Shown here: one piece after another, positions 1-64,000 of the stretch
Numbering within the stretch: the stretch's first letter is position 1
How the letters are laid out: each line of letters starts with the position of its first letter
From: Chamaelirium japonicum
Taxonomy: Eukaryota > Streptophyta > Magnoliopsida > Liliales > Melanthiaceae
Length of the DNA stretch: 64,000 nt
Direction of reading: 5' to 3'
Assembly: GCA_947650365.1 (NCBI GenBank)
Contig: OX393556.1
Location: 79,156,079 to 79,220,078, forward strand
Made by a program: the position numbers and the translations under genes
Notes under the pieces: generated by a model
What the model was told of the DNA's origin: nothing
Database searches by the model: none
Seen by the model: the letters and a program-made list of their open reading frames with translations, nothing else

Positions 1-358
1 AAATGGCGGTTTCTGTTGTCGTATCTAGGGGATCCTCCAGGCAGGGCTGGTGGGTCCCTCTGTCGTCTCTGGGGATTCCATAGGCAGGGCTGGTGGGTCC
101 CGCCATTGTCTTTGTGGGCCCACCAGGTAGGGCTAGTGGGTCCCGCGATAGTCTCTGTGGACCCACCAGGCAGGGATAGTGGGTCCCGCGATGGTCTCTG
201 TGGACCCACCAGACAGGGCTAGTGGGTCCTGCGATGGTCTCCGTAGACCCACCAGGCAAGGCTAGTGGGTCCCGCGATGGTCTCCGTGGACCCACCAGGC
301 AAGGCTAGTGGGTCCCGCGATGGTCTCTGTGGGCTTCTTGCCAAAATTTGCACCCATA
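1..358 (-). repeat. E2 3' LTR, first ~358 bp (rest lies left of the window)
   Basis: Matches the E2 5' LTR at 27274-27588 and, inverted, the E1 LTRs. It is dominated by a roughly 43-bp tandem unit containing GGGTCCCGCGATGGTCTC and GGACCCACCAGGC. The LTR terminus is at about 358, where the sequence GCACCCATA corresponds to the usual GCACCCACA end. Confidence 0.9.
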
Positions 359-2450
359 GTTACCCCCTCCAAGTTAGCTAGAGGTCATCCTGACTGGCTT
401 GGATCCTTGGTGCAAAACTTCCACCCCTGTCAAGAGCATAGTTGATTGATCAAAATTTGACCGATCAGTCAAGTTCGACCGATCGGTTGATTTTGATCGA
501 TCGGTCAAGTTCGACTGATTGATTGATTTTGACCGATCGATCAAGTTTGACCGATCGGTTAAAATTAACCGGTGGAGCTTGAGGCGATCGGTTAAAAAGC
601 AACGCCATTCGCCCGATCCAATAGAAATTGAGCCGATCGGTCAACTTCGACCGATCGATTGATTTTGACCGATCGGTCAATTTTGACCGATCGGTCAATT
701 TTGATCGATCGGTTAAAATCAACCGGTGGAGCTCGAGGCGATCGGTCAAAAAGCAACACTTTTCGCCCGATCCAATAGAAATTAAGCCAATCGGTCAACT
801 TCGACCGATGGGTTGATTTTGACCGATCGGTTAAAATCAACCGGTGGAGCTTGAGGCGATCGGTCAAAAAGCAACACTTTTCGCCTGATCCAATAGAAAT
901 TGAGCCGATCGGTTGCATTTATCTGTTTGGTCAATTTTGATCGATCGGTTAAATTCAACCGGTAGAGGTTCAGGCCATCGGACAAAAACCTAAGTATTTT
1001 GCCCGATCCAGTAGAAAACCAGTCGATCGGTTGAATCTCTCCGATCGGTCAAGTTTGACCGATCGGTTAAATTCAACCGGTAGAGGTTGAGGCGATCGGG
1101 CAAAAATCTAAGTATTTTGCCCGATCCAGTATAAAACAAGCCAATCAGCTGAATCTATCCGATCGGTCAAGTTTGATCGATCGGTTAAATTCAACCGGTA
1201 GAGGTTGAGGCGATCGGGCAAAAACCTAAGTATTTTGCCCGATCCAGTAGAAAACGAGCCGATTGGTTGAATCTATCCGATCGGTCAAGTTTGATCGATC
1301 GGTTAAATTCAACCGGTAGAGGTTGAGGCGATCAGGCAAAAACCTAAGTATTTTGCCCGATCCAGTAGAAAACGAGCCGATCGGTTGAATCTATCTGATC
1401 GATCAAGTTTGATCGATCGGTTAAATTCAACTGGTAGAGGTTGAGGTGATCGGGCAAAAACCTAAGTATTTTGCCCGATTCAGTAGAAATCGAATCGATC
1501 GGTTGAATCTATCTGATCGGTCAATTTTGACCAATCGGTTAAATTCAACCGGTGGAGGTTGAGACGATCGGGCAAAAACCTAAGTATTTTGCCCAATCCA
1601 GTAGAAATCGAGCCGATCGGTTGAAGCTATCCGATCGGTCAGGTTTTGACCGATCGATTAAATTTAACCGATGGAGGTTGAGGCGATCGGGCAAAAACCT
1701 AAGTATTTTGCCCGATCTAGTAGAAATCGAACCGATCGATTGAATCTATCCGATCAGTCAATTTTGACCGATCGGTTAAATTCAACCGGTAGAGGTTGAG
1801 GCGATCGGGCAAAAACCTAAGTATTTTGCCCGATCCAGTAGAAATCGAGCCGATCGGTTGAAGCTATCCGATCGGTCAGGTTTTAACCGATCGGTTAAAT
1901 TCAACCGGTGGAGGTTGAGGCGATCGGGCAAAAACATAAGTATTTTGCCCAATCTAGTAGAAATCGAACTGATCGGTTGAATCTATCCGATCGGTCAAGT
2001 TTGACTGATCGGTTAAATTCAACCGGTGGAAGTTGAGGCGATCGGGCAAAAACCTAAGTATTTTGCCCAATCCAGTAGAATTGAGTCAATCAGTGAAGCT
2101 ATCCGATTGGTCAAGTTTGACCGATCGGTTAAATTCAACCGGTGGAGGTTGAGGCGATCGGGCAAAAACCTAAATATTTTGCCCGATCCAATAAAAATCA
2201 AGCCGATCGGTTGAAGCTATCCGATCGGTCAAGTTTGACCGATCGATTAAATTCAACCGGTGGAGGTTAAGGCGATTGGGCAAAAACCCAAGTATTTGCC
2301 CGATCCAGTAGAAATCGAACCGATCAATTGAATCTGTCTGATCGGTCAAGTTTGACCGATCGATTAAATTCAACCGGTGGAGGTTGAGGTGATCGGGCAA
2401 AAGAGCCTGTTTTTTGTCCGATCCTTTGGAAAATTACCCGATCGTCTGCC
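359..2450. repeat. E2 3'-UTR tandem array, ~118-bp unit, about 17 copies
   Basis: The unit combines CCGATCGG palindromes, ATTCAACCGGTGGAGGTTGAGG and a GGGCAAAAACCTAAGTATTTTGCCC inverted repeat (read as two 12-13-base arms). The first ~600 bp are a more irregular version. Tat-lineage elements are known for hypervariable tandem repeats in this 3' position. Short open frames in it are by-products of the repeat and are not annotated. Confidence 0.9.
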
Positions 2451-2589
2451 TGTCGAACGGGTAAAGTCTTCAAACGGTGATTGAGGTTGAGGTTGAGCTT
2501 GAGCCGGTGATTCTTCTGAACTGGCTGTTCGCTTGGACCGGTGGTTCGTCTGGTTCGACGTTTCATCTGATTTTGACGGTTCGCCTGGA

Positions 2590-2806
2590 AGAGCGCTTCC
2601 TTTGGATTGACGCCATATGTCCCTTGTAAAAATACGGCTTTTGACCTGGTGATGCCACGTGTCTTTTTGGTTTTTGCGCCAGTTTCTCTCGGGTTTATAA
2701 GCTTTTTTTGGATTCCATTTTTGCCTCACGCTTCCAAAATTTTTTCAAGTCCTGAACTTCTTTGCTTCCGAATTTCCTGTTCTCCGTGTTCTCCCGATCG
2801 GTCGAA
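2590..2806 (+). promoter_or_regulatory. Candidate promoter of the E2 antisense gene
   Basis: There is a CACGTG G-box at 2656-2661, a TTTATAA box at 2694-2700, then a leader of about 100 bp to the ATG at 2807. The segment TTTGCCTCACGCTTCCAAAA is shared almost base for base with the matching position of E1, as is a G-box. No transcript evidence is available here. Confidence 0.5.
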
Positions 2807-5517
2807 ATGGCATCTTCCAGCAGCATGAAGATCAAGAATGTGGTTTCGTCTAAGAGGATGGGGAAGGAGAAAGCTCCGGTGTCGCCCAAGCCTATCGGCC
2901 GGGGCAAGGGCAAAGACGCCCTTGGTGTGCTTGGTAAGAGGCACATGGGAGTGGGGTTTGCTTTTGCACCTTTAAGGCCCGAGCATATCCCGAAGGCCAG
3001 CTTCGTCCTGGGGCCCCTGATGCCATTATCGGAGGAGCCCGTCTTCGAGTATAACGTGGGTGGCAAGCTTACCGATGTGAAGAGGGCTAAGTGGCAGAAG
3101 TTGCTCGCCTGCTTCACTGAGGAGACTCATCGACCAGCTCTCTCAGGAGTTCAATCAGCTTTCGGAATTGACAAGCGGACTGTCTTCACGGGGGTCGCCA
3201 GCAAGGAGCAGGTGCTGGGGACGGTCATCACTATTGGCCAACTAAACTGTGGGCTGCGTCTCCCTCTGCTGCCTTTCGCTGCTCGGTTGCTGAACACCTC
3301 GGGGCTTTGCCTGGGGTAGATATCGGGGAATGCATGGAGGATAATCTATGCATTTTGCCGGGTGGAGTCGGACTTCCAGGAGGAGCTCAGGGTGTGCTAC
3401 TCTAGCATCCTTGAAGGTGAAGTGGCCAAGATAGAGTTGGGGTACTTCTTCTACCACTACAAGTGGGTTTCGAGGAAGGACAGCCCTTTCTTCAATCTAC
3501 ATGGCATCTCCGCGCACCGCCCGATCATCAGACAAGCTCTACACCGACTGACCGATCTCCGTTGCTGGGGCATGAACTCCTCTTTCTGTGCCTGAGACTC
3601 CTCGTTCTCAGGTACACAAAGAGGTTGATATGTACGCTGCAGGAGGGGTCTTCGCCTGGTCGTCTGATCGAGTTGGGGCTCTCGACAACCTGGTTTTGGA
3701 GTTGACTTGTAGTACCCGATCGTGGAAATAGTTTTCAAACTGCCCGGTCCGGCATGGCAATGCCAACCTCTTCCACAGGCTGCAGGCCAGGTACGAGGAC
3801 AACGACGTCTTGTACTCTGATTATGAGGAGGATCCTCAATCGAGCAAGATAGTCAGAACCGTCCGAGTAGAGAAGAAGGCATACGGGGCGAGACACCGCT
3901 TTCCGACGGAGGAGAAGCTGGTGGTGACCCGCAGGGGTCAGGTGAAGAAGAGAAGGGTCTTCAAGGAGGAGGAGAAGAAAGAGAAAGAGAAGAAGAAAGA
4001 AGAAGAAGATGAGAAGAAGAAAGAAGAAGAAGAAGAAGAAGAAGAAGAAGAAGAAGGAGAAGGAGAAGAAGAAAAAGAAGAAGAGGAGGAGGATGAAGAT
4101 GACGCTGACGATGGCGAAGGTGGTAGTGGTGATGGTGATGATGAGGGGGAAGGTGGAGGAGACTGTGGCGAGGAAGAGGTTCCGCCTACCCCCATCGATG
4201 AGGCTAAGGCCCGTCGGATGGAGGACGTTATAGATACGGTGGGTGACGGTAAGTGAGTGTCGCCCATCTATCATTTTGAAGAACTGAAGCGCCCGACGCG
4301 CATCAGAATAAGGTACTCGGGGAGTGATGTGGTTGCAAATAACCCCACTCCCCTCGACCAAGTGCCTCCGAGCGTCCCTCGCCTGGAGGGCGCCTCAACG
4401 AGCGGTGGGTTGGAGGTTGAGCAACCTCTGCCCGCTGTTCGTCCTTCGGCTGCCCAGATGGCAGAGGAGACGGTCGCTCTTATAGCCAGGCTTCAGCAGG
4501 CCGGTGAACATCCAGAGGAAGGGGAGATCACTCCACCGTGCGACATTACTTCCCCTTTGCAAAAGGAGGGAGGGAGTCGCATAGCTGTTGGGACACCCCA
4601 ACCTCCACCAGTGGCAACTCCCGTGAAGGAAAGGTCGACTCCCGGGGGTAAGAGTTCCGAGCAGGGGAAGGGCAAGGCCGAAGCATCTCGAGCTGACGCC
4701 ACAGGTATTTTACTGCTAACTTCTCTTCTTGACTGCATTACTTTTGACATTCAAGATTCTAACTGTTGAACTTTTGTATTGATTGCAGACGTTCCGGTTG
4801 GCTTTGTTCAGATGCTTAGAGACTTGGGTGAGGTTGATATCAACCACCCAACGGGTGTGATCCGTAAGCTCTACAACCTTCCGGACGCTACCCTGGATGA
4901 AGCCTATAACAGGCTTAAAGTTGTGGTAAGTGCATCAACATGACTTGGTTTTTGAGTTGTATCTTCTGAGACATTTATGACTTTCTCTTGGTTGTTGGCA
5001 AAATTTGGCGGTCCTGAAACTCGCTAGCAGGCTTTTCAGGAGGGCCGGAGAGTAGGGGGCTTCAGCTGAAGTCTCTGTATTGACTGCCAAACTGGAAGCT
5101 ACAAGTGAGGAGAAGGAGAAGCTGAAGGAAGCTCTTTCTGCCAGCAAGAAGGCTGTTCGTCAGGAACGGCTGGAGAAGAAGAATCTGAATGCCTTCTACG
5201 TCGACTTGAACAAGGAGTTTTTCATCTTAAAGAACAGGTTCTTCAAGATGGAAACTACGGCCTTCAACCGACTAACGGAGATCAATGAGCTGAAAGCGAA
5301 GCTTGCTGCGAGGGAGGCGATTCTCGCGAATAAGGAGGAGAAGCTCGAGAAGGCACTTCAAGAGTGCAAGAGTTTAAGATCAACAACGGAGAAGGCGGTG
5401 GAAGTCCTCAGGGCTCATGCTAGTGGCATCCAGTCTTCTAAAGCGTCTGTGGCAAGCAAGGCTCGGGACAGATTTGAAGGAGACAAATCGCACGCTCTAA
5501 GTGTGGGCAAGCCCTGA
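2807..5517 (+). pseudogene. E2 opposite-strand gene (Tat antisense ORF), broken
   Basis: Encoded against the direction of gag-pol, between pol and the 3' LTR, as in Grande/Retand-type Tat elements. It begins with a Lys-rich, nuclear-localisation-like start (MASSSSMKIKNV), followed by a conserved globular region with FAARLLNTSGLC and ELGYFFYHY, then a long Glu/Lys/Asp-rich acidic stretch (about 3960-4160), a short exon-like block at about 4789-4926 bounded by GT/AG, and a C-terminal coiled coil (5080-5517). The central region resembles the family known as 'putative gypsy type transposon' (Transposase_28). It parallels the intact-looking E1 copy closely but has several breaks. Its biochemical role is unknown. 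Confidence 0.8.
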
Positions 5518-6120
5518 AGTCATCCATCTTCTTTCTTTCGCTTTTGTATCTGTAAACCTTGCATATGTAACAGCTCACTTGTACTTGGAAATTTTTGAGA
5601 AATAAAGACTTCTTTTTGGTGTTTGAGATTGAATGTCTCTTGTGTTAAACTCCTTCATTGTTTGTGCTCTGGATGGAATGTTCGGATGTACTTGACAAAA
5701 TGTCTATAAGGGGTTGAGTCGCAACTCGAACACCCAAGCATGTTAAGTAACTTGGTAGTTGAAGATTGAGTTGTATCATAATTTGAAATCGCTTAACATC
5801 TGCCTATGAGGGGTCGAGTCACAACTCGAGTACTCAAACTTGTTAAACGGTTATTTATTTGAAGGTTATTTAACATCTGCCTGTAGGGGGTTGTGTCGCA
5901 ACATAATCTCCCAAACTTATTAAATTGACCTGGTAACTTGAAGGTTGTTTTGTTTTACAATCCGAAATCATTTAACATCTGCCTGTAAGGGTTTGAGTCG
6001 CAACTCAAGCTCCCAAACTTGTTAAACGACCTAAAAATTTGAAGGTAGTTTGAGAACTTGAGTAGACGAGATGGATGTTTGAAATGCAATCTTTATTCAG
6101 CATAGAATTTACATCAAGGA
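5518..6120. repeat. E2 convergent spacer with repeated GAGTCGCAACTC motif
   Basis: Four diverged copies of a unit containing GGGGTTGAGTCGCAACTCGA followed by CCCAAACTTGTTAAA lie between the 3' ends of the opposite-strand gene and pol. The same motif, inverted, fills the equivalent E1 spacer. An AATAAAG polyadenylation-like signal at about 5601 suits the upstream plus-strand gene. Confidence 0.8.
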
Positions 6121-9100
6121 TAGAACATTTTGAGATGTCTAGCATTCCAGGCTCGTGGTAGTCTATCTCCTTTTGGTGAAATCAGGCGATAAGATCCTTT
6201 ATCTCCTATTGATTCGATAATGTAGGGTCCTTCCCAATTGGGAGCTAGTTTTTTGCTGTTGTGCTCTTTTGTATTGTAGAAGACTGCTCTGATGACCAGG
6301 CTACCAATTGGGAACTGTCTTTTGCTGACCTTCTGATCGTAGGCTCGTTTGATCCTTTGTTGATACTTGGCAACGCGTATGGTTGCTCGATCTTATAATT
6401 CTTCAGAAAGATCAAGGTCATTGACTCGAAGCTCTTCATTAACCCCCTCTTCGATTGCTCTGGTCTTCAAAGTGTTTAATATGGTTTCTATTGGGAGGAC
6501 TGCTTCTGACCCGTACGTTAGGCGAAAGGGTAAGAACCCTGTTGATCTTCTCGGAGTGGTTCGATAGCCCCATAAGACTTCAAGTAGGACTTGCTCCCAC
6601 AATCCTTTCTTGTCATCGAGCTTCTTCTTGAGTAGACCAAGGATAGCTCTGTTAGAGGCTTCGGCTTGACCATTGCACTGAGGGTACTTTGGTGTTGAAT
6701 AGAAAAGTTTAATTCCATTATTTAGGTAGAACCCCTGGAACGTGTCGGAGTTGAATTGAGCTCTATTGTCAGCAATCAGGACTTGTGGTGTACCAAATCT
6801 TGAGAAGATGTTATGTTTGATGAACTTGATGACTTCATCATCAGTCTCTCGGAAGAGTGGCACCGCTTCAACCCACTTGGTGAAGTAATCTGTAGCCAGC
6901 AGTAGATACTTCTTCTTGCTTGGTGTTGGTGGAAAAGGACCCAAGAAGTCCAACCCCCATTGATGGAAGGGCCATGGACTTGTTAGCTGATGGAGCTCGT
7001 CTGCTGGGAGATGGATGGCTCGAGCGTGTCGTTGGTAAGGCTCGCATCTTTGAACCACTTGGTGAGCATCTATTGCCATTGTCGGCCAGTAGTAACCTTG
7101 AAGCTTTGTCTTGGCTTCAAGAGATCTTCCTCCCGAATGATTTTTGCAGGCTCCGGAATGGATGTCGATTAAGATTGCCTTTGATTGCAAAGGACCAACG
7201 CATTTGAGCAACATCCCATTGTGTGATCTGAAATATAGATCTTCTTCTTGGAGGCTATAGCATGAAAGCTTCCTTTGAAGTCTTTTGGCTTGAATTGGAT
7301 CTTCTGGCATTCTGCTTTGTTTGAAGAAGTCAAAGATTGGCCGTCTCCAATCTTCGGGTTCAAGTGTTGTGACCAGATCGGAGGTTGGCTGTTCTCCACC
7401 CACAAATCATTCCGTGGTGGCGATGACATGCTGCTCGAGGGTAATCTTGGGCGATTCTTGATAGTCGATTTATATTCGCATTTTCCTGAGTGAGTCTTTA
7501 AGAACTGAGGCAGCGTTAGCCAAGGCATCTGCCTCTCGATTTTCTGCTCGCAGGACTTGGATAAACTCTGTTCTAGCAAAACATTGTTGGTGATGTCGCA
7601 CTAGAGCCAAGTAATGCTGCATTCTTTCTTCTCGCGCTGTATACTCCCCGTTGATCTGCCTTATGATTAGTTGGGAGTCGCTGTAGATAGTGAGTTGATC
7701 TACCCCCAGGGATTCAGCCATCTAGAGCCTGGAGATGAGTGCTTCGTACTCGGCTTCATTATTGGTAGTGTTGAATCCAAGGAGAATGGCCTTTTGAAAA
7801 TGATCAAGTTCGGGGGATACTAAGACTATCTCAATTCCCAAATCGATCGTGCTTGAAGCTCCATCAGTATAGAGTTTCCACCGAGCTGGCGAGGTAGAAG
7901 GAGTCTCAAAACTTGGATTGGTCTTTGGAGCCAGATTGAACGAAAGTTCATCTTTGTCTTCGAGGCGTATATCAATGTCTTCCTCCCAAGTTATGGGGTC
8001 TTCCACTGGGAAGTCAGCTAGAAAGTCAGCAACTGCCTGCCCTTTGAGTGAAGTGCGGGATTCGAATTGAATCCCGAGAGTACTCATCTCGATCACCCAC
8101 TTGGTCATTCGACCTGCTCGACCTGCCTTATCGAGGATATCTTTGAGTGGGTGCTCTGAGACGACTATGATCAGGTGGGAAACAAAATAGGGTTAAAGAC
8201 GTCGTGATGCGGTGAGCGAGGTGAGTATGACCTTCTCAATATTTGAGTAGTGAGTCTCTGCTGGGAGAAGTGTATGACTGATGTAATAGACTGGATGTTC
8301 GGTACTTTCTCTTCTGCTGACCAGGACCGCGTTGATTGTTTGATCGGTGACGGCAAGATAGAGCCAGAGATATTCTTTTGGGAGCGGAGCTGTTAAGACG
8401 GGAGCACATACAAGATAACTCTTGACGTCTTGAAAAGCTTGTTCGCAAGTTGGACTCTACCCGGAGATATCTGCCTTTCGCAACTTGTCGAAGAGTGGTT
8501 TGCACTTGTCGGAAGATTTTGAGATAAATCAGTTGAGGGCAGCTAATCTTCTAGTGAGGCATTGCACTTCCTTTCGATTTGTAGGCGATGGCATATCGAG
8601 GATAGCTCGAATTTGGTCGGGGTTGGCTTCGATACCTCTCCTGGTCACAAGGTGACCCAGGAACTTGCCCAATTGAACACCGAAAGCACATTTAGCTGGA
8701 TTGAGCTTCATGCGGTATCTTTGGAGGATTTGAAATGTTTTCGCCAGATCAGAGAGGTGGCTCTCACGATTGGAGCTTTTGGTAGGGAGATCGTCGACAT
8801 AAACTTTGACGTTGTGTCCGATTTGATCTTCGAACATCTTTGTGACTAGCCTTTGATAGGTAGATCCAGCGTTCTTAAGGCCGAAGGGCATTACGTTGTA
8901 GCAGTAAAGACCTCAGTCAGTCACAAAGCACGCCTTCTCTCGATTGTCCGGATGTAGTGGAATTTGATTGTACCCAGAGTATCCGTCCATGAAAGATAGG
9001 AGCTCATGGCCAGCAGTGGCATCGACGAGTCTACCTATTATTGGCATGGGAAATGGATCTTTGGGACAAGCCTTGTTGAGGTTAGTGAAGTTGATACACA

Positions 9101-9500
9101 CTCTGACCTTCCCATTTTTCTTTGGGACAACAACTATATTAGAGATCCAAGTAGGGTACTCTACTTCCCGAATGAAGCCTGCTGCGAGTAGCTTACTGAT
9201 CTCCTCTTGAACTGCGACTTGTCTTTCTGGTTGGATTGTGCGGGGTTTTTGCTTGACGGGCTTCACTCCTTATTTGATTGTGAGACGATGACACGCGTCA
9301 TCTGGGTTGATCCCAGGCATATCTTCGAAGCACCAGGCGAAGATGTCAATGTTGGTTTGAAGGAACGATACCATATCTCGCGCTTCGGCGTCGCTGAGAC
9401 CAGTACCGATGAAGGTTTCCCGAGGAAGATCTTCACTGCCGATGTTGATTGGATTGATTTCTTTGATTGAAGGTGAAGCCTCCCACTCGATCGGTAGGGG
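6120..9500 (-). pseudogene. E2 pol remains (RT, RNase H, archaeal-type RNase H, integrase)
   Basis: Minus-strand fragments match the E1 polyprotein in order. Integrase is the longest piece (6393-7403), with the HHCC-type start and the core around TDYFTKWVEAVPLF. Before it come an RNase H piece (about 7470-8108, LYTDGASS), the RT palm with YVDDL (about 8529-8891) and the RT fingers (8913-9266). The dual RNase H arrangement is diagnostic of the Tat lineage. The frame is broken in several places, so this copy cannot encode a full polyprotein. Confidence 0.9.
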
Positions 9501-11517
9501 TTCGGATAGTGGGATCTCCTTTGGTTGCTATCTTGAAGAAGAGCCATCTTCATCTCTTAGTCGCTTTGGGGGAGCGAGATTTACTCTGCGATCTGTTTTT
9601 GCAGCAACAGCTTCACAGGATCGCCCAGTTTGTTGATCCCCTCGAATACAGACAATACCCTCTCCCGTTGCAAATTTGAGGAGTTGATGGTAAGAGGAGG
9701 AGATGGCATTGATCTGATGGAGGAATAGGTGACCGAGGATGATGTTGTAGTTGGATGTCCCTTCGACGATTGCAAACCTTACAGAGACTCGAGTCTCTCG
9801 GCTGAGGTCGAGGGTGAATCTTGATTCCCCCATTGTTATACTCTGCTCCCCGTTGAAGCCTGTGATCATCGTTGGGACGACCTCAAGACTAGAGTATTTG
9901 TGTCCCAGGCGTTTGAAGCAGTCTGAAAAAATGATATCGATAGAGCTTCCTGTGTCGATGAGGATGCGATTGACAGTGCTCCATCGATGATGAGCTTCAG
10001 GACCAGGGGGTCTCGATATGGAGTATGGACTCCTTAAAGGTCAGAGCCATTGAAAATTATGGAGAGCCAAGTTAAGCCCTTGACAGGTTTCTTGATCCAG
10101 GTACCTTCCTTGTTCGCTGCAGAGCGAACGTTGAAGATGCGCCACACTTGCCTATCAACTTCTTTCCCCATCAATGTCTGATTGTGCAATGATCCGTGAA
10201 TGCCAAAGATGCTAGCACGCACAGTGATAGGTGAATGATCGGTAGAGATTTGATGGATCCAGCAAGCTTCTTTCCCTTTTGCGGAGGGTTGGCATTGATC
10301 TTGTTCACACTTGATAAACTCTTGGAGATGGCCTTCGCGTAGCAAATCCTCGAGATGGTATCTCAGTCGATAACATCGGTCGGTAGGATGGCCATGGCTG
10401 CGATGGAAATCACAGTAGACTGTTTTATCAGCTGTGACTTTGGTATCAGGCTGTAGAGGATTAGGCCTACGGAGGAACTCTTCATGTTGAATTCGATCGA
10501 GGATCTGCTCGATCGGTAGAGTACAATCCGTGAATACAGTCTTCTTCGGAGGGGATCTACGCCCATCATTCCTCGACCGCTTGGATGCAGGGGGAATCAT
10601 CGCCTCTGCATTGTGAGCTTTGGCAGCGTACTTTGGGGCTTCTCTTTCAGTGGGTCTTTTGTTTCTCGCCCCTTTCGAGTGACCTGGTCGTCTTCAACTT
10701 CGATCTCCCTCTGGATTCGATCGAACATCAAACCCAGGGAAGGGGGCGGATTGCGGATGAAATCATTATAGATGTGCAAATCGAAACGGAGGGCGTTCTG
10801 GAAGGCTAACATGATAGCCTCGTCATCCAGATGTCGTCCTGGGAGAGCGGCGTGCTCATTACGGAATCTTCGCATGAAGCTGCGAAGTCTCTCATGTGCA
10901 CCCATCCTCAGCCTATAGAGGGAGTCTAGCTTTTTTTCCGGCTTCAAGTTAAGCTGATAATGTTGCATGAAATGGTTAGCCAAGACTCCGAACTGGGTGA
11001 TGGATCAATCCCGGAGGTTATGGTATCAATCGAGGGATGGCTCATCGAGGCTTCCGGTGAAGGTGCGGCAGAGCACATTGTTCTCTTCCTTATGCGGTGT
11101 CAAAGCTTGCTTGAAGGCCAGTATGTGGAGAGTCGGATCTCCCTTGAGGCAATTGAATTTGGGGAGAGTTGGAGTTCTCCACCCCTTTGGAAATGTTGAT
11201 TGAAATAAACTCCGGTGAAGAGGTCCAGCAGAAGAGTATCCCTCTCTACAACCATACCCTCGACCCGGATGCAGATCGAAAGGTAAGATCGCGAGGTCTT
11301 GTCCGGGTCTTTGAGTAGTGGCCGGATGGAGTCGGTGACGGAGATCCATTCCAGTGTCATGTTGGAGGGGGAGAGATGGAGAAGCTCTACCCTTTGAGGG
11401 TACCCCTTTCATCTGGTGCCTCCTTTGCAAGTCGGGCTTCGATGTTGTCCATCTGGCACAGTTGCGACTTGAAAATAATTGAGAGGACTCATTATCGATA
11501 CGATCCCAAACACTCTG
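9500..11517 (-). pseudogene. E2 gag-protease remains (portion left of the E1 insertion)
   Basis: Minus-strand fragments carry a retropepsin-like region, the zinc-knuckle-like CDFHRSHGHPTDRC (10034-10600 segment) and the retrotransposon gag domain (10597-10983 and onward, with LKPEKKLDSLYRLRMG). The reading frame is broken several times. The remaining N-terminal part of gag lies beyond E1, at 26196-26664. Confidence 0.88.
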
Positions 11518-11522
11518 CTTCC
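11518..11522. repeat. Target-site duplication of E1, left copy (CTTCC)
   Basis: CTTCC directly precedes the TGTGGG start of the E1 5' LTR and recurs directly after the 3' LTR at 26191-26195. A 5-bp duplication is the norm for Ty3/gypsy integration. Confidence 0.93.
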
Positions 11523-12266
11523 TGTGGGTGCAAATTTTGGCATATATCCACCACGGGACCCACCGGCCCTGCCTGGTGGGCCCACGAGGACTACCACGGG
11601 ACCCACCGGTCCTGCCTGGTGGGCCCACGAGGACTACCACGGGACCCACCGGCCCTGCCTGGTGGGCCCACGAGGACTACCACGGGACCCACCGGCCCTG
11701 CCTGGTGGGCCCACGAGGACTACCACGGGACCCACCGGCCCTGCCTGGTGGGCCCACGAGGACTACCACAGGACCCACCAGTCCTGCCTGGAGGATCCCC
11801 AGATACGGCAGCAGAAACCGCCATTTACCTCGGAATTCCCCAACAGAGAATCCTATAAATAGCAGTGCCTTCGAATGTAAAAGGATCCGAAAATTCTGAT
11901 TTCCACTCTGAGATCTGACTTTCAGAACCAGAGCTCTGGGATTTTCAACTTCTGATCTACCATCTCTCCTTGATCTTCTTTTCTCCTTAAAAGAGATCAG
12001 AGGGTTTTCAGTGACACTCGGCCTGTCGAGGTCACTTCAACTGAAGTGTTAGTGAATTCGGGTTGCTCCCTATAGCACGGAGACGTAGGCTTCGGCTGAA
12101 CTCCGAGATCACATCTCGTGTCACAATTTCTCTGATTGCATTCCTCTGTTTGCATATCAAAAGATTTCAACTCCAATTGACAGATCAATCAACGATCTTC
12201 AACTCGAACCTTCAATTGACTGGTGCTGCGAGAGTCTTCGGGTCGGCACGAAGATTTTCCCACACA
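11523..12266 (+). repeat. E1 5' LTR (744 bp)
   Basis: Starts TGTGGGTGCAAATTTTGGC and ends CCCACACA. It contains six tandem 43-bp units (GGGACCCACCGGCCCTGCCT and so on) in U3, then a TATA box TATAAATAG at 11854-11862, so transcription should start near 11885-11890. The R-U5 part contains a short leader with no coding sequence. Confidence 0.95.
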
Positions 12267-12267
12267 G

Positions 12268-12285
12268 TTTGGCGCCGTCTGTGGG
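12268..12285 (+). promoter_or_regulatory. E1 primer-binding site
   Basis: TTTGGCGCCGTCTGTGGG lies one base after the LTR. TGGCGCCGT fits the 3' end of plant tRNA-Asp as I recall it; the match fades after nine bases, so the tRNA assignment is tentative. Confidence 0.75.
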
Positions 12286-12416
12286 ATCACGAGCGAAAAG
12301 CTGTGTTCTCTCTCTCTACTTCGACTACCAGATCAATAGCCAAACTTCCTCGCCCCCTCGGTTGATCAGACAACTGATCGGACATCGGCAATCTCGTTGT
12401 ACCCTTCGCACTCTGA

Positions 12417-14885
12417 ATGGCGAGAACCAAACACCAGGGTCAACCAGAAGGAAGTAACACTCAACATCAACCTCGCCCTGAGACTCGTTCAATGAGTCAA
12501 AGGCTCAATTTCGGGCAGCCCCTTGCTGTCCCCGAGATGGGGGTTCACTCAGGAAGCGGGAGATCAGTCGATCGACCGATCGCCCCTCATCCTCATCAAT
12601 CAATTGGGCAGACTGTCCCTGCTCCTGCTGAAGATCCTCCATCAACTTACCAGATCTCTGCAATCGATTTCCAACTACTCCAACTGGCGAAACAAAACGC
12701 CACCCTCACAGCTGAGAGGGATGCTCTTAAGAGAGCAGCTTCCGAAGCTGGAATCGTTCTGCCTATCCCATCTGCAAGCGAGAGGATCAATCTTCCACAA
12801 CGCTCAATCCACTCCGAGCAACGGAGATCAATGGGCACTGCTGCCCTCGAGAGGATTCGACGCGACCCAACTCCCTCTGCTGCTCCTTGGAAGCAAAGTG
12901 TTTGGGATCGCCTTGAAGATGAGTCCTCCCAATCGTCTTCCGGCCGCAACTGCGACAAGAAGGCTCCATCAAATCTCAATGCACCAAGGAGGCACCAAAT
13001 GAAAGGCGCTCCTTCAAAGAGCAGAGTCTCCCCTTCCATTCCACTCCAACGTGGACTTGGATCGGACCTTCGACACCGACTTCAACCGGCAAATACTTCA
13101 ATGCCTGAGCAAGACCTTGCGATCTTGCCTCTTGACCCGCCTCTAGGTCGAGGACACGGTTGTAGGGACGGTTACTCCTCTGCCGGGCCTCTACATCGAA
13201 GTCTCTTCGAGACCACCTTTCCAAGAGGATGGAGAACTCCTATCCTCCCCAAATTCAACTGCATCAGAGGAGATCCAAGCCTCCATATACTTGCCTTCAA
13301 GCAAGCTCTAACGCCACACGAAGAGGAAAACAACGTGCTCTGCCGCACCTTCGCGGGAAGTCTCGATGAGCCTTCGCTCGACTGGTATCACAATCTCCGA
13401 GCTGGGTCCATCACCCAGTTCGGTGTTTTGGCTAACCTTTTTGTGCAGCACTATCAACTCAATCTAAAGCCAGAGAAGAAGCTCGACTCTCTCTACCGAC
13501 TGAGGATGGGTGCAGACGAGACTCTCCGCAGCTTCACGAGGAGGTTTCGCAACGAGCATGCTGCTCTCTCTGGAAGACATCTGGATGATGAAGCCATCAT
13601 GTTGGCTTTCCAGAACGCTCTCCGCTTCGATCTACACATCTACAACGACTTCATCCGCAATCCCCCTCCTTCTCTGGGTGCAATGTTTGACCGAATCCAG
13701 AGGGAGATTGAGGTAGAAGACGATCAAGTCGCTCGGAAAGGGCGAGAAACTAAGAGAAGGCCTGCTGAAAGAGAAGCTCCTAAGTATGCTGCAAAGACTC
13801 ACAACGCTGAAGCAGCAGCCCCTCCGGCCAACAAAAGATCAAAGAATGATGGGCGTCGATCTCCGACGAAGACCACTTTCACCGAGTGGAATATGCCGGT
13901 CGAACAGATACTCGACCGCATTCAACACGAAGAGTTCGTTCGGAGGCCTAATCCTCTTCAGCCGAATTCCAAATTCACAGCAGACAAGACAGTCTACTGC
14001 GACTTCCATCGAAGTCACGGCCATTCCACCGATCGGTGTTTTCGGCTGAAATTCCATCTTGAAGACCTATTGCGAGAAGGCCATCTTCAAGAGTTCGTTA
14101 GAGGCGGACACAATCAACATCGAACCTCTGCAAAGGGGAAAGAAGTGTGTTGGATACATCAAATCTCCTCTAACCGGCAAACTATCTCTGTGAATGCCAA
14201 TGTTTTTGGTATTCATGGAACATTGCACAATCAAAGTCTGACTGGGAAAGAGGTGGATCGCCAAGTTCGACGCATCTTCCACGTTCGTTCTACTGCGAGC
14301 AAAGAAGATACCTGGATCGAGAAACCCATCGAAGGTCTTTCTTGGCCATCAATCGTCTTCAACGACACCGATCTTCAAGGAGTCCATACTCCACATCGAG
14401 ACCCTCTGGTCTTGAAACTCATTATCGACGGCAGCACTGTCAACCGGATCCTCATCGACACCGGAAGCTCCATCGACATTATGTTCTCAGACTGTTTCAA
14501 ACGTCTGGGACATAAGTATCAAAGCCTCGACGTTGTCCCGACTGTGATCACCGGCTTCAATGGTGAACAAAGCATCACAGTGGGCGAATCCAGATTTACT
14601 ATCGACCTCAGCCGAGAGACTCGAGTCTCGGTGAGGTTTGCAATCATCGAAGGAATGTCTAGCTACAATGCCATTCTTGGGCGACCATTCCTCCATCAGA
14701 TCAATGCCATCTCCTCCTCTTACCATCAACTACTCAAATTTGCAACTGGAGAAGGCATCGTCTGCATTCGAGGCGATCAGCAAGCTGGAAGGTCTTGTGA
14801 AGCTGCTGCGGCAAAGACAGATCGAAAGATTAACATTGCTCCTCCAAAGCGGCCACGAGATGAAGCTGGTCCCTCTTCTAAATAG
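12417..14885 (+). CDS. E1 gag-protease polyprotein (822 aa frame)
   Basis: Encodes the structural Gag and aspartic protease of the element. The retrotransposon gag domain lies at roughly residues 275-400 (FNCIRGDPSLHILAFKQAL through LKPEKKLDSLYRLRMG). A Tat-type zinc-knuckle-like CDFHRSHGHSTDRC is near residue 527 and may contact genomic RNA. The retropepsin active site DTGSS is near residue 680, followed by ILGRPFLHQ, the usual second protease motif. The ATG at 12417 is the first in a good frame after the leader and begins MARTKHQGQPEGS, matching the E2 start. Pol follows after about 150 bp. Product is expected in cytoplasmic virus-like particles (family knowledge). Confidence 0.93.
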   Translation: MARTKHQGQPEGSNTQHQPRPETRSMSQRLNFGQPLAVPEMGVHSGSGRSVDRPIAPHPHQSIGQTVPAPAEDPPSTYQISAIDFQLLQLAKQNATLTAERDALKRAASEAGIVLPIPSASERINLPQRSIHSEQRRSMGTAALERIRRDPTPSAAPWKQSVWDRLEDESSQSSSGRNCDKKAPSNLNAPRRHQMKGAPSKSRVSPSIPLQRGLGSDLRHRLQPANTSMPEQDLAILPLDPPLGRGHGCRDGYSSAGPLHRSLFETTFPRGWRTPILPKFNCIRGDPSLHILAFKQALTPHEEENNVLCRTFAGSLDEPSLDWYHNLRAGSITQFGVLANLFVQHYQLNLKPEKKLDSLYRLRMGADETLRSFTRRFRNEHAALSGRHLDDEAIMLAFQNALRFDLHIYNDFIRNPPPSLGAMFDRIQREIEVEDDQVARKGRETKRRPAEREAPKYAAKTHNAEAAAPPANKRSKNDGRRSPTKTTFTEWNMPVEQILDRIQHEEFVRRPNPLQPNSKFTADKTVYCDFHRSHGHSTDRCFRLKFHLEDLLREGHLQEFVRGGHNQHRTSAKGKEVCWIHQISSNRQTISVNANVFGIHGTLHNQSLTGKEVDRQVRRIFHVRSTASKEDTWIEKPIEGLSWPSIVFNDTDLQGVHTPHRDPLVLKLIIDGSTVNRILIDTGSSIDIMFSDCFKRLGHKYQSLDVVPTVITGFNGEQSITVGESRFTIDLSRETRVSVRFAIIEGMSSYNAILGRPFLHQINAISSSYHQLLKFATGEGIVCIRGDQQAGRSCEAAAAKTDRKINIAPPKRPRDEAGPSSK

Positions 14886-15038
14886 CAATCAAAGGAGATT
14901 CCGCTGACCGAACCTCCACCAATCGAATGGGAAGCATCACCTTCAATTGAAGAAATCATCCCTATCAATATTGGCAGCGGAGATCTCCCTCGACAAACAT
15001 TTATTGGTACCGGTCTTAGCGACGCAGAAGCGCAAGAC

Positions 15039-18000
15039 ATGGTATCCTTCCTCCAGTCCAATATCGACGTCTTCGCTTGGTGTTTCGAAGACATGCCTGG
15101 TATCAATCCAGATGACGCTTGTCACCGACTTGCGATCAAGGAAGAGGTGAAGCCTGTCAAGCAAAAGCCACGCACCATCCGCCCAGAGCTGCAAGTTGTT
15201 GTTCAAGAAGAAATCACCAAGCTACTCGCCGCAGGCTTCATCCGAGAAGTGGAGTATCCTACTTGGATCTCTAACATTGTGGCTGTTCCGAAGAAGAACG
15301 GAAAGGTTAGAGTCTGCATCGACTTTACCAATCTCAACAAGGCTTGTCCCAAGGACCCATTCCCCATGCCAAGGATTGATAGACTCGTCGATGCCACTGC
15401 TGGCCACGAGCTATTGTCTTTCATGGATGGATATTCTGGATATAATCAAATTCCTCTTCACGCCGATGATCAAGAGAAGACATGTTTTGTGACTAGCCGA
15501 GGCCTTTATTGCTACAATGTCATGCCATTCGGCCTCAAAAATGCTGGTTCCACCTATCAAAGGCTAGTCACCAAAATGTTCGAAGATCAGATCGGTCGCA
15601 ACGTCGAAGTCTATGTCGATGATCTCCTCACCAAGAGTTCCGTTCGGAGCAAACATCTGTCTGATCTGGCTGAAACCTTCCAAGTCCTTCGAAAGTATCG
15701 AATGAAGCTCAATCCAGCCAAGTGCGCTTTCGGAGTTCAATCTGGCAAATTCCTGGGTCATCTTGTGACCAGGAGGGGTATCGAAGCTAATCCCGATCAA
15801 ATTCGAGCCATCATCGATATGCCTTCACCTACAAATCGAAAAGAAGTTCAACGCCTCACTGGAAGGTTAGCAGCACTCAATCGATTCATTTCAAAATCTT
15901 CCGACAAATGCAAGCCCCTCTTCGACAAACTACGAAAGGCGGATACATCCGGCTGGAGTCCGATCTGTGAAGAGGCATTTCAAAGCATCAAGAAATATCT
16001 GATGCAAGCTCCCATCCTGACTGCTCCAATGCCAAAAGAAGACTTGTGGCTCTATCTGGCCGTGACCGATCAAGCAATCAGCGCGGTCTTAGTCAGTAGA
16101 AGAGAAGGCGTCGAACATCCAGTCTACTACATCAGCCATACTCTCCTTCCAGCTGAGACTCGCTACTCAAAAACTGAGAAGGTCATCTTGGCCTTGCTCA
16201 CTGCATCGCGTCGTCTTCAACCGTACTTCGTCTCCCACCAGATTACTGTCATTTCAGAACACTCACTCAAAGATATCATTGACAAAGCTGGTCGAGCTGG
16301 TCGAATGACCAAATGGGTGATCGAAATGAGTGCTCTGGGGATTCAATTCGAATCTCGCACTTCTATCAAAGGTCAAGCAATTGCTGATTTTCTAGCTGAC
16401 TTTCCAGTTGAAGACCCCATCACTTGGGAAGAGGATGTCGACATGCGCTTGGAAGATGAGGATAATCCTCCGATCAATCTTGCAACAAAAATTGATCCAA
16501 GTCTTGAAGTTATTGCTGCAACTCCTCCTTGGAAGCTTTATACTGATGGAGCATCAAGTTCGATCGGTTCGGGAACTGGGATAGTCTTAATATCCCCCGA
16601 ACTTGATCATCTCCAGAAGGCCACTCTCCTTGGATTTAATGCCACCAACAACGAAGCTGAATACGAAGCACTCATTTCCGGACTCGAAATGGCAGAATCC
16701 CTGGGGGTAGATCGAATCATCATCTACAGCGACTCCCAGTTGATCATAAGGCAAATCAATGGAGAGTACACAGCTCGTGAAGAAAGAATGCAACTCTACT
16801 TAGCCTTAGTACGACGTCTTCAACAACGTTTTACTACAATTGAGTTCGTTCAAATTCCAAGAACAGAAAACCGAGAAGCAGATGCCTTAGCTAATGCTGC
16901 CTCAGTTCTGGGAGACTCGCTTGGAGGAAGGCAAATACAGATCAATTATCAAGAAGTGCCCAAGACCATCCCCGATCAACAGATCCTTACTACTACAAAA
17001 GGATCTGGGGGTGGAGATCAGCTTGAAGATTGGAGACGACCAATTCTTGACTTCTTCAAACATGGCAAAATGCCAGAAGATCCAAATCAAGCCCGAAGAC
17101 TTCAAAGGAAGCTCCCATGCTACACTATTCAAGGAGAAGATCTGTACTTCAAATCTCACAACGGGATGTTGCTCAAGTGCCTTGGTCCAGAGCAAGCACA
17201 GTCAATCCTGATGGATATCCACTCTGGAGCTTGTGGAAATCATTCGGGAGGAAGATCTCTTGAAGCCAAGACGAAGCTACAAGGGTACTACTGGCCAACA
17301 ATGGCAAGGGATGCTCAACAAGTCGTTCAAAGATGCGAGCCTTGCCAACGGCACGCTCGAGCTATCCATCTCCCTGCAGATGAACTTCATCAATTATCAA
17401 GCCCCTGGCCTTTCCATCAATGGGGGTTAGATTTCTTGGGTCATTTCCCTCCAACTCCAAGCAAGAAGAAATATCTACTGCTGGCTACTGATTACTTCAC
17501 CAAATGGGTTGAAGCTGTGCCCCTCTTTCGAGAGACTGACGACGAAGTGATCAAATTCATTCAGCACAACATCTTCTCAAGGTTCGGCACACCTCAAGTT
17601 CTTGTTGCTGACAATGGAGCTCAATTTGACTCAGACAAATTCCGAGAGTTCTGTCTGAACAACGGTATCAAGTTATTCTATTCAACTCCAAGGTATCCTC
17701 AATGCAATGGCCAAGCAGAAGCCTCCAACAGAGCTATTCTTGGTATACTCAAGAAGAAACTTGATGACAAGAAAGGATTATGGGAACAGGTCCTACCTGA
17801 AGTTCTTTGGGGGTATCGCACAACTCCAAGAAGATCAACAGGATTCTCACCCTTCCGTCTAACTTATGGATCGGAAGCAGTACTCCCAACAGAAAATATA
17901 TCAAATACTTTGAAGACTAAGGCAGTTGAGGGAGGAATCAACGAAGAACTTCGAATCAATGATTTAGACTTCTCTGAAGAACTACGAGATCAAGCATCAC

Positions 18001-18266
18001 TTCGTGTGGCCAAGTACCAACAAAAGATCAAAAGAGCCTACGATGAGAAAGTCTACAAGAGACAATTCCCAGTGGGTAGTTTAGTTCTCAGAGCAGTTTT
18101 CTACAACACCAAAGAACACAGCAGTGGAAAGCTTGCTCCCAACTGGGAAGGTCCATATATCATTGAATCAGTGGGAGGCAAAGGTTCTTACAGATGGATC
18201 TCGCCAGAAGGTGATAGATTGCCTCGAGCTTGGAATTCTAGACATCTCAAGTTGTTCTATCCGTGA
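15039..18266 (+). CDS. E1 pol: reverse transcriptase, RNase H, archaeal-type RNase H, integrase (1075 aa frame)
   Basis: RT spans about residues 50-240 with VPKKNGKVRVCIDFTNLNK and the catalytic YVDD near residue 191. The conventional RNase H follows (to about 460), with LYLAVTDQAISAVL. A second, archaeal-type RNase H begins near residue 500 (LYTDGASS, NNEAEYEALISGL, YSDSQL), the hallmark of Tat elements. Integrase starts with an HHCC zinc site (HSGACGNH, CEPCQRH; about 727-770), and its D,D,E core is visible at GLDFLG, ADNGAQF and NGQAEASNRA. The C-terminus (LAPNWEGPYII, HLKLFYP) matches the usual gypsy integrase tail. The frame is open end to end. True translation start is uncertain because pol is normally made from a longer product. 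Confidence 0.93.
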   Translation: MVSFLQSNIDVFAWCFEDMPGINPDDACHRLAIKEEVKPVKQKPRTIRPELQVVVQEEITKLLAAGFIREVEYPTWISNIVAVPKKNGKVRVCIDFTNLNKACPKDPFPMPRIDRLVDATAGHELLSFMDGYSGYNQIPLHADDQEKTCFVTSRGLYCYNVMPFGLKNAGSTYQRLVTKMFEDQIGRNVEVYVDDLLTKSSVRSKHLSDLAETFQVLRKYRMKLNPAKCAFGVQSGKFLGHLVTRRGIEANPDQIRAIIDMPSPTNRKEVQRLTGRLAALNRFISKSSDKCKPLFDKLRKADTSGWSPICEEAFQSIKKYLMQAPILTAPMPKEDLWLYLAVTDQAISAVLVSRREGVEHPVYYISHTLLPAETRYSKTEKVILALLTASRRLQPYFVSHQITVISEHSLKDIIDKAGRAGRMTKWVIEMSALGIQFESRTSIKGQAIADFLADFPVEDPITWEEDVDMRLEDEDNPPINLATKIDPSLEVIAATPPWKLYTDGASSSIGSGTGIVLISPELDHLQKATLLGFNATNNEAEYEALISGLEMAESLGVDRIIIYSDSQLIIRQINGEYTAREERMQLYLALVRRLQQRFTTIEFVQIPRTENREADALANAASVLGDSLGGRQIQINYQEVPKTIPDQQILTTTKGSGGGDQLEDWRRPILDFFKHGKMPEDPNQARRLQRKLPCYTIQGEDLYFKSHNGMLLKCLGPEQAQSILMDIHSGACGNHSGGRSLEAKTKLQGYYWPTMARDAQQVVQRCEPCQRHARAIHLPADELHQLSSPWPFHQWGLDFLGHFPPTPSKKKYLLLATDYFTKWVEAVPLFRETDDEVIKFIQHNIFSRFGTPQVLVADNGAQFDSDKFREFCLNNGIKLFYSTPRYPQCNGQAEASNRAILGILKKKLDDKKGLWEQVLPEVLWGYRTTPRRSTGFSPFRLTYGSEAVLPTENISNTLKTKAVEGGINEELRINDLDFSEELRDQASLRVAKYQQKIKRAYDEKVYKRQFPVGSLVLRAVFYNTKEHSSGKLAPNWEGPYIIESVGGKGSYRWISPEGDRLPRAWNSRHLKLFYP

Positions 18267-18369
18267 TGTAAATTCTGTGATAAATAAAGTGCTCTTTCAA
18301 AGTGTTCAAATATGCAAGTGTTCAATTTTTCAATTCAATTTCTGAAGCAGTTTCAAGTTATTCATATTC

Positions 18370-18795
18370 ATATTCAAATTACCAGGTCTTTTAACAAGTT
18401 TGGGAGTTAGAGTTGCGACTCAACCCCTTACTAGCAAATGTTAAAAACTGACCACATTCAAGTTACTAAGTCTTTTAACAAGTTTGGGTGTTAGAGTTGC
18501 GACTCAACCCCTTACTAGCAAATATTAAAAACTGACCACATTCAAGTTACCAAGTCTTTTAACAAGTTTGGGTGTTAGAGTTGCGACTCAACCCCTTACT
18601 GGCAAATGTTAAACTGACTTTCAAATTTCGATATTCAATTTCAATCAATTTCTACATCGTTTAACAGGTTTGGGTGCTTGAGTTGCGACTCAACCCCTCA
18701 CATTCAAGTGTTAAACGAATTCAAGTCCAATTTTCAAAGTTACTATAAGTTCGGGTAATTGAGTTGCGACTCAACCCCTTACATTCAAAAGATTG
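18370..18795. repeat. E1 convergent spacer: five GAGTTGCGACTCAACCCC units
   Basis: Copies start near 18410, 18494, 18578, 18680 and 18759; the first three are 84 bp apart. Each has AAGTTTGGGTGTTAGAGTTG then CGACTCAACCCCTTAC and TTAAA. The core GAGTTGCGACTC is nearly palindromic. The block sits exactly between the 3' end of pol and the 3' end of the opposite-strand gene, and E2 keeps the same motif in the same place. Confidence 0.85.
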
Positions 18796-18964
18796 TATCT
18801 ATTCTAATGTTATTAAGATCATGATAGTCAAAGGCATTCAAATCAAGAGACATCCAATTTTCAAACACCAAGAAGATCTTCTATTATCAAAATATGCCAG
18901 ATACAAGAGTGCGCTGTTACATTTCAAAAATTTACAAGTACAACAACGAAGAAGGAGAAAAGTC

Positions 18965-21766
18965 TCAAGGCTTGGCCACACTCTTCGCATGCGACTTCTC
19001 CCCTTCAGATCCAGGACGAGCTTTGCTCGCCACTGATGCCTTAGAGGATCGGACACTGGAAACATGAGTCCTGAGCGCTTCTGCTGCCTTCTCTGTTGTT
19101 TCCTTGTAAACCTTGCATTCCGACAGCGCATGCTCCAGTGCCTTCTTAGAAGTCTCCTCTCTGGCAGTGAAGGCAGCGTGCTGAGTAGCAAGTTGTTGCT
19201 TCAGCTCTTGGATCTCGATAGTGCGACCACAGGACACTTCCTCAACCTTGGAGAGTCGAGTCTTCAAGGATGCGAGCTCGTGACTCTGTGCCTCACAACG
19301 ATCCTGCAGCCCCTTGATCTCCAGCTTCCCCTTGCGAAGATCCTCAATCTTGGTTTTGAGAGAGGCTTTCTTCGAAGTCAGGAGCTCTCTCAGCTCATCT
19401 CTCTCCGTGGTTACAGCCTCCAGTGCAGCAGTCAAGCGAGATATTTCAGCTAAGGCTTCTTTTGCTCCCGCCCTCTTGGAGAGCTTGGTTGCGACATTCA
19501 TAACTGCTGAGTTCTGCAAAAGAATAAAAGAGTTAGAATTATTATAAAGATACGACTCAGATGATTGATCGAGCATATGCACCTACCAACAGATCAAGTC
19601 TCTCGAAAGCTTCATCCAGAGTAGCCCCCGGGAGGTTGATGAGTTTCCTGATCGCAGCAGTGGGGCGGTTGATGTCAACGTCACCCAAGCTTCTTATTGT
19701 TGGAGTCAATCCAGCAGGTGCACCTACAATCAACAAGAGATCAAAGTGTTAGATTATTTTCGAGCTTCAGAAGCAAGACATTCAAAGCAAGTTGTTCAAT
19801 TACCTGAGGTTTCGACCCTCGGCTCTTTGCCCTTCCGGCGATCAGAGCCACCCTGAGGGGTCGATTTCTCCTGAGTAGGAGTTGGCGCTGGTTGAGGTTG
19901 AGGAGCCCCATCACCCACTCGACTTCCCCTCTCCAATTGAGTAGGGGGGGAAGAATTCCTCGGAGGAGAGACTCTCTCTTCCTCTTGTGATCCGCCAGGC
20001 TGGATGAGTCCTGCCACCATGGCTTCCACCTCGTTAAGCAGAGAGCGAGAGGGGGGTGGGGGTTGCTCAACCTCCACACCCCCGCTCGTTGTTGCTCCTT
20101 CAATGCGAGGAACGTCAGGGGGAATTTGATCGAGGGGCGTGGGGTTGCTTCCAAACCCACCACTCCTCGACAATTTTATTTTTAGGCGCATCGGCCTCTT
20201 CAACTCATCAAACTTGTAGGCGGGAACCACTCTTTGGCCATCGCCTTCCGCATCCATAACTCCTTCCATCTGACGAGCCTTAGCCTCGTCAATGGGAACA
20301 GGAATTGAATCTTCCCCTGTTGCACCAACAGTGGGGGTGGGAGGAATTTCTTCCTCACCACCCCCATTCTCGCCATCTCCACCAGAGGGAGTGGAAGACA
20401 GATCATCCTCGCCATCGCCGTCCTCATCCTCGTCATCGCCACTATTGTCGTGGCTGGCATTCTCAGTCCCTTCGCCTTCTTCGTCGCTCCCCTTCTTCTC
20501 TCTTTCTTCTTCTTCTTCATTCTTCTTTTCTTCTTCATCTTCTTTCTTCTTACCTTGGTCTTCATCTCCCTTTTGCTTGCTAAGGGTTTTTCTCTTCTTT
20601 TTCGCTGGGCCTCTTTGTAACACCAGCTTCTCATCCACAGTGGGCAGTTGGCGCCTTGCAGCATAGATTTTCTTCTCGGCCCGAATCTTTCGAATGATCC
20701 TACCCGACTGAGGGTCCTCCTCGTAGTCCGAGTATAGAACTTCGTTGTCCTCATATCTATCCTTTGATCGGTGGAGGAGATTGGCCTTGCCATATCTCAC
20801 AGGACAGTTAGAAAACTGTTTCCACGACCTGGTCCCGCAAGTCAACTCGAGGAATAAGTTGTCTATGGCTCCAGCCCTCTCAGAAGTCCAAGCGAAGATG
20901 CCCCCCTCACTGTACATCTTCACTGCGTCATGCACGCTGTCTTGGGGGGTGTCGGGCACTGACATGGATGTCCATGCACCAGAAACGGAAATAGGCCAAT
21001 CCGTATACAACTTGTCCGAAGGAACTGTATCAGTGAGCGGGCGCAGCGGAGATACGCCGGTCAAGTTGTAGAACGGGCTGTCCCTTCTATAAGCCCATCG
21101 GTAGTGGAAGAAAAAATATCCTAACTCAATCCTGGCAACTTCTCCTTCTGGAATGCTAGAGTAGCAAGCCTTCAAGTCTTCCTGGAAATCCGATTCCACA
21201 CGGCAGAATGCGTAGATGATTCGCCAGGCGTTTCCTGTGACCTGCCCCGGGCAAAGGCCAGAAGTGTTCAGCAATCTTGCCGCAAAGGGTGGCAACGGTA
21301 AACGCAGACCGCAGTTCATTTGGCCGATGGTCACAATGGTTCCCATGACCTTCTCGTTGCTGGCGTAGCTGGTAAAGACGGTCTTCTTGTCAATACCAAA
21401 AGCAGCCTGGATGCTAGGGAGTGAAGGCTGCGCAGACTTCCCTTCGGTGAAGAAAGAGAGCAATGTTTGCCACTTCTTTCTTTTCGTATCCGTGAACTCA
21501 CCGCCTGTATTGTACATATACTCTACCTCCTCTGTCAGAGGCATGAGCGGACCCAGAACAGACTGTACTTTAGGGATGAACTCTGGCCTTGATGGCGCTG
21601 AGGCAAACCCTACTCCTTGGTGCCTCTTGCCCAGTTGGCCAAGTTCAGCTAGAGCGGCCTTGCCTTTGCCACGGCCCCTCGGAGGAGATTGAACCTCGAC
21701 AATTTCCTTCCCCTTTCTCTTCGAGGGAGCCGTACCAGACTTCTTCGAACTGCCAGAGGAAGCCAT
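18965..21766 (-). CDS. E1 opposite-strand gene (Tat antisense ORF), spliced-looking
   Basis: The first block (21766-19804) is a long open frame starting MASSGSSKKSGTAPSKRKGK, a basic nuclear-localisation-like tail. A globular region follows with LLNTSGLCPGQVTGNAWRII and ARIELGYFFFHYRW (about residues 165-230), then a long Glu/Asp/Lys-rich acidic region (about 400-480). GT-AG boundaries set off a short block (19723-19587, DVDINRPTAAIRKLINLPG) and a final coiled-coil block (19513-18965) rich in heptad Leu/Lys/Glu. The three blocks are in compatible phase. Genes in this position and orientation are known from Grande and other Tat elements; function is unknown. The E2 copy is collinear. Alternative reading: a captured host gene, but its presence in several Tat elements argues it is element-borne. 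Confidence 0.8.
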
Positions 21767-22000
21767 TCGACCGATCGAACAAGAACAAGAACAGATCAGA
21801 AATCAGGAGAACAAGAGTGGACTTCGAAAAATTTTGGAAGCGTGAGGCGAAATGACAGCCAGTGAAAACTTTTGTACCCAGGGTAAAACAGGTGCGCAAA
21901 TCGAGAAGACACGTGTCTTCACCATATCAAATCGCGTGTTTTTGTAGGTACACGTGGCATCCATCCGTAGCTTGCGCAAAATCAGGCGAACCGTCAGACC
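21767..22000 (-). promoter_or_regulatory. Candidate promoter of the E1 antisense gene, two G-boxes
   Basis: CACGTG occurs at 21910-21915 and 21951-21956 upstream of the minus-strand ATG at 21766, and the block TTTCGCCTCACGCTTCCAAAA is shared with E2. The TATA-like box clear in E2 (TTTATAA) is only GTACAAAAG here. The stretch to 22200 otherwise shows nothing I recognise. Confidence 0.5.
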
Positions 22001-22199
22001 AGACGAAACGTCGGACCTACCGGTCCACATGAACCAACGGTCCAAGCAAGCCACCGGTCTGGGTAAACCGGACCGCCGGTTCAAAGCAACGATCAAGCCA
22101 ACCAAGGATTCAAGACAAGAAGAATCAATCTCCATCAATGTTCAAAACTCTGCCAAAAGATCGAAGAACAAAGCAGTAAACCTTCTCTGAAGTGCAGGT

Positions 22200-25100
22200 T
22201 CAAAACTTTAAATTCGATCGGTCAAATTTCTATTGGATCTGGCAAAAAACCAAGGTTTTTTGCCGATCACTCGAACCTTGACCGGATAATTTTTGACCGA
22301 TCGGATAAACTTGTCCGATCGGCAAAAAATCATCCGATCGGACAAATTTCTATTGGATCTGGCAAAAACCAAGGTTTTTTGCCGATCACTCGAACCTTGA
22401 CCGGATAATTTTTGACCGATCGGATAAACTTGTCCGATCGGCAAAAAATCATTCGATCGGACAAATTTCTATTGGATCTGGCAAAAACCAAGGGTTTTTG
22501 CCGATCACTCGAACCTTGACCGGATAATTTTTGACCGATCGGACAAACTTGTCCGATCGGCAAAAAATCATTCGATCGGTCAAATTTCTATTGGATCTGG
22601 CAAAAAACCAAGGTTTTTTGTCGATCACTCGAACCTTGACCGGATAATTTTTGACCGATCGGACAAACTTGTCCGATCGGCAAAAATTATTCGATCGGTC
22701 AAATTTCTATTGGATCTGGCAAAAAACCAAGGTTTTTTGCCGATCACTCGAACCTTGACCGGATAATTTTTGACCGATCGGACAAACTTGTCCGATCGGC
22801 AAAAATCATTCGATCGGTCAAATTTCTATTGGATCTGGCAAAAAACCAAGGTTTTTTGCCGATCACTCGAACCTTGACCGGATAATTTTTGACCGATCGG
22901 ACAAACTTGTCCGATCGGCAAAAATCATTCGATCGGTCAAATTTCTATTGGATCTGGCAAAAAACCAAGGTTTTTTGCCGATCACTCGAACCTTGACCGG
23001 ATAATTTTTGACCGATCGGACAAACTTGTCCGATCGGCAAAAATCATTCGATCGATCAAATTTCTATTGGATCTGGCAAAAAACCAAGGTTTTTTGCCGA
23101 TCACTCGAACCTTGACCGGATAATTTTTGATCGATCGGACAAACTTGTCCGATCGGCAAAAATCATTCGATCGGTCAAATTTCTATTGGATCTGGCAAAA
23201 ACCAAGGTTTTTTGCCGATCACTCGAACCTTGACCGGATAATTTTTGACCGATCGGATAAACTTGTCCGATCGGCAAAAAATCATTCGATCGGACAAATT
23301 TCTATTGGATCTGGCAAAAACCAAGGGTTTTTGCCGATCACTCGAACCTTGACCGGATAATTTTTGACCGATCGGACAAACTTGTCCGATCGGCAAAAAA
23401 TCATTCGATCGGTCAAATTTCTATTGGATCTGGCAAAAAACCAAGGTTTTTTGCCGATCACTCGAACCTTGACCGGATAATTTTTGACCGATCGGACAAA
23501 CTTGTCCGATCGGCAAAAATTATTCGATCGGTCAAATTTCTATTGGATCTGGCAAAAAACCAAGGTTTTTTGCCGATCACTCGAACCTTGACCGGATAAT
23601 TTTTGACCGATCGGACAAACTTGTCCGATCGGCAAAAATCATTCGATCTGTCAAATTTCTATTGGATCTGGCAAAAAACCAAGGTTTTTTGCCGATCACT
23701 CGAACCTTGACCGGATAATTTTTGACCGATCGGACAAACTTGTCCGATCGGCAAAAATCATTCGATCGGTCAAATTTCTATTGGATCTGGCAAAAAACCA
23801 AGGTTTTTTGCCGATCACTCGAACCTTGACCGGATAATTTTTGACCGATCGGACAAACTTGTCCGATCGGCAAAAATCATTCGATCGGTCAAATTTCTAT
23901 TGGATCTGGCAAAAAACCAAGGTTTTTTGCCGATCACTAGAACCTTGACCGGATAATTTTTGATCGATCGGACAAACTTGTCCGATCGGCAAAAATCATT
24001 CGATCGGTCAAATTTCTATTGGATCTGGCAAAAAACCAAGGTTTTTTGCCGATCACTCAAACCTTGACCGGATAATTTTTGACCGATCGGACAAACTTGT
24101 CCGATCGGCAAAAAAATCATTCGATCGGTCAAATTTCTATTGGATCTGGCAAAAAACCAAGGTTTTTTGCCGATCACTCGAACCTTGACCGGATAATTTT
24201 TGACCGATCGGACAAACTTGTCCGATCGGCAAAAATCATTCGATCGGTCAAATTTCTATTGGATCTGGCAAAAAACCAAGGTTTTTTGCCGATCACTCGA
24301 ACCTTGACCGGATAATTTTTGATCGATCGGACAAACTTGTCCGATCGGCAAAAATCATTCGATCGGTCAAATTTCTATTGGATCTGGCAAAAAACCAAGG
24401 TTTTTTGCCGATCACTCGAACCTTGACCGGATAATTTTTGATCGATCGGACAAACTTGTCCGATCGGCAAAAATCATTCGATCGGTCAAATTTCTATTGG
24501 ATCTGGCAAAAAACCAAGGTTTTTTGCCGATCACTCGAACCTTGACCGGATAATTTTTGACCGATCGGACAAACTTGTCCGATCGGCAAAAATTATTCGA
24601 TCGGTCAAATTTCTATTGGATCTGGCAAAAAACCAAGGTTTTTTGCCGATTACTCGAACCTTGACCGGATAATTTTTGATCGATCGGACAAACTTGTCCG
24701 ATCGGCAAAAATCATTCGATCGGTCAAATTTCTATTGGATCTGGCAAAAAACCAAGGTTTTTTGCCGATCACTCGAACCTTGACCGGATAATTTTTGACC
24801 GATCGGACAAACTTGTCCGATCGGCAAAAAAATCATTCGATCGGTCAAATTTCTATTGGATTTGGCAAAAAACCAAGGTCTTTTGTCGATCACTCGAACC
24901 TTGACCGAATAATTTTTGACCGATCGGACAAACTTGTCCGATCGGCAAAAATCATTCGATCGGTCAAATTTACTACTGGATCGGTCAAAAAACCATGTTT
25001 TTTGACCGATCACCTGATTCTTGACCGGTTGAATTTTGACCGATCGGCTAAAATTTGACCGATCGGTCAAAAATGACCGATCGGTCAAAATTTAACCGAT

Positions 25101-25280
25101 CGGTCAAATTTCAGTCGATCGGTCAAATTTACTACTGGATCGATCAAAAAACCATGTTTTTTGACCGATCACCCGATTCTTGACCGGTTGAATTTTGACC
25201 GATCGGTCAAAATTTGACCGATCGGTCAAATTTGACCGATCGGTCAAATTTGACCGATCGGTCCAAATTGACCGGTCAGT
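22200..25280. repeat. E1 3'-UTR tandem array, ~119-bp unit, about 23 copies
   Basis: The unit contains TTCTATTGGATCTGGCAAAA, ACCAAGGTTTTTTGCCGATC, CTCGAACCTTGACCGGATAA and paired CCGATCGG palindromes. Copies are very alike, indicating recent expansion. The last ~300 bp (from about 24960) change to a shorter GACCGATCGGTCAAA repeat. The unit is unlike that of E2 except for the shared CCGATCGG and GGCAAAAAACCAAGG-type motifs. Confidence 0.93.
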
Positions 25281-25386
25281 CCCTTTTTACACTAACACGC
25301 GACAAGTTTCTTCGTGTCCTTTTTTCAAAAGCAGGAAGTTGCTGTTCTTTGCACCAAATCCAAGCCAGCCAGAATGCACTCTAGCT

Positions 25387-25403
25387 AACTTGGAGGGGAT
25401 AAC
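25387..25403 (+). promoter_or_regulatory. E1 polypurine tract
   Basis: AACTTGGAGGGGATAAC lies immediately before the 3' LTR; E2 has nearly the same sequence (inverted) next to its 3' LTR. It would prime plus-strand DNA synthesis. Confidence 0.75.
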
Positions 25404-26190
25404 TGTGGGTGCAAATTTTGGCATGTATCCACCACGGGACCCACCGGCCCTGCCTGGTGGGCCCACGAGGACTACCACGGGACCCACCGGTCCTGCCTGG
25501 TGGGCCCACGAGGACTACCACGGGACCCACCGGCCCTGCCTGGTAGGCCCACGAGGACTACCACGGGACCCACCGGCCCTGCCTGGTGGGCCCACGAGGA
25601 CTACCACGGGACCCACCGGCCCTGCCTGGTGGGCCCACGAGGACTACCACGGGATCCACCGGCCCTGCCTGGTGGGCCCACGAGGACTACCACAGGACCC
25701 ACCGGTCCTGCCTGGAGGATCCCCAGATACGGCAGCAGAAACCGCCATTTACCTCGGAATTCCCCAACAGAGAATCCTATAAATAGCAGTGCCTTCGAAT
25801 GTAAAAGGATCCGAAAATTCTGATTTCCACTCTGAGATCTGACTTTCAGAACCAGAGCTCTGGGATTTTCAACTTCTGATCTACCATCTCTCCTTGATCT
25901 TCTTTTCTCCTTAAAAGAGATCAGAGGGTTTTCAGTGACACTCGGCCTATCGAGGTCACTTCAACTGAAGTGTTAGTGAATTCGGGTTGCTCCCTATAGC
26001 ACGGAGACGTAGGCTTCGGCTGAACTCCGAGATCACATCTCGTGTCATAATTTCTCTGATTGCATTCCTCTGTTTGCATATCAAAAGATTTCAACTCCAA
26101 TTGACAGATCAATCAACGATCTTCAACTCGAACCTTCAATTGACTGGTGCTGCGAGAGTCTTCGGGTCGGCACGAAGATTTTCCCACACA
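25404..26190 (+). repeat. E1 3' LTR (787 bp)
   Basis: Identical in layout to the 5' LTR but with seven rather than six 43-bp units, which exactly accounts for the 43-bp length difference. It ends CCCACACA at 26190 and is followed by the CTTCC duplication at 26191-26195. Confidence 0.95.
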
Positions 26191-26195
26191 CTTCC
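26191..26195. repeat. Target-site duplication of E1, right copy (CTTCC)
   Basis: Perfect match to 11518-11522. E2 gag sequence resumes directly after it. Confidence 0.93.
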
Positions 26196-26664
26196 ATGGA
26201 GCAGCAGAGAGGGTTGGGTCACGTCGAATCCTCTCGAGGGCAGCGGTGCCCATTGACCTCCGTGGTTTGGAGTGGATCAATTACCGTGGCAGATCCGCTA
26301 TTTCGACAAATGAAGGGATGGGGAGAGCAATTCCGGCCTTGGAGGCTGCCTTCTTGAAAGCATCCCTTTCAGCTGTGAGGGTGGCATTTTGCTTAGCCAA
26401 TTGTAGCAGCTGAAAGTCGACCACCAAAATTTGATAAGTAGATGGCAGGTCTTCAGTAGGAGCAAGGATAGTCTGTCCTATCGACTGTCGAGAAGGTGGT
26501 GCGATCGGTCGATCGACTGATCTTCCACTCCCTGAACGAACCCCCATTTCGAGAATAGCAAGGGGCTGCCCGAAGTTGAGCCATTGACTCATCGAACGAG
26601 TCTCCGGACGAGGTTGACATGTGTTACTTCCCTCTGGATGATCCTGATGCTTTGTCTTCGCCAT
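26196..26664 (-). pseudogene. E2 gag N-terminal portion (right of the E1 insertion)
   Basis: Begins MAKTKHQDHPEGSN at 26664 and runs leftward along the E1 gag N-terminus (MSQWLNFGQPLA, QLLQLAKQNATLTAERDA), meeting E1 at 26195. It is the missing start of the gag whose body lies at 9.5-11.5 kb. Confidence 0.9.
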
Positions 26665-26813
26665 TTGGAGAGAGCGAAGGATTCAACAAGGTTGCTGGTA
26701 TCCTAACGGTTGTCTGTTCAACCGAAGGGGCTGGGAAGTTTGACTATTTAGAACGGTTGTCTGCTCAATCGATCTGATGATTGTTGCAGAGCAAACTTGG
26801 CTTCTCGTTCGAT

Positions 26814-26831
26814 CCCACAGACGGCGCCAAA
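26814..26831 (-). promoter_or_regulatory. E2 primer-binding site
   Basis: Inverted copy of TTTGGCGCCGTCTGTGGG, one base from the LTR end, identical to E1. Confidence 0.75.
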
Positions 26832-26832
26832 C

Positions 26833-27588
26833 TGTGGGGGAAAAATCTTCGTGCCGATCCGAAGACTTCAATCCACCAGTCAATAAAGGTTGAATGGTAG
26901 ATCTGTTGATTGAAAGGTGGCTTCAAAGGTTGATGCCTTAGTGACTTTGAATTATCACTTTCGATATGCAAACAAAGAGAGAGAGATACAATCAGAGAGA
27001 AGATTGACACAAAGCGTGATCTCGGAATTCAGCCGAAGCCTACGTCTCTGTGCTATAGGGAGCAACCCGAATTCACTAACTCTTTTATCAGAGTGACCTC
27101 GACAGGCCGAGTGTCACTGATCTCTTCGAAAAGGAGATCAAAGGTAATGGAATATCAAAGTTAGAGCTCTGGGTTTTTGGATTCTGGTTTCTGATTTCAG
27201 GAATCAGATTTCAGATCCTTTTTTACTTGAAGGCTCTGCTATTTATAGGATTTCCTAGGAGGAAATCTAGGGCAAATGGCGGTTTCTACTGTCGTATCTG
27301 GGGGATCCTCCAAGCAGGGCTGGTGGGTCCCTTTGTCGTCTCTGGGGATTCCACAAGCAGGGCTAGTGGGTCCCGCTGTTGTCTTTGTGGGCCCCTCAGG
27401 TAGGGCTAGTGGGTCCCGCGATAGTCTCTGTGGACCCACCAGGCAGGGCTAGTGGGTCCCGCGATGGTCTCTATGGACCCACCAGGCAGGGCTAGTTGGT
27501 CCCGCGATGGTCTCCGTGGACCCACCAGACAGGGCTAGTGGGTCCTGCGATGGTCTCTTTGGGCTTCTTGCCAAAATTTGCACCCACA
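26833..27588 (-). repeat. E2 5' LTR (756 bp)
   Basis: Runs from TGTGGGTGCAAATTTTGGC (27588, reading left) to CCCCCACA at 26833, with a TATAAATAGC box near 27247-27238. It is clearly related to the E1 LTR but more diverged from it than the two E1 LTRs are from each other. Confidence 0.92.
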
Positions 27589-28435
27589 ATACCTACGACT
27601 CATTGAACGAGCCATATTAGGATGTTGATCGAATGTCTGGATCCAGGTTGTTTTCCTCTGACTGATCCATAGGTTGTGTCTTCGCTATTCGAGTATAACG
27701 ATAGAGACAAACGGATTGCTCGGGTTATCAGTAGCTACTTCTTGACCGAAGGAGTTGGAAAGCTCGGAGGTTGCCGATTGATTGAGACCTATCCCACAGA
27801 CGGTGCCAAACTATGGGAGGAAATTACGACTGTTGTATATAGTTTCCCTCTAACAGTCGATGGAGGGTTGGATTCGAGTGCGGTGTACTATAGTGTGCTT
27901 AGCTGTCACGTAGACACTGTTGAGTAGAGAAAGGCAGAGAAAATATGAGGTAAAGAAAGGTAGTTGACATAGGACGTGGTGACGAAATTCGGTCGAAGTC
28001 TACGTCTCCTTATGGTAAGACGCAACCTTTGAATTCACTAACTTTGAAAAAGTAGATCTACTCTTGACAGACTGAGTAGTGCTTATACAAATAGATAGAG
28101 GGTAGAGCGGGTTTGACTAGAGTCTGATTACCAGAAGGCTCAAAAAGCTCTGAAAAACATAAAATATAATTGGGAATAATAAATTATGGTCTGGTTTATT
28201 TACAAGATCTATTATTTATAGAGTTTAGGGAATATCTGAGGTTTTGGTAAATACCCGGGGGGATTTACCAGGTCCCCAGACCTTCTCCGTATGCCCTAGG
28301 CAGGGCTGGCTGGTCTTACCATCATCTTCGTGGGCCCCAGCTAGGCAGGGCTGACATATCTCACCGTCGTCTTCATGGACCCCAGGCAGGGCTGGTGGAT
28401 CCCATTGTTGGGTGCTAGCCAGATTTTGCACCATA
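27589..28435 (-). mobile_element. E3: older Tat-related remnant (gag start, primer-binding site, LTR)
   Basis: Directly right of the E2 LTR, a diverged gag-start region (about 27600-27680) and leader are followed by CCCACAGACGGTGCCAAA (27793-27810, inverted primer-binding site) and an LTR at about 27812-28435. The LTR shares the middle landmark TCGAAGTCTACGTCTCC...AATTCACTAAC and the GCAGGGCTGG repeats with E1/E2, and its terminus GCACCATAA. It is too diverged and incomplete to be coding. E2 therefore appears to have inserted into the E3 leader. Confidence 0.75.
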
Positions 28436-29496
28436 ATAGCTACAGTGGAATCACTGTAACAATCTATATGTATAGTGTTAATCGTCGAATGAATACTCAT
28501 GCCAAAGACGAATGGATAATCTTTCTACAAACGAATGGATATTCTTATTGGATAGGTAGTCTTGTAAATTAAAGGATAATAAAAAGTCAGCATTTTTCGA
28601 TTAAGGACTTGTTGTACAAACGTGTCATTCGGGAGAGACTTTAGCTAATATCCTAACAACGTACTTATATCCTTTAACTTTAATAAAGACCTGTGGAGGG
28701 ATTTTTGACTAATTAACCCTAATTAATTTGTAGACTTCATGCGTGCGGTGTGACAACCCACTTCCTAGAATACATGCAGGGCCGCGCCTTCTCTTCTACC
28801 CCCCAAAGGAAAATAATACATAATACAGAAACTAAACAACAAAAGATCGAAAAAGTAAAGGGGCGGACTGCAAATAGTCATTTTTAAGGGTTTCATTTTA
28901 GGATAGATCCCGACAACCCCTTCTTATAAGCCCAGGTCCATATTTCAACAGATTAGTTGCAACAACTCTTTTGGCTAATGCAAGATTAAAATTGTCTTGG
29001 TTAAGTTGCCAAATTTATCAAGCTACCATTATCTATATAACTTCACCAGATCTCTATGAAACGTATAGTTTCAAGACCTCGTATGTGACCACTATAGCTG
29101 CTACAGTGATTTCACTGTAGTAGTTATAGTGAAATCACTGTAGCGCTATTGCTATTCTGCTGTAGCAGCTATAATGAATCGCTATAGCAGCTATAGTGAA
29201 ATCACTGTAGTGCTAAAGTGATTCTGTCATGGCTGCTAAACAACACATTGCTACAGTGGAGTCACTGTAACAATAGTATTTAATTTTGTAGTAATATTAC
29301 TCATTTCAATTGAGTATTATTAACATATATTTGAGTATCTTTGTAGTTGTTATAGTGATTTTTTGTGACTGCTAAAAACACTTTGCTACTGTAAAATCAC
29401 TTTAGTACTCAATTTTAGTCTCAATAATACTCAACAAAAATAAGTATTATTTAAATAAAATTGAGTACTTTGCTACAATGATTCACTGTAGGGAAG
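28436..29496. repeat. Intergenic DNA with ACAGTGA/TCACTGT repeat field (left part)
   Basis: No gene seen. 28436-29080 is AT-rich unclassified DNA. From about 29085 many short copies of CTACAGTGA and its inverse TCACTGTAG alternate, so the strand folds back on itself repeatedly. Poly-adenine-like tracts and ACTCAATT...AATTGAGTA pairs add further inverted symmetry. Confidence 0.6.
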
Positions 29497-29943
29497 TAGG
29501 GTTGGTAATTTTGGACCCGACACGGCAGACTCGACACAAAGTTAGTGGGTCTGGGTCAGGGTTAAACGGGTCGACACGATAGACCCGTTTAATAAACGGG
29601 TCGGGTTCGAGTTTAGGGTATAGACACGGTAGACCCGATTAAAATTCAACGGGTCGTGTCGGGTCGAGTCGTGTCAGGTACGTCTGCCCATAATATGATA
29701 CTGTAATATATAGTACCAACGGGTCTATCGGGTCAGGTCGGGTCGAGTCGGGGTTTACCTGAATAGACCCGTATGGTAAACGGGTCTTATCGGGTATACC
29801 CGTTTATTAGCGGGTCGGCTATACGGATTTAGGATCTAGACACGATTAGTTAAACGGGTCGGGTCCGGGTCTAGGGGTTTTGGACACAACCCGAAACTAG
29901 ACATGACACGAACCCGACACGACACGACCCATTGACACCGCTA
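29497..29943. mobile_element. hAT-type MITE, copy A (447 bp)
   Basis: Ends TAGGGTTGGTAATTTTGGAC and CATTGACACCGCTA are imperfect inverted repeats. The interior is built of ACGGGTC/GACCCGT motifs, typical of a widespread plant non-autonomous hAT family. Flanks TAGGGAAG and AAAGGAAG agree at 6 of 8 positions, a decayed 8-bp duplication. Copy B at 37101-37561 is the same family in the opposite orientation. Confidence 0.7.
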
Positions 29944-30300
29944 AAAGGAAGCCTTTTTAGCCGGCACAGTGAATTCACTGTAGCAGCTATAATGAAATCA
30001 TTGTAGCAATCCATGCATGGTACTCAAATATACAAAATAATACTCAATTTAACTGAGTATTATTTGTATAAAATTGAGTACTTTGCTATAGTGATTTTAC
30101 TGTAGCAACTGCAGAGATTTCACTCTAGCAGCTACAGTAAAATCACTATAATATCTACGATGAAATCATGGGTGGCTACAGTGATTTTATTGTAACAACT
30201 ACAACGAAATCACTGTTGCAGCTACAGTAAAATCACTGTAGTAGCTACAATAAAATCACTATAGCAACTGTATCACAATTTCTGTAAAAAAAAAACGTGT
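29944..30300. repeat. ACAGTGA/TCACTGT repeat field (right part)
   Basis: Continues the fold-back field of 29085-29496 after the MITE, with repeated CTACAGTGAAATCACTGTAG-like palindromes until about 30260. 30300-30650 is AT-rich with no recognisable feature. Confidence 0.65.
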
Positions 30301-30654
30301 CATATATCATCTATCTTTATTTAATACTGGAGGATATCTTAGATATTTATGCCATTTTAAAAAAACATATTATCTAAAATGGCTAAGATTTGATCATTTT
30401 GTAAGCAAAACTATAGATAATGGATTAAGTTTTATATAATAATTAATTCTATCGGTGGACTTATCGTAAATATGAACTTAAAGTGGGAATAGATGTAATA
30501 ATAGCTAATTCTGTTTTTTTTGGACGCAACACCGATTTCCCCGAAAAGAAAACTAAACTCTCATTCAAACCAGGGTTAGGGACACGTGAACAAACCTCAC
30601 CTCCAAGTGGCAATATCGAGATTAACAGAAATAAGTGAGGGCACTTCCGATGTC

Positions 30655-30753
30655 CATCATCCTTATATACCCAGACAACCTGTCCTAGCTCCGTAATCCT
30701 CTCTCTCTCTTTCTCTCTGTCTCTCTCTCTCACACACACAAAGATAACCGCTC

Positions 30754-30836
<83 letters not shown>

Positions 30837-30879
30837 AAGATAACCAGTCCTACTCACTCGATCTCTCTCAAACACCAAA
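30655..30879 (+). promoter_or_regulatory. Core promoter and CT/CA microsatellite leader of the DUF642 gene
   Basis: A TATATA-like box lies at about 30663-30668 (CCTTATATACCC), followed by long CT tracts (about 30700-30720 and 30755-30812) and CA tracts (about 30731-30739 and 30813-30835), ending 45 bp before the ATG. CT-rich 5' leaders are common in plant genes and can bind GAGA-type factors (known for BPC proteins; inference here). The tract length is likely polymorphic. Confidence 0.55.
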
Positions 30880-32619
30880 ATGTTGGACTTCGCTGCGAGA
30901 CTGCTTCTATTATTGTTCGTCGTCACACAGGTGGCCGTAGCCTTCAAGGACGGTAAGATTTTCGAGCTACACCTGATTATAGGGGTGGTAAATCTTTTTT
31001 TCTTCTTTCTTTTTTTGTTGTCTATTTCAACAGCTCCGTTAAGTGCACCGGCGCGCGCTCTCTCTCTCTCTCTCTCATTCTGCACCTAACGAGGTGCATG
31101 CCCGTTTGATCTGGGGACTCGGCCTGCCTGATTAGGGCTGCAGTCCTCACCGTAAATAATGGACAATGCCTGCAGGGAGCCCCCCGTATACGGGAATCCC
31201 GTGCAGTGAGCCCCACGCCCATGCACCCTTGGGTCTGCACGGTATTCCCGTACGTATTCCGGGTCATTTTTTAATATTTTAAATACAGCTAGCTAGCTAG
31301 CTAGCCAGCCTCGCGCATACTGTCCGTCTTCTTTATCTTTCTCTTGGCTGCTGGCTGACCGACCACTAACTAGGGGCGCTACATGCATGCATGGGACCAT
31401 AATGGACGTACGGGGACGGGCGGTGGATCGTATCCTGTTGGCTGCTAACACCAAACAACAGGACTCTTGCCCAATGGGAACTTCGAGAAGGGGCCCAAGC
31501 CCAACCAGCTGAATGGAACCGTGGTGATCGACCCCCACGCCATCCCCGGATGGGACCTCTCTGGCTTGGTCGAGTTCATCGAGGCCGGCCATAAGCAGCG
31601 CGACATGCTGCTGGTGGTCCCCGAGGGACACTTCGCCGTCCGCCTCGGCAACGACGCCTCCATCAAGCAACGGGTGTCGGTCACCAAGGGCATGCACTAC
31701 TCCCTCACCTTCAGTGCCGCCCGAACCTGCGCCCAAGATGAGCGCCTCAACGTCTCCGTCACCCCCGACTCCGGCGTCCTCCCCATCCAGACCCTCTACA
31801 GCAGCCACGGATGGGACACCTACGCGTGGGCCTTCCGGGCCGAGTTCGACGCCGTCGACGTCGTCATCCACAACTGCGGCACCGAGGAGGACTCCGCCTG
31901 CGGGCCCCTCGTCGACGCCGTGGCCATCACCGCCCTCTACCCGCCCAGGCTCACAAACCGTAAGTCCCCGCGCGTTGGTCGATGTTTAATTTGTTATCGA
32001 TCTATCGAGGTAATTAGAAATTAATCATGCATGCACTGCTAGCGCTGCATCTCGATCGATCGATGGTCCAGTTAATATATTAACTAACAACGTACGTACA
32101 GAGAATGTATTGAAGAATGGGGACTTTGAGGAAGGGCCATACGTGTTCCCGAGAAGCTCGTGCGGCGTCCTCATCCCGCCCAATATCGAGGACGACCACT
32201 CGCCGCTCCCCGGATGGATGGTGGAGTCCCTCAAGGCCGTCAGGTACGTGGGGTCCGATATCTTCTCGGTGCCGCAGGGGAGGCGCGCGGTGGAGCTGCT
32301 GGCAGGCATGGAGAGCGCCCTCTCACAGGTGGCCCGCACCATCCCGGGGAAGCTCTACACGCTCACCTTCTCCGTGGGGGATGCGGGCGACGGTTGCGAG
32401 GGGCAGATGGTGGTGGAGGCCCACGCCGCGCAGGGCATCGCCATGATCCCCTACAGCTCAGCGGGGAGCGGCGGTTTCAAGCGGGGGATGCTCCGGTTCA
32501 CGGCCGTCAGCGAGCGCACGCGGATCTTGTTCTTCAGCTCTTACTACCACACCAGGGTCGACGGGGTACTCTGCGGGCCGGTCATTGACGACGTGAAGCT
32601 GCTGAGCTCTCGCAGATAG
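30880..32619 (+). CDS. DUF642 cell-wall protein (BIIDXI-like), three exons, 362 aa
   Basis: Exons are 30880-30952, 31462-31959 and 32102-32619, with GT-AG introns that keep the frame. Exon 1 gives a signal peptide (MLDFAARLLLLLFVVTQVAVA). The first galactose-binding-like domain starts DGLLPNGNFEKGPKP, with IPGWDLSG and the Cys motif NCGTEEDSACGPLVD; the second starts NVLKNGDFEEGPYVFPRSSCG, with PLPGWMVES and ending VLCGPVIDDVKL. This is the full DUF642 two-domain layout at normal length. Family members are secreted to the plant cell wall and associate with pectin methylesterase regulation and development. Exons 2-3 are strikingly GC-rich, as in many monocot genes. An AATAAAG signal at about 32685 is a plausible polyadenylation site. 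It is the only convincing intact host gene here. Confidence 0.95.
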
Positions 32620-32854
32620 ACGTTCATGATGGATGGATGGATGGATAGATCCGATCCTCTCTAGCTAGCTCGATCCCTATACCCTAATAAAGATCATATC
32701 GTTGCCTCGGCCACCTGCAAGCTTAATTAGTTTTGGTATATGTAGGCATAAAGTTATTAAGTGTAACACTTAATTTCCCACTTCTATGAGTTTGCTTTTT
32801 TATGTGTGTGTGTGTGTGTGTGTTAGGCGGTACTTTAATAAATTTAAACGTCTT
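32620..32854. other. 3' flank of DUF642 gene with short microsatellites
   Basis: ATGGATGGATGGATGGATAG directly after the stop region and a TG repeat at about 32802-32822 are the only landmarks before the copia LTR. Confidence 0.6.
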
Positions 32855-34159
32855 TGTTAGTGGTATTGTACATTGTAGAATAGGAACTCGATCATGTACA
32901 TGCCATGCTTATAAATGGGCTAGGCCCATTGGCCTAATGAAAAGACTAATCCTGATCCCCAAAACCCTAGCCTCCCTATCTAGCTCTCTCTACCTCGATC
33001 TATGCTAGGAATGCTGTGTAACATGGTGTCAGAACGGGTTCATCCCTCCGACACAGCCTCCGTCAGATCGGATCCCGTCCGACCCCGGCCAAGCTTCCCT
33101 CCGATGCCACTTCGAGCTCCCTTCCGATCGATGAGATCTAGATCTGAGGTCAATCTGCAGCGACGTTGATCTCTTCTCCGACATCGCAACGTCACATCTC
33201 CTTCGGCGAGCTCCTGCGGCAGATCCAACTCTTCTGACGAGCTCCTCTCCTCACCTGATCACTGAGCTTCGCTTCTTCGACAGCCTCACCTCTGATCTAA
33301 AGATCCGTCACATGCCTTCTTCTCTGACGTCACTGGCCGGCCTGCGATCTCTAATCTTGGAACAGATCTTCCCGCCGGATCTGCCATCAATCTGCTGCAT
33401 TGACAAATCTCCATGGATCTGCATCGAGCGACATCGAACCCATGCCAATCCGGTCTCTTCTCCGACTGACGCAAGGATCTCCACCAGATCTTCAAACTCC
33501 TGCAGATCTTGAAGGATCTTGGAGGATCTCCACTAGATCTTTGAACCCTGGAAGATCTTAAAGGATCCGCGTATGATTCGAGCTCGGCTTTGGAGCCTTG
33601 AGCCGCACCACATACCCAATCCCCGGTGGGCTTTTGCGGTATTTGCTACTTCGCGCTCCGCTTTGGAGCCTCGAGCCGCACCCCCTACCGCCTCAGGCAC
33701 CTTACAGGTCGCCGCATCGCCTGCTCACCATGGCCGCTCGTAAGATCCCTCCACCCCTCCGCTCTGAGGGAGTTCGAGGACCTGCCCCTATGCCTCGTCT
33801 TCCGGTGTGACCTGCTCCACTGTGTTTCCTCCTGGCGCTACCACCATCCCTCTCACAGGGATCCTCTCCGGGGCCTCGCACCACATGACACCCGATGCTA
33901 GCTTCACTACTTACAACATGTCACCCTGCACCGCATGGACATCCCTGCGATACGCACTGCCGATGGTTCTTCTCTAACCATCTCGTAGTGTGGATCAATC
34001 ACCACGACCATGGAGCCCAGCGGCCGCTTTTCTTACCCTCTGTGCTACATGTCTCTCAGCTTTGCATGCAGTTTATCTTCATTAGCAGCCTTTGCGACTC
34101 TGGTTGTGTTGTGACATTCACTTCCTCCTCCCGTGCTGCATAGGATCCATGTACCGGAT

Positions 34160-36797
34160 GGATGTTTGGAGCCGATCGTAGAGTAAATGGATTGTACCAC
34201 CTGGAATACCTCCACCTTCCTCCACCTCCCCTCCTCCTGGTTTCTATGGAACTGCCTCTCCCTGATGCTAACCATTGTTACAAACGACTCGGCCATTTTT
34301 CTAAACCTCGACTTAGAAAATTATTCCTGACTGGAGCTCTAGGTCAAGGCCCTTTCTCCTCTTTATCTACCTGCATTGGTTGCAAGCTTATCAAAGCTAC
34401 CACCTTTTCTTTTTCCTTGAGTGTTTCTCAGAGTTGTGCTCCATTTGACTCGGTACGTGCACTCCAATATCTGGGGATCAACGCCTCTTCCTTCGATGTG
34501 TGGTTATCACTACTAAATCTCTTTTGTCGATAACTTCAGTCGGTACACTTAGATTTACCTCCTCCAGCATCTCTTTGAGGTTCCCCAAGTTTATCAGATC
34601 ATTGCCTCGATATTCCACACACAGTTCGGTTATCGTATCAAGACCTTTTAGTCTAATTGTACCCTCGAGTACCTCTATACTGCTATGCAAACTCTTCTTC
34701 AGTTCTATGTGACCCTTTTCCAATACTTATGCCTCAGATTCACTAGCAAAACGAAGTAGCAAAGAGGAAACACCGTCATATCCTTGAGACAACGCATGCT
34801 CTTCTTCTCTCTGCTTCCGTTTCTCGCACCTTTTAGGCTGAGACTTTCTTAACCTCGGTCAACCTCATCAATATCGCCCCTTCATCTGTCCTTCCGGGTG
34901 GTGTGTCCCCTGATGAGTGTCTTTTCTCCTCTCCTCCTGGCAACAGTATGCTTCGTTCTTTTGGGTGCACATGCTTTGTCTTCTTTTCACCCCACGAGCA
35001 TAAAAAACTGTTCGAAATGTTAGTTAAGTATGTCCTTTTGAAGATCAATTCCGAGCATAAGAGGTATCATTGCTATGTCCCCTTGACTCGTCGCCTTCGC
35101 ATGTCTTGGCACGTCTCCTTTGTCAAGGATGCCCCTTTCTACTCGATTACAACTCGTGACCTCACCTTTCTCGAGACTCCTCCTACCCTGTCTCTGACTC
35201 TTGAGCTTCTTCCACCACCTCTTTCGTCCTTTGCCTCTCCCCATATTTCTAGAGACACTTCTATGACCTCTTACACAGACACCTCTCCTCTTTCATACCC
35301 TCCTCTTCTTCATCAGCAATTAGTTCCTCTAGTACTCCTAGTATACCTGACACCTCTGGTACTCTATCTGTTTCGCCCAGCCAGTCTCCACTGGTCATGG
35401 ATCCTTGCTCATCATCTCGCTACCCTCAGTATGAGCATCGCCCACCTAATCACTTTAACTTTAGATTTGGGCCATCTGATTATTTTGGTCTTACCACCGT
35501 CATCTCCTACTCGCTACAGTTTACTGCTTTTCTTATTGCCCTCCACTCTGACCAAAAACCTCGGTCATATCGGAAGGCCGACAAGTTCCCTTAATGGCAG
35601 TAGGCCATAGACAAGGAATTCCAGGTTTTAATTTGAGCAGACTTAGACTTGGGACATCGTTCCCCTTTCTGCAAATGTTGAGCCTGTCAGTTGTCGCTAG
35701 GTCTACAAGGTCAAGCAACAACCTGATGGATCCATTGAGTGGCATAAAGCTCGGTTGGTGGCCCGTGGTTTCACTAAGAAATACGGGATAGACTATGAGA
35801 CCTTCTTGCTCATCGCTTAGATGACCACAGTTCGTGCCCTCTTGGCGGTTGCCACAGTTCATCACTGGCCTCTTCTTCAGATGGACATGAAGAATACCTT
35901 TCTTCACGGTGACCTTTCAAAAGTCGTCTACATGCAGCCGCTGCCCATTCAGTACACTCTTCCTCAACATGTTTGCCATCTTTGCCGAGCCATCTAATGC
36001 TTAAGCAGGCTTCTCGTGTTTGGTTTGAGTACTTTTGGCATGCCCTCACTGAGGTCGGCTTCGTTGAGAGTTCACAGGACCACTCATTGTTTATGCAATT
36101 CTCTTCTCAGGGTCGGGCGATACTCCTATTGTATGTTGATGACATGATCATCCCAGGTGATGACTCTGCTGCCATAAGCTCTCTTCAGCAATATCTCCGA
36201 CACCGGTTCCAGATGAAGGATTTAGATCCTCTTCACTACTTTCTCGGGCTTAAGATCGCTCATAGAGAGCAAGGGATTCTGCTCTCCCAGTAGAAATACA
36301 CCGTTGACATTCTTAGTCAAGCTGCTTTTTCCGATGATCGCTCTGCTGCTACTCCACATAAGCTTCACATGAAGTTTCATCCCATAGACAGTGAGCCTTT
36401 CCTAGACCCTACTCTGTACCGGCAGATCGTTAGTCAGTTGGTCTACCTTTGCATCACCCGGCTCGACATTGCTCACGCAGTCAGTATCTTCAGCCAGTTC
36501 CTCGACGTCCCTTACTCTGCTCACTGCATTGCTCTCCATCAGATTCTTTGTTATCTCAGAGGAACCAACACTCAGTCACTCTTTCTATCCTCGACTTCAT
36601 ATCTAGTCCTACATGCCTACTAGGATGTTAATTGGGGCAGGGATCTGACTACTCATCGATCGACTACTGGCTACTACTTGTTTCTTGGAGACTCTTTCAT
36701 CTCATAACGCAACAAGAAGCAGAGCATTGTCTCCTCTAATACCAAGGAGGAGTTTCGAGCCATGGCTTTTACCACCAAAGAGATAGTTTACTTACGA
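34160..36797 (+). pseudogene. Copia pol remains (integrase, RT, first part of RNase H)
   Basis: GAG-pre-integrase similarity is seen at 34162-34450 (HCYKRLGHFSKPRL, CIGCKLIKATTF), the integrase C-terminal part at 34903-35160 (LRSFGCTCFVFF), and RT at about 35750-36293 with the catalytic YVDDMI. RNase H begins near 36590. Frames shift repeatedly; no full product is possible. Confidence 0.85.
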
Positions 36798-37575
36798 TGT
36801 AACATTCATCCCAAATACACAAGATATTATCTGCTTTGCCCGTACTTGCATGGGAACTTTCCAAGAGGGTCACCCATCCTAGTATTACTCTTGATCGAGC
36901 ATGCTTAACTATGGAGTTCTTAAGAAATCCATAGCGGCGCACGGTTTTAAAACGCATCTTCTATGTTTGGGAGGAAAAATTATATAAGTAGCTCAGGATC
37001 TCCTTCTTTTCAGGCCTTGTGGAACTAACTCGTGGCCGTGTTCATCTCACCTTACCTCATCCATCTTGGCATCACAGCCTCAGAAGTCTTGGCTCTTGGT
37101 TGGGGTTGGCAATGGGTCGTGTCGGGTCGGGTTCGTGTCGTGTCCAAAACCCCTAGACCCGAACCCGACCCGTTTAACTAATCATGTCTAGATTCTAAAT
37201 CTATACCCGACCCGTTTATAAACGGGTAGAACCGATAAGACCCGTTTATCACACGGGTTTATTCAGTTGACCCGATCCCCGATCCAACTTAACCCGACAT
37301 TACTCGATAGACCTGCTGATACTATATATTATAGTATTGGATTGTGGGTAGACTCGACCCGACCCGACCCAACATGACCTGGTGAATTTTAAACGGGTCT
37401 TCCCGATTCTACCGTGTCTAGATCCTAAACCTGGACCCGACCCATTTATTAAACGGTTCTAATGTGTCGACCTGTTTACGACCTGAACCCATTTAGCCCT
37501 GACCCAGACCAGTTAACTTCGTGTCGGGTCTGCCGTGTCGGGTTCGAAATTGTCAGCCCTACGCTTGGTTATCAC
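36798..37575 (-). repeat. Cassandra (TRIM) LTR C1, interrupted by MITE copy B
   Basis: Ends TGTAACATTC at 36798 (TGTTACA on the minus strand). Positions 36848-36920 are a diverged 5S rRNA segment, inverted: CTTAACTATGGAGTTCTTA, ACCCATCCTAGTATTACTC correspond to the 5S A-box and the AGTAGTAC/GGATGGGTG region. A 5S domain inside the LTR is diagnostic of Cassandra. The MITE at 37101-37561 splits the LTR near its start; the last LTR bases and a polypurine run (CCACCCCCCTTA inverted) follow. Confidence 0.85.
37101..37561. mobile_element. hAT-type MITE, copy B (461 bp), inside Cassandra LTR
   Basis: Ends TGGGGTTGGCAATGGGTCGT and TTGTCAGCCCTA are inverted repeats. Flanks CTCTTGGT (37093-37100) and CGCTTGGT (37562-37569) match at 7 of 8 bases, as expected for hAT. 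The GACCCGT/ACGGGTC interior matches copy A in inverse orientation. Confidence 0.82.
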
Positions 37576-37653
37576 AATCCACCCCCCTTAAGGGCTACAC
37601 ATCCATGTATAGGACCCCTCAATTGCGAGAAGAATTTGGCTCGGATACCATTT
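37576..37653 (-). other. Cassandra internal region and primer-binding site
   Basis: Only about 80 bp separate the two LTRs, typical of a TRIM with no coding capacity. Reading minus, LTR end TGTTACA is followed by AAATGGTATCCGAGCC, a Met-tRNA-type primer-binding site; CCCTTAAGGGGGGTGG is the polypurine tract. Confidence 0.8.
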
Positions 37654-37950
37654 TGTAACATCCATCCCAAATATAAAAGATATTATCTGCTTTTCTTGTG
37701 CTTGTATGAGAACTTCCCAGGGGGTTACCCATACTAGTACTACTCTCATCCGAGCATGCTTAACTACGAAGTTCTTACGAAATCCATAGCGGCACACGGT
37801 TTTAAAACACGTTTTATATGTTTGGGTGAGATAATTATATTAGTAGCTCAATCAGGATCTCCTTCTCTCCAGGCCATGTGGGACTAACTTGTGGTCTTGT
37901 ACACCTTACCTCACCTTATCTATCTTGGCATCACAACCTCAGGAGTTAGC
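37654..37950 (-). repeat. Cassandra LTR C2 (5' LTR of the minus-strand copy)
   Basis: Collinear with C1 from TGTAACATCCATCCC through a 5S-like segment at 37700-37777 (CTAGTACTACTCTCATCCGA, AGCATGCTTAACTACGAAG) to ATCTTGGCATCACAACC. Similarity to C1 and C3 stops near 37950, so its outer end is missing or replaced. Confidence 0.8.
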
Positions 37951-38940
37951 CTGAAATTTCGGACTAAGGAGAGAGAGTCCAAAACTCAAGCTTGATCTAT
38001 AGAAAGATAAATAGAAGCAACAGAGGTTAACAATAAACCAATAACCGAGTCCACTAAACATAATAACCAATGTCTCAAGTCCAAGTACATTATCAAGAAT
38101 TAAAGAACTTTACAAAAATAAAAGACAAAAAGGAAATTACAGTTATCACTCCTACCCTCGCTAACTCCTGCATCACGCTAGCTACTACTCCTATTAGAAC
38201 TAGAACTGTGGTCGTGTTCCTAACGCTCCACCTATAGATGAAAACTTGGGGGAGAGAAAAACAACAAACAACTCCCCATGAGTACGTACGATTACTTAGT
38301 GGTCCTAAGAAAAAAACAAGTAGAAGTAACTATATACAACAATATATTTATAATAACTTTACTTCTATAAAAACTAACAATAAAAGAACGAGTAATTGCA
38401 AGAGAAGTACTGTGAAGGAATTGTAACAAACTACAACCAGAATGTACTACAAATCTAAGTTAAGTACTCTACTCTACAGTATCCACTTATTATTTACTTG
38501 ATTCTAACAAACGATTCCCTCATGAGGCGACCCATATCACTTCATGAGAGAACTCATTATCCTATATTTTAGGTTGTGGAAAGAATTCCCTCATGAGGCG
38601 TCCCATTTCGCTTCATGAGAGAAATTTCTAAAGTGAGTGAAACAGAAAACAGAAAGAGAGAAGAAAAGGCCGGAGAAAACATAAGAAGTGAGCACACGAT
38701 TTTTATGGTCCCGATGACTTACTATAGCACTAAGAGAGAAATCAGAGGGAAATATACTCTATCCTTCTGTATACTAAAAGGGAAAAGAAGTGTGCACAAA
38801 TAAAGTATCATATTGCACCCAAGTGACCAAGTGGGGTTTCTCGACTCTCACTGTGGAGCAACTCTGACCCAACTTACTTTTTTTGGAATAAATTTCAGGA
38901 CTGGGCTAACTAAATTTGTCCTAAACTTGTCCCTACCAAT
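37951..38940. other. Unclassified DNA between Cassandra and CACTA
   Basis: No coding sequence. A unit GATTCCCTCATGAGGCG...CTTCATGAGAGAA occurs twice (about 38512 and 38583), each an inverted repeat around TCATGA. The composition looks like part of an LTR, but I could not assign it. Confidence 0.4.
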
Positions 38941-39410
38941 CACTACAAAAAAAACAGTTATTACCGACGGACAATATCCGTCGGTAATATTAACATTCCG
39001 TCGGTAATGTTCTATAGCGACGGAAGATATTTCCGTCGCTGGCTGTCGGGAAAAAAGGCGTCGGGGAAAACAATACGACGGACCAAATATTACCGTCGGT
39101 AATAATAATTAATACCGACGGTAATATTAAAGCCGTCGGTAATATTTAATCAATTAAAAATTAATATAATATATTATTACCGACGAAACTTAAGAATCCG
39201 TCGGTAATATATAAGCATTTTACCGACGGTTATGGTCTATACTGTCGGTAATACTATATATATTACCGACGAATATATATATTGCCCGTCGGTAATAATA
39301 TATATATTACCGACGGATATTATATGCCGTCGGCAAATTGTTTATAATTTAAAAAAAATAAAAACATTATTACCGACGGAATAATTAATTTCCGTCGGTA
39401 ATAAGTATGT
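38941..39410. repeat. CACTA left terminal and subterminal repeats
   Basis: About fifteen TACCGACGG or CCGTCGGTA motifs, mostly paired as short hairpins of the form TTACCGACGGA...TCCGTCGGTAA. In En/Spm, such subterminal motifs bind TNPA. 39410-39670 is AT-rich with ATTACCACAATTTAT repeats. Confidence 0.88.
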
Positions 39411-39676
39411 TTTTTTTTAATAAATTTACCTAAATAATGTTATTTAATTCCTGTGATTTACAACAATACCACAATATATTACCACAATTTATCAAATATT
39501 ACCACAATTTATAAAATATTACCGTAAATTTTAAAATATTACCTAAATTGATAAAAAATTACAACAAATTATCAAATATTACCACAGTACCCGGCCGACA
39601 ATTATAGACAAGAACAAAAAATAACCACATATTAGAAAATAATATTTACACAATTCAGAACTGAGAGATGATACAT

Positions 39677-39865
39677 GCCCTATCTCAACCACCCCCGCCC
39701 GCCACCAACGCTGGTGCTCTCATCGATCCCCTGACGCCGCCCTATTTCAACCACCCCCGCCCACCACCAACGCTGGTGCTCTCATCGATCCCCTGACGCC
39801 GCCCTATCTCAACCACGCCCGCCCACCACCAACGCTCTCTCATCGATCCCCTGACGCCGCCCTGC
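39677..39865. repeat. 62-bp tandem repeat, three copies
   Basis: Unit GCCCTATCTCAACCACCCCC through CATCGATCCCCTGACGCC starts at 39677, 39739 and 39801; the third copy is 4 bp shorter. It is GC-rich in an AT-rich surround. Confidence 0.85.
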
Positions 39866-39914
39866 TCTTGTAATTAATATGTATTTGTTAAAAAAATGGT
39901 TTATATCTATAACT

Positions 39915-42900
39915 GAGTCTAAGCGTTAAAAAATGATAAGTTAGCGTGTTTCGGTTTTGAAATAGGTTTGGATTCGATCGGATCGGCATCCGATAATTCG
40001 AAGTTAGAATTATTCCGTATTTCGGACTTCCGAGCGGGTTCTAATTGGATATTTGACCAATTTATGCTCCGATTCACCGATTTAGAGTCTAAGTGTTGGA
40101 AAATCATAACTTAGCATGTTTCGGATATGAAATAAGTTTGGATTCGATCCGATCGTCATCGGATCGGCATCCGATAATTCGAAATTGGAATTATTCCGTA
40201 TTTCGGACTTGCGAGCGGGTTCTAATTGGATATTTGACCAATTTACGATTCGATTCACCGATTTAGAGTCTAAGTGTTGGAAAATCATAAGTTAGCGTGT
40301 TTCGGATATGAAATAGCTAGGTTTGGATTCGATCGGATCGTCATCGGATCGGCATCCGATAATTCGAACTTGGAATTATTCCGTATTTTGGACTTGCGAA
40401 CGAGTTCTAATTGGATATTTGACCAATTTACGCTCCGATTCACCGATTTAGAGTCTAAGTGTTGGAAAATCATAACTTAGCGTGTTTCGGATATGAAATA
40501 GGTTTGGATTTGATCCGATCGTCATCGGATCGGCATCCGATAATTCGAAGTTGGAATTATTCCGTATTTCGGACTTGCGAGCGAGTTCTAATTGGATATT
40601 TGACCAATTTACGCTCCGATTCACCGATTTAGAGTCAAAGTGTTGGAAAATCATAACTTAGCGTGTTTCGGATATGAAATAGGTTTGGATTCGATCCGAT
40701 CGTCATCGGATCGGCATCCGATAATTCGAACTTGGAATTATTCCGTATTTCGGACTTGCGAGCGGGTTCTAATTGGATATTTGACCAATTTATGATCCGA
40801 TTCACCGATTTAGAGTCTAAGTGTTGGAAAATCATAACTTAGCGTGTTTCGGATATGAAATAGCTAGGTTTGGATTCGATCGGATCGTCATCGGATCGGC
40901 ATCCGATAATTCGAAGTTGTAATTATTCCGTATTTTGGACTTGCGAGCGAGTTCTAATTGGATATTTGACCAATTTACGCTCCGATTCACCGATTTAGAG
41001 TCTAAGTGTTGGAAAAGCATAACTTAGCGGGTTTCGGATATGAAATAGGTTTGGATTCGATCCGATCATCATCGGATCGGCATCCGATAATTCAAAGTTG
41101 GAATTATTCCGTATTTCGGACTTGCGAGAGGGTTCTAATTGGATATTTGACCAATTTACGCTCCGATTCACCGATTTAGAGTCTAAGTGTTGGAAAATCA
41201 TAACTTAGCGTGTTTCGGATATGAAATAGGTTTGGATTCGATCCGATCCTCATCGGATCAGCATCCGATAATTCGAAGTTGGAATTATTCCGTATTTCGG
41301 ACTTGCGAGCGAGTTCTAATTGGATATTTGACCAATTTAAGCTCCGATTCACCGATTTAGAGTCTAAGTGTTGGAAAATCACAACTTAGCGTGTTTCGGA
41401 TATGAAATAGCTTTGGATTCGATCCGATCGTCATCGGATCGGCATCCGATAATTCGAACTTGGAATTATTCCGTATTTCGGACTTGCGAGCGGGTTCTAA
41501 TTGGATATTTGACCAATTTACGTTCCGATTCACCGATTTAGAGTCTAAGTGTTGGAAAATCATAACTTAGCGTGTTTCGGATATGAAATAGGTTTGGATT
41601 CGATCCGATCGTCATCAGATCGGCATCCGATAATTCGAACTTGGAATTATTCCGTATTTCGGACTTGCGAGCGGGTTCTAATTGGATATTTGACCAATTT
41701 ACGATCCGATTCACCGATTTAGAGTCTAAGTGGTTGAAAATCATAAGTTAGCGTGTTTCGGATATGAAATAGGTTTGGATTCGATCCGATCGTCATCGGA
41801 TCGGCATCCGATAATTCAAACTTGGAATTATTCCGTATTTCGGACTTGCGAGCGGATTCTAATTGGATATTTGACCAATTTACGTTCCGATTCACCGATT
41901 TAGAGTCTAAGTGTTGGAAAATCATAACTTAGCGTGTTTCGGATATGAAATAGCTAGGTTTGGATTCGATCCGATCGTCATCGGATCGGCATCCGATAAT
42001 TCGAACTTGGAATTATTTCGTATTTCGGACTTGCGAGCGGGTTCTAATTGGATATTTGACCAATTTACGATCCGATTCACCGATTTAGAGTCTAAGTGTT
42101 GGAAAATCATAACTTAGCGTGTTTCGGATATGAAATAGGTTTGGATTCGATCCGATCGTCATCGGATCGGCATCCGATAATTCGAAGTTGGAATTATTCC
42201 GTATTTTGGACTTGCGAGCGAGTTCTAATTGGATATTTGACCAATTTACGCTCCGATTCACTGATTTAGAGTCTAAGTGTTAGAAAATCATAACTTAGCG
42301 TGTTTCGGATATGAAATAGGTTTGGATTCGATCCGATCGTCATCGGATCGGCATCCGATAATTCGAAGTTGGAATTATTCCGTATTTCGGACTTGCGAGC
42401 GGGTTCTAATTGGATATTCGACCAATTTACGCTCCGATTCACCGATTTAGAGTCTAAGTGTTGGAAAATCATAACTTAGCATGTTTCGGATATGAAATAG
42501 GTTTGGATTTGATCCGATCGTCATCGGATCGGCATCCGATAATTCGAAGTTGGAATTATTCCGTATTTCGGACTTGCGAGCGAGTTCTAATTGGATATTT
42601 GACCAATTTACGCTCCGATTCACCGATTTAGAGTCTAAGTGTTGGAAAATCATAACTTAGCGTGTTTCGGATATGAAATAGGTTTGGATTCGATCCGATC
42701 GTCATCGGATCGGCATCCGATAATTCGAACTTGGAATTATTCCGTATTTCGGACTTGCGAGCGGGTTCTAATTGGATATTTGACCAATTTACGTTCCGAT
42801 TCACCGATTTAGAGTCTAAGTGTTGGAAAATCATAACTTAGCGTGTTTCGGATATGAAATAGGTTTGGATTCGATCCGATCGTCATCGGATCAGCATCCG

Positions 42901-44185
42901 ATAATTCGAACTTGGAATTATTCCATATTTCGGACTTGCGAGCGGGTTCTAATTGGATATTTGACCAATTTACGATCCGATTCACCGATTTAGAGTCTAA
43001 GTGTTGGAAAATTATAACTTAGCGTATTTCGGATATGAAATAGCTAGGTTTGGATTCGATCGGATCGTCATCGGATCGGCATTCGATAATTCGAAGTTGG
43101 AATTATTCCGTATTTCGGACTTGCGAGCGGGTTCTAATTGGATATTTGACCAATTTACGCTCCGATTCACCGATTTAGAGTCTAAGTGTTGGAAAATCAT
43201 AACTTAGCTTGTTTCGGATATGAAATAGGTTTGGATTCGATCCGATCGTCATCGGATCGGCATCCGATAATTCGAAGTTGGAATTATTCCGTATTTCAGA
43301 CTTGCGAGCGAGTTCTAATTGGATATTTGACCATTTTACGCTCCGATTCACCGATTTAGAGTCTAAGTGTTGGAAAATCATAACTTAGCGTGTTTCGGAT
43401 ATGAAATAGGTTTGGATTCGATCCGATCATCATCGGATCGGCATCCGATAATTCGAACTTGGAATTATTCCGTATTTCGGACTTGCGAGCGGGTTCTAAT
43501 TGGATATTTGACCAATTTACGTTCCGATTCACCGATTTAGAGTCTAAGTGTTGGAAAATCATAACTTAGCGTGTTTTAGGATATGAAATAGGTTTGGATT
43601 CGATCCGATCGTCATCGGATCGGCATCCGATAATTCGAAGTTGGAATTATTCCGTATTTCGGACTTGCGAGCGGGTTCTAATTGGATATTTGACCAATTT
43701 ACGATCCGATTCACCGATTTAGAGTCTAAGTGTTGGAAAATCATAAGTTAGCGTGTTTCGGATATGAAATAGGTTTGGATTCGATCCGATCGTCATCGGA
43801 TCGGAATCCGATAATTCGAACTTGGAATTATTTCGTATTTCGGACTTGCGAGCAGGTTCTAATTGGATATTTGACCAATTTACGTTCCGATTCACCGATT
43901 TAGAGTCTAAGTATTGGAAAATCATAACTTAGCGTGTTTCGGATATGAAATAGCTAGGTTTGGATTCGATTCGATCATCATCGGATCGGTATCCGATAAT
44001 TCGAACTTGGAATTATTCTGTATTTCGGACTTACGAGCGGGTTCTAATTGGATATTTGACCAATTTACAATCCGATTCACCGATTTAGAGTCTAAGTGTT
44101 GGAAAATCATAACTTAGCGTGTTTCGGATATGAAATAGCTAGGTTTGGATTCGATCGGATCGTCATCGGATCGGCATCAGATGAG
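39915..44185 (+). repeat. 181-bp satellite, left array, about 24 copies
   Basis: The unit includes GTGTTTCGGATATGAAATAG, GATTCGATCCGATCGTCATC, TTCCGTATTTCGGACTTGCG and CGATTTAGAGTCTAAGTGTT. Spacing is 181 bp with some 185-bp units carrying an extra TAGC. Copies are 90 percent or more alike by eye. Because 181 is not a multiple of three, the 60-68-codon frames it creates overlap and shift phase, so I do not call them genes. A degraded scrap recurs at about 44297-44352. Confidence 0.95.
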
Positions 44186-44426
44186 GGAGATATCCCTCTT
44201 CCAACGAGGCACACTCCTAGCATGATTAAAAAACAAAATTCTATCATTTAAAAGAAAAACAGAGGCTACATCATTACCATGAGAGAGAGAGAAAGACCAT
44301 TTACGATCCGATTTACCGATTTAGAGTCGAAGTGTTAGAAAATCATAAGTGTGATAATATGATCTAAACTCAAATTAGTAAGATTCATATTTTTTTCTAA
44401 TATTATAAAGATTAGTAAGTACCTGA

Positions 44427-46121
44427 TCATGAGGATGAGCCACCGCTAGACCGGTTTATGAATTCATAAAATTTACGCTCCAGTTCCCTGCGAGCTTCTC
44501 TTTCCTCATCGAGGGCCTTCTTCTCCGCCTCAACCCTCTGCTCGAGGGCCTGCCTCTGCTCTCGCTCCGCCTCAATCCTCTGCTCGAGGGCCTGCCTCTG
44601 CTCTCGCTCCGCGTCTAGCACAGACTGCAGCTGAGTGATAGCACCGGTCTGGGTGTCCCGTGCCCTCGAGCGCATACCCTCTCGTCCAAAGTAGGAGGAG
44701 GGCGTGACTCCAAAGCCCGTACAGAGGACACGGCCGTGCGTGGCAGGTCTCAGCACAGTATCCATCGCTGAGTCGACAGATACTGAGCTGGAGGAGGAGC
44801 CGGCCTCGCCCGACGGGGTCACCAGAAGTCGCATCCTCTCCTATATAAAAACAACCAATGATATTCAATGATATTTTATGGCATATGTATAAGAATATAT
44901 TAACAGTAATTTAATTACTTACCACTTGCGAGGCAACCCTGTCGTCCAGAAATGCCCCATCGATACGCCGCCTCCTAGAGGCCTCAAAAAGGTCAATCCT
45001 ATTAGGCTCGTGGCCCAAGGACTGTGTCTGTTGGACATATAAAATAAATAGATGAGTTAATATAACATGTATAGAGCTTTAAATAATAACAATGTTTGTA
45101 TCATTTACCAGCTGCTGGGCAAGCTGGGGCATGGAGGTCCTCCTCTTCACTGGAGCAGGTGTCGTCGAGGCACTTCTATTCTGCTTGCCTATAGCAGATT
45201 TTGCCTGTGTCAATCGATTAAATTTTGAAACATCAATACAAATTTTTAGTATAACATTAAAACAAGTACGAATCAACAAAATTATAATTATACCTGAAAG
45301 CTAGGGGTGGCCCAGTGAGCGACCAAAAACTGTAGAATGTGTAGCGGTGGCGCGTCTCTCGTCCCGGCCGCAGCCTGTACCTCCTCAGCCGGCTGGCCGA
45401 CCAAGTAACCGTAGAGCTGGTAGAGCTCGTGACGGTAATCCCTGTACCGCTCACCCATCGTCTTCCACAAGTCCTCCCGATGGGTGTCGGTTTCCATGTT
45501 CTCCCATTTAAATTTCTCTTGTAAAATCAATTTAGAAACAAGTCATTTTATCAAATCAAATTATAAAGAAGTACGATATTATTCTAAAATGCTTTAATGA
45601 AACTAACGTACCAAAAACTGTTGATACATCCTCTCCTTATAGGATGCATCAATGTTCTTCCACCCCCTTAACCCCACAATCGGGGCATTCCTCTCCTCCC
45701 GTACTATCATGTCGACCCACGTGGCGGCGTCAGAAGCGTGCTCGCCCACAAAGGTCCTACCGCTCCACTGTAGGGACAGCGGCTCGCGTAAGGCCGACAA
45801 GCGCTGGGCCGTCGTCACGCCCCGGTCGCCTACGTGCCTGGTCGACCCTGCAAATAAAAAATACATCAGTACTGAAGAAGTATTTACAACATGTATAAAA
45901 CTTTAGATCTAAACATTACCTGTGGGCGTAGACGCTGTAGCCGAGTGCTGAGCACTGCTCGAAGCTCCGGAGGCTGCGACCACAGCAGGAGCTGGTGTGG
46001 AGAGAGGAACAGCACTACCAGATCCGGACGGCTCAGCCTCGGACCCTGGGGTGGCAGGCGGAGCGCTCCGAGCTACCCCACCCCTGCCTCTGCCTCTACG
46101 AACATATGACCGTGATGCCAT
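44427..46121 (-). CDS. CACTA second protein (TNPA-like, Transposase_24/Ptta family), six exons
   Basis: Exons on the minus strand: 46121-45920, 45847-45612, 45515-45294, 45204-45109, 45027-44923, 44840-44427, all with GT-AG introns and matching phase, giving 424 aa. The N-terminus is basic and Pro/Ala/Ser-rich (MASRSYVRRGRGRGG). The middle carries MVREERNAPIVGLRGWKNID and RYRDYRHELYQLYGYLVGQP. The Transposase_24 core spans exons 4-5 (KRRTSMPQLAQQL, SLGHEPNRIDLFEASRRRRI, DGAFLDDRVASQV). The C-terminus is a strong coiled coil with two 13-residue AEREQRQALEQR(I/V)E units. In En/Spm the TNPA protein binds subterminal repeats and joins the ends; that role is inferred here. No stop or frameshift was seen, unlike its neighbour TNPD. 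It sits between two inverted blocks of the 181-bp satellite. Confidence 0.82.
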
Positions 46122-46129
46122 CTGAAATA

Positions 46130-46275
46130 ATTTAATTTACATATGAAACAGTAAGATTTACATATGAAACAATATGAAACAGTTTGATTTACATATGAAA
46201 CTGTATGATTTACATATGAAACAATATGAAACAATATGAACCCGCTCGCAATATGAAACAATATAAAACAATATG
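46130..46275. repeat. Short TACATATGAAACA repeat, left block
   Basis: Seven or so copies of a roughly 20-bp unit TGATTTACATATGAAACARTA directly upstream of the TNPA-like ATG; a second block lies at 47585-47745. Confidence 0.75.
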
Positions 46276-46279
46276 AAAC

Positions 46280-47575
46280 AGTTAGACTCTAAATCGGTGA
46301 ATCGGATCGTAAATTGGTCAAATATCCAATTAGAACCCGCTCGCAAGTCCGAAATACGGAATATAATTCCAAGTTCGAATTATCGGATGCCGATCCGATG
46401 ACGATCGGATCGAATCCAAACCTATTTCATATCTGAAACACGCTAACTTATGATTTTCCAACACTTAGACTCTAAATCGGTGAATCGGAGCGTAAATTGG
46501 TCAAATATCCAATTAAAACTCGCTCGCAAGTTCGAAATACGGAATAATTCCAACTTCGAATTATCGGATGCCGATCCGATTACGATCGGATCGAATCCAA
46601 ACCTATTTCATATCCGAAACACGCTAACTTATGATTTTCCAACACTTAGACTCTAAATCGGTGAATCAGATCGTAAATTGGTCAAATATCCAATTAGAAC
46701 CCACTCGCAAGTCCGAAATACGGAATAATTCCAAGTTGGAATTATCGGATGCCGATCCGATGACGATCGGATCGAATCCAAACCTATTTCATATCCGAAA
46801 CATGCTAACTTATGATTTTCCAACACTTAGACTCTAAATCGGTGAATCGGAGCGTAAATTGGTCAAATATCCAATTAGAACTCGCTCGCAAGTCCGAAAT
46901 ACGGAATAATTCCAACTTCGAATTATCGAATGCCGATCCGATGACGATCGGATTGAATCCAAACCTATTTCATTCCGAAACACGCTAACTTATGATTTTC
47001 CAACACTTAGACTCTAAATCGGTGAATCGGATCGTAAATTGGTCAAATATCCAATTAGAACCCGCTCGCAAGTTCGAAATACGGAATAATTCCAAGTTGG
47101 AATTATCGGATGCCGATCCGATGACGATCGGATCGAATCCAAATCTATTTCATATCCGAAACACGCTAACTTATGATTTTCCAACACTTAGACTCTAAAT
47201 CGGTGAATCGGAGCGTAAATTGGTCAAATATCCAATTAGAACTCGCTCGCAAGTCCGAAATACGGAATAATTCCAACTTCGAATTATCGGATGCCAATCC
47301 GATGACGATCGGATCGAATCCAAACCTATTTCATATCCGAAACACGCTAACTTATGATTTTCCAACACTTAGACTCTAAATCGGTGAATCGGATCGTAAA
47401 TTGGTCAAATATCCAATTAGAACCCGCTCGCAAGTCCGAAATACGGAATAATTCCAAGTTGGAATTATCGGATGCCGATCCGATGATGATCGGATCGAAT
47501 CCAAACCTATTTCATATCCGAAACACGCTAACTTATGATTTTCCAACTCTTAGACTCTAAATCGGTGAATCGATC
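46280..47575 (-). repeat. 181-bp satellite, right array, 7 copies, inverted
   Basis: Same unit as 39915-44185 but reverse-complemented (TATCCGAAACACGCTAACTT, CTCTAAATCGGTGAATCGG). Together with the left array it forms inverted arms of at least 1.3 kb around the TNPA-like gene. Confidence 0.95.
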
Positions 47576-47584
47576 GGATCGTAA

Positions 47585-47745
47585 ATCGGTGAAACGGTAT
47601 GATTTACATATGAAACGGTATGATTTACATATGAATCGGTGAAACGGTATGATTTACATATGAAACAATATGATATACATATGAAACAATATGATTTATA
47701 TATGAAACAATTTGATTTAAATATGAAACAATTTGATTTATATAC
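47585..47745. repeat. Short TACATATGAAAC repeat, right block
   Basis: About seven copies of GTATGATTTACATATGAAAC and variants between the satellite and the TNPD 3' end. Confidence 0.75.
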
Positions 47746-47748
47746 GGT

Positions 47749-50700
47749 CTAGTCATTTTCTGTCTCATCTCTGTCACTCTCATCGCTTCCCTCTTCTATT
47801 ATTTGATCTGCATTTGCTGTCCAGTTTATATTGTCGACATCTTCATTTTCGTCGTGCACTGCGTCGACAATGATTATCTCATCATTCTGGTATGCATCCA
47901 AATCATCATCGACGACCCCCGCATCCTTGTCTCCCATGTCATAAAAATCTCTGGATGGTGACCTGACTATAATTTGCCAACCTGGAGAGGTATTATCCGG
48001 TGCATAAAATATCTGTTACGCTTGAGAGGCAAGAATGAATGAATCTTCATATTGGGTATTCAATCTCTTGCCAATGTTGATGCTGATAAAACCGTATTTG
48101 TCGACATTATAACCAGTCCCGCGATTATTAACATCATACCAATCGCATTTGAATAATACGATCCGATTTTGGCCAAGGAATTTAATCTCGAGAATCTCGT
48201 TGAGGACACCGTAGAAGTCGATATTTTCTAATTCTTCTTGCTCACCGTTGACGACAACCCCATTATTTTGGGTTCTTTGTGATTTTTCACTATCTTTCGT
48301 CCAAAATCTATAACCGTTCACGATATAACCATCGTACGATATTGCGTCTTGCAAAGGTCTACAAGATAAGCGCCAGAGATCCTTATTCATCAACGGATCG
48401 TGGTTGTCGTGTAGCTCCTGTGCCTATAATAACCACATGACATTCATGATATGAACACATAATTTTTGTTCGGTAATGGATGTCAATGAAATTCAGTAAT
48501 GATGTGAATACTTGCGTGTTTCTCGAACCACGATGAGAATTCACGATCATGAATTTAGGGAGCATTTCGAGTACCCCGATTATTAATGATGGCTTTATGC
48601 TTCCTGTTTTACCGGTTATGAATTAGATTATAATTAGCACATATACTTAATGAATGGACTGAAAGAATGAGTAAATGATCGTAAAATGCTTACTCAATGA
48701 ATGACCACACTTCATCACATTGGCGCAACACATACATATGTGCCTGTTGAATCTCATCTACAGACAATCGACGGGTTTTGCCTCCTCCTACAGGTCTACC
48801 CATTTCGGCAAATATAGACAGACCCCCATCGAAGTCTATTGGACCACCGTCATAGTTCCGCTCAAGTTGATTGAATCGCGTGTCTATACCATGTAGGTAT
48901 CTTGAGCAGAATGTTAGATATTCTTCTGCTAGGTATCCTTCAGCAATTAATCCCTCCGGACGACTTTTATTACGAACATATGATTTCAATGTTCGCAAGT
49001 ACCTAATTTGAGAAAAAAATATTTGGATGAATATATCAAGAACGATCAAATACATTGTGCGAATGAGACGAGACGATTACCTCTCGATAAAATACATCCA
49101 CCGGTAATGAACTGGGTCGCCGAGTTTGACCTCATTTGCCAAGTGAACGGTCAAATGTACCATGACATCAAAGAAGGAAGGTGGAAATATCATCTCTAAC
49201 TTGCACAATATGAGCGCAATATCCCTCTCCATCTGTTCAAGTTGGTCCACTCTAAGTACCTTCGAGTACAACTGTCTGAAAAAAGTGCTGAGCTCAATTA
49301 ACGGACCGAACACCTGTTCGATTAAATTCCCACGTATAGCAAGAGATAACAATCGCTGCATAAGAACATGACAATCGTGGCTCTTTAATCCAGATAACTT
49401 CCGGCCGTTCTCTTGCACGCATCGTGCGATATTCGAAGAATAACCGTTTGGCGTTTTCACAGACCGTAGGAATACACATAAGGCTGCCTTTTGCTGTGAG
49501 CTCATGGTGTAGCATGCAACTGGCAACACATACTTATCCCCAATCTCTTGGGGATGAAGTGATTTTCGGATGCCCAACTCCTTAAGATCGAGACGAGATT
49601 TAAGATTATCCTTCGTCTTACCGTCGAGATTCAGCAGTGTTCCTATAATATTGTCACACACATTTTTCTCGATATGCATGACATCCAAGTTATGCCGCAA
49701 GAGTAGGCTGCTCCAGTACGGTAGTTTAAAGAAAATACTCTTCTTCTTCCAGTTATGCTCACGCAAAGAATCTTCATGCGTTCTCTTCTTTTTACCTTTT
49801 CCAAGTGCCACGGCATTAAGCTGATCCAATTCGCACAAGACTTCTACCCCCAAAAGCTGCTCCGGGGCCTTTGCAAGTTCCTTCTTGCCGTTGAAAGCTC
49901 TTTTGTTCTGCCTCCACTTATGGCCGTCAACAAGAAATCTTCGATGGCCCATATAACAGAACTTGCCTCCATTCTTCAACCGTAATGAATCTGTCTCCTT
50001 ATTGCATGTAGGGCACACTAATTTTCCTTTAGTACTCCACCCGGATAAGTTGGCATATGCAGGAAAATCGTTGATGGTCCATAGAAGTGCCGCATGCATC
50101 CGAAAATTCTGGCGCAACGAGGCATCATACGTATCGGCCCCAACTTCCCATAACTCGTTCAACTCTTCAATCAACGGCTGCAAGTAAACGTCAATATCAT
50201 TACCGGGCGACCTGGGTCCGAGAATGAGCAAGGAGAGCATTGTGTATGGCTTTTTTAAGCACATCCAGGGAGGCAAATTGTATGGAACTAGGACAACTGG
50301 CCAAATGCTGTACGACACACTCATATTCCCAAAGGGATTGAAGCCATCGCTAGCAAGCCCTAACCTGACGTTGCGAACTTCACATGCGAATTCAGGATAG
50401 GTATGATCAAAATCTTTCCACGTCAGAGAGTCGGCCGGATGTCTCATAATCCCGTCATCTGTACGTTCTCGTGCATGCCACCTCATGTGCTCAGCAGTCT
50501 TTGATGACATAAACAACCTCTGAAGCCTGTCCCTGAGCGGGAAGTATAGGAGAACCTTTGCAGATACATTTTTCTTCCTTCGACTGGTACTAGACTCGGC
50601 ATCCGTCTCTTTATATCTCGTTGCTCTGCATATGTGGCATGACCGCGCATGTTCGTACTCTTTCCGGTACAACATAAAATCGTTCACGCATGCATCAATT

Positions 50701-51356
50701 TTCTCATAACCCAGACCGAGATCTTTAATTGTCTTCTTCGCCTCGTAGAATGATTTCGGTACTGTCTCACCCATAGGAAAAGCCTTTTTCAGCAACTCTA
50801 CCAACATATTAAATGACTTATTACTCCAACCATTGAGGCACTTCAAATGAAGAAGCTTTACAGTGAAAGAGAGTTTTGAAAACTTCTCACACCCCGGGTA
50901 TAGAGGTTGTTCAGCATCTTTAAGCAATCTGTAGAACTTGTCCGCTTCGATATTGGGCTGATCACCTGATGGTGTTTCCGTGCCTATTCCACCTTGCAAA
51001 TCATGTATCATACCCTGCATGTCATCGTCATCGTCTGTATTAATATTATCATCAGCGATCACTGTGTTTGAAGTTTCACCGTGAGCTGCCATGGGGACTG
51101 CATCTAGCTCCTCACCGTGCGAGAACCAACGGGTATAGCTAATGTCAATGCCACGCATTACCAGATCAACCTCACATTCCTCTCGAACCTTCCTAATCAC
51201 CCTTCTGCAGTCTATACAGGGACACACAATTTTTCCATCAAGAGGTGCAAGACGCTCAAATGCAAAATCCAGAAATTTCCTGACTCCTTCTCTGTACTCT
51301 TGGCTCATGCGATTCGAATTACGCATCCAACTCTTATCGATCGAAGACATCTTCAT
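47749..51356 (-). pseudogene. CACTA transposase TNPD-like (tnp2/Transposase_21), two in-frame stops
   Basis: Exon 1 (51356-49081, about 758 aa) starts MKMSSIDKSWM. The transposase-associated domain has CPCIDCR; the tnp2 core has WHARERTDDGIMRHPADS, GLASDGFNPFGNMS, PLIEELNELWEVG and DFPAYANLSGWSTKG; the DUF4218-type end has LTVHLANEVKLGDPVHYRWM. Exon 2 is 49002-48694. Exon 3 (48603-48516) carries the IHDREFSSWFEKH motif, with a possible GC donor (CAC|GCAAGT). The last exon (48423-47749) holds the DUF4216-type YGFIS and FKCDWYDV region and an acidic tail. In-frame TAA codons occur at 48555-48557 and 48016-48018, where relatives have Lys and Gln. Exon 1, with the catalytic core, is still open. 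The protein would cut and join CACTA ends; as read here it is probably truncated. Confidence 0.88.
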
Positions 51357-51399
51357 CTATCTGGCTATACAACACCTGACATATAATTTCAAACAATGT

Positions 51400-51889
51400 T
51401 ATAAGACTCCGCACAATTTCAGTTTCGGTTCCCGGGTATGGAACACCGAACCAAAACTTCTACAGGCCATCCATATCCCTAATGGATGAGTGTATTATGA
51501 TGAGTAGACTAGTCACATAGTAAACCTAGGGTTGCTGGCCAGCATTTGAACTGCTGATAGTTCGAATGCTAGGCATAGCACCAAAGTTATGCGACAGTAA
51601 GTCAACAAGTCAGGGAGCCTCATCAAGTAAACACTTGGGGTATGACGGTTCTCTCTGTCGCTCGAGTAGATTTATGGCTTTAGCATACCTCATATCATAC
51701 CGAACCGACAAAAACCGACCATTTCGGTTTCGATTTCGGTTTTGGTTTTGATTTTTCGTAAACCGAAAAAAAATATAACCGACAAAACCCACACCAAAAC
51801 CGACCGACAAAACCGACGCTCACCCTAGTCTAAAAACTACATTTTGCCCCCCATTCCCCCATTCAATTCAGTTTTGATAGGATAAAAAT
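51400..51889. other. CACTA 5' region upstream of TNPD
   Basis: No gene seen. ACCGACAAAACCGACC/TTTCGGTTTCGGTTTTGG repeats at 51700-51820 form imperfect inverted pairs. The TNPD promoter should lie here, but no clear TATA was identified. Confidence 0.4.
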
Positions 51890-52104
51890 CAATGTTTTAA
51901 AACACGAAAACTCGACTCGACTCGAAACCTTAATGAGTCGAGTAGACACGACAACTCGGCTAAAACCCGATAAAACTCGAGTCGGATCGAAACTCAGCCG
52001 AGTCGGATCGAAACTCGAGTTTTGGACCGAGTCGGATCGAAACTCAGCCGAGTCGAGTCGACTCGGCCGAGTTTCGAGTCGACTCGGCGAGTTATAAAAC
52101 AGTG
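51890..52104. mobile_element. 215-bp MITE inside the CACTA element
   Basis: Ends CAATGTTTTAAAACACGAAAA and (inverted) CACTGTTTTATAACTCGCC are imperfect inverted repeats, and the direct repeat TAAAAAT flanks it at 51883-51889 and 52105-52111. The interior is rich in GACTCGAGTC-type palindromes. Superfamily not certain; 7-8 bp duplication would suit hAT. Confidence 0.65.
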
Positions 52105-52109
52105 TAAAA

Positions 52110-52490
52110 ATTACCAAATGAGGAATTAACCACAATATATTACCACAAATATATTACCACAAATTGTGGTATTGTTGTAAATCACAATATATTACCACAA
52201 GATAAAAATTACCACAATATATTACCTAAATAAAAATTACCATAATATATTACCTAAATAAATTACCACAATATATTACCACAATATATTACCACAATAT
52301 ATTGTGGTAATTTTGTATTGTTGTAATATATTGTGGTAATTTTGTGGTATTGTTGTAATATGTTGTGGTAATATATTGTGGTAATATATTCCTGTGATTT
52401 ACAACAATACCACAATATATTTAATTCCTGTGATTTTACCTAAATAAAAATTACCACAATATATTACCACAAATTAACCTAAGGGGGAAA
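52110..52490. repeat. AT-rich ACCACAATATATT repeat
   Basis: Many copies of ATTACCACAATATATTACC and its inverse AATATATTGTGGTAAT in both orientations. Similar sequence occurs near the left end of the transposon at 39460-39600. Confidence 0.75.
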
Positions 52491-52639
52491 GGGAGGAGGA
52501 GGAGGAGCTCACCAGCGATGGTCGGCAGTCCTCGAGAAGGAGGAGGAGCACTGGTGTCGCAGTCGGTGGCGCGAGAAAGGGGAGGGGTGGCCAGAGGTGC
52601 AAGGGAGGGGATGGGTGGCCGGCCGGAGGGGGGGTTTAG

Positions 52640-52670
52640 ATCGAGAGAGAGAGAGAGAGGTGAGGGGAGG

Positions 52671-52733
<63 letters not shown>

Positions 52734-52975
52734 AGGCTAGGGAGGCCGGGGAGGGGGGGAGGAGGCCGGGGAGAGAGAGAGAGAGGGCCGGGAGGCCGGG
52801 GAGGGGCGGAGGTCGGGAGGGGGATGGGTGGCTGGGAGGGGGATGGGTGGCTGGAGGGGATCGCGGGGCTGCCGGAGGGGGACGGGGTCGCCGGCGGGTC
52901 GGGTCGGTGAGAGAGAGAGAGAGATTGAGAGAGGGATCGCGGGGCTGTCGAAACACAAAAAGAAAAGGGTGCAGG
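52640..52975. repeat. GA microsatellite and G-rich low-complexity tract
   Basis: AGAGAG runs through about 52640-52731 (with one GGGGAGGAAG break) and 52910-52930. Between them are GGGAGGCCGGGGAGGGG-type G-rich repeats with G-quadruplex potential on the plus strand. Confidence 0.8.
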
Positions 52976-52994
52976 CCGCGGTGGATAAGTAAGG

Positions 52995-53740
52995 GGTTTT
53001 TACCGACGGAACTATAAGTTCCGTCGGTATAATTACTTTATACCGACGGTAGTATAACGTCCGTCGGTAAAAACCGCCGACGAAACTCAGGGTTCCATTT
53101 TTTTCCAAAGGCTCGGTTTTTACCCTGAGTTTCGTCGGGACAATTTTACCGACGGACATTTAATTACCGTCGGTATCGTACCGACGACCATATAATTTCC
53201 GTCGGTATAATTATTTATACCGACGGAAATATAACGTCCGTCGGTAAAAACCGCCGACGAAACTCAGGGTTCCATTTTTTTCCAGAGGCTCGGTTTTTAC
53301 CCTGAGTTTTGTCGGGACAATTTTACCGACGGATATTTAATTACCGTCGGTATGGTACCGACGGCCATAAAATGTCCGTCGGTATAATTAGTTATACCGA
53401 CGGACATATAAAGTCCGTCGGTAAAAATCTCCGACGAAACTCAGGGTTCCATTTTTTTCCAGAGGCTTGGTTTTTACCCTGAGTTTCGTCGTGACATTTT
53501 ACCGACGGTCTTTATGTAGCCATCGGGATAAAGTATATTACCGACGGTATATATATGTACCGTCGGTATAAATAATTGTACCGACGAATACTATTTGACC
53601 GTCGGTAATAAATGTGCAAAAAAAATTTAAAAAATTGAAGTTATAATACCGACGGATATTATAGTAACCGTCGGTAAAAAGTGTATTATTACCGACGGTG
53701 AAAATAATGTCCGTCGGTAAAGACCCTATTTCTTGTAGTG
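52995..53740. repeat. CACTA right subterminal repeats, three 177-bp modules with a long hairpin
   Basis: TACCGACGG/CCGTCGGTA motifs recur about 20 times. Three modules start at about 53076, 53253 and 53431; each holds CCGACGAAACTCAGGGT and its inverse ACCCTGAGTTTCGTCGG separated by about 28 bases with ATTTTTTTCC. The terminus TTTCTTGTAGTG ends at 53740. Confidence 0.9.
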
Positions 53741-53930
53741 CAAGGATTATCATTCAAACTACGCTACACTCGGGAGCTCACTACCCTTGGGCGCACACGG
53801 ACCTTCTAGCTCCCTCTCCCTATTCTCCTTTTTCTCTACTTCCTTTTTCTCTCCCTTCTCTTCTCCTCGCGATGGGGAGTCTAACCCTATACATGGGCGT
53901 GTAGACCTTAAGGGGGGTGGATTATGACGA
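53741..53930. other. Flank between CACTA and Cassandra C3
   Basis: The right part (from about 53873, GATGGGGAGTCTAACCCTAT) matches the Cassandra internal region next to C1. The left part is pyrimidine-rich and unassigned. Confidence 0.5.
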
Positions 53931-54253
53931 CCAAGATCTAATAACCAAAAACCAAGACTCCTAAGGCTGTGATGCCAAGATGGATAAGGTGAGGTGGTGA
54001 GGTGAGGTGTACAAGGTCACGAGTTAGCCCCACATCGCCGGCAGAGAAGGAGATCATAAGCTACTTATATAATTTTCCTTCCCAAACATAGAAGACGCAT
54101 TTTAAAACCATACGTCGTTACTGATTTTATAAGAACTCTATAGTTAAGCATGCTCGGGCGAGAGTATTACGTAGATGGATAATTCCCTAGGAAGTTCTCG
54201 TGCAAGCATGAGCAAAGTGGATAATTTGTTGTGTGTTTAAGGTGAATGTTACA
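53931..54253 (+). repeat. Cassandra (TRIM) LTR C3, plus orientation
   Basis: Preceded by a polypurine tract TTAAGGGGGGTGGATT. It carries CTGTGATGCCAAGATGGATA as in C1/C2, a 5S-derived segment at 54131-54208 (AGAACTCTATAGTTAAGCAT, TGCTCGGGCGAGAGTATTAC) and ends GTGAATGTTACA at 54253. Copia RNase H sequence resumes five bases later. Confidence 0.85.
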
Positions 54254-54258
54254 TGCGA

Positions 54259-54551
54259 TGTCTACTTGAAGATCTAGGAGTTGAGATCTCTGGGTCTATC
54301 GCTATTCACTGCGATAATTGAAGTGCCATACAGATCGTCAGCAACCCAATTTTTCATGACAGGAAGAAGCATATCGAGCTCGATTGCTACTACTCTCGCT
54401 AGGAGTATCAGACCGGGACCATCTCTCTCCCTTTCGTTTCCTCCTGAGAGCAGAATGTGCTGACGTCTTCACGAAGTCATATCTAGCTCCACGTTTCTAA
54501 TTTATACTTAGCAACTAATGATGCATGACCCACCTTGAGTTTGAGGGGGGT
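54259..54551 (+). pseudogene. Copia RNase H end and polypurine tract, right of the insertion
   Basis: The sequence encodes the familiar end of copia RNase H (IQIVSNPIFHDRKKHIELDC), several times broken, then TTGAGTTTGAGGGGGG before the 3' LTR. It continues the element interrupted at 36797. Confidence 0.85.
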
Positions 54552-54600
54552 TGTTAGTGATATTGTATTGGAATTAGTTAGGTCTACAACTCGTAAAAAC

Positions 54601-56811
54601 TATTAGTTTAGTTGTATATGATTGATAGCTTAGGATTGCATCTTGGTAAGTACCTTAGTATGTGTTCTGATTACAAAACAGAGAGCCATGGCTACATGGT
54701 AATCTAATTGAGTGGGAGACTCAATGGACTAGTCCCATGTAACCTAAATACGTTCACAACTTTGATTAGGATTGGTTGCCCTATCATGATAAGCTATTGG
54801 AGTGACAAAGCATGGGTATCTCCACTACGGTCATTACCAGGCACAGTGTCTATTGCCGAATAAAACCAACACGGTGCACAGATCGATGAGCAGACATCAG
54901 TACACTAATCTGTGTTTCTGCTTAGGGTAAAACGGTCATAAATCTTGAGGAACCATGTTTGGTGGACTAACCAGTTATGTGGTGTTTTGGTGCACCAATG
55001 TGTAAGGGTCCAATTACGTGACCTAAAACCGCAGTGTACTGGGTTACCCGGCTGGCGTCGCATCAGCATGCCACTCCTGCAGGCCATCCACAACCCTAAC
55101 GGGAGGTGCGTTCCTTGGTTTGACTTACGTTGTATTAAACCCTGGACAGGTGATTATCAGTTGGACTGCTAACCAGATCTGGTTACTCGGGAGAGTAATA
55201 GGAGGTACGACATATATGGTTAACCTGGAAGGAACCGAGTCATATGTACACTCGAGTCTGACAGTATTCTCCACTACTTGAGTTGCATTATGGCACCAAG
55301 TGGAGGGACAACGGGTTTACTATACTAAGCGGAGAGTAGGGGTATGCGAGAGAACATAGTAAGTCTGGGGGAATTGGAGTGCAGCCTACGTCGCCCTCTG
55401 GGTGGCTACACAGGTTAACTCAGACTCATAGGATCGATGGTACACTCGAGTAGTATATCGATCGAGTCCAAGTTGGAAGCCATGAACCCTGGTCCCTGAA
55501 GGTTCCACTCTATCCTTATTATGTACGGTCCTTGTACTATCTCCTTGAAACATAGGATGCAGTTAAAGGAAGTGAGAAGTCCAAACCTACGCTCTATTAG
55601 TACTTCGCACTAGTGCACGGTAGATGCGTAACTATGTGTGTGCACTAAGAGAAAATCCTAGGTTAGTACAGAGACGCATATAGTGATCCCTTACCATAAG
55701 TGGACTCTGCGATATGGGTGCGATGCACCAGGACATGTTGTGAGTTGACTAGTTGACTTTACTAGGGCCACCCTATGAGCAACTCAGAGAATAGTAAAAT
55801 CACTAGTGCACTTTACTTATGTGTGCCTTGTAAAGTCTCATATATGAGGGATGGCCAACTAGTGACATAGGGGCGTTTTGGTCAAACCATGTACCACTAG
55901 GCACTAAAGGGGCCGGCCCTAGGTGTTGGGAGACAGGTTAAGGACGGTCCCCTTGTTTATAGGAGGTTGTTGACTTTAATAAAGGGGTCGGTCATAAGGG
56001 ATAGAAAATGGGCTAGTTTTGATCATTTTCAAAACCAAGGAAGAGATAGAAATAAAGAAAAGATAAAGGGAGATGTTTGAATAGGTCAAACCATATCCAT
56101 TAGTAGATTTATTCAGAGGATAGGGCAGCCCTATATTAGAGTAAGGGGAGATTGAGAGGCAGGCCATGCAATTGGGGGAAACCCTAACCACCCCTTTCTT
56201 CTTTCTTCTCCTCTCCTCTCTCGTTTCTCTCCCTCGCTTGTGCCATTGGATGGTGACTTGTTTTCCTTGTGTGGTGTTTCATAGAAGGACAAGGCTCGTA
56301 ATATGGAGGTACTTAGAGATCTATCGATGAGATGTCATACATCATACGAGAACGGGTGAACTAGAAGGCACTTCTCGCAATCTTTTACTGTTCAGATTTT
56401 GCACAGAATATCAGCAATGTTTCTACAACTTCGGGAGCTATATAACTCCAAACAATCTGAAACCACTTGAAAAAGTTGCATCTCGAAGTTCTCTATCTCA
56501 GTCCAAATTTTTGCTCAATCAGATTTTTGAGCAAAAAGTTATGGCCGTTCTACTGAGGTATATCAAGTAGATCCGAGGCTGTCTCCATCGACAAAGAAGA
56601 AATTTATCGCGATGAAAGAATCTGCACGGAGGTATGATCTCTATCATATAGATCTAGTGTAAATAGAACATGCATGCATGCTAGATTGTTCTTTGTGCTA
56701 GATTGGCATTAGGGGGTCAGATAGGTGCCATGCTAGATTCATACACGCATATGCAGGGTTTCGATGAAAATTTTTATATCTAAAGCACACCATCCCCGGT
56801 CTTCGGACCTA
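54601..56811. other. Unclassified repeat-like DNA
   Basis: No convincing gene. Features resembling an LTR or leader include a TTGTTTATAGGAGG TATA-like box at about 55954, a pyrimidine-rich run at 56195-56240, and ATGCATGCATGC at 56670. I could not find paired ends or a target duplication. Confidence 0.35.
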
Positions 56812-59007
56812 TGTGGGGGATGATCTCCATGCCGACCCGAAGACTCCGCTCGACCAGTCAATCGAGTTGAGTCGAAGGTCCTGATCGAACGATCATCTAG
56901 TTATTAGTTCGGGATTTGATGTCTGTATGCACAGAAAAAGATCTGGGTCGTCTTTATTGCGAGCACACGAAGATTACAGATGTCGGGACCCAGGGGCTCG
57001 GGGATGGCGAGTCCGGGTGCGGTGAATATTTGATCAGGAGATTCTGGGAGAGATCCTCTAGAGGGTCCCTTTGATCCGCGTCTCCATGTGGTATTCGTGC
57101 AAGAGCTCTGAAGGGGTTGCCCAGGACAGAGGTCTTTACAGGGTGAGGGTTTCTTGAGAGGCTAAGGAATATCGACCGTTGATTTTGTCCCTTTCGTGCT
57201 TCGTGCTTTCTCAGCTAGGAAGGTTTTGGGGCTTCGTTCCTCGGTCTTCGGTTCGCGACGTCGATCGTGCTTTTGGCGTCAGCTTTGGCTTTGGCTTTTG
57301 ACTTCGGTGTTGCTTTGGCGTGGCTCTGGCTTTTGCTTTGCTTTTGCGCTTGCGCTCGAACGTAGGGGGGTAGAGGCTTGCGATGCCTTAGTTCTTCTGG
57401 ACTTCGCGTCGTATCGGCTAGAACGTGCGGTGCTTTGCTCTTGACCGTCGTAGTTGCTTGGCTTTGGCACGTGTGTTGCTTTGGCGCGGGCTTTACCGGT
57501 GCGTTTGCTTTGGCTTCTTGCGTTGGCTTTGGCTTTAGCTTTGACTCGATCTTCTTCTCGAACGGCGATGGCTACTTCTTCAGGGCTTCTTTATTCTTCC
57601 GGCTTCCTCGATGGTTGTGGCATCGACTTGGCTTTTCTTCTTCTCCGAGCTTCTTTGGCGTGAGCGGATTCGAAGGTTTCTTTTAAAGATGGCGAGGGTA
57701 GCACCGATCTCCGTGCGATGGTTGTAGTGTTGGCTTTTGTTGATGAAGATGGCGGCGATAGCACCGGTCTCTGTGCGACGGTTGTAGCGCCAACTTTTAT
57801 TGATAAAGACAGTGGGGGTAGCACCGATCTCCGTGCGACGGTTGTAGGATCGACTTTTGCTTGATGAAGACGGTGGGGGTAGCACCGATCTCTATACGAC
57901 GGTTGTAGTGTCGGCTTTGTTGATGAAGACGGCGGGGGTAGCACCGGCTTCAGGCCTTCTTCTCCAAGTTCTTCGTGCAAGGAATCGACACCTTTGTTGA
58001 AGACGACGGGTGTTGTCGGCTTCGATCTTCTTCTTCGGCCTTTGCTTATGGCTTCTTCGGAGTTGATGAAGATCGTTGGAGAAGTCGAGGTAACGACTAC
58101 TCCGGGTCTTCTTCTCCGGGCTTTCTTCTTCGTGCCAGGAGTCAAAGCTTTGATCTTCGAGTGCAAGGTCTTCACGTTGATAAGGACTTGAAGGGCCAAG
58201 TATTCCCGTAGGACGTGCTTGCCGTGCCTCGTGAAGCCTTCAGTCTTCAAGCGTTGGAGCTTCTCTTGCAGAGCCCTTTCGTCTTCAGCCTTCGACTTTT
58301 GATGCCTTCCCCAACCCCTTCTATTTATAGGCAAAGGGGGGAGGTTGGGAGAGATATGGCTGAAATATTTTTATTTCATCCAATATCTCCCCCCATAACC
58401 ATCAAGATATTGTTCCCTTATTTGGGGGGAACAACCTTGATCCCTTCCTTTTTGGTTGGGGTGGTTACGGGCAAGATGTGACTTGATCTTTGAAGATTGA
58501 GTTGTCATCTTTGCACTTTCGGATCGCATGGCGACACGACGTCATCTTGTCCGTCGGATCAAGGGATCGTCGTGGATCTACGGTTGTGTAGACGCCCACG
58601 CCACCTCCCCGCGCATCGAGGCGGTTAAGATTTTTTTTTTCTTTTTCTTTTTCTTTTCTTCCCTTTTTGGCCGGCCACACCTCCCCATAGGGAGGGGGCA
58701 CAATTTTTCCATGAAGGGGGGGTCGGTGGGCCCCCTTTTTGTGTTCGAGTTGCTGGTCCGGTGGGGCCCGTTTGTGTTAAGTCGGGCTATGGCGCGTGAA
58801 CTAAGTTTGTATGCGGGTCAAGTTCGCATGCGGGCCGTTGTGTGTGGGTCGAGTTCGATGTGGGCCATTGTGTGCGGGCCAGGTTTCGCATGCGAGCGCA
58901 TGCGGGCCGTTGTGTACGGGCTGGGTTTCGCATGCGGGCCGTTGTGTGCGGGCCTGTTTTATGTGTGCGGGTCGAGTTCGACCCGTGGGCTAATTTCGGT
59001 GCCCACA
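56812..59007 (-). repeat. 3' LTR (2.2 kb) of a second Tat-type family, E4
   Basis: Reading minus it starts TGTGGGCACCGAAATTAGCC (59007) and ends CCCCCACA (56812). The inner end GGGGGATGATCTCCATGCCG, ACCCGAAGACTCCGC and CCAGTCAATCGA aligns with the E1/E2 U5 end, so the family is related. A TATA box CTATAAATAG lies at about 58322. Two tandem blocks occur: a ~60-bp unit at 57680-57960 and a ~30-bp GCATGCGGGCCGTTGTGTGC unit at 58800-58990. Flanks (ACCTA and AATGC) do not match, as expected because internal sequence, not host DNA, lies to the right. Confidence 0.72.
57591..58334 (-). other. 247-codon open frame inside the E4 LTR
   Basis: An uninterrupted frame with Lys/Arg-rich start and a repeated SVLPPxSxS...TTVARR segment of about 20 residues, produced by the ~60-bp DNA repeat (a multiple of three keeps it open). 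Its ATG overlaps the LTR TATA box, so the main transcript would start downstream of it. I see no domain. Probably fortuitous, perhaps a short product from a later start. Confidence 0.25.
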
Positions 59008-59292
59008 AATGCCCCCTCAAGTTTGAGTGCGCCCGCGGGAAACGCGTAGCGCTTGGACTTGACCCGCGTATTCACGTGGGATTAGGTCTTTATAAGGACC
59101 CCCGTTTCTTCGTTTCTCCTCATCGTTGAAGGTTCCCGGCGGCTTGGAGACGAAGACTCTTGCTAGGGTTTCCTCATTTAGGGTTTCTTGCTTCGCAACA
59201 ATGACACGGAGGATGAAGATGGTCACCCCGTGGAGTTCGAGAAGGCGGGGAGGAACTGTGCACCGCAACGCTGGAGAGGGTACATCGCGCAA
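59008..59292 (+). pseudogene. E4 internal end: polypurine tract and start of its antisense gene
   Basis: On the minus strand CAAACTTGAGGGGGCATT directly precedes the LTR, the polypurine tract. On the plus strand come a CACGTG G-box (about 59074), CTTTATAAGG TATA (about 59088) and, at 59202, an ATG opening a short Arg/Lys-rich frame (MTRRMKMVTPWSSRRRGG). Position and promoter layout match the antisense genes of E1 and E2. Similarity stops near 59290; the rest of the element is missing. Confidence 0.6.
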
Positions 59293-59890
59293 GGTCAAAT
59301 TGTGATAAGTTTGAGGAGCAAAGTCTAATTAAGAATATAATTTGGGGATTTGGCGGGGCAAGGTCTAAATTAATAACTCAAAAATAAAAGCACAAAGAGA
59401 GAAAATAACAATCACATGAGAGACATGATTTATTTGGTTCACCCAAATGTTGGGCTACATCCACAGGATAAGCTTGGACCTTGGTGGGGGATTGCTGCAA
59501 GGCAATGGAGATACGCTCGACTCCTATCTTCTCCTCCTTCTAAATCGGCAACTCACACTCTTCTCCCTCAACATCTAGGGTTTTCAAAAACAAGAATCCT
59601 AGACCTTCTCTCTCTCTCTCTCTCATATGATGATGAGAATAGAAGTAAGAATCTTGAAGGAAAAACCCACCTCAAATACCCTTATAACCTGAGCTACAAA
59701 TGACTCCAAGCAAACCCACAGCCCAAATCGGCCCATTAAGCCTACAAACTTGCCAGCCTGATGGCTCAAACAAGTGGATATTTTGAGTCAAATATGATGG
59801 TTTCCACCTTGGCGAAAAACATCCACCCTCGCTCTTGGAAATCATTAAGCCTCAACATTGGTGAGTACTAACACACCTCCAATGCACCTC
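59293..59890 (-). other. LTR-like segment, probably copia-type
   Basis: TTTGGTTCACCCAAATGTTGGGCTACATCCAC is a motif I associate with plant copia LTRs; CT microsatellite at about 59611-59626. No paired LTR, primer site or coding sequence seen. Confidence 0.3.
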
Positions 59891-60079
59891 AGATGGCAAG
59901 GTGCCATCACGATGTTAGCAAACTTTCGATGTTGTCTAAGGATAACTACACAGATGTACTGCTGCCAGTACTAGTTTTACCTCATTTAGCACTAAGACTA
60001 CCACTACCACCACCAGCACCACCAATATCACCAGGTACAAAGCGAAAACTACCACCAAGACCACTCATTAATCATCTAC

Positions 60080-62045
60080 CTCTTTAGTCTCCCCTTCTTT
60101 CTCTCATTTCTTAACGACGAGCTTCCTAACGAGAAAGTCTCATTATCGTTCTCATCTCCCTATTCTCCTTCGGCAACTCTTCAGAATCAGAATTATCAAA
60201 ACTTTCATCATCTAGGTTTGTTTCTTTATTACCCCTTACCAACTGAATTTTGGTAAGGGGTGGTCTTCTAGAAGCAGAAAGCTCAAGAACAGTACTCTTA
60301 TATTTACTTGCTTTTCTAAAAGTTTAATGGAATTGAGCCTCTGCTGGAACATGCTCACAACCAATCACTTGCCTTTTCTTACTTGTCAAATGCTCCTTCC
60401 AAGGATCAAAATATCGACCGGTACGAACCGTACCGGTCGGTTTAAATTGGGAACCGAACCGAACCGCACCAGTATTTAGTCGATATCGATCGCAAGGATC
60501 AAATCGCGTAAATATCGGTCGGTTCGACTAAATACCGGTTCGAACCGGCAGGTTTGAACCGGTTCCGAGTATTAGGCATAGTTTTGGGTAGTTTCTTCAT
60601 TCCGGTTTTATTTTATTGGGCATCTTTCTTCATTCTCACATGAGGTGAAGCTCCATATTAGCTGGATTTGCAAGATTTGAAGCCAAAAACGCGGATTTGC
60701 AAGATCAAAATCATATTTGAAGATATATTTTTATAATTTTTTTTTTCTTTTGTTTTATTACATTTTTTTAAAAAAAAATAATTATGGTGAAAATGTTGAA
60801 ATGGACTAGATCTATAAGCATCATCTCCAAATTTGCATGATCATTTCATGCAAATTTAGGGATTTTTTAATTTTCTTTTCTTTTTTGTATTTTTTAAAAA
60901 AATAAACCAAATAATTGTGGTGAAAATATTGATATGGGTTAGATCTATGACATCAAAGCTTAGATCTATAGATCTATAAGCATCATCTCCAAATTTGCAT
61001 GATCGGTTCATGCAAATTTGGGGTTTTTTCATTTTTATTTTCTTTTGTTGCTTTTTTTTTGAAAAAAACTAAATAATTATAGTGAAAATGTTGATAGGGC
61101 CAGATCTATGCCATCAAACCTTAGATCTATAGATCTATAAGCATCATCTCCAAATTTGCATGATCGGTTCATCCAAATTTGGATTTTTTTCATTTTTATT
61201 TTTTTTTGTTGCATTTTTTTTTGAAAAAAAATCAAATAATTGTAGCATTAGGACTCCCCATACGAACTCCCAACTTGGGAGTTCGTACGGAGAGCCTCAA
61301 TATCAGTCATTTGTGTATGATTTCTTTAAATATCAGACATTGCCGTGTCCAGTCATCCACGAGGCAATGATGATGATGATGAAATGCAGTCTACCCGAAG
61401 TTCCATGTGGTACTAAGTTATTCAGTCTAAGTAGGTAAAAATATCTAATTTTCTACTCTTGTAAGTTATGGATATGCATTTTATTTGCTAAACATGTTAG
61501 AAGTCTTAGGACTATAAATTTGTGTTTATTATGTGAAATTGTAAAATATGACTCATGTAGTCGTGTTAGTTGTGCAATTCATATTTGTGTAATGATCATG
61601 AATTGTGTTTTGTAATCCCTAAGCATAATACTAGGCTAATCTAACACATACAATTTAATAACTATATCAAATTCCATAATTTAGAATCATACAGTGAAAA
61701 CGGTGACTTTATAACTTAAAAAGACCGGTTCATACCTATAACTAGTTTACTAATAAAAAAAAATATCACAAACCAGTACTTTAGATTATTGTAGATTTTT
61801 TAGTTATTTTTTAAAATTATTTTGAAACCAAAAATCAATTCACACCGGTATGGACCGGTTCAGACCGATACCGGCTCGTACCACTAGGTTCGTAGCATTT
61901 TTTCGACCGTCCGATAATTTGTCCGTGACTGGTATTTTTATCCATGGCTCCTTCAATCTTGTGATACCTCCATTTATGGTCTGGCCGCAGTAGTTGCATA
62001 TGACCTTCTGCTTGTTGCCTTTTACTGCCTTATAATGTAGCCATC
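60080..62045 (-). pseudogene. BED zinc-finger (hAT transposase-like) remnant, split by an insertion
   Basis: Reading minus from about 62045: WLHYKAVKGNKQKVICNYCG then GGITRLKE, a BED-type C-x2-C zinc finger; the insertion at 60400-61946 falls within the finger, after which HLTSKKRQVIGCEHVPAEAQ continues at 60391. An in-frame stop follows a few residues later (after AQFH), and open sequence with Ser/Glu/Asp runs on to about 60140. BED fingers of this form belong to hAT transposases and domesticated relatives. Too short and broken to act. Confidence 0.72.
60400..61946. mobile_element. 1.55-kb non-autonomous DNA transposon with 8-bp duplication
   Basis: Ends CAAGGATCAAAATA and (inverted) CATGGATAAAAATA match at 12 of 14 positions, and GCTCCTTC flanks it perfectly at 60392-60399 and 61947-61954, pointing to the hAT superfamily. 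Near each end ACCGGTACGAACCGTACCGG-like palindromes recur. The interior holds about three AT-rich units of roughly 150 bp (CATCTCCAAATTTGCATGAT, TTCATGCAAATTTGG) between 60800 and 61200. No transposase is encoded. Confidence 0.82.
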
Positions 62046-62064
62046 ATTATTATGGTTAACTTAA

Positions 62065-62740
62065 TAGAATCGTCTCTCTTTCTCTGTTGCTCTCTTCTTT
62101 GTTTCTCTTTCCTATCTCTTCTTTTTCCTCACTTGCTCCCTCTCTTCTCTCTTTATATTTTCTCTCTTCTATGTTCTTTATTTCTTTCCTCTCTTCTTTT
62201 TAGCTCACTTTCTCTCTCTTCTTTCTCGCTTTCTTGCTTCTTTCTTTCTCGCTTTCTTCTCGTTTTCTTTTCTTTCTTGCTTTTACTTTTCTTTATTTCT
62301 CCTTATTTATATTTTCTCTCCTCTTTTCTTTATTTCTTTCCTCCCTTTTATTTAGCTTACTTTCTCTCTCTGCTCTCTTTCTTGCTTCTTTATCTCTTTC
62401 TTGCTTCTTTCTTTCTCGCTTTCTTACTTCTCTCTTTCTTGCTTCTTTCTTGCTTCTTTCTTTCCCGCTTTCTTCTCGTTTTCTCTTCTTTCTTCCTTTC
62501 TTGCGTCATTCTTTCACGTTTTCTCTTTTTTTTTATCTCACTTTCTCCTTCTCCCTTCTTTTCTTTCTTTCTCTCCTCTTTCTCGTCTTTTTATCTCAGA
62601 AAGAGAAGAAAAAGAAAGAGAAAGAAAGAAGAGAATGAGAGAGAAAGAAAAGAGGGGAGAAAGAGAGAAACACATAAGAGAGAATTAAAGAGAGAAGAGA
62701 GGAGAGAAACAGAGATAGAAAGTGAGATAAAAATAAAAAA
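62065..62740. repeat. Long polypyrimidine tract with a complementary polypurine arm
   Basis: 62070-62600 is almost pure C/T (TTTCTCTCTTCTTTCTC repeats), then 62598-62735 almost pure A/G. The two are roughly complementary and could form a hairpin or triplex (H-DNA). The 254-codon frame across it is a composition artefact. Confidence 0.85.
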
Positions 62741-62754
62741 AATTTACCTGTCGG

Positions 62755-62930
62755 TTAACTCGCCTCGTGCTGCTCGTGTCGGTGCCGCTCGTCGCGACGT
62801 CGCCTCGTCAAAGTGAATAGGTCGTGCCGCTCGTGTTCATGCTGCTCTTCACCTCGTCATCTCAGCTGAGTCGGCTCGTGGCGCTCGTTGCCTCGTCGCC
62901 TCGTCAAAGTGAATAGGTCGAGACATAAGA
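62755..62930. repeat. CGTCGCCTCGTCAAAGTGAATAGG duplication
   Basis: CTCGTCGCCTCGTCAAAGTG followed by AATAGGTCG ends two units about 100 bp apart (near 62795-62823 and 62893-62920), both rich in GCTCGTG. Function unknown. Confidence 0.6.
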
Positions 62931-62959
62931 GAGGGTCATCAGTGTCACCTAGACTCCTC

Positions 62960-63440
62960 GAGCTCTTCTTTCTTTTTTCTTCCTTTCTTGAGTCACTTCT
63001 CTCTTCTTTCTTTCTCTCGTCTCTTTTCTCTTCTTTTTTTTTTCTTTTCTCTTTCTTTCGTCTCCTCTCTTTTTTTTCTCTCTCCTATCTTTTCTTGCTG
63101 GTTTGTGGGTTATGGAGTGGTGATGATATAGGTGACTTTGTGAATGGTGAGGTGAGGTGAAATGGTATGGGTTTGGGGGGGATTATATAGCCTCCAAATC
63201 CTCCCCCTCCCACTTTTAAATCAATGATAATGCCCCCCCCCCCCCACTAATGTTGTCGGACAAGTACCGAATCGGCCGGTACTGGTTTGTATCGGCCGAT
63301 ACCCTAACTTGGCCGGTTCGGTCCGGTATGGTTTGGTACCGGCCGGTTCAGTCCTAGTTTCGGTTCCGGAGGTTCGACTAGGCTCGACTCATTCAAAACC
63401 AGTATGTACCGATATCGGCCGAGATTTTAAACCATGTCTA
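62960..63440. repeat. Pyrimidine tract, poly-C run and CCGGTAC-rich element end
   Basis: A second C/T tract (62960-63095) is followed by a run of about 17 C at 63228-63246. 63255-63436 is built of GGCCGGTAC/GTACCGGCC motifs ending TTTTAAACCATG, which inverted (CATGGTTTAAAA) resembles the ends of the 60400-61946 transposon. It is probably a relative of it; the other end and a duplication were not found. Confidence 0.5.
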
Positions 63441-64000
63441 CTTGGGGTCGGCTTTTATGAATCCTTCTTGGACATTCATTTCTGTTTAGGGCTATGTTTG
63501 TGAATCTTTAGTGTCAAATATGTTTTGGGAATAATTGCTTGTTGAAAACTAGTAATTTCTCTTAAGCTTTCCAACCCATCAATTAGCAATTTGGTCTGCA
63601 TTAGTTTGGTACCAGAGCCAAGTTCTGCTCCAATAATTTTCCTTTGCCAACACTTCACATTCTTGTTGCCTTGCATTAACTTTTCTATTGTTGCATTGTG
63701 TTGCATAGTTAAACATCTTTAGGCACTCGAATGTTGACATTACTAACAAAAACAATAATCACTTTGGCTATGAATGACAACACCTCTGCTGACAAATTCA
63801 GCATGAGTCAATCTTAGTCAGATCCAAGCAGAGAACTCAAAAAATTTCTAGGGAATCTAAAATACAGAGAAAATCTCCCATATCATACCAAAAAAATGAA
63901 TATTTGCGCAACACTTTGCAAGATACCTACATGCATCAACAAGAAAGCATGGATAAAATTCAAGATCAATTCGACCAAATCACTCAGGTCATAACCGGTC
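63440..64000 (+). mobile_element. Possible LTR-element start at the right edge
   Basis: TTTGGTACCAGAGCCAAGTT at about 63605 looks like a Met-tRNA-type primer-binding site, with LTR-like sequence before it and a degraded leader or gag-like region (from about 63764, ATGAATGACAACACC) after it. The window ends too soon to classify it. Confidence 0.35.

Follow-up and report, generated by a model that had tools for sequence, protein, structure and literature searches.

The same 181-bp satellite occupies two mirrored arms within a CACTA transposon of the 64-kb window (the whole stretch of DNA analysed), one array lying downstream of the TNPA-like gene and the other, inverted, between TNPD and TNPA (Table 1). 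On balance, we favour the view that arm 2 is an inverted copy of the 3' array that expanded in the TNPD–TNPA spacer as a passenger.

Table 1. Features of the CACTA element and its satellite arms (window positions).
Feature	Position	Strand	Basis
CACTA element, En/Spm-type, 14.8 kb	38941..53740	-	CACTAC/GTAGTG ends, TIR comparison, TACCGACGG repeats
3' subterminal repeats	38941..39400	.	TACCGACGG, n = 12, both orientations
Arm 1 (downstream of TNPA), 181-bp satellite	39915..44184	+	Tandem Repeats Finder, monomer HMM
Possible 3'-UTR intron of TNPA	44217..44422	-	Sequence inference only
Diverged satellite fragment, outermost edge of arm 1, beside TNPA 3' end	44297..44350	+	HMM, alignment
TNPA-like gene, six exons, 424 aa	44427..46121	-	Exon reading, Transposase_24
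21-bp minisatellite, TGAAACAATATGATTTACATA type, TNPA side of arm 2	46123..46276	.	
Arm 2 (between TNPD and TNPA), inverted	46277..47587	-	7 complete units, A-B dimer pattern
21-bp minisatellite, TNPD side of arm 2	47588..47744	.	
TNPD transposase gene	47752..51356	-	Pfam and exon reading
5' subterminal repeats	53001..53740	.	TACCGACGG, n = 23, both orientations

Tandem Repeats Finder reported a 181-bp period in both arrays, with 23.1 copies in 39977-44182, 7.2 in 46277-47576 and 95% matches in each. A monomer HMM gave 32 matches across the whole window; those on the minus strand were seven complete units (46297-47564), and arm 1 consisted of 22 complete units between a 163-bp first unit (39915-40077) and a 104-bp last one (44081-44184). 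The fragment at its edge measured 34 bp by HMM (44317-44350) and ~54 bp by alignment (44297-44350). The anatomy, copy numbers and inverted orientation described in an earlier note on this DNA are confirmed. Both arms lie within the element, and arm 1, which ends within ~1 kb of the 3' terminus, is an internal satellite DNA array. Elsewhere in the 64-kb window, the HMM profile search found no satellite at E 0.01, and an exact 31-base satellite pattern had 0 matches in a viral contigs collection.

As in the CACTA superfamily, CACTACAA forms both termini in inverted orientation (38941 and 53740), with CACTACAAAAAA at 38941 and CACTACAAGAAA at 53740 on the opposite strand; the 5' end is 53740 and the 3' end 38941. 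Also typical of the superfamily are short subterminal motifs that recur in either orientation; here the motif is TACCGACGG, which was absent between the subterminal regions and, within the 64-kb window, outside the element. The flanks (AAT before, CAA after) show no exact 3-bp target duplication, and matching CAA flanks would require tolerance of one additional T. We regard the element as aged and probably non-autonomous. A search for known RNA families returned a single match, a 5S rRNA at 37695-37812, outside the element.

TNPD was read as four exons (~51356-49081, 49002-48694, 48603-48516 and 48423-47752), with an apparent GC-AG donor at the third. Its Pfam domains are Transpos_assoc, Transposase_21, DUF4218 and DUF4216, and the Transposase_21 match (PF02992, E 2.2e-100) is that of a CACTA transposase. 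Two in-frame nonsense codons, at 48557 and 48018, indicate that TNPD is probably non-functional; it had no match in the viral contigs and genome contigs collections, as expected for plant DNA, the origin that the element families indicate for this window. The TNPA exons (46121-45920, 45847-45612, 45515-45294, 45204-45109, 45027-44923 and 44840-44427) join into an open reading of 424 aa without internal stops, and the spliced product matches Transposase_24 (PF03004, E 5.4e-16), consistent with the second gene of the superfamily; its C-terminal part gave only sub-threshold coiled-coil-type Pfam matches. TNPA is therefore open and TNPD broken, as had been noted earlier, but the proposal that selection or recency differs between them does not follow: at the TNPD rate of 2 stops per ~1115 codons, our own arithmetic gives a gene of 424 codons under the same neutrality a ~47% chance of staying stop-free. 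An acceptor-like TTATTTCAG lies immediately 5' of the TNPA ATG, and a donor-like CAG/GTACTT four bases past the stop, together with an acceptor-like TGCTAG/GAGTG, may delimit the 3'-UTR intron. When we searched for an early poly(A) site before arm 1, AATAAA was absent from the 242 nt after the TNPA stop, which says little because poly(A) signals of plants are loose.

Monomer identity was 95.4% within arm 1, 96.1% within arm 2 and 95.3% between the arms, and the two consensus sequences were 98.9% identical. Arm 2 alternates between monomer types A and B, with 97.1% identity at lag 2 (5 pairs) versus 95.2% at lag 1 (6 pairs). Higher-order structure in arm 1 was slight (96.2% at lags 6 and 11, 95.2-95.8% at the other lags from 1 to 13). 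A tree of the 29 complete units (22 from arm 1 and seven from arm 2) tentatively placed the arm-2 units, in two small groups of four type A and three type B, among arm-1 units of the same type, and required 2 changes of arm label versus 6.4 in shuffles.

Arm 2 is embedded in a 21-bp minisatellite, with the same repeat on both sides. The TNPA-side minisatellite contains a scrap of the satellite, exact over 14 bp (46238-46251), a 14-mer match expected ~0.0004 times by our own arithmetic; BLAST extended it to 20 bp (46232-46251; E 0.17 over the whole window). The TNPD side holds one more piece, CACCGATT at ~47634-47643, which alone is not significant (E 13). A sensitive search with the satellite unit otherwise matched only the arms, the fragment at the edge of arm 1 and short stretches with E of at least 1.5. 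Against TNPD and TNPA, it gave short matches only (E at least 4.5), and an origin of the satellite from a gene of the element was rejected as far as testable.

Reading the order of events from this single locus, we propose that the large 3'-side array, arm 1, was already in place, by analogy with the published case in Chenopodium quinoa. The minisatellite spacer that separates TNPD from TNPA would later have received an inverted copy of a segment with two or more adjacent monomers, including one of each type. Template switching in break repair is the probable mechanism, and unequal exchange would then have brought arm 2 to seven units. The arms have presumably been carried along as passengers, with no selected function. 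As a side effect, any transcript running through arm 2, TNPA and arm 1 would fold into a near-perfect 1.3-kb duplex, and this could supply small RNAs for methylation of the element in cis.

The arms, ~95% complementary, can pair over ~1.3 kb, in agreement with the earlier note, and near-complete pairing is predicted. The eight longest arm-to-arm alignments listed span 1297-1305 bp at 94.7-95.8% identity, and the predicted fold reached -2092 kcal/mol with 1167 arm-to-arm pairs, versus -719 kcal/mol and 85 pairs with one arm turned round and -781 kcal/mol and 48 pairs for TNPA plus arm. By this fold and its two controls, the arms have the capacity for long duplex formation expected of a Muk-like inverted repeat; arm 1 contains the exact complement of 68.5% of the 24-mers in arm 2, and the longest exact run is 161 nt. 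Mu killer (Muk) silences MuDR, and a comparable, putative self-silencing hairpin, in which double-stranded RNA from TNPD-to-TNPA read-through would be processed to 21-24-nt RNAs that direct arm methylation and shutdown in cis, is a possible but doubtful role for the arms. It is favoured by a fold far beyond both controls and by the exact complementarity of the 24-mers. In the available parts of the sources, other CACTA elements are reported to have tnpD and tnpA on one contiguous transcript (PMC8195511; PMC2613891), continuous transcripts being described in lettuce (PMC8195511), and hairpin transgenes gain methylation in the inverted repeat (PMC9263138), both in line with such silencing. The monomers also bear the footprint expected of methylated cytosines: counted from the consensus rather than an ancestor, and with no non-repeat baseline, 53 of the 61 distinct changes in the 29 monomers fall at C or G (75 of 181 sites), with 38 from C to T (CG 20, CHG 6, CHH 12) versus 2 from T to C. 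However, the window also has a Gypsy element with a 119-bp array of unrelated sequence, and its 22 units share this lean: C or G is hit by 9 of the 12 distinct changes, with 7 from C to T and 1 from T to C. The footprint thus seems common to repeats of this window and does not single out hairpin silencing. Moreover, nothing recognisable from TNPD, TNPA or the subterminal regions lies in the arms, and any small RNAs made from them would act on the satellite alone; transposase-gene or terminal sequence, as in a Muk-like repeat, was not found in the arms, nor any subterminal motif in the satellite consensus.

The monomer tree is weakly supported, with no starred branch and an AU test (p 0.09) compatible with arm 2 as a single clade, and therefore other histories are possible, including separate capture of both arms. 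If the element had picked up each arm separately from a satellite array of the genome, with their opposite orientations a matter of chance, this would account for the two main monomer types being common to the arms with no fixed difference, and capture is the published view for C. quinoa CACTA elements in the available part of PMC8978399. We nevertheless consider it unlikely, as it must accommodate arm-2 units that lie among arm-1 types and have near-fixed bases in common with them, as well as a pair of landing sites in this element when the rest of the 64-kb window has none. An assembly error could also have produced the mirrored arms; against it, one monomer site carries G in 7/7 arm-2 units versus 3/22 arm-1 units.

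Two further roles for the arms have much lower probability than inverted copying of a passenger array. Pairing of the arms in precursor RNA could conceivably promote back-splicing of the six exons, giving a circular RNA with a complete TNPA reading frame, or could keep TNPA out of linear mRNA; this is a long shot drawn from splice signals that bound the TNPA exon block with the inverted arms outside both; if true, the transposon would use mirrored satellites to control the processing of its own regulator. We give least credence to the satellite serving TNPA as an array of substitute binding sites, as suggested earlier, or as a decoy: the satellite resembles the subterminal regions in being CpG-rich (observed/expected 2.07-2.09 and 2.2-3.1, respectively, versus 0.87-0.98 in TNPA and TNPD) and a head-to-head 9-bp pair, CGATCCGAT/ATCGGATCG, in both units examined recalls the inverted subterminal motifs, but CpG is also enriched in two further satellite arrays of the window (1.76 and 1.55), and TACCGACGG, with 12 and 23 subterminal copies, had no match even at 3/9 mismatches in the satellite consensus, the sequence searched in place of individual units.

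The Muk hairpin carries transposase-gene and terminal sequence. Like Muk, the arms are a transposon-derived inverted repeat able to form a long hairpin RNA, whereas here the satellite alone pairs; the element is a natural long-hairpin candidate for measuring how inverted repeats, small RNAs and methylation are connected. With En/Spm of maize, Tam1 and Tgmt*, it shares CACTA termini, inverted and direct subterminal motifs, and TNPD followed by a multi-exon TNPA (PMC2613891); satellite arms, present here, go unmentioned for those elements in the available text of that paper, from which the word 'satellite' is absent. A physical link between CACTA element and satellite is also seen in CficCl-61-40 and the Atenspm arrays, CACTA-derived satellites that the accessible portion of PMC7320549 describes or, for Atenspm, cites; the Chenopodium CficCl-61-40 monomer comes from a tnp2 domain fragment, whereas the 181-bp unit matches the genes of its element at chance level only. 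Judged by title and abstract opening, none of the papers listed was recognised as reporting a CACTA element with a pair of inverted satellite arrays. Satellite-carrying CACTA elements are one proposed route of satellite spread through plant genomes, and a mirror-image array with possible traces of its arrival offers a series of events testable in sibling copies. The closest likeness is to the Jozin-like CACTA elements of C. quinoa, as described in the available part of PMC8978399, where a 5.55-kb array of a 171-bp satellite lies near the 3' end of a 16.5-kb element; length, the Transposase_21 gene and several kilobases of a 170-180-bp satellite near the 3' end are similar, the 171-bp and 181-bp monomers being likened by description rather than alignment. 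Those elements are described with one array each, in the 3' region, whereas here a second, inverted one lies between TNPD and TNPA. The mirrored arms look for the most part like a rearrangement of a known theme: a 3'-placed array within a CACTA element is already published, and the second, inverted arm is what differs.

The element families of the window point to plant DNA. The CACTA (En/Spm-type) element is read on the minus strand, with termini CACTACAAAAAA and an inverted CACTACAAGAAA; TNPD comes first, followed by a spacer, then TNPA, then a long 3' part. Counting both orientations, its 3' subterminal region has 12 copies of the motif TACCGACGG and its 5' subterminal region 23, and the rest of the 64-kb window has none; no exact 3-bp target duplication was seen (flanks AAT and CAA). 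As the earlier note had claimed, the 181-bp satellite lies inside the transposon in opposite orientations on either side of TNPA, as arm 1, the downstream array 3' of the gene, and arm 2, the inverted array in the TNPD–TNPA spacer. A window-wide search at E 0.01 returned no further copies.

Satellite arms and other features of the window (blank, no entry)
Feature	Position	Strand	Description
CACTA element	38941-53740	-	CACTACAAAAAA at 38941, inverted CACTACAAGAAA at 53740
Arm 1	39915-44184	+	22 complete and two partial units; CpG-rich
Arm 1 edge fragment	44297-44350	+
Arm 2	46297-47564	-	7 complete units; edges extend to 46277 and ~47587; CpG-rich (46277-47587)
Break at TNPA-side edge of arm 1	44174-44297		~120 bp unlike satellite, in place of ~62 bp of a unit; includes an acceptor-like site at 44217
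GC-rich 62-bp unit	39677-39863		three copies, between arm 1 and 3' subterminal repeats
Two Gypsy-type LTR retrotransposons	1-27560		opposite orientations
One of these	~11550-26190		717-bp direct end repeats, 99% identical; gag and pol open
118-119-bp arrays, one per Gypsy-type element	669-2402; 22212-25089		CpG-rich
43-bp array	25431-25715		CpG-poor
Two ~295-bp direct repeats	36797-37946		83% identical
5S rRNA match in second repeat	37695-37812	-	45.4 bits
A further relative	53943-54254		just past CACTA 5' end
DUF642 open frame	31449-32021		E 4.3e-68
Next open frame	32014-32619

Over the 29 complete units, mean identity was 95.4% among those of arm 1 (231 pairs), 96.1% among those of arm 2 and 95.3% when units of different arms were compared; the consensus of one arm is 98.9% identical to that of the other, and no position among these units is fixed differently between arms. 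A 4-bp insertion gives 185-bp units in 5 of 22 arm-1 units and in 0 of 7 arm-2 units. The GC-rich 62-bp repeat beside arm 1 stands in AT-rich surroundings.

Consistent with the proposal that arms of at least 1.3 kb could pair, the eight longest alignments of arm 2 to arm 1 spanned 1297-1305 bp at 94.7-95.8% identity. Exact complements in arm 1 exist for 72.3% of arm-2 21-mers and 68.5% of 24-mers, with a longest exact run of 161 nt. When arm 2 was folded with the 1305 nt of arm 1 closest to it, leaving out the natural 2.1-kb loop, the prediction reached -2092 kcal/mol with 1167 arm-to-arm pairs, compared with -719 kcal/mol and 85 pairs when arm 2 was turned round, and -781 kcal/mol and 48 pairs when TNPA sequence replaced it. 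A single transcript through both arms is a reasonable premise, since continuous tnpD-tnpA transcripts are described in lettuce (PMC8195511) and the large tnpD reading frame of En/Spm derives from the Intron-1 region of tnpA (PMC2613891).

How might arm 2 have arisen? Its monomers alternate between two types, A and B (identity 97.1% at lag 2, 95.2% at lag 1). On a tree of all 29 units, arm 2 forms two small groups, of four type-A and three type-B units, each among arm-1 units of the same type, with 2 arm-label changes against a shuffle mean of 6.4 (none of 500 shuffles as low); support on this tree is weak (no starred branches), and a single arm-2 group was not rejected (AU p 0.09). Most of the spacer on either side of arm 2 consists of a 21-bp minisatellite, which arm 2 breaks in two. 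This minisatellite holds a satellite piece (14 bp exact at 46238-46251; 20-bp match, E 0.17) and, near 47640, a CACCGATT piece not significant alone (E 13). We infer that at least one A-B dimer was probably copied in inverted orientation into the spacer, by templated copying, and that tandem growth then gave arm 2; both direction and mechanism belong to this inference.

Variation among the satellite units is also biased. Counted from the consensus, the 29 units show 61 distinct changes, 53 of them at the 75 sites (of 181) that are C or G. C to T changes (38; CG 20, CHG 6, CHH 12) outnumber T to C (2), a pattern that cytosine methylation, also in CHH context, would be expected to leave. Its meaning is limited by the control, a repeat array rather than a non-repeat baseline: an unrelated 119-bp array in a Gypsy element (22 units) leans likewise, C or G being hit by 9 of its 12 distinct changes, with 7 C to T and 1 T to C. 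The pattern fits general repeat silencing, without singling out the hairpin.

CpG observed/expected was 2.07-2.09 in the satellite and 2.2 and 3.08 in the subterminal regions. CpG richness (1.55-2.09) is thus seen in four satellite arrays belonging to two unrelated types of element, the two retrotransposon arrays reaching 1.76 and 1.55. Even so, changes resembling cytosine deamination are present in copies of the three arrays for which changes were counted; the 43-bp array is at 0.51.

Both Gypsy-type elements carry 43-bp repeats near their ends, and the one with open gag and pol seems to have inserted into the other. The pair of ~295-bp repeats looks like a Cassandra-type element whose LTRs contain 5S sequence. 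The DUF642 frame is probably a host gene.

A bolder and unlikely reading gives the inverted arms another use. The TNPA ATG comes straight after an acceptor-like TTATTTCAG, and four bases beyond the stop stands a donor-like CAG|GTACTT. Both placements, noticed post hoc, are unlikely by chance, because the element's minus strand holds only five TTTCAG and three CAGGTA, the latter being the donors of exons 1 and 3 and the one after the stop. Because the inverted arms flank this pair of signals, the six TNPA exons could conceivably be back-spliced. A review (PMC7248317) describes maize circular RNAs flanked by transposons and their reverse complements, but says that pairing of introns may not be the main route in plants; also against the reading, an acceptor-like site at 44217 would place the donor in a short 3'-UTR intron that stops short of arm 1's main array.

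The idea of a substitute array of TNPA binding sites is not supported: the satellite consensus has no TACCGACGG match even with up to 3/9 mismatches, and the CpG richness that it has in common with the subterminal regions is shared with the two retrotransposon arrays. A head-to-head 9-bp pair is present in both satellite units examined (n=2), and the satellite could serve only if TNPA recognised something unlike its own subterminal motif.

The genes themselves differ as previously described. TNPD, matching Transpos_assoc, Transposase_21, DUF4218 and DUF4216, contains two nonsense codons, at 48557 and 48018, its remaining breaks being read as introns; TNPA (six exons, GT-AG borders; Transposase_24, E 5.4e-16) encodes 424 residues without an internal stop. 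This contrast is no evidence of the suggested difference in selection, because at the TNPD rate (2 stops in ~1115 codons) an unconstrained 424-codon gene would by arithmetic stay open ~47% of the time.

What appears new here is the inverted second arm placed between TNPD and TNPA, an arrangement for which we found no description among the literature matches listed. Arm 1 belongs to an already known kind, a satellite array near a CACTA 3' end, because CACTA-derived satellites have been discussed (PMC7320549) and in Chenopodium quinoa a 16.5-kb CACTA element carries, close to its 3' end, a 5.55-kb array of a 171-bp satellite (PMC8978399).
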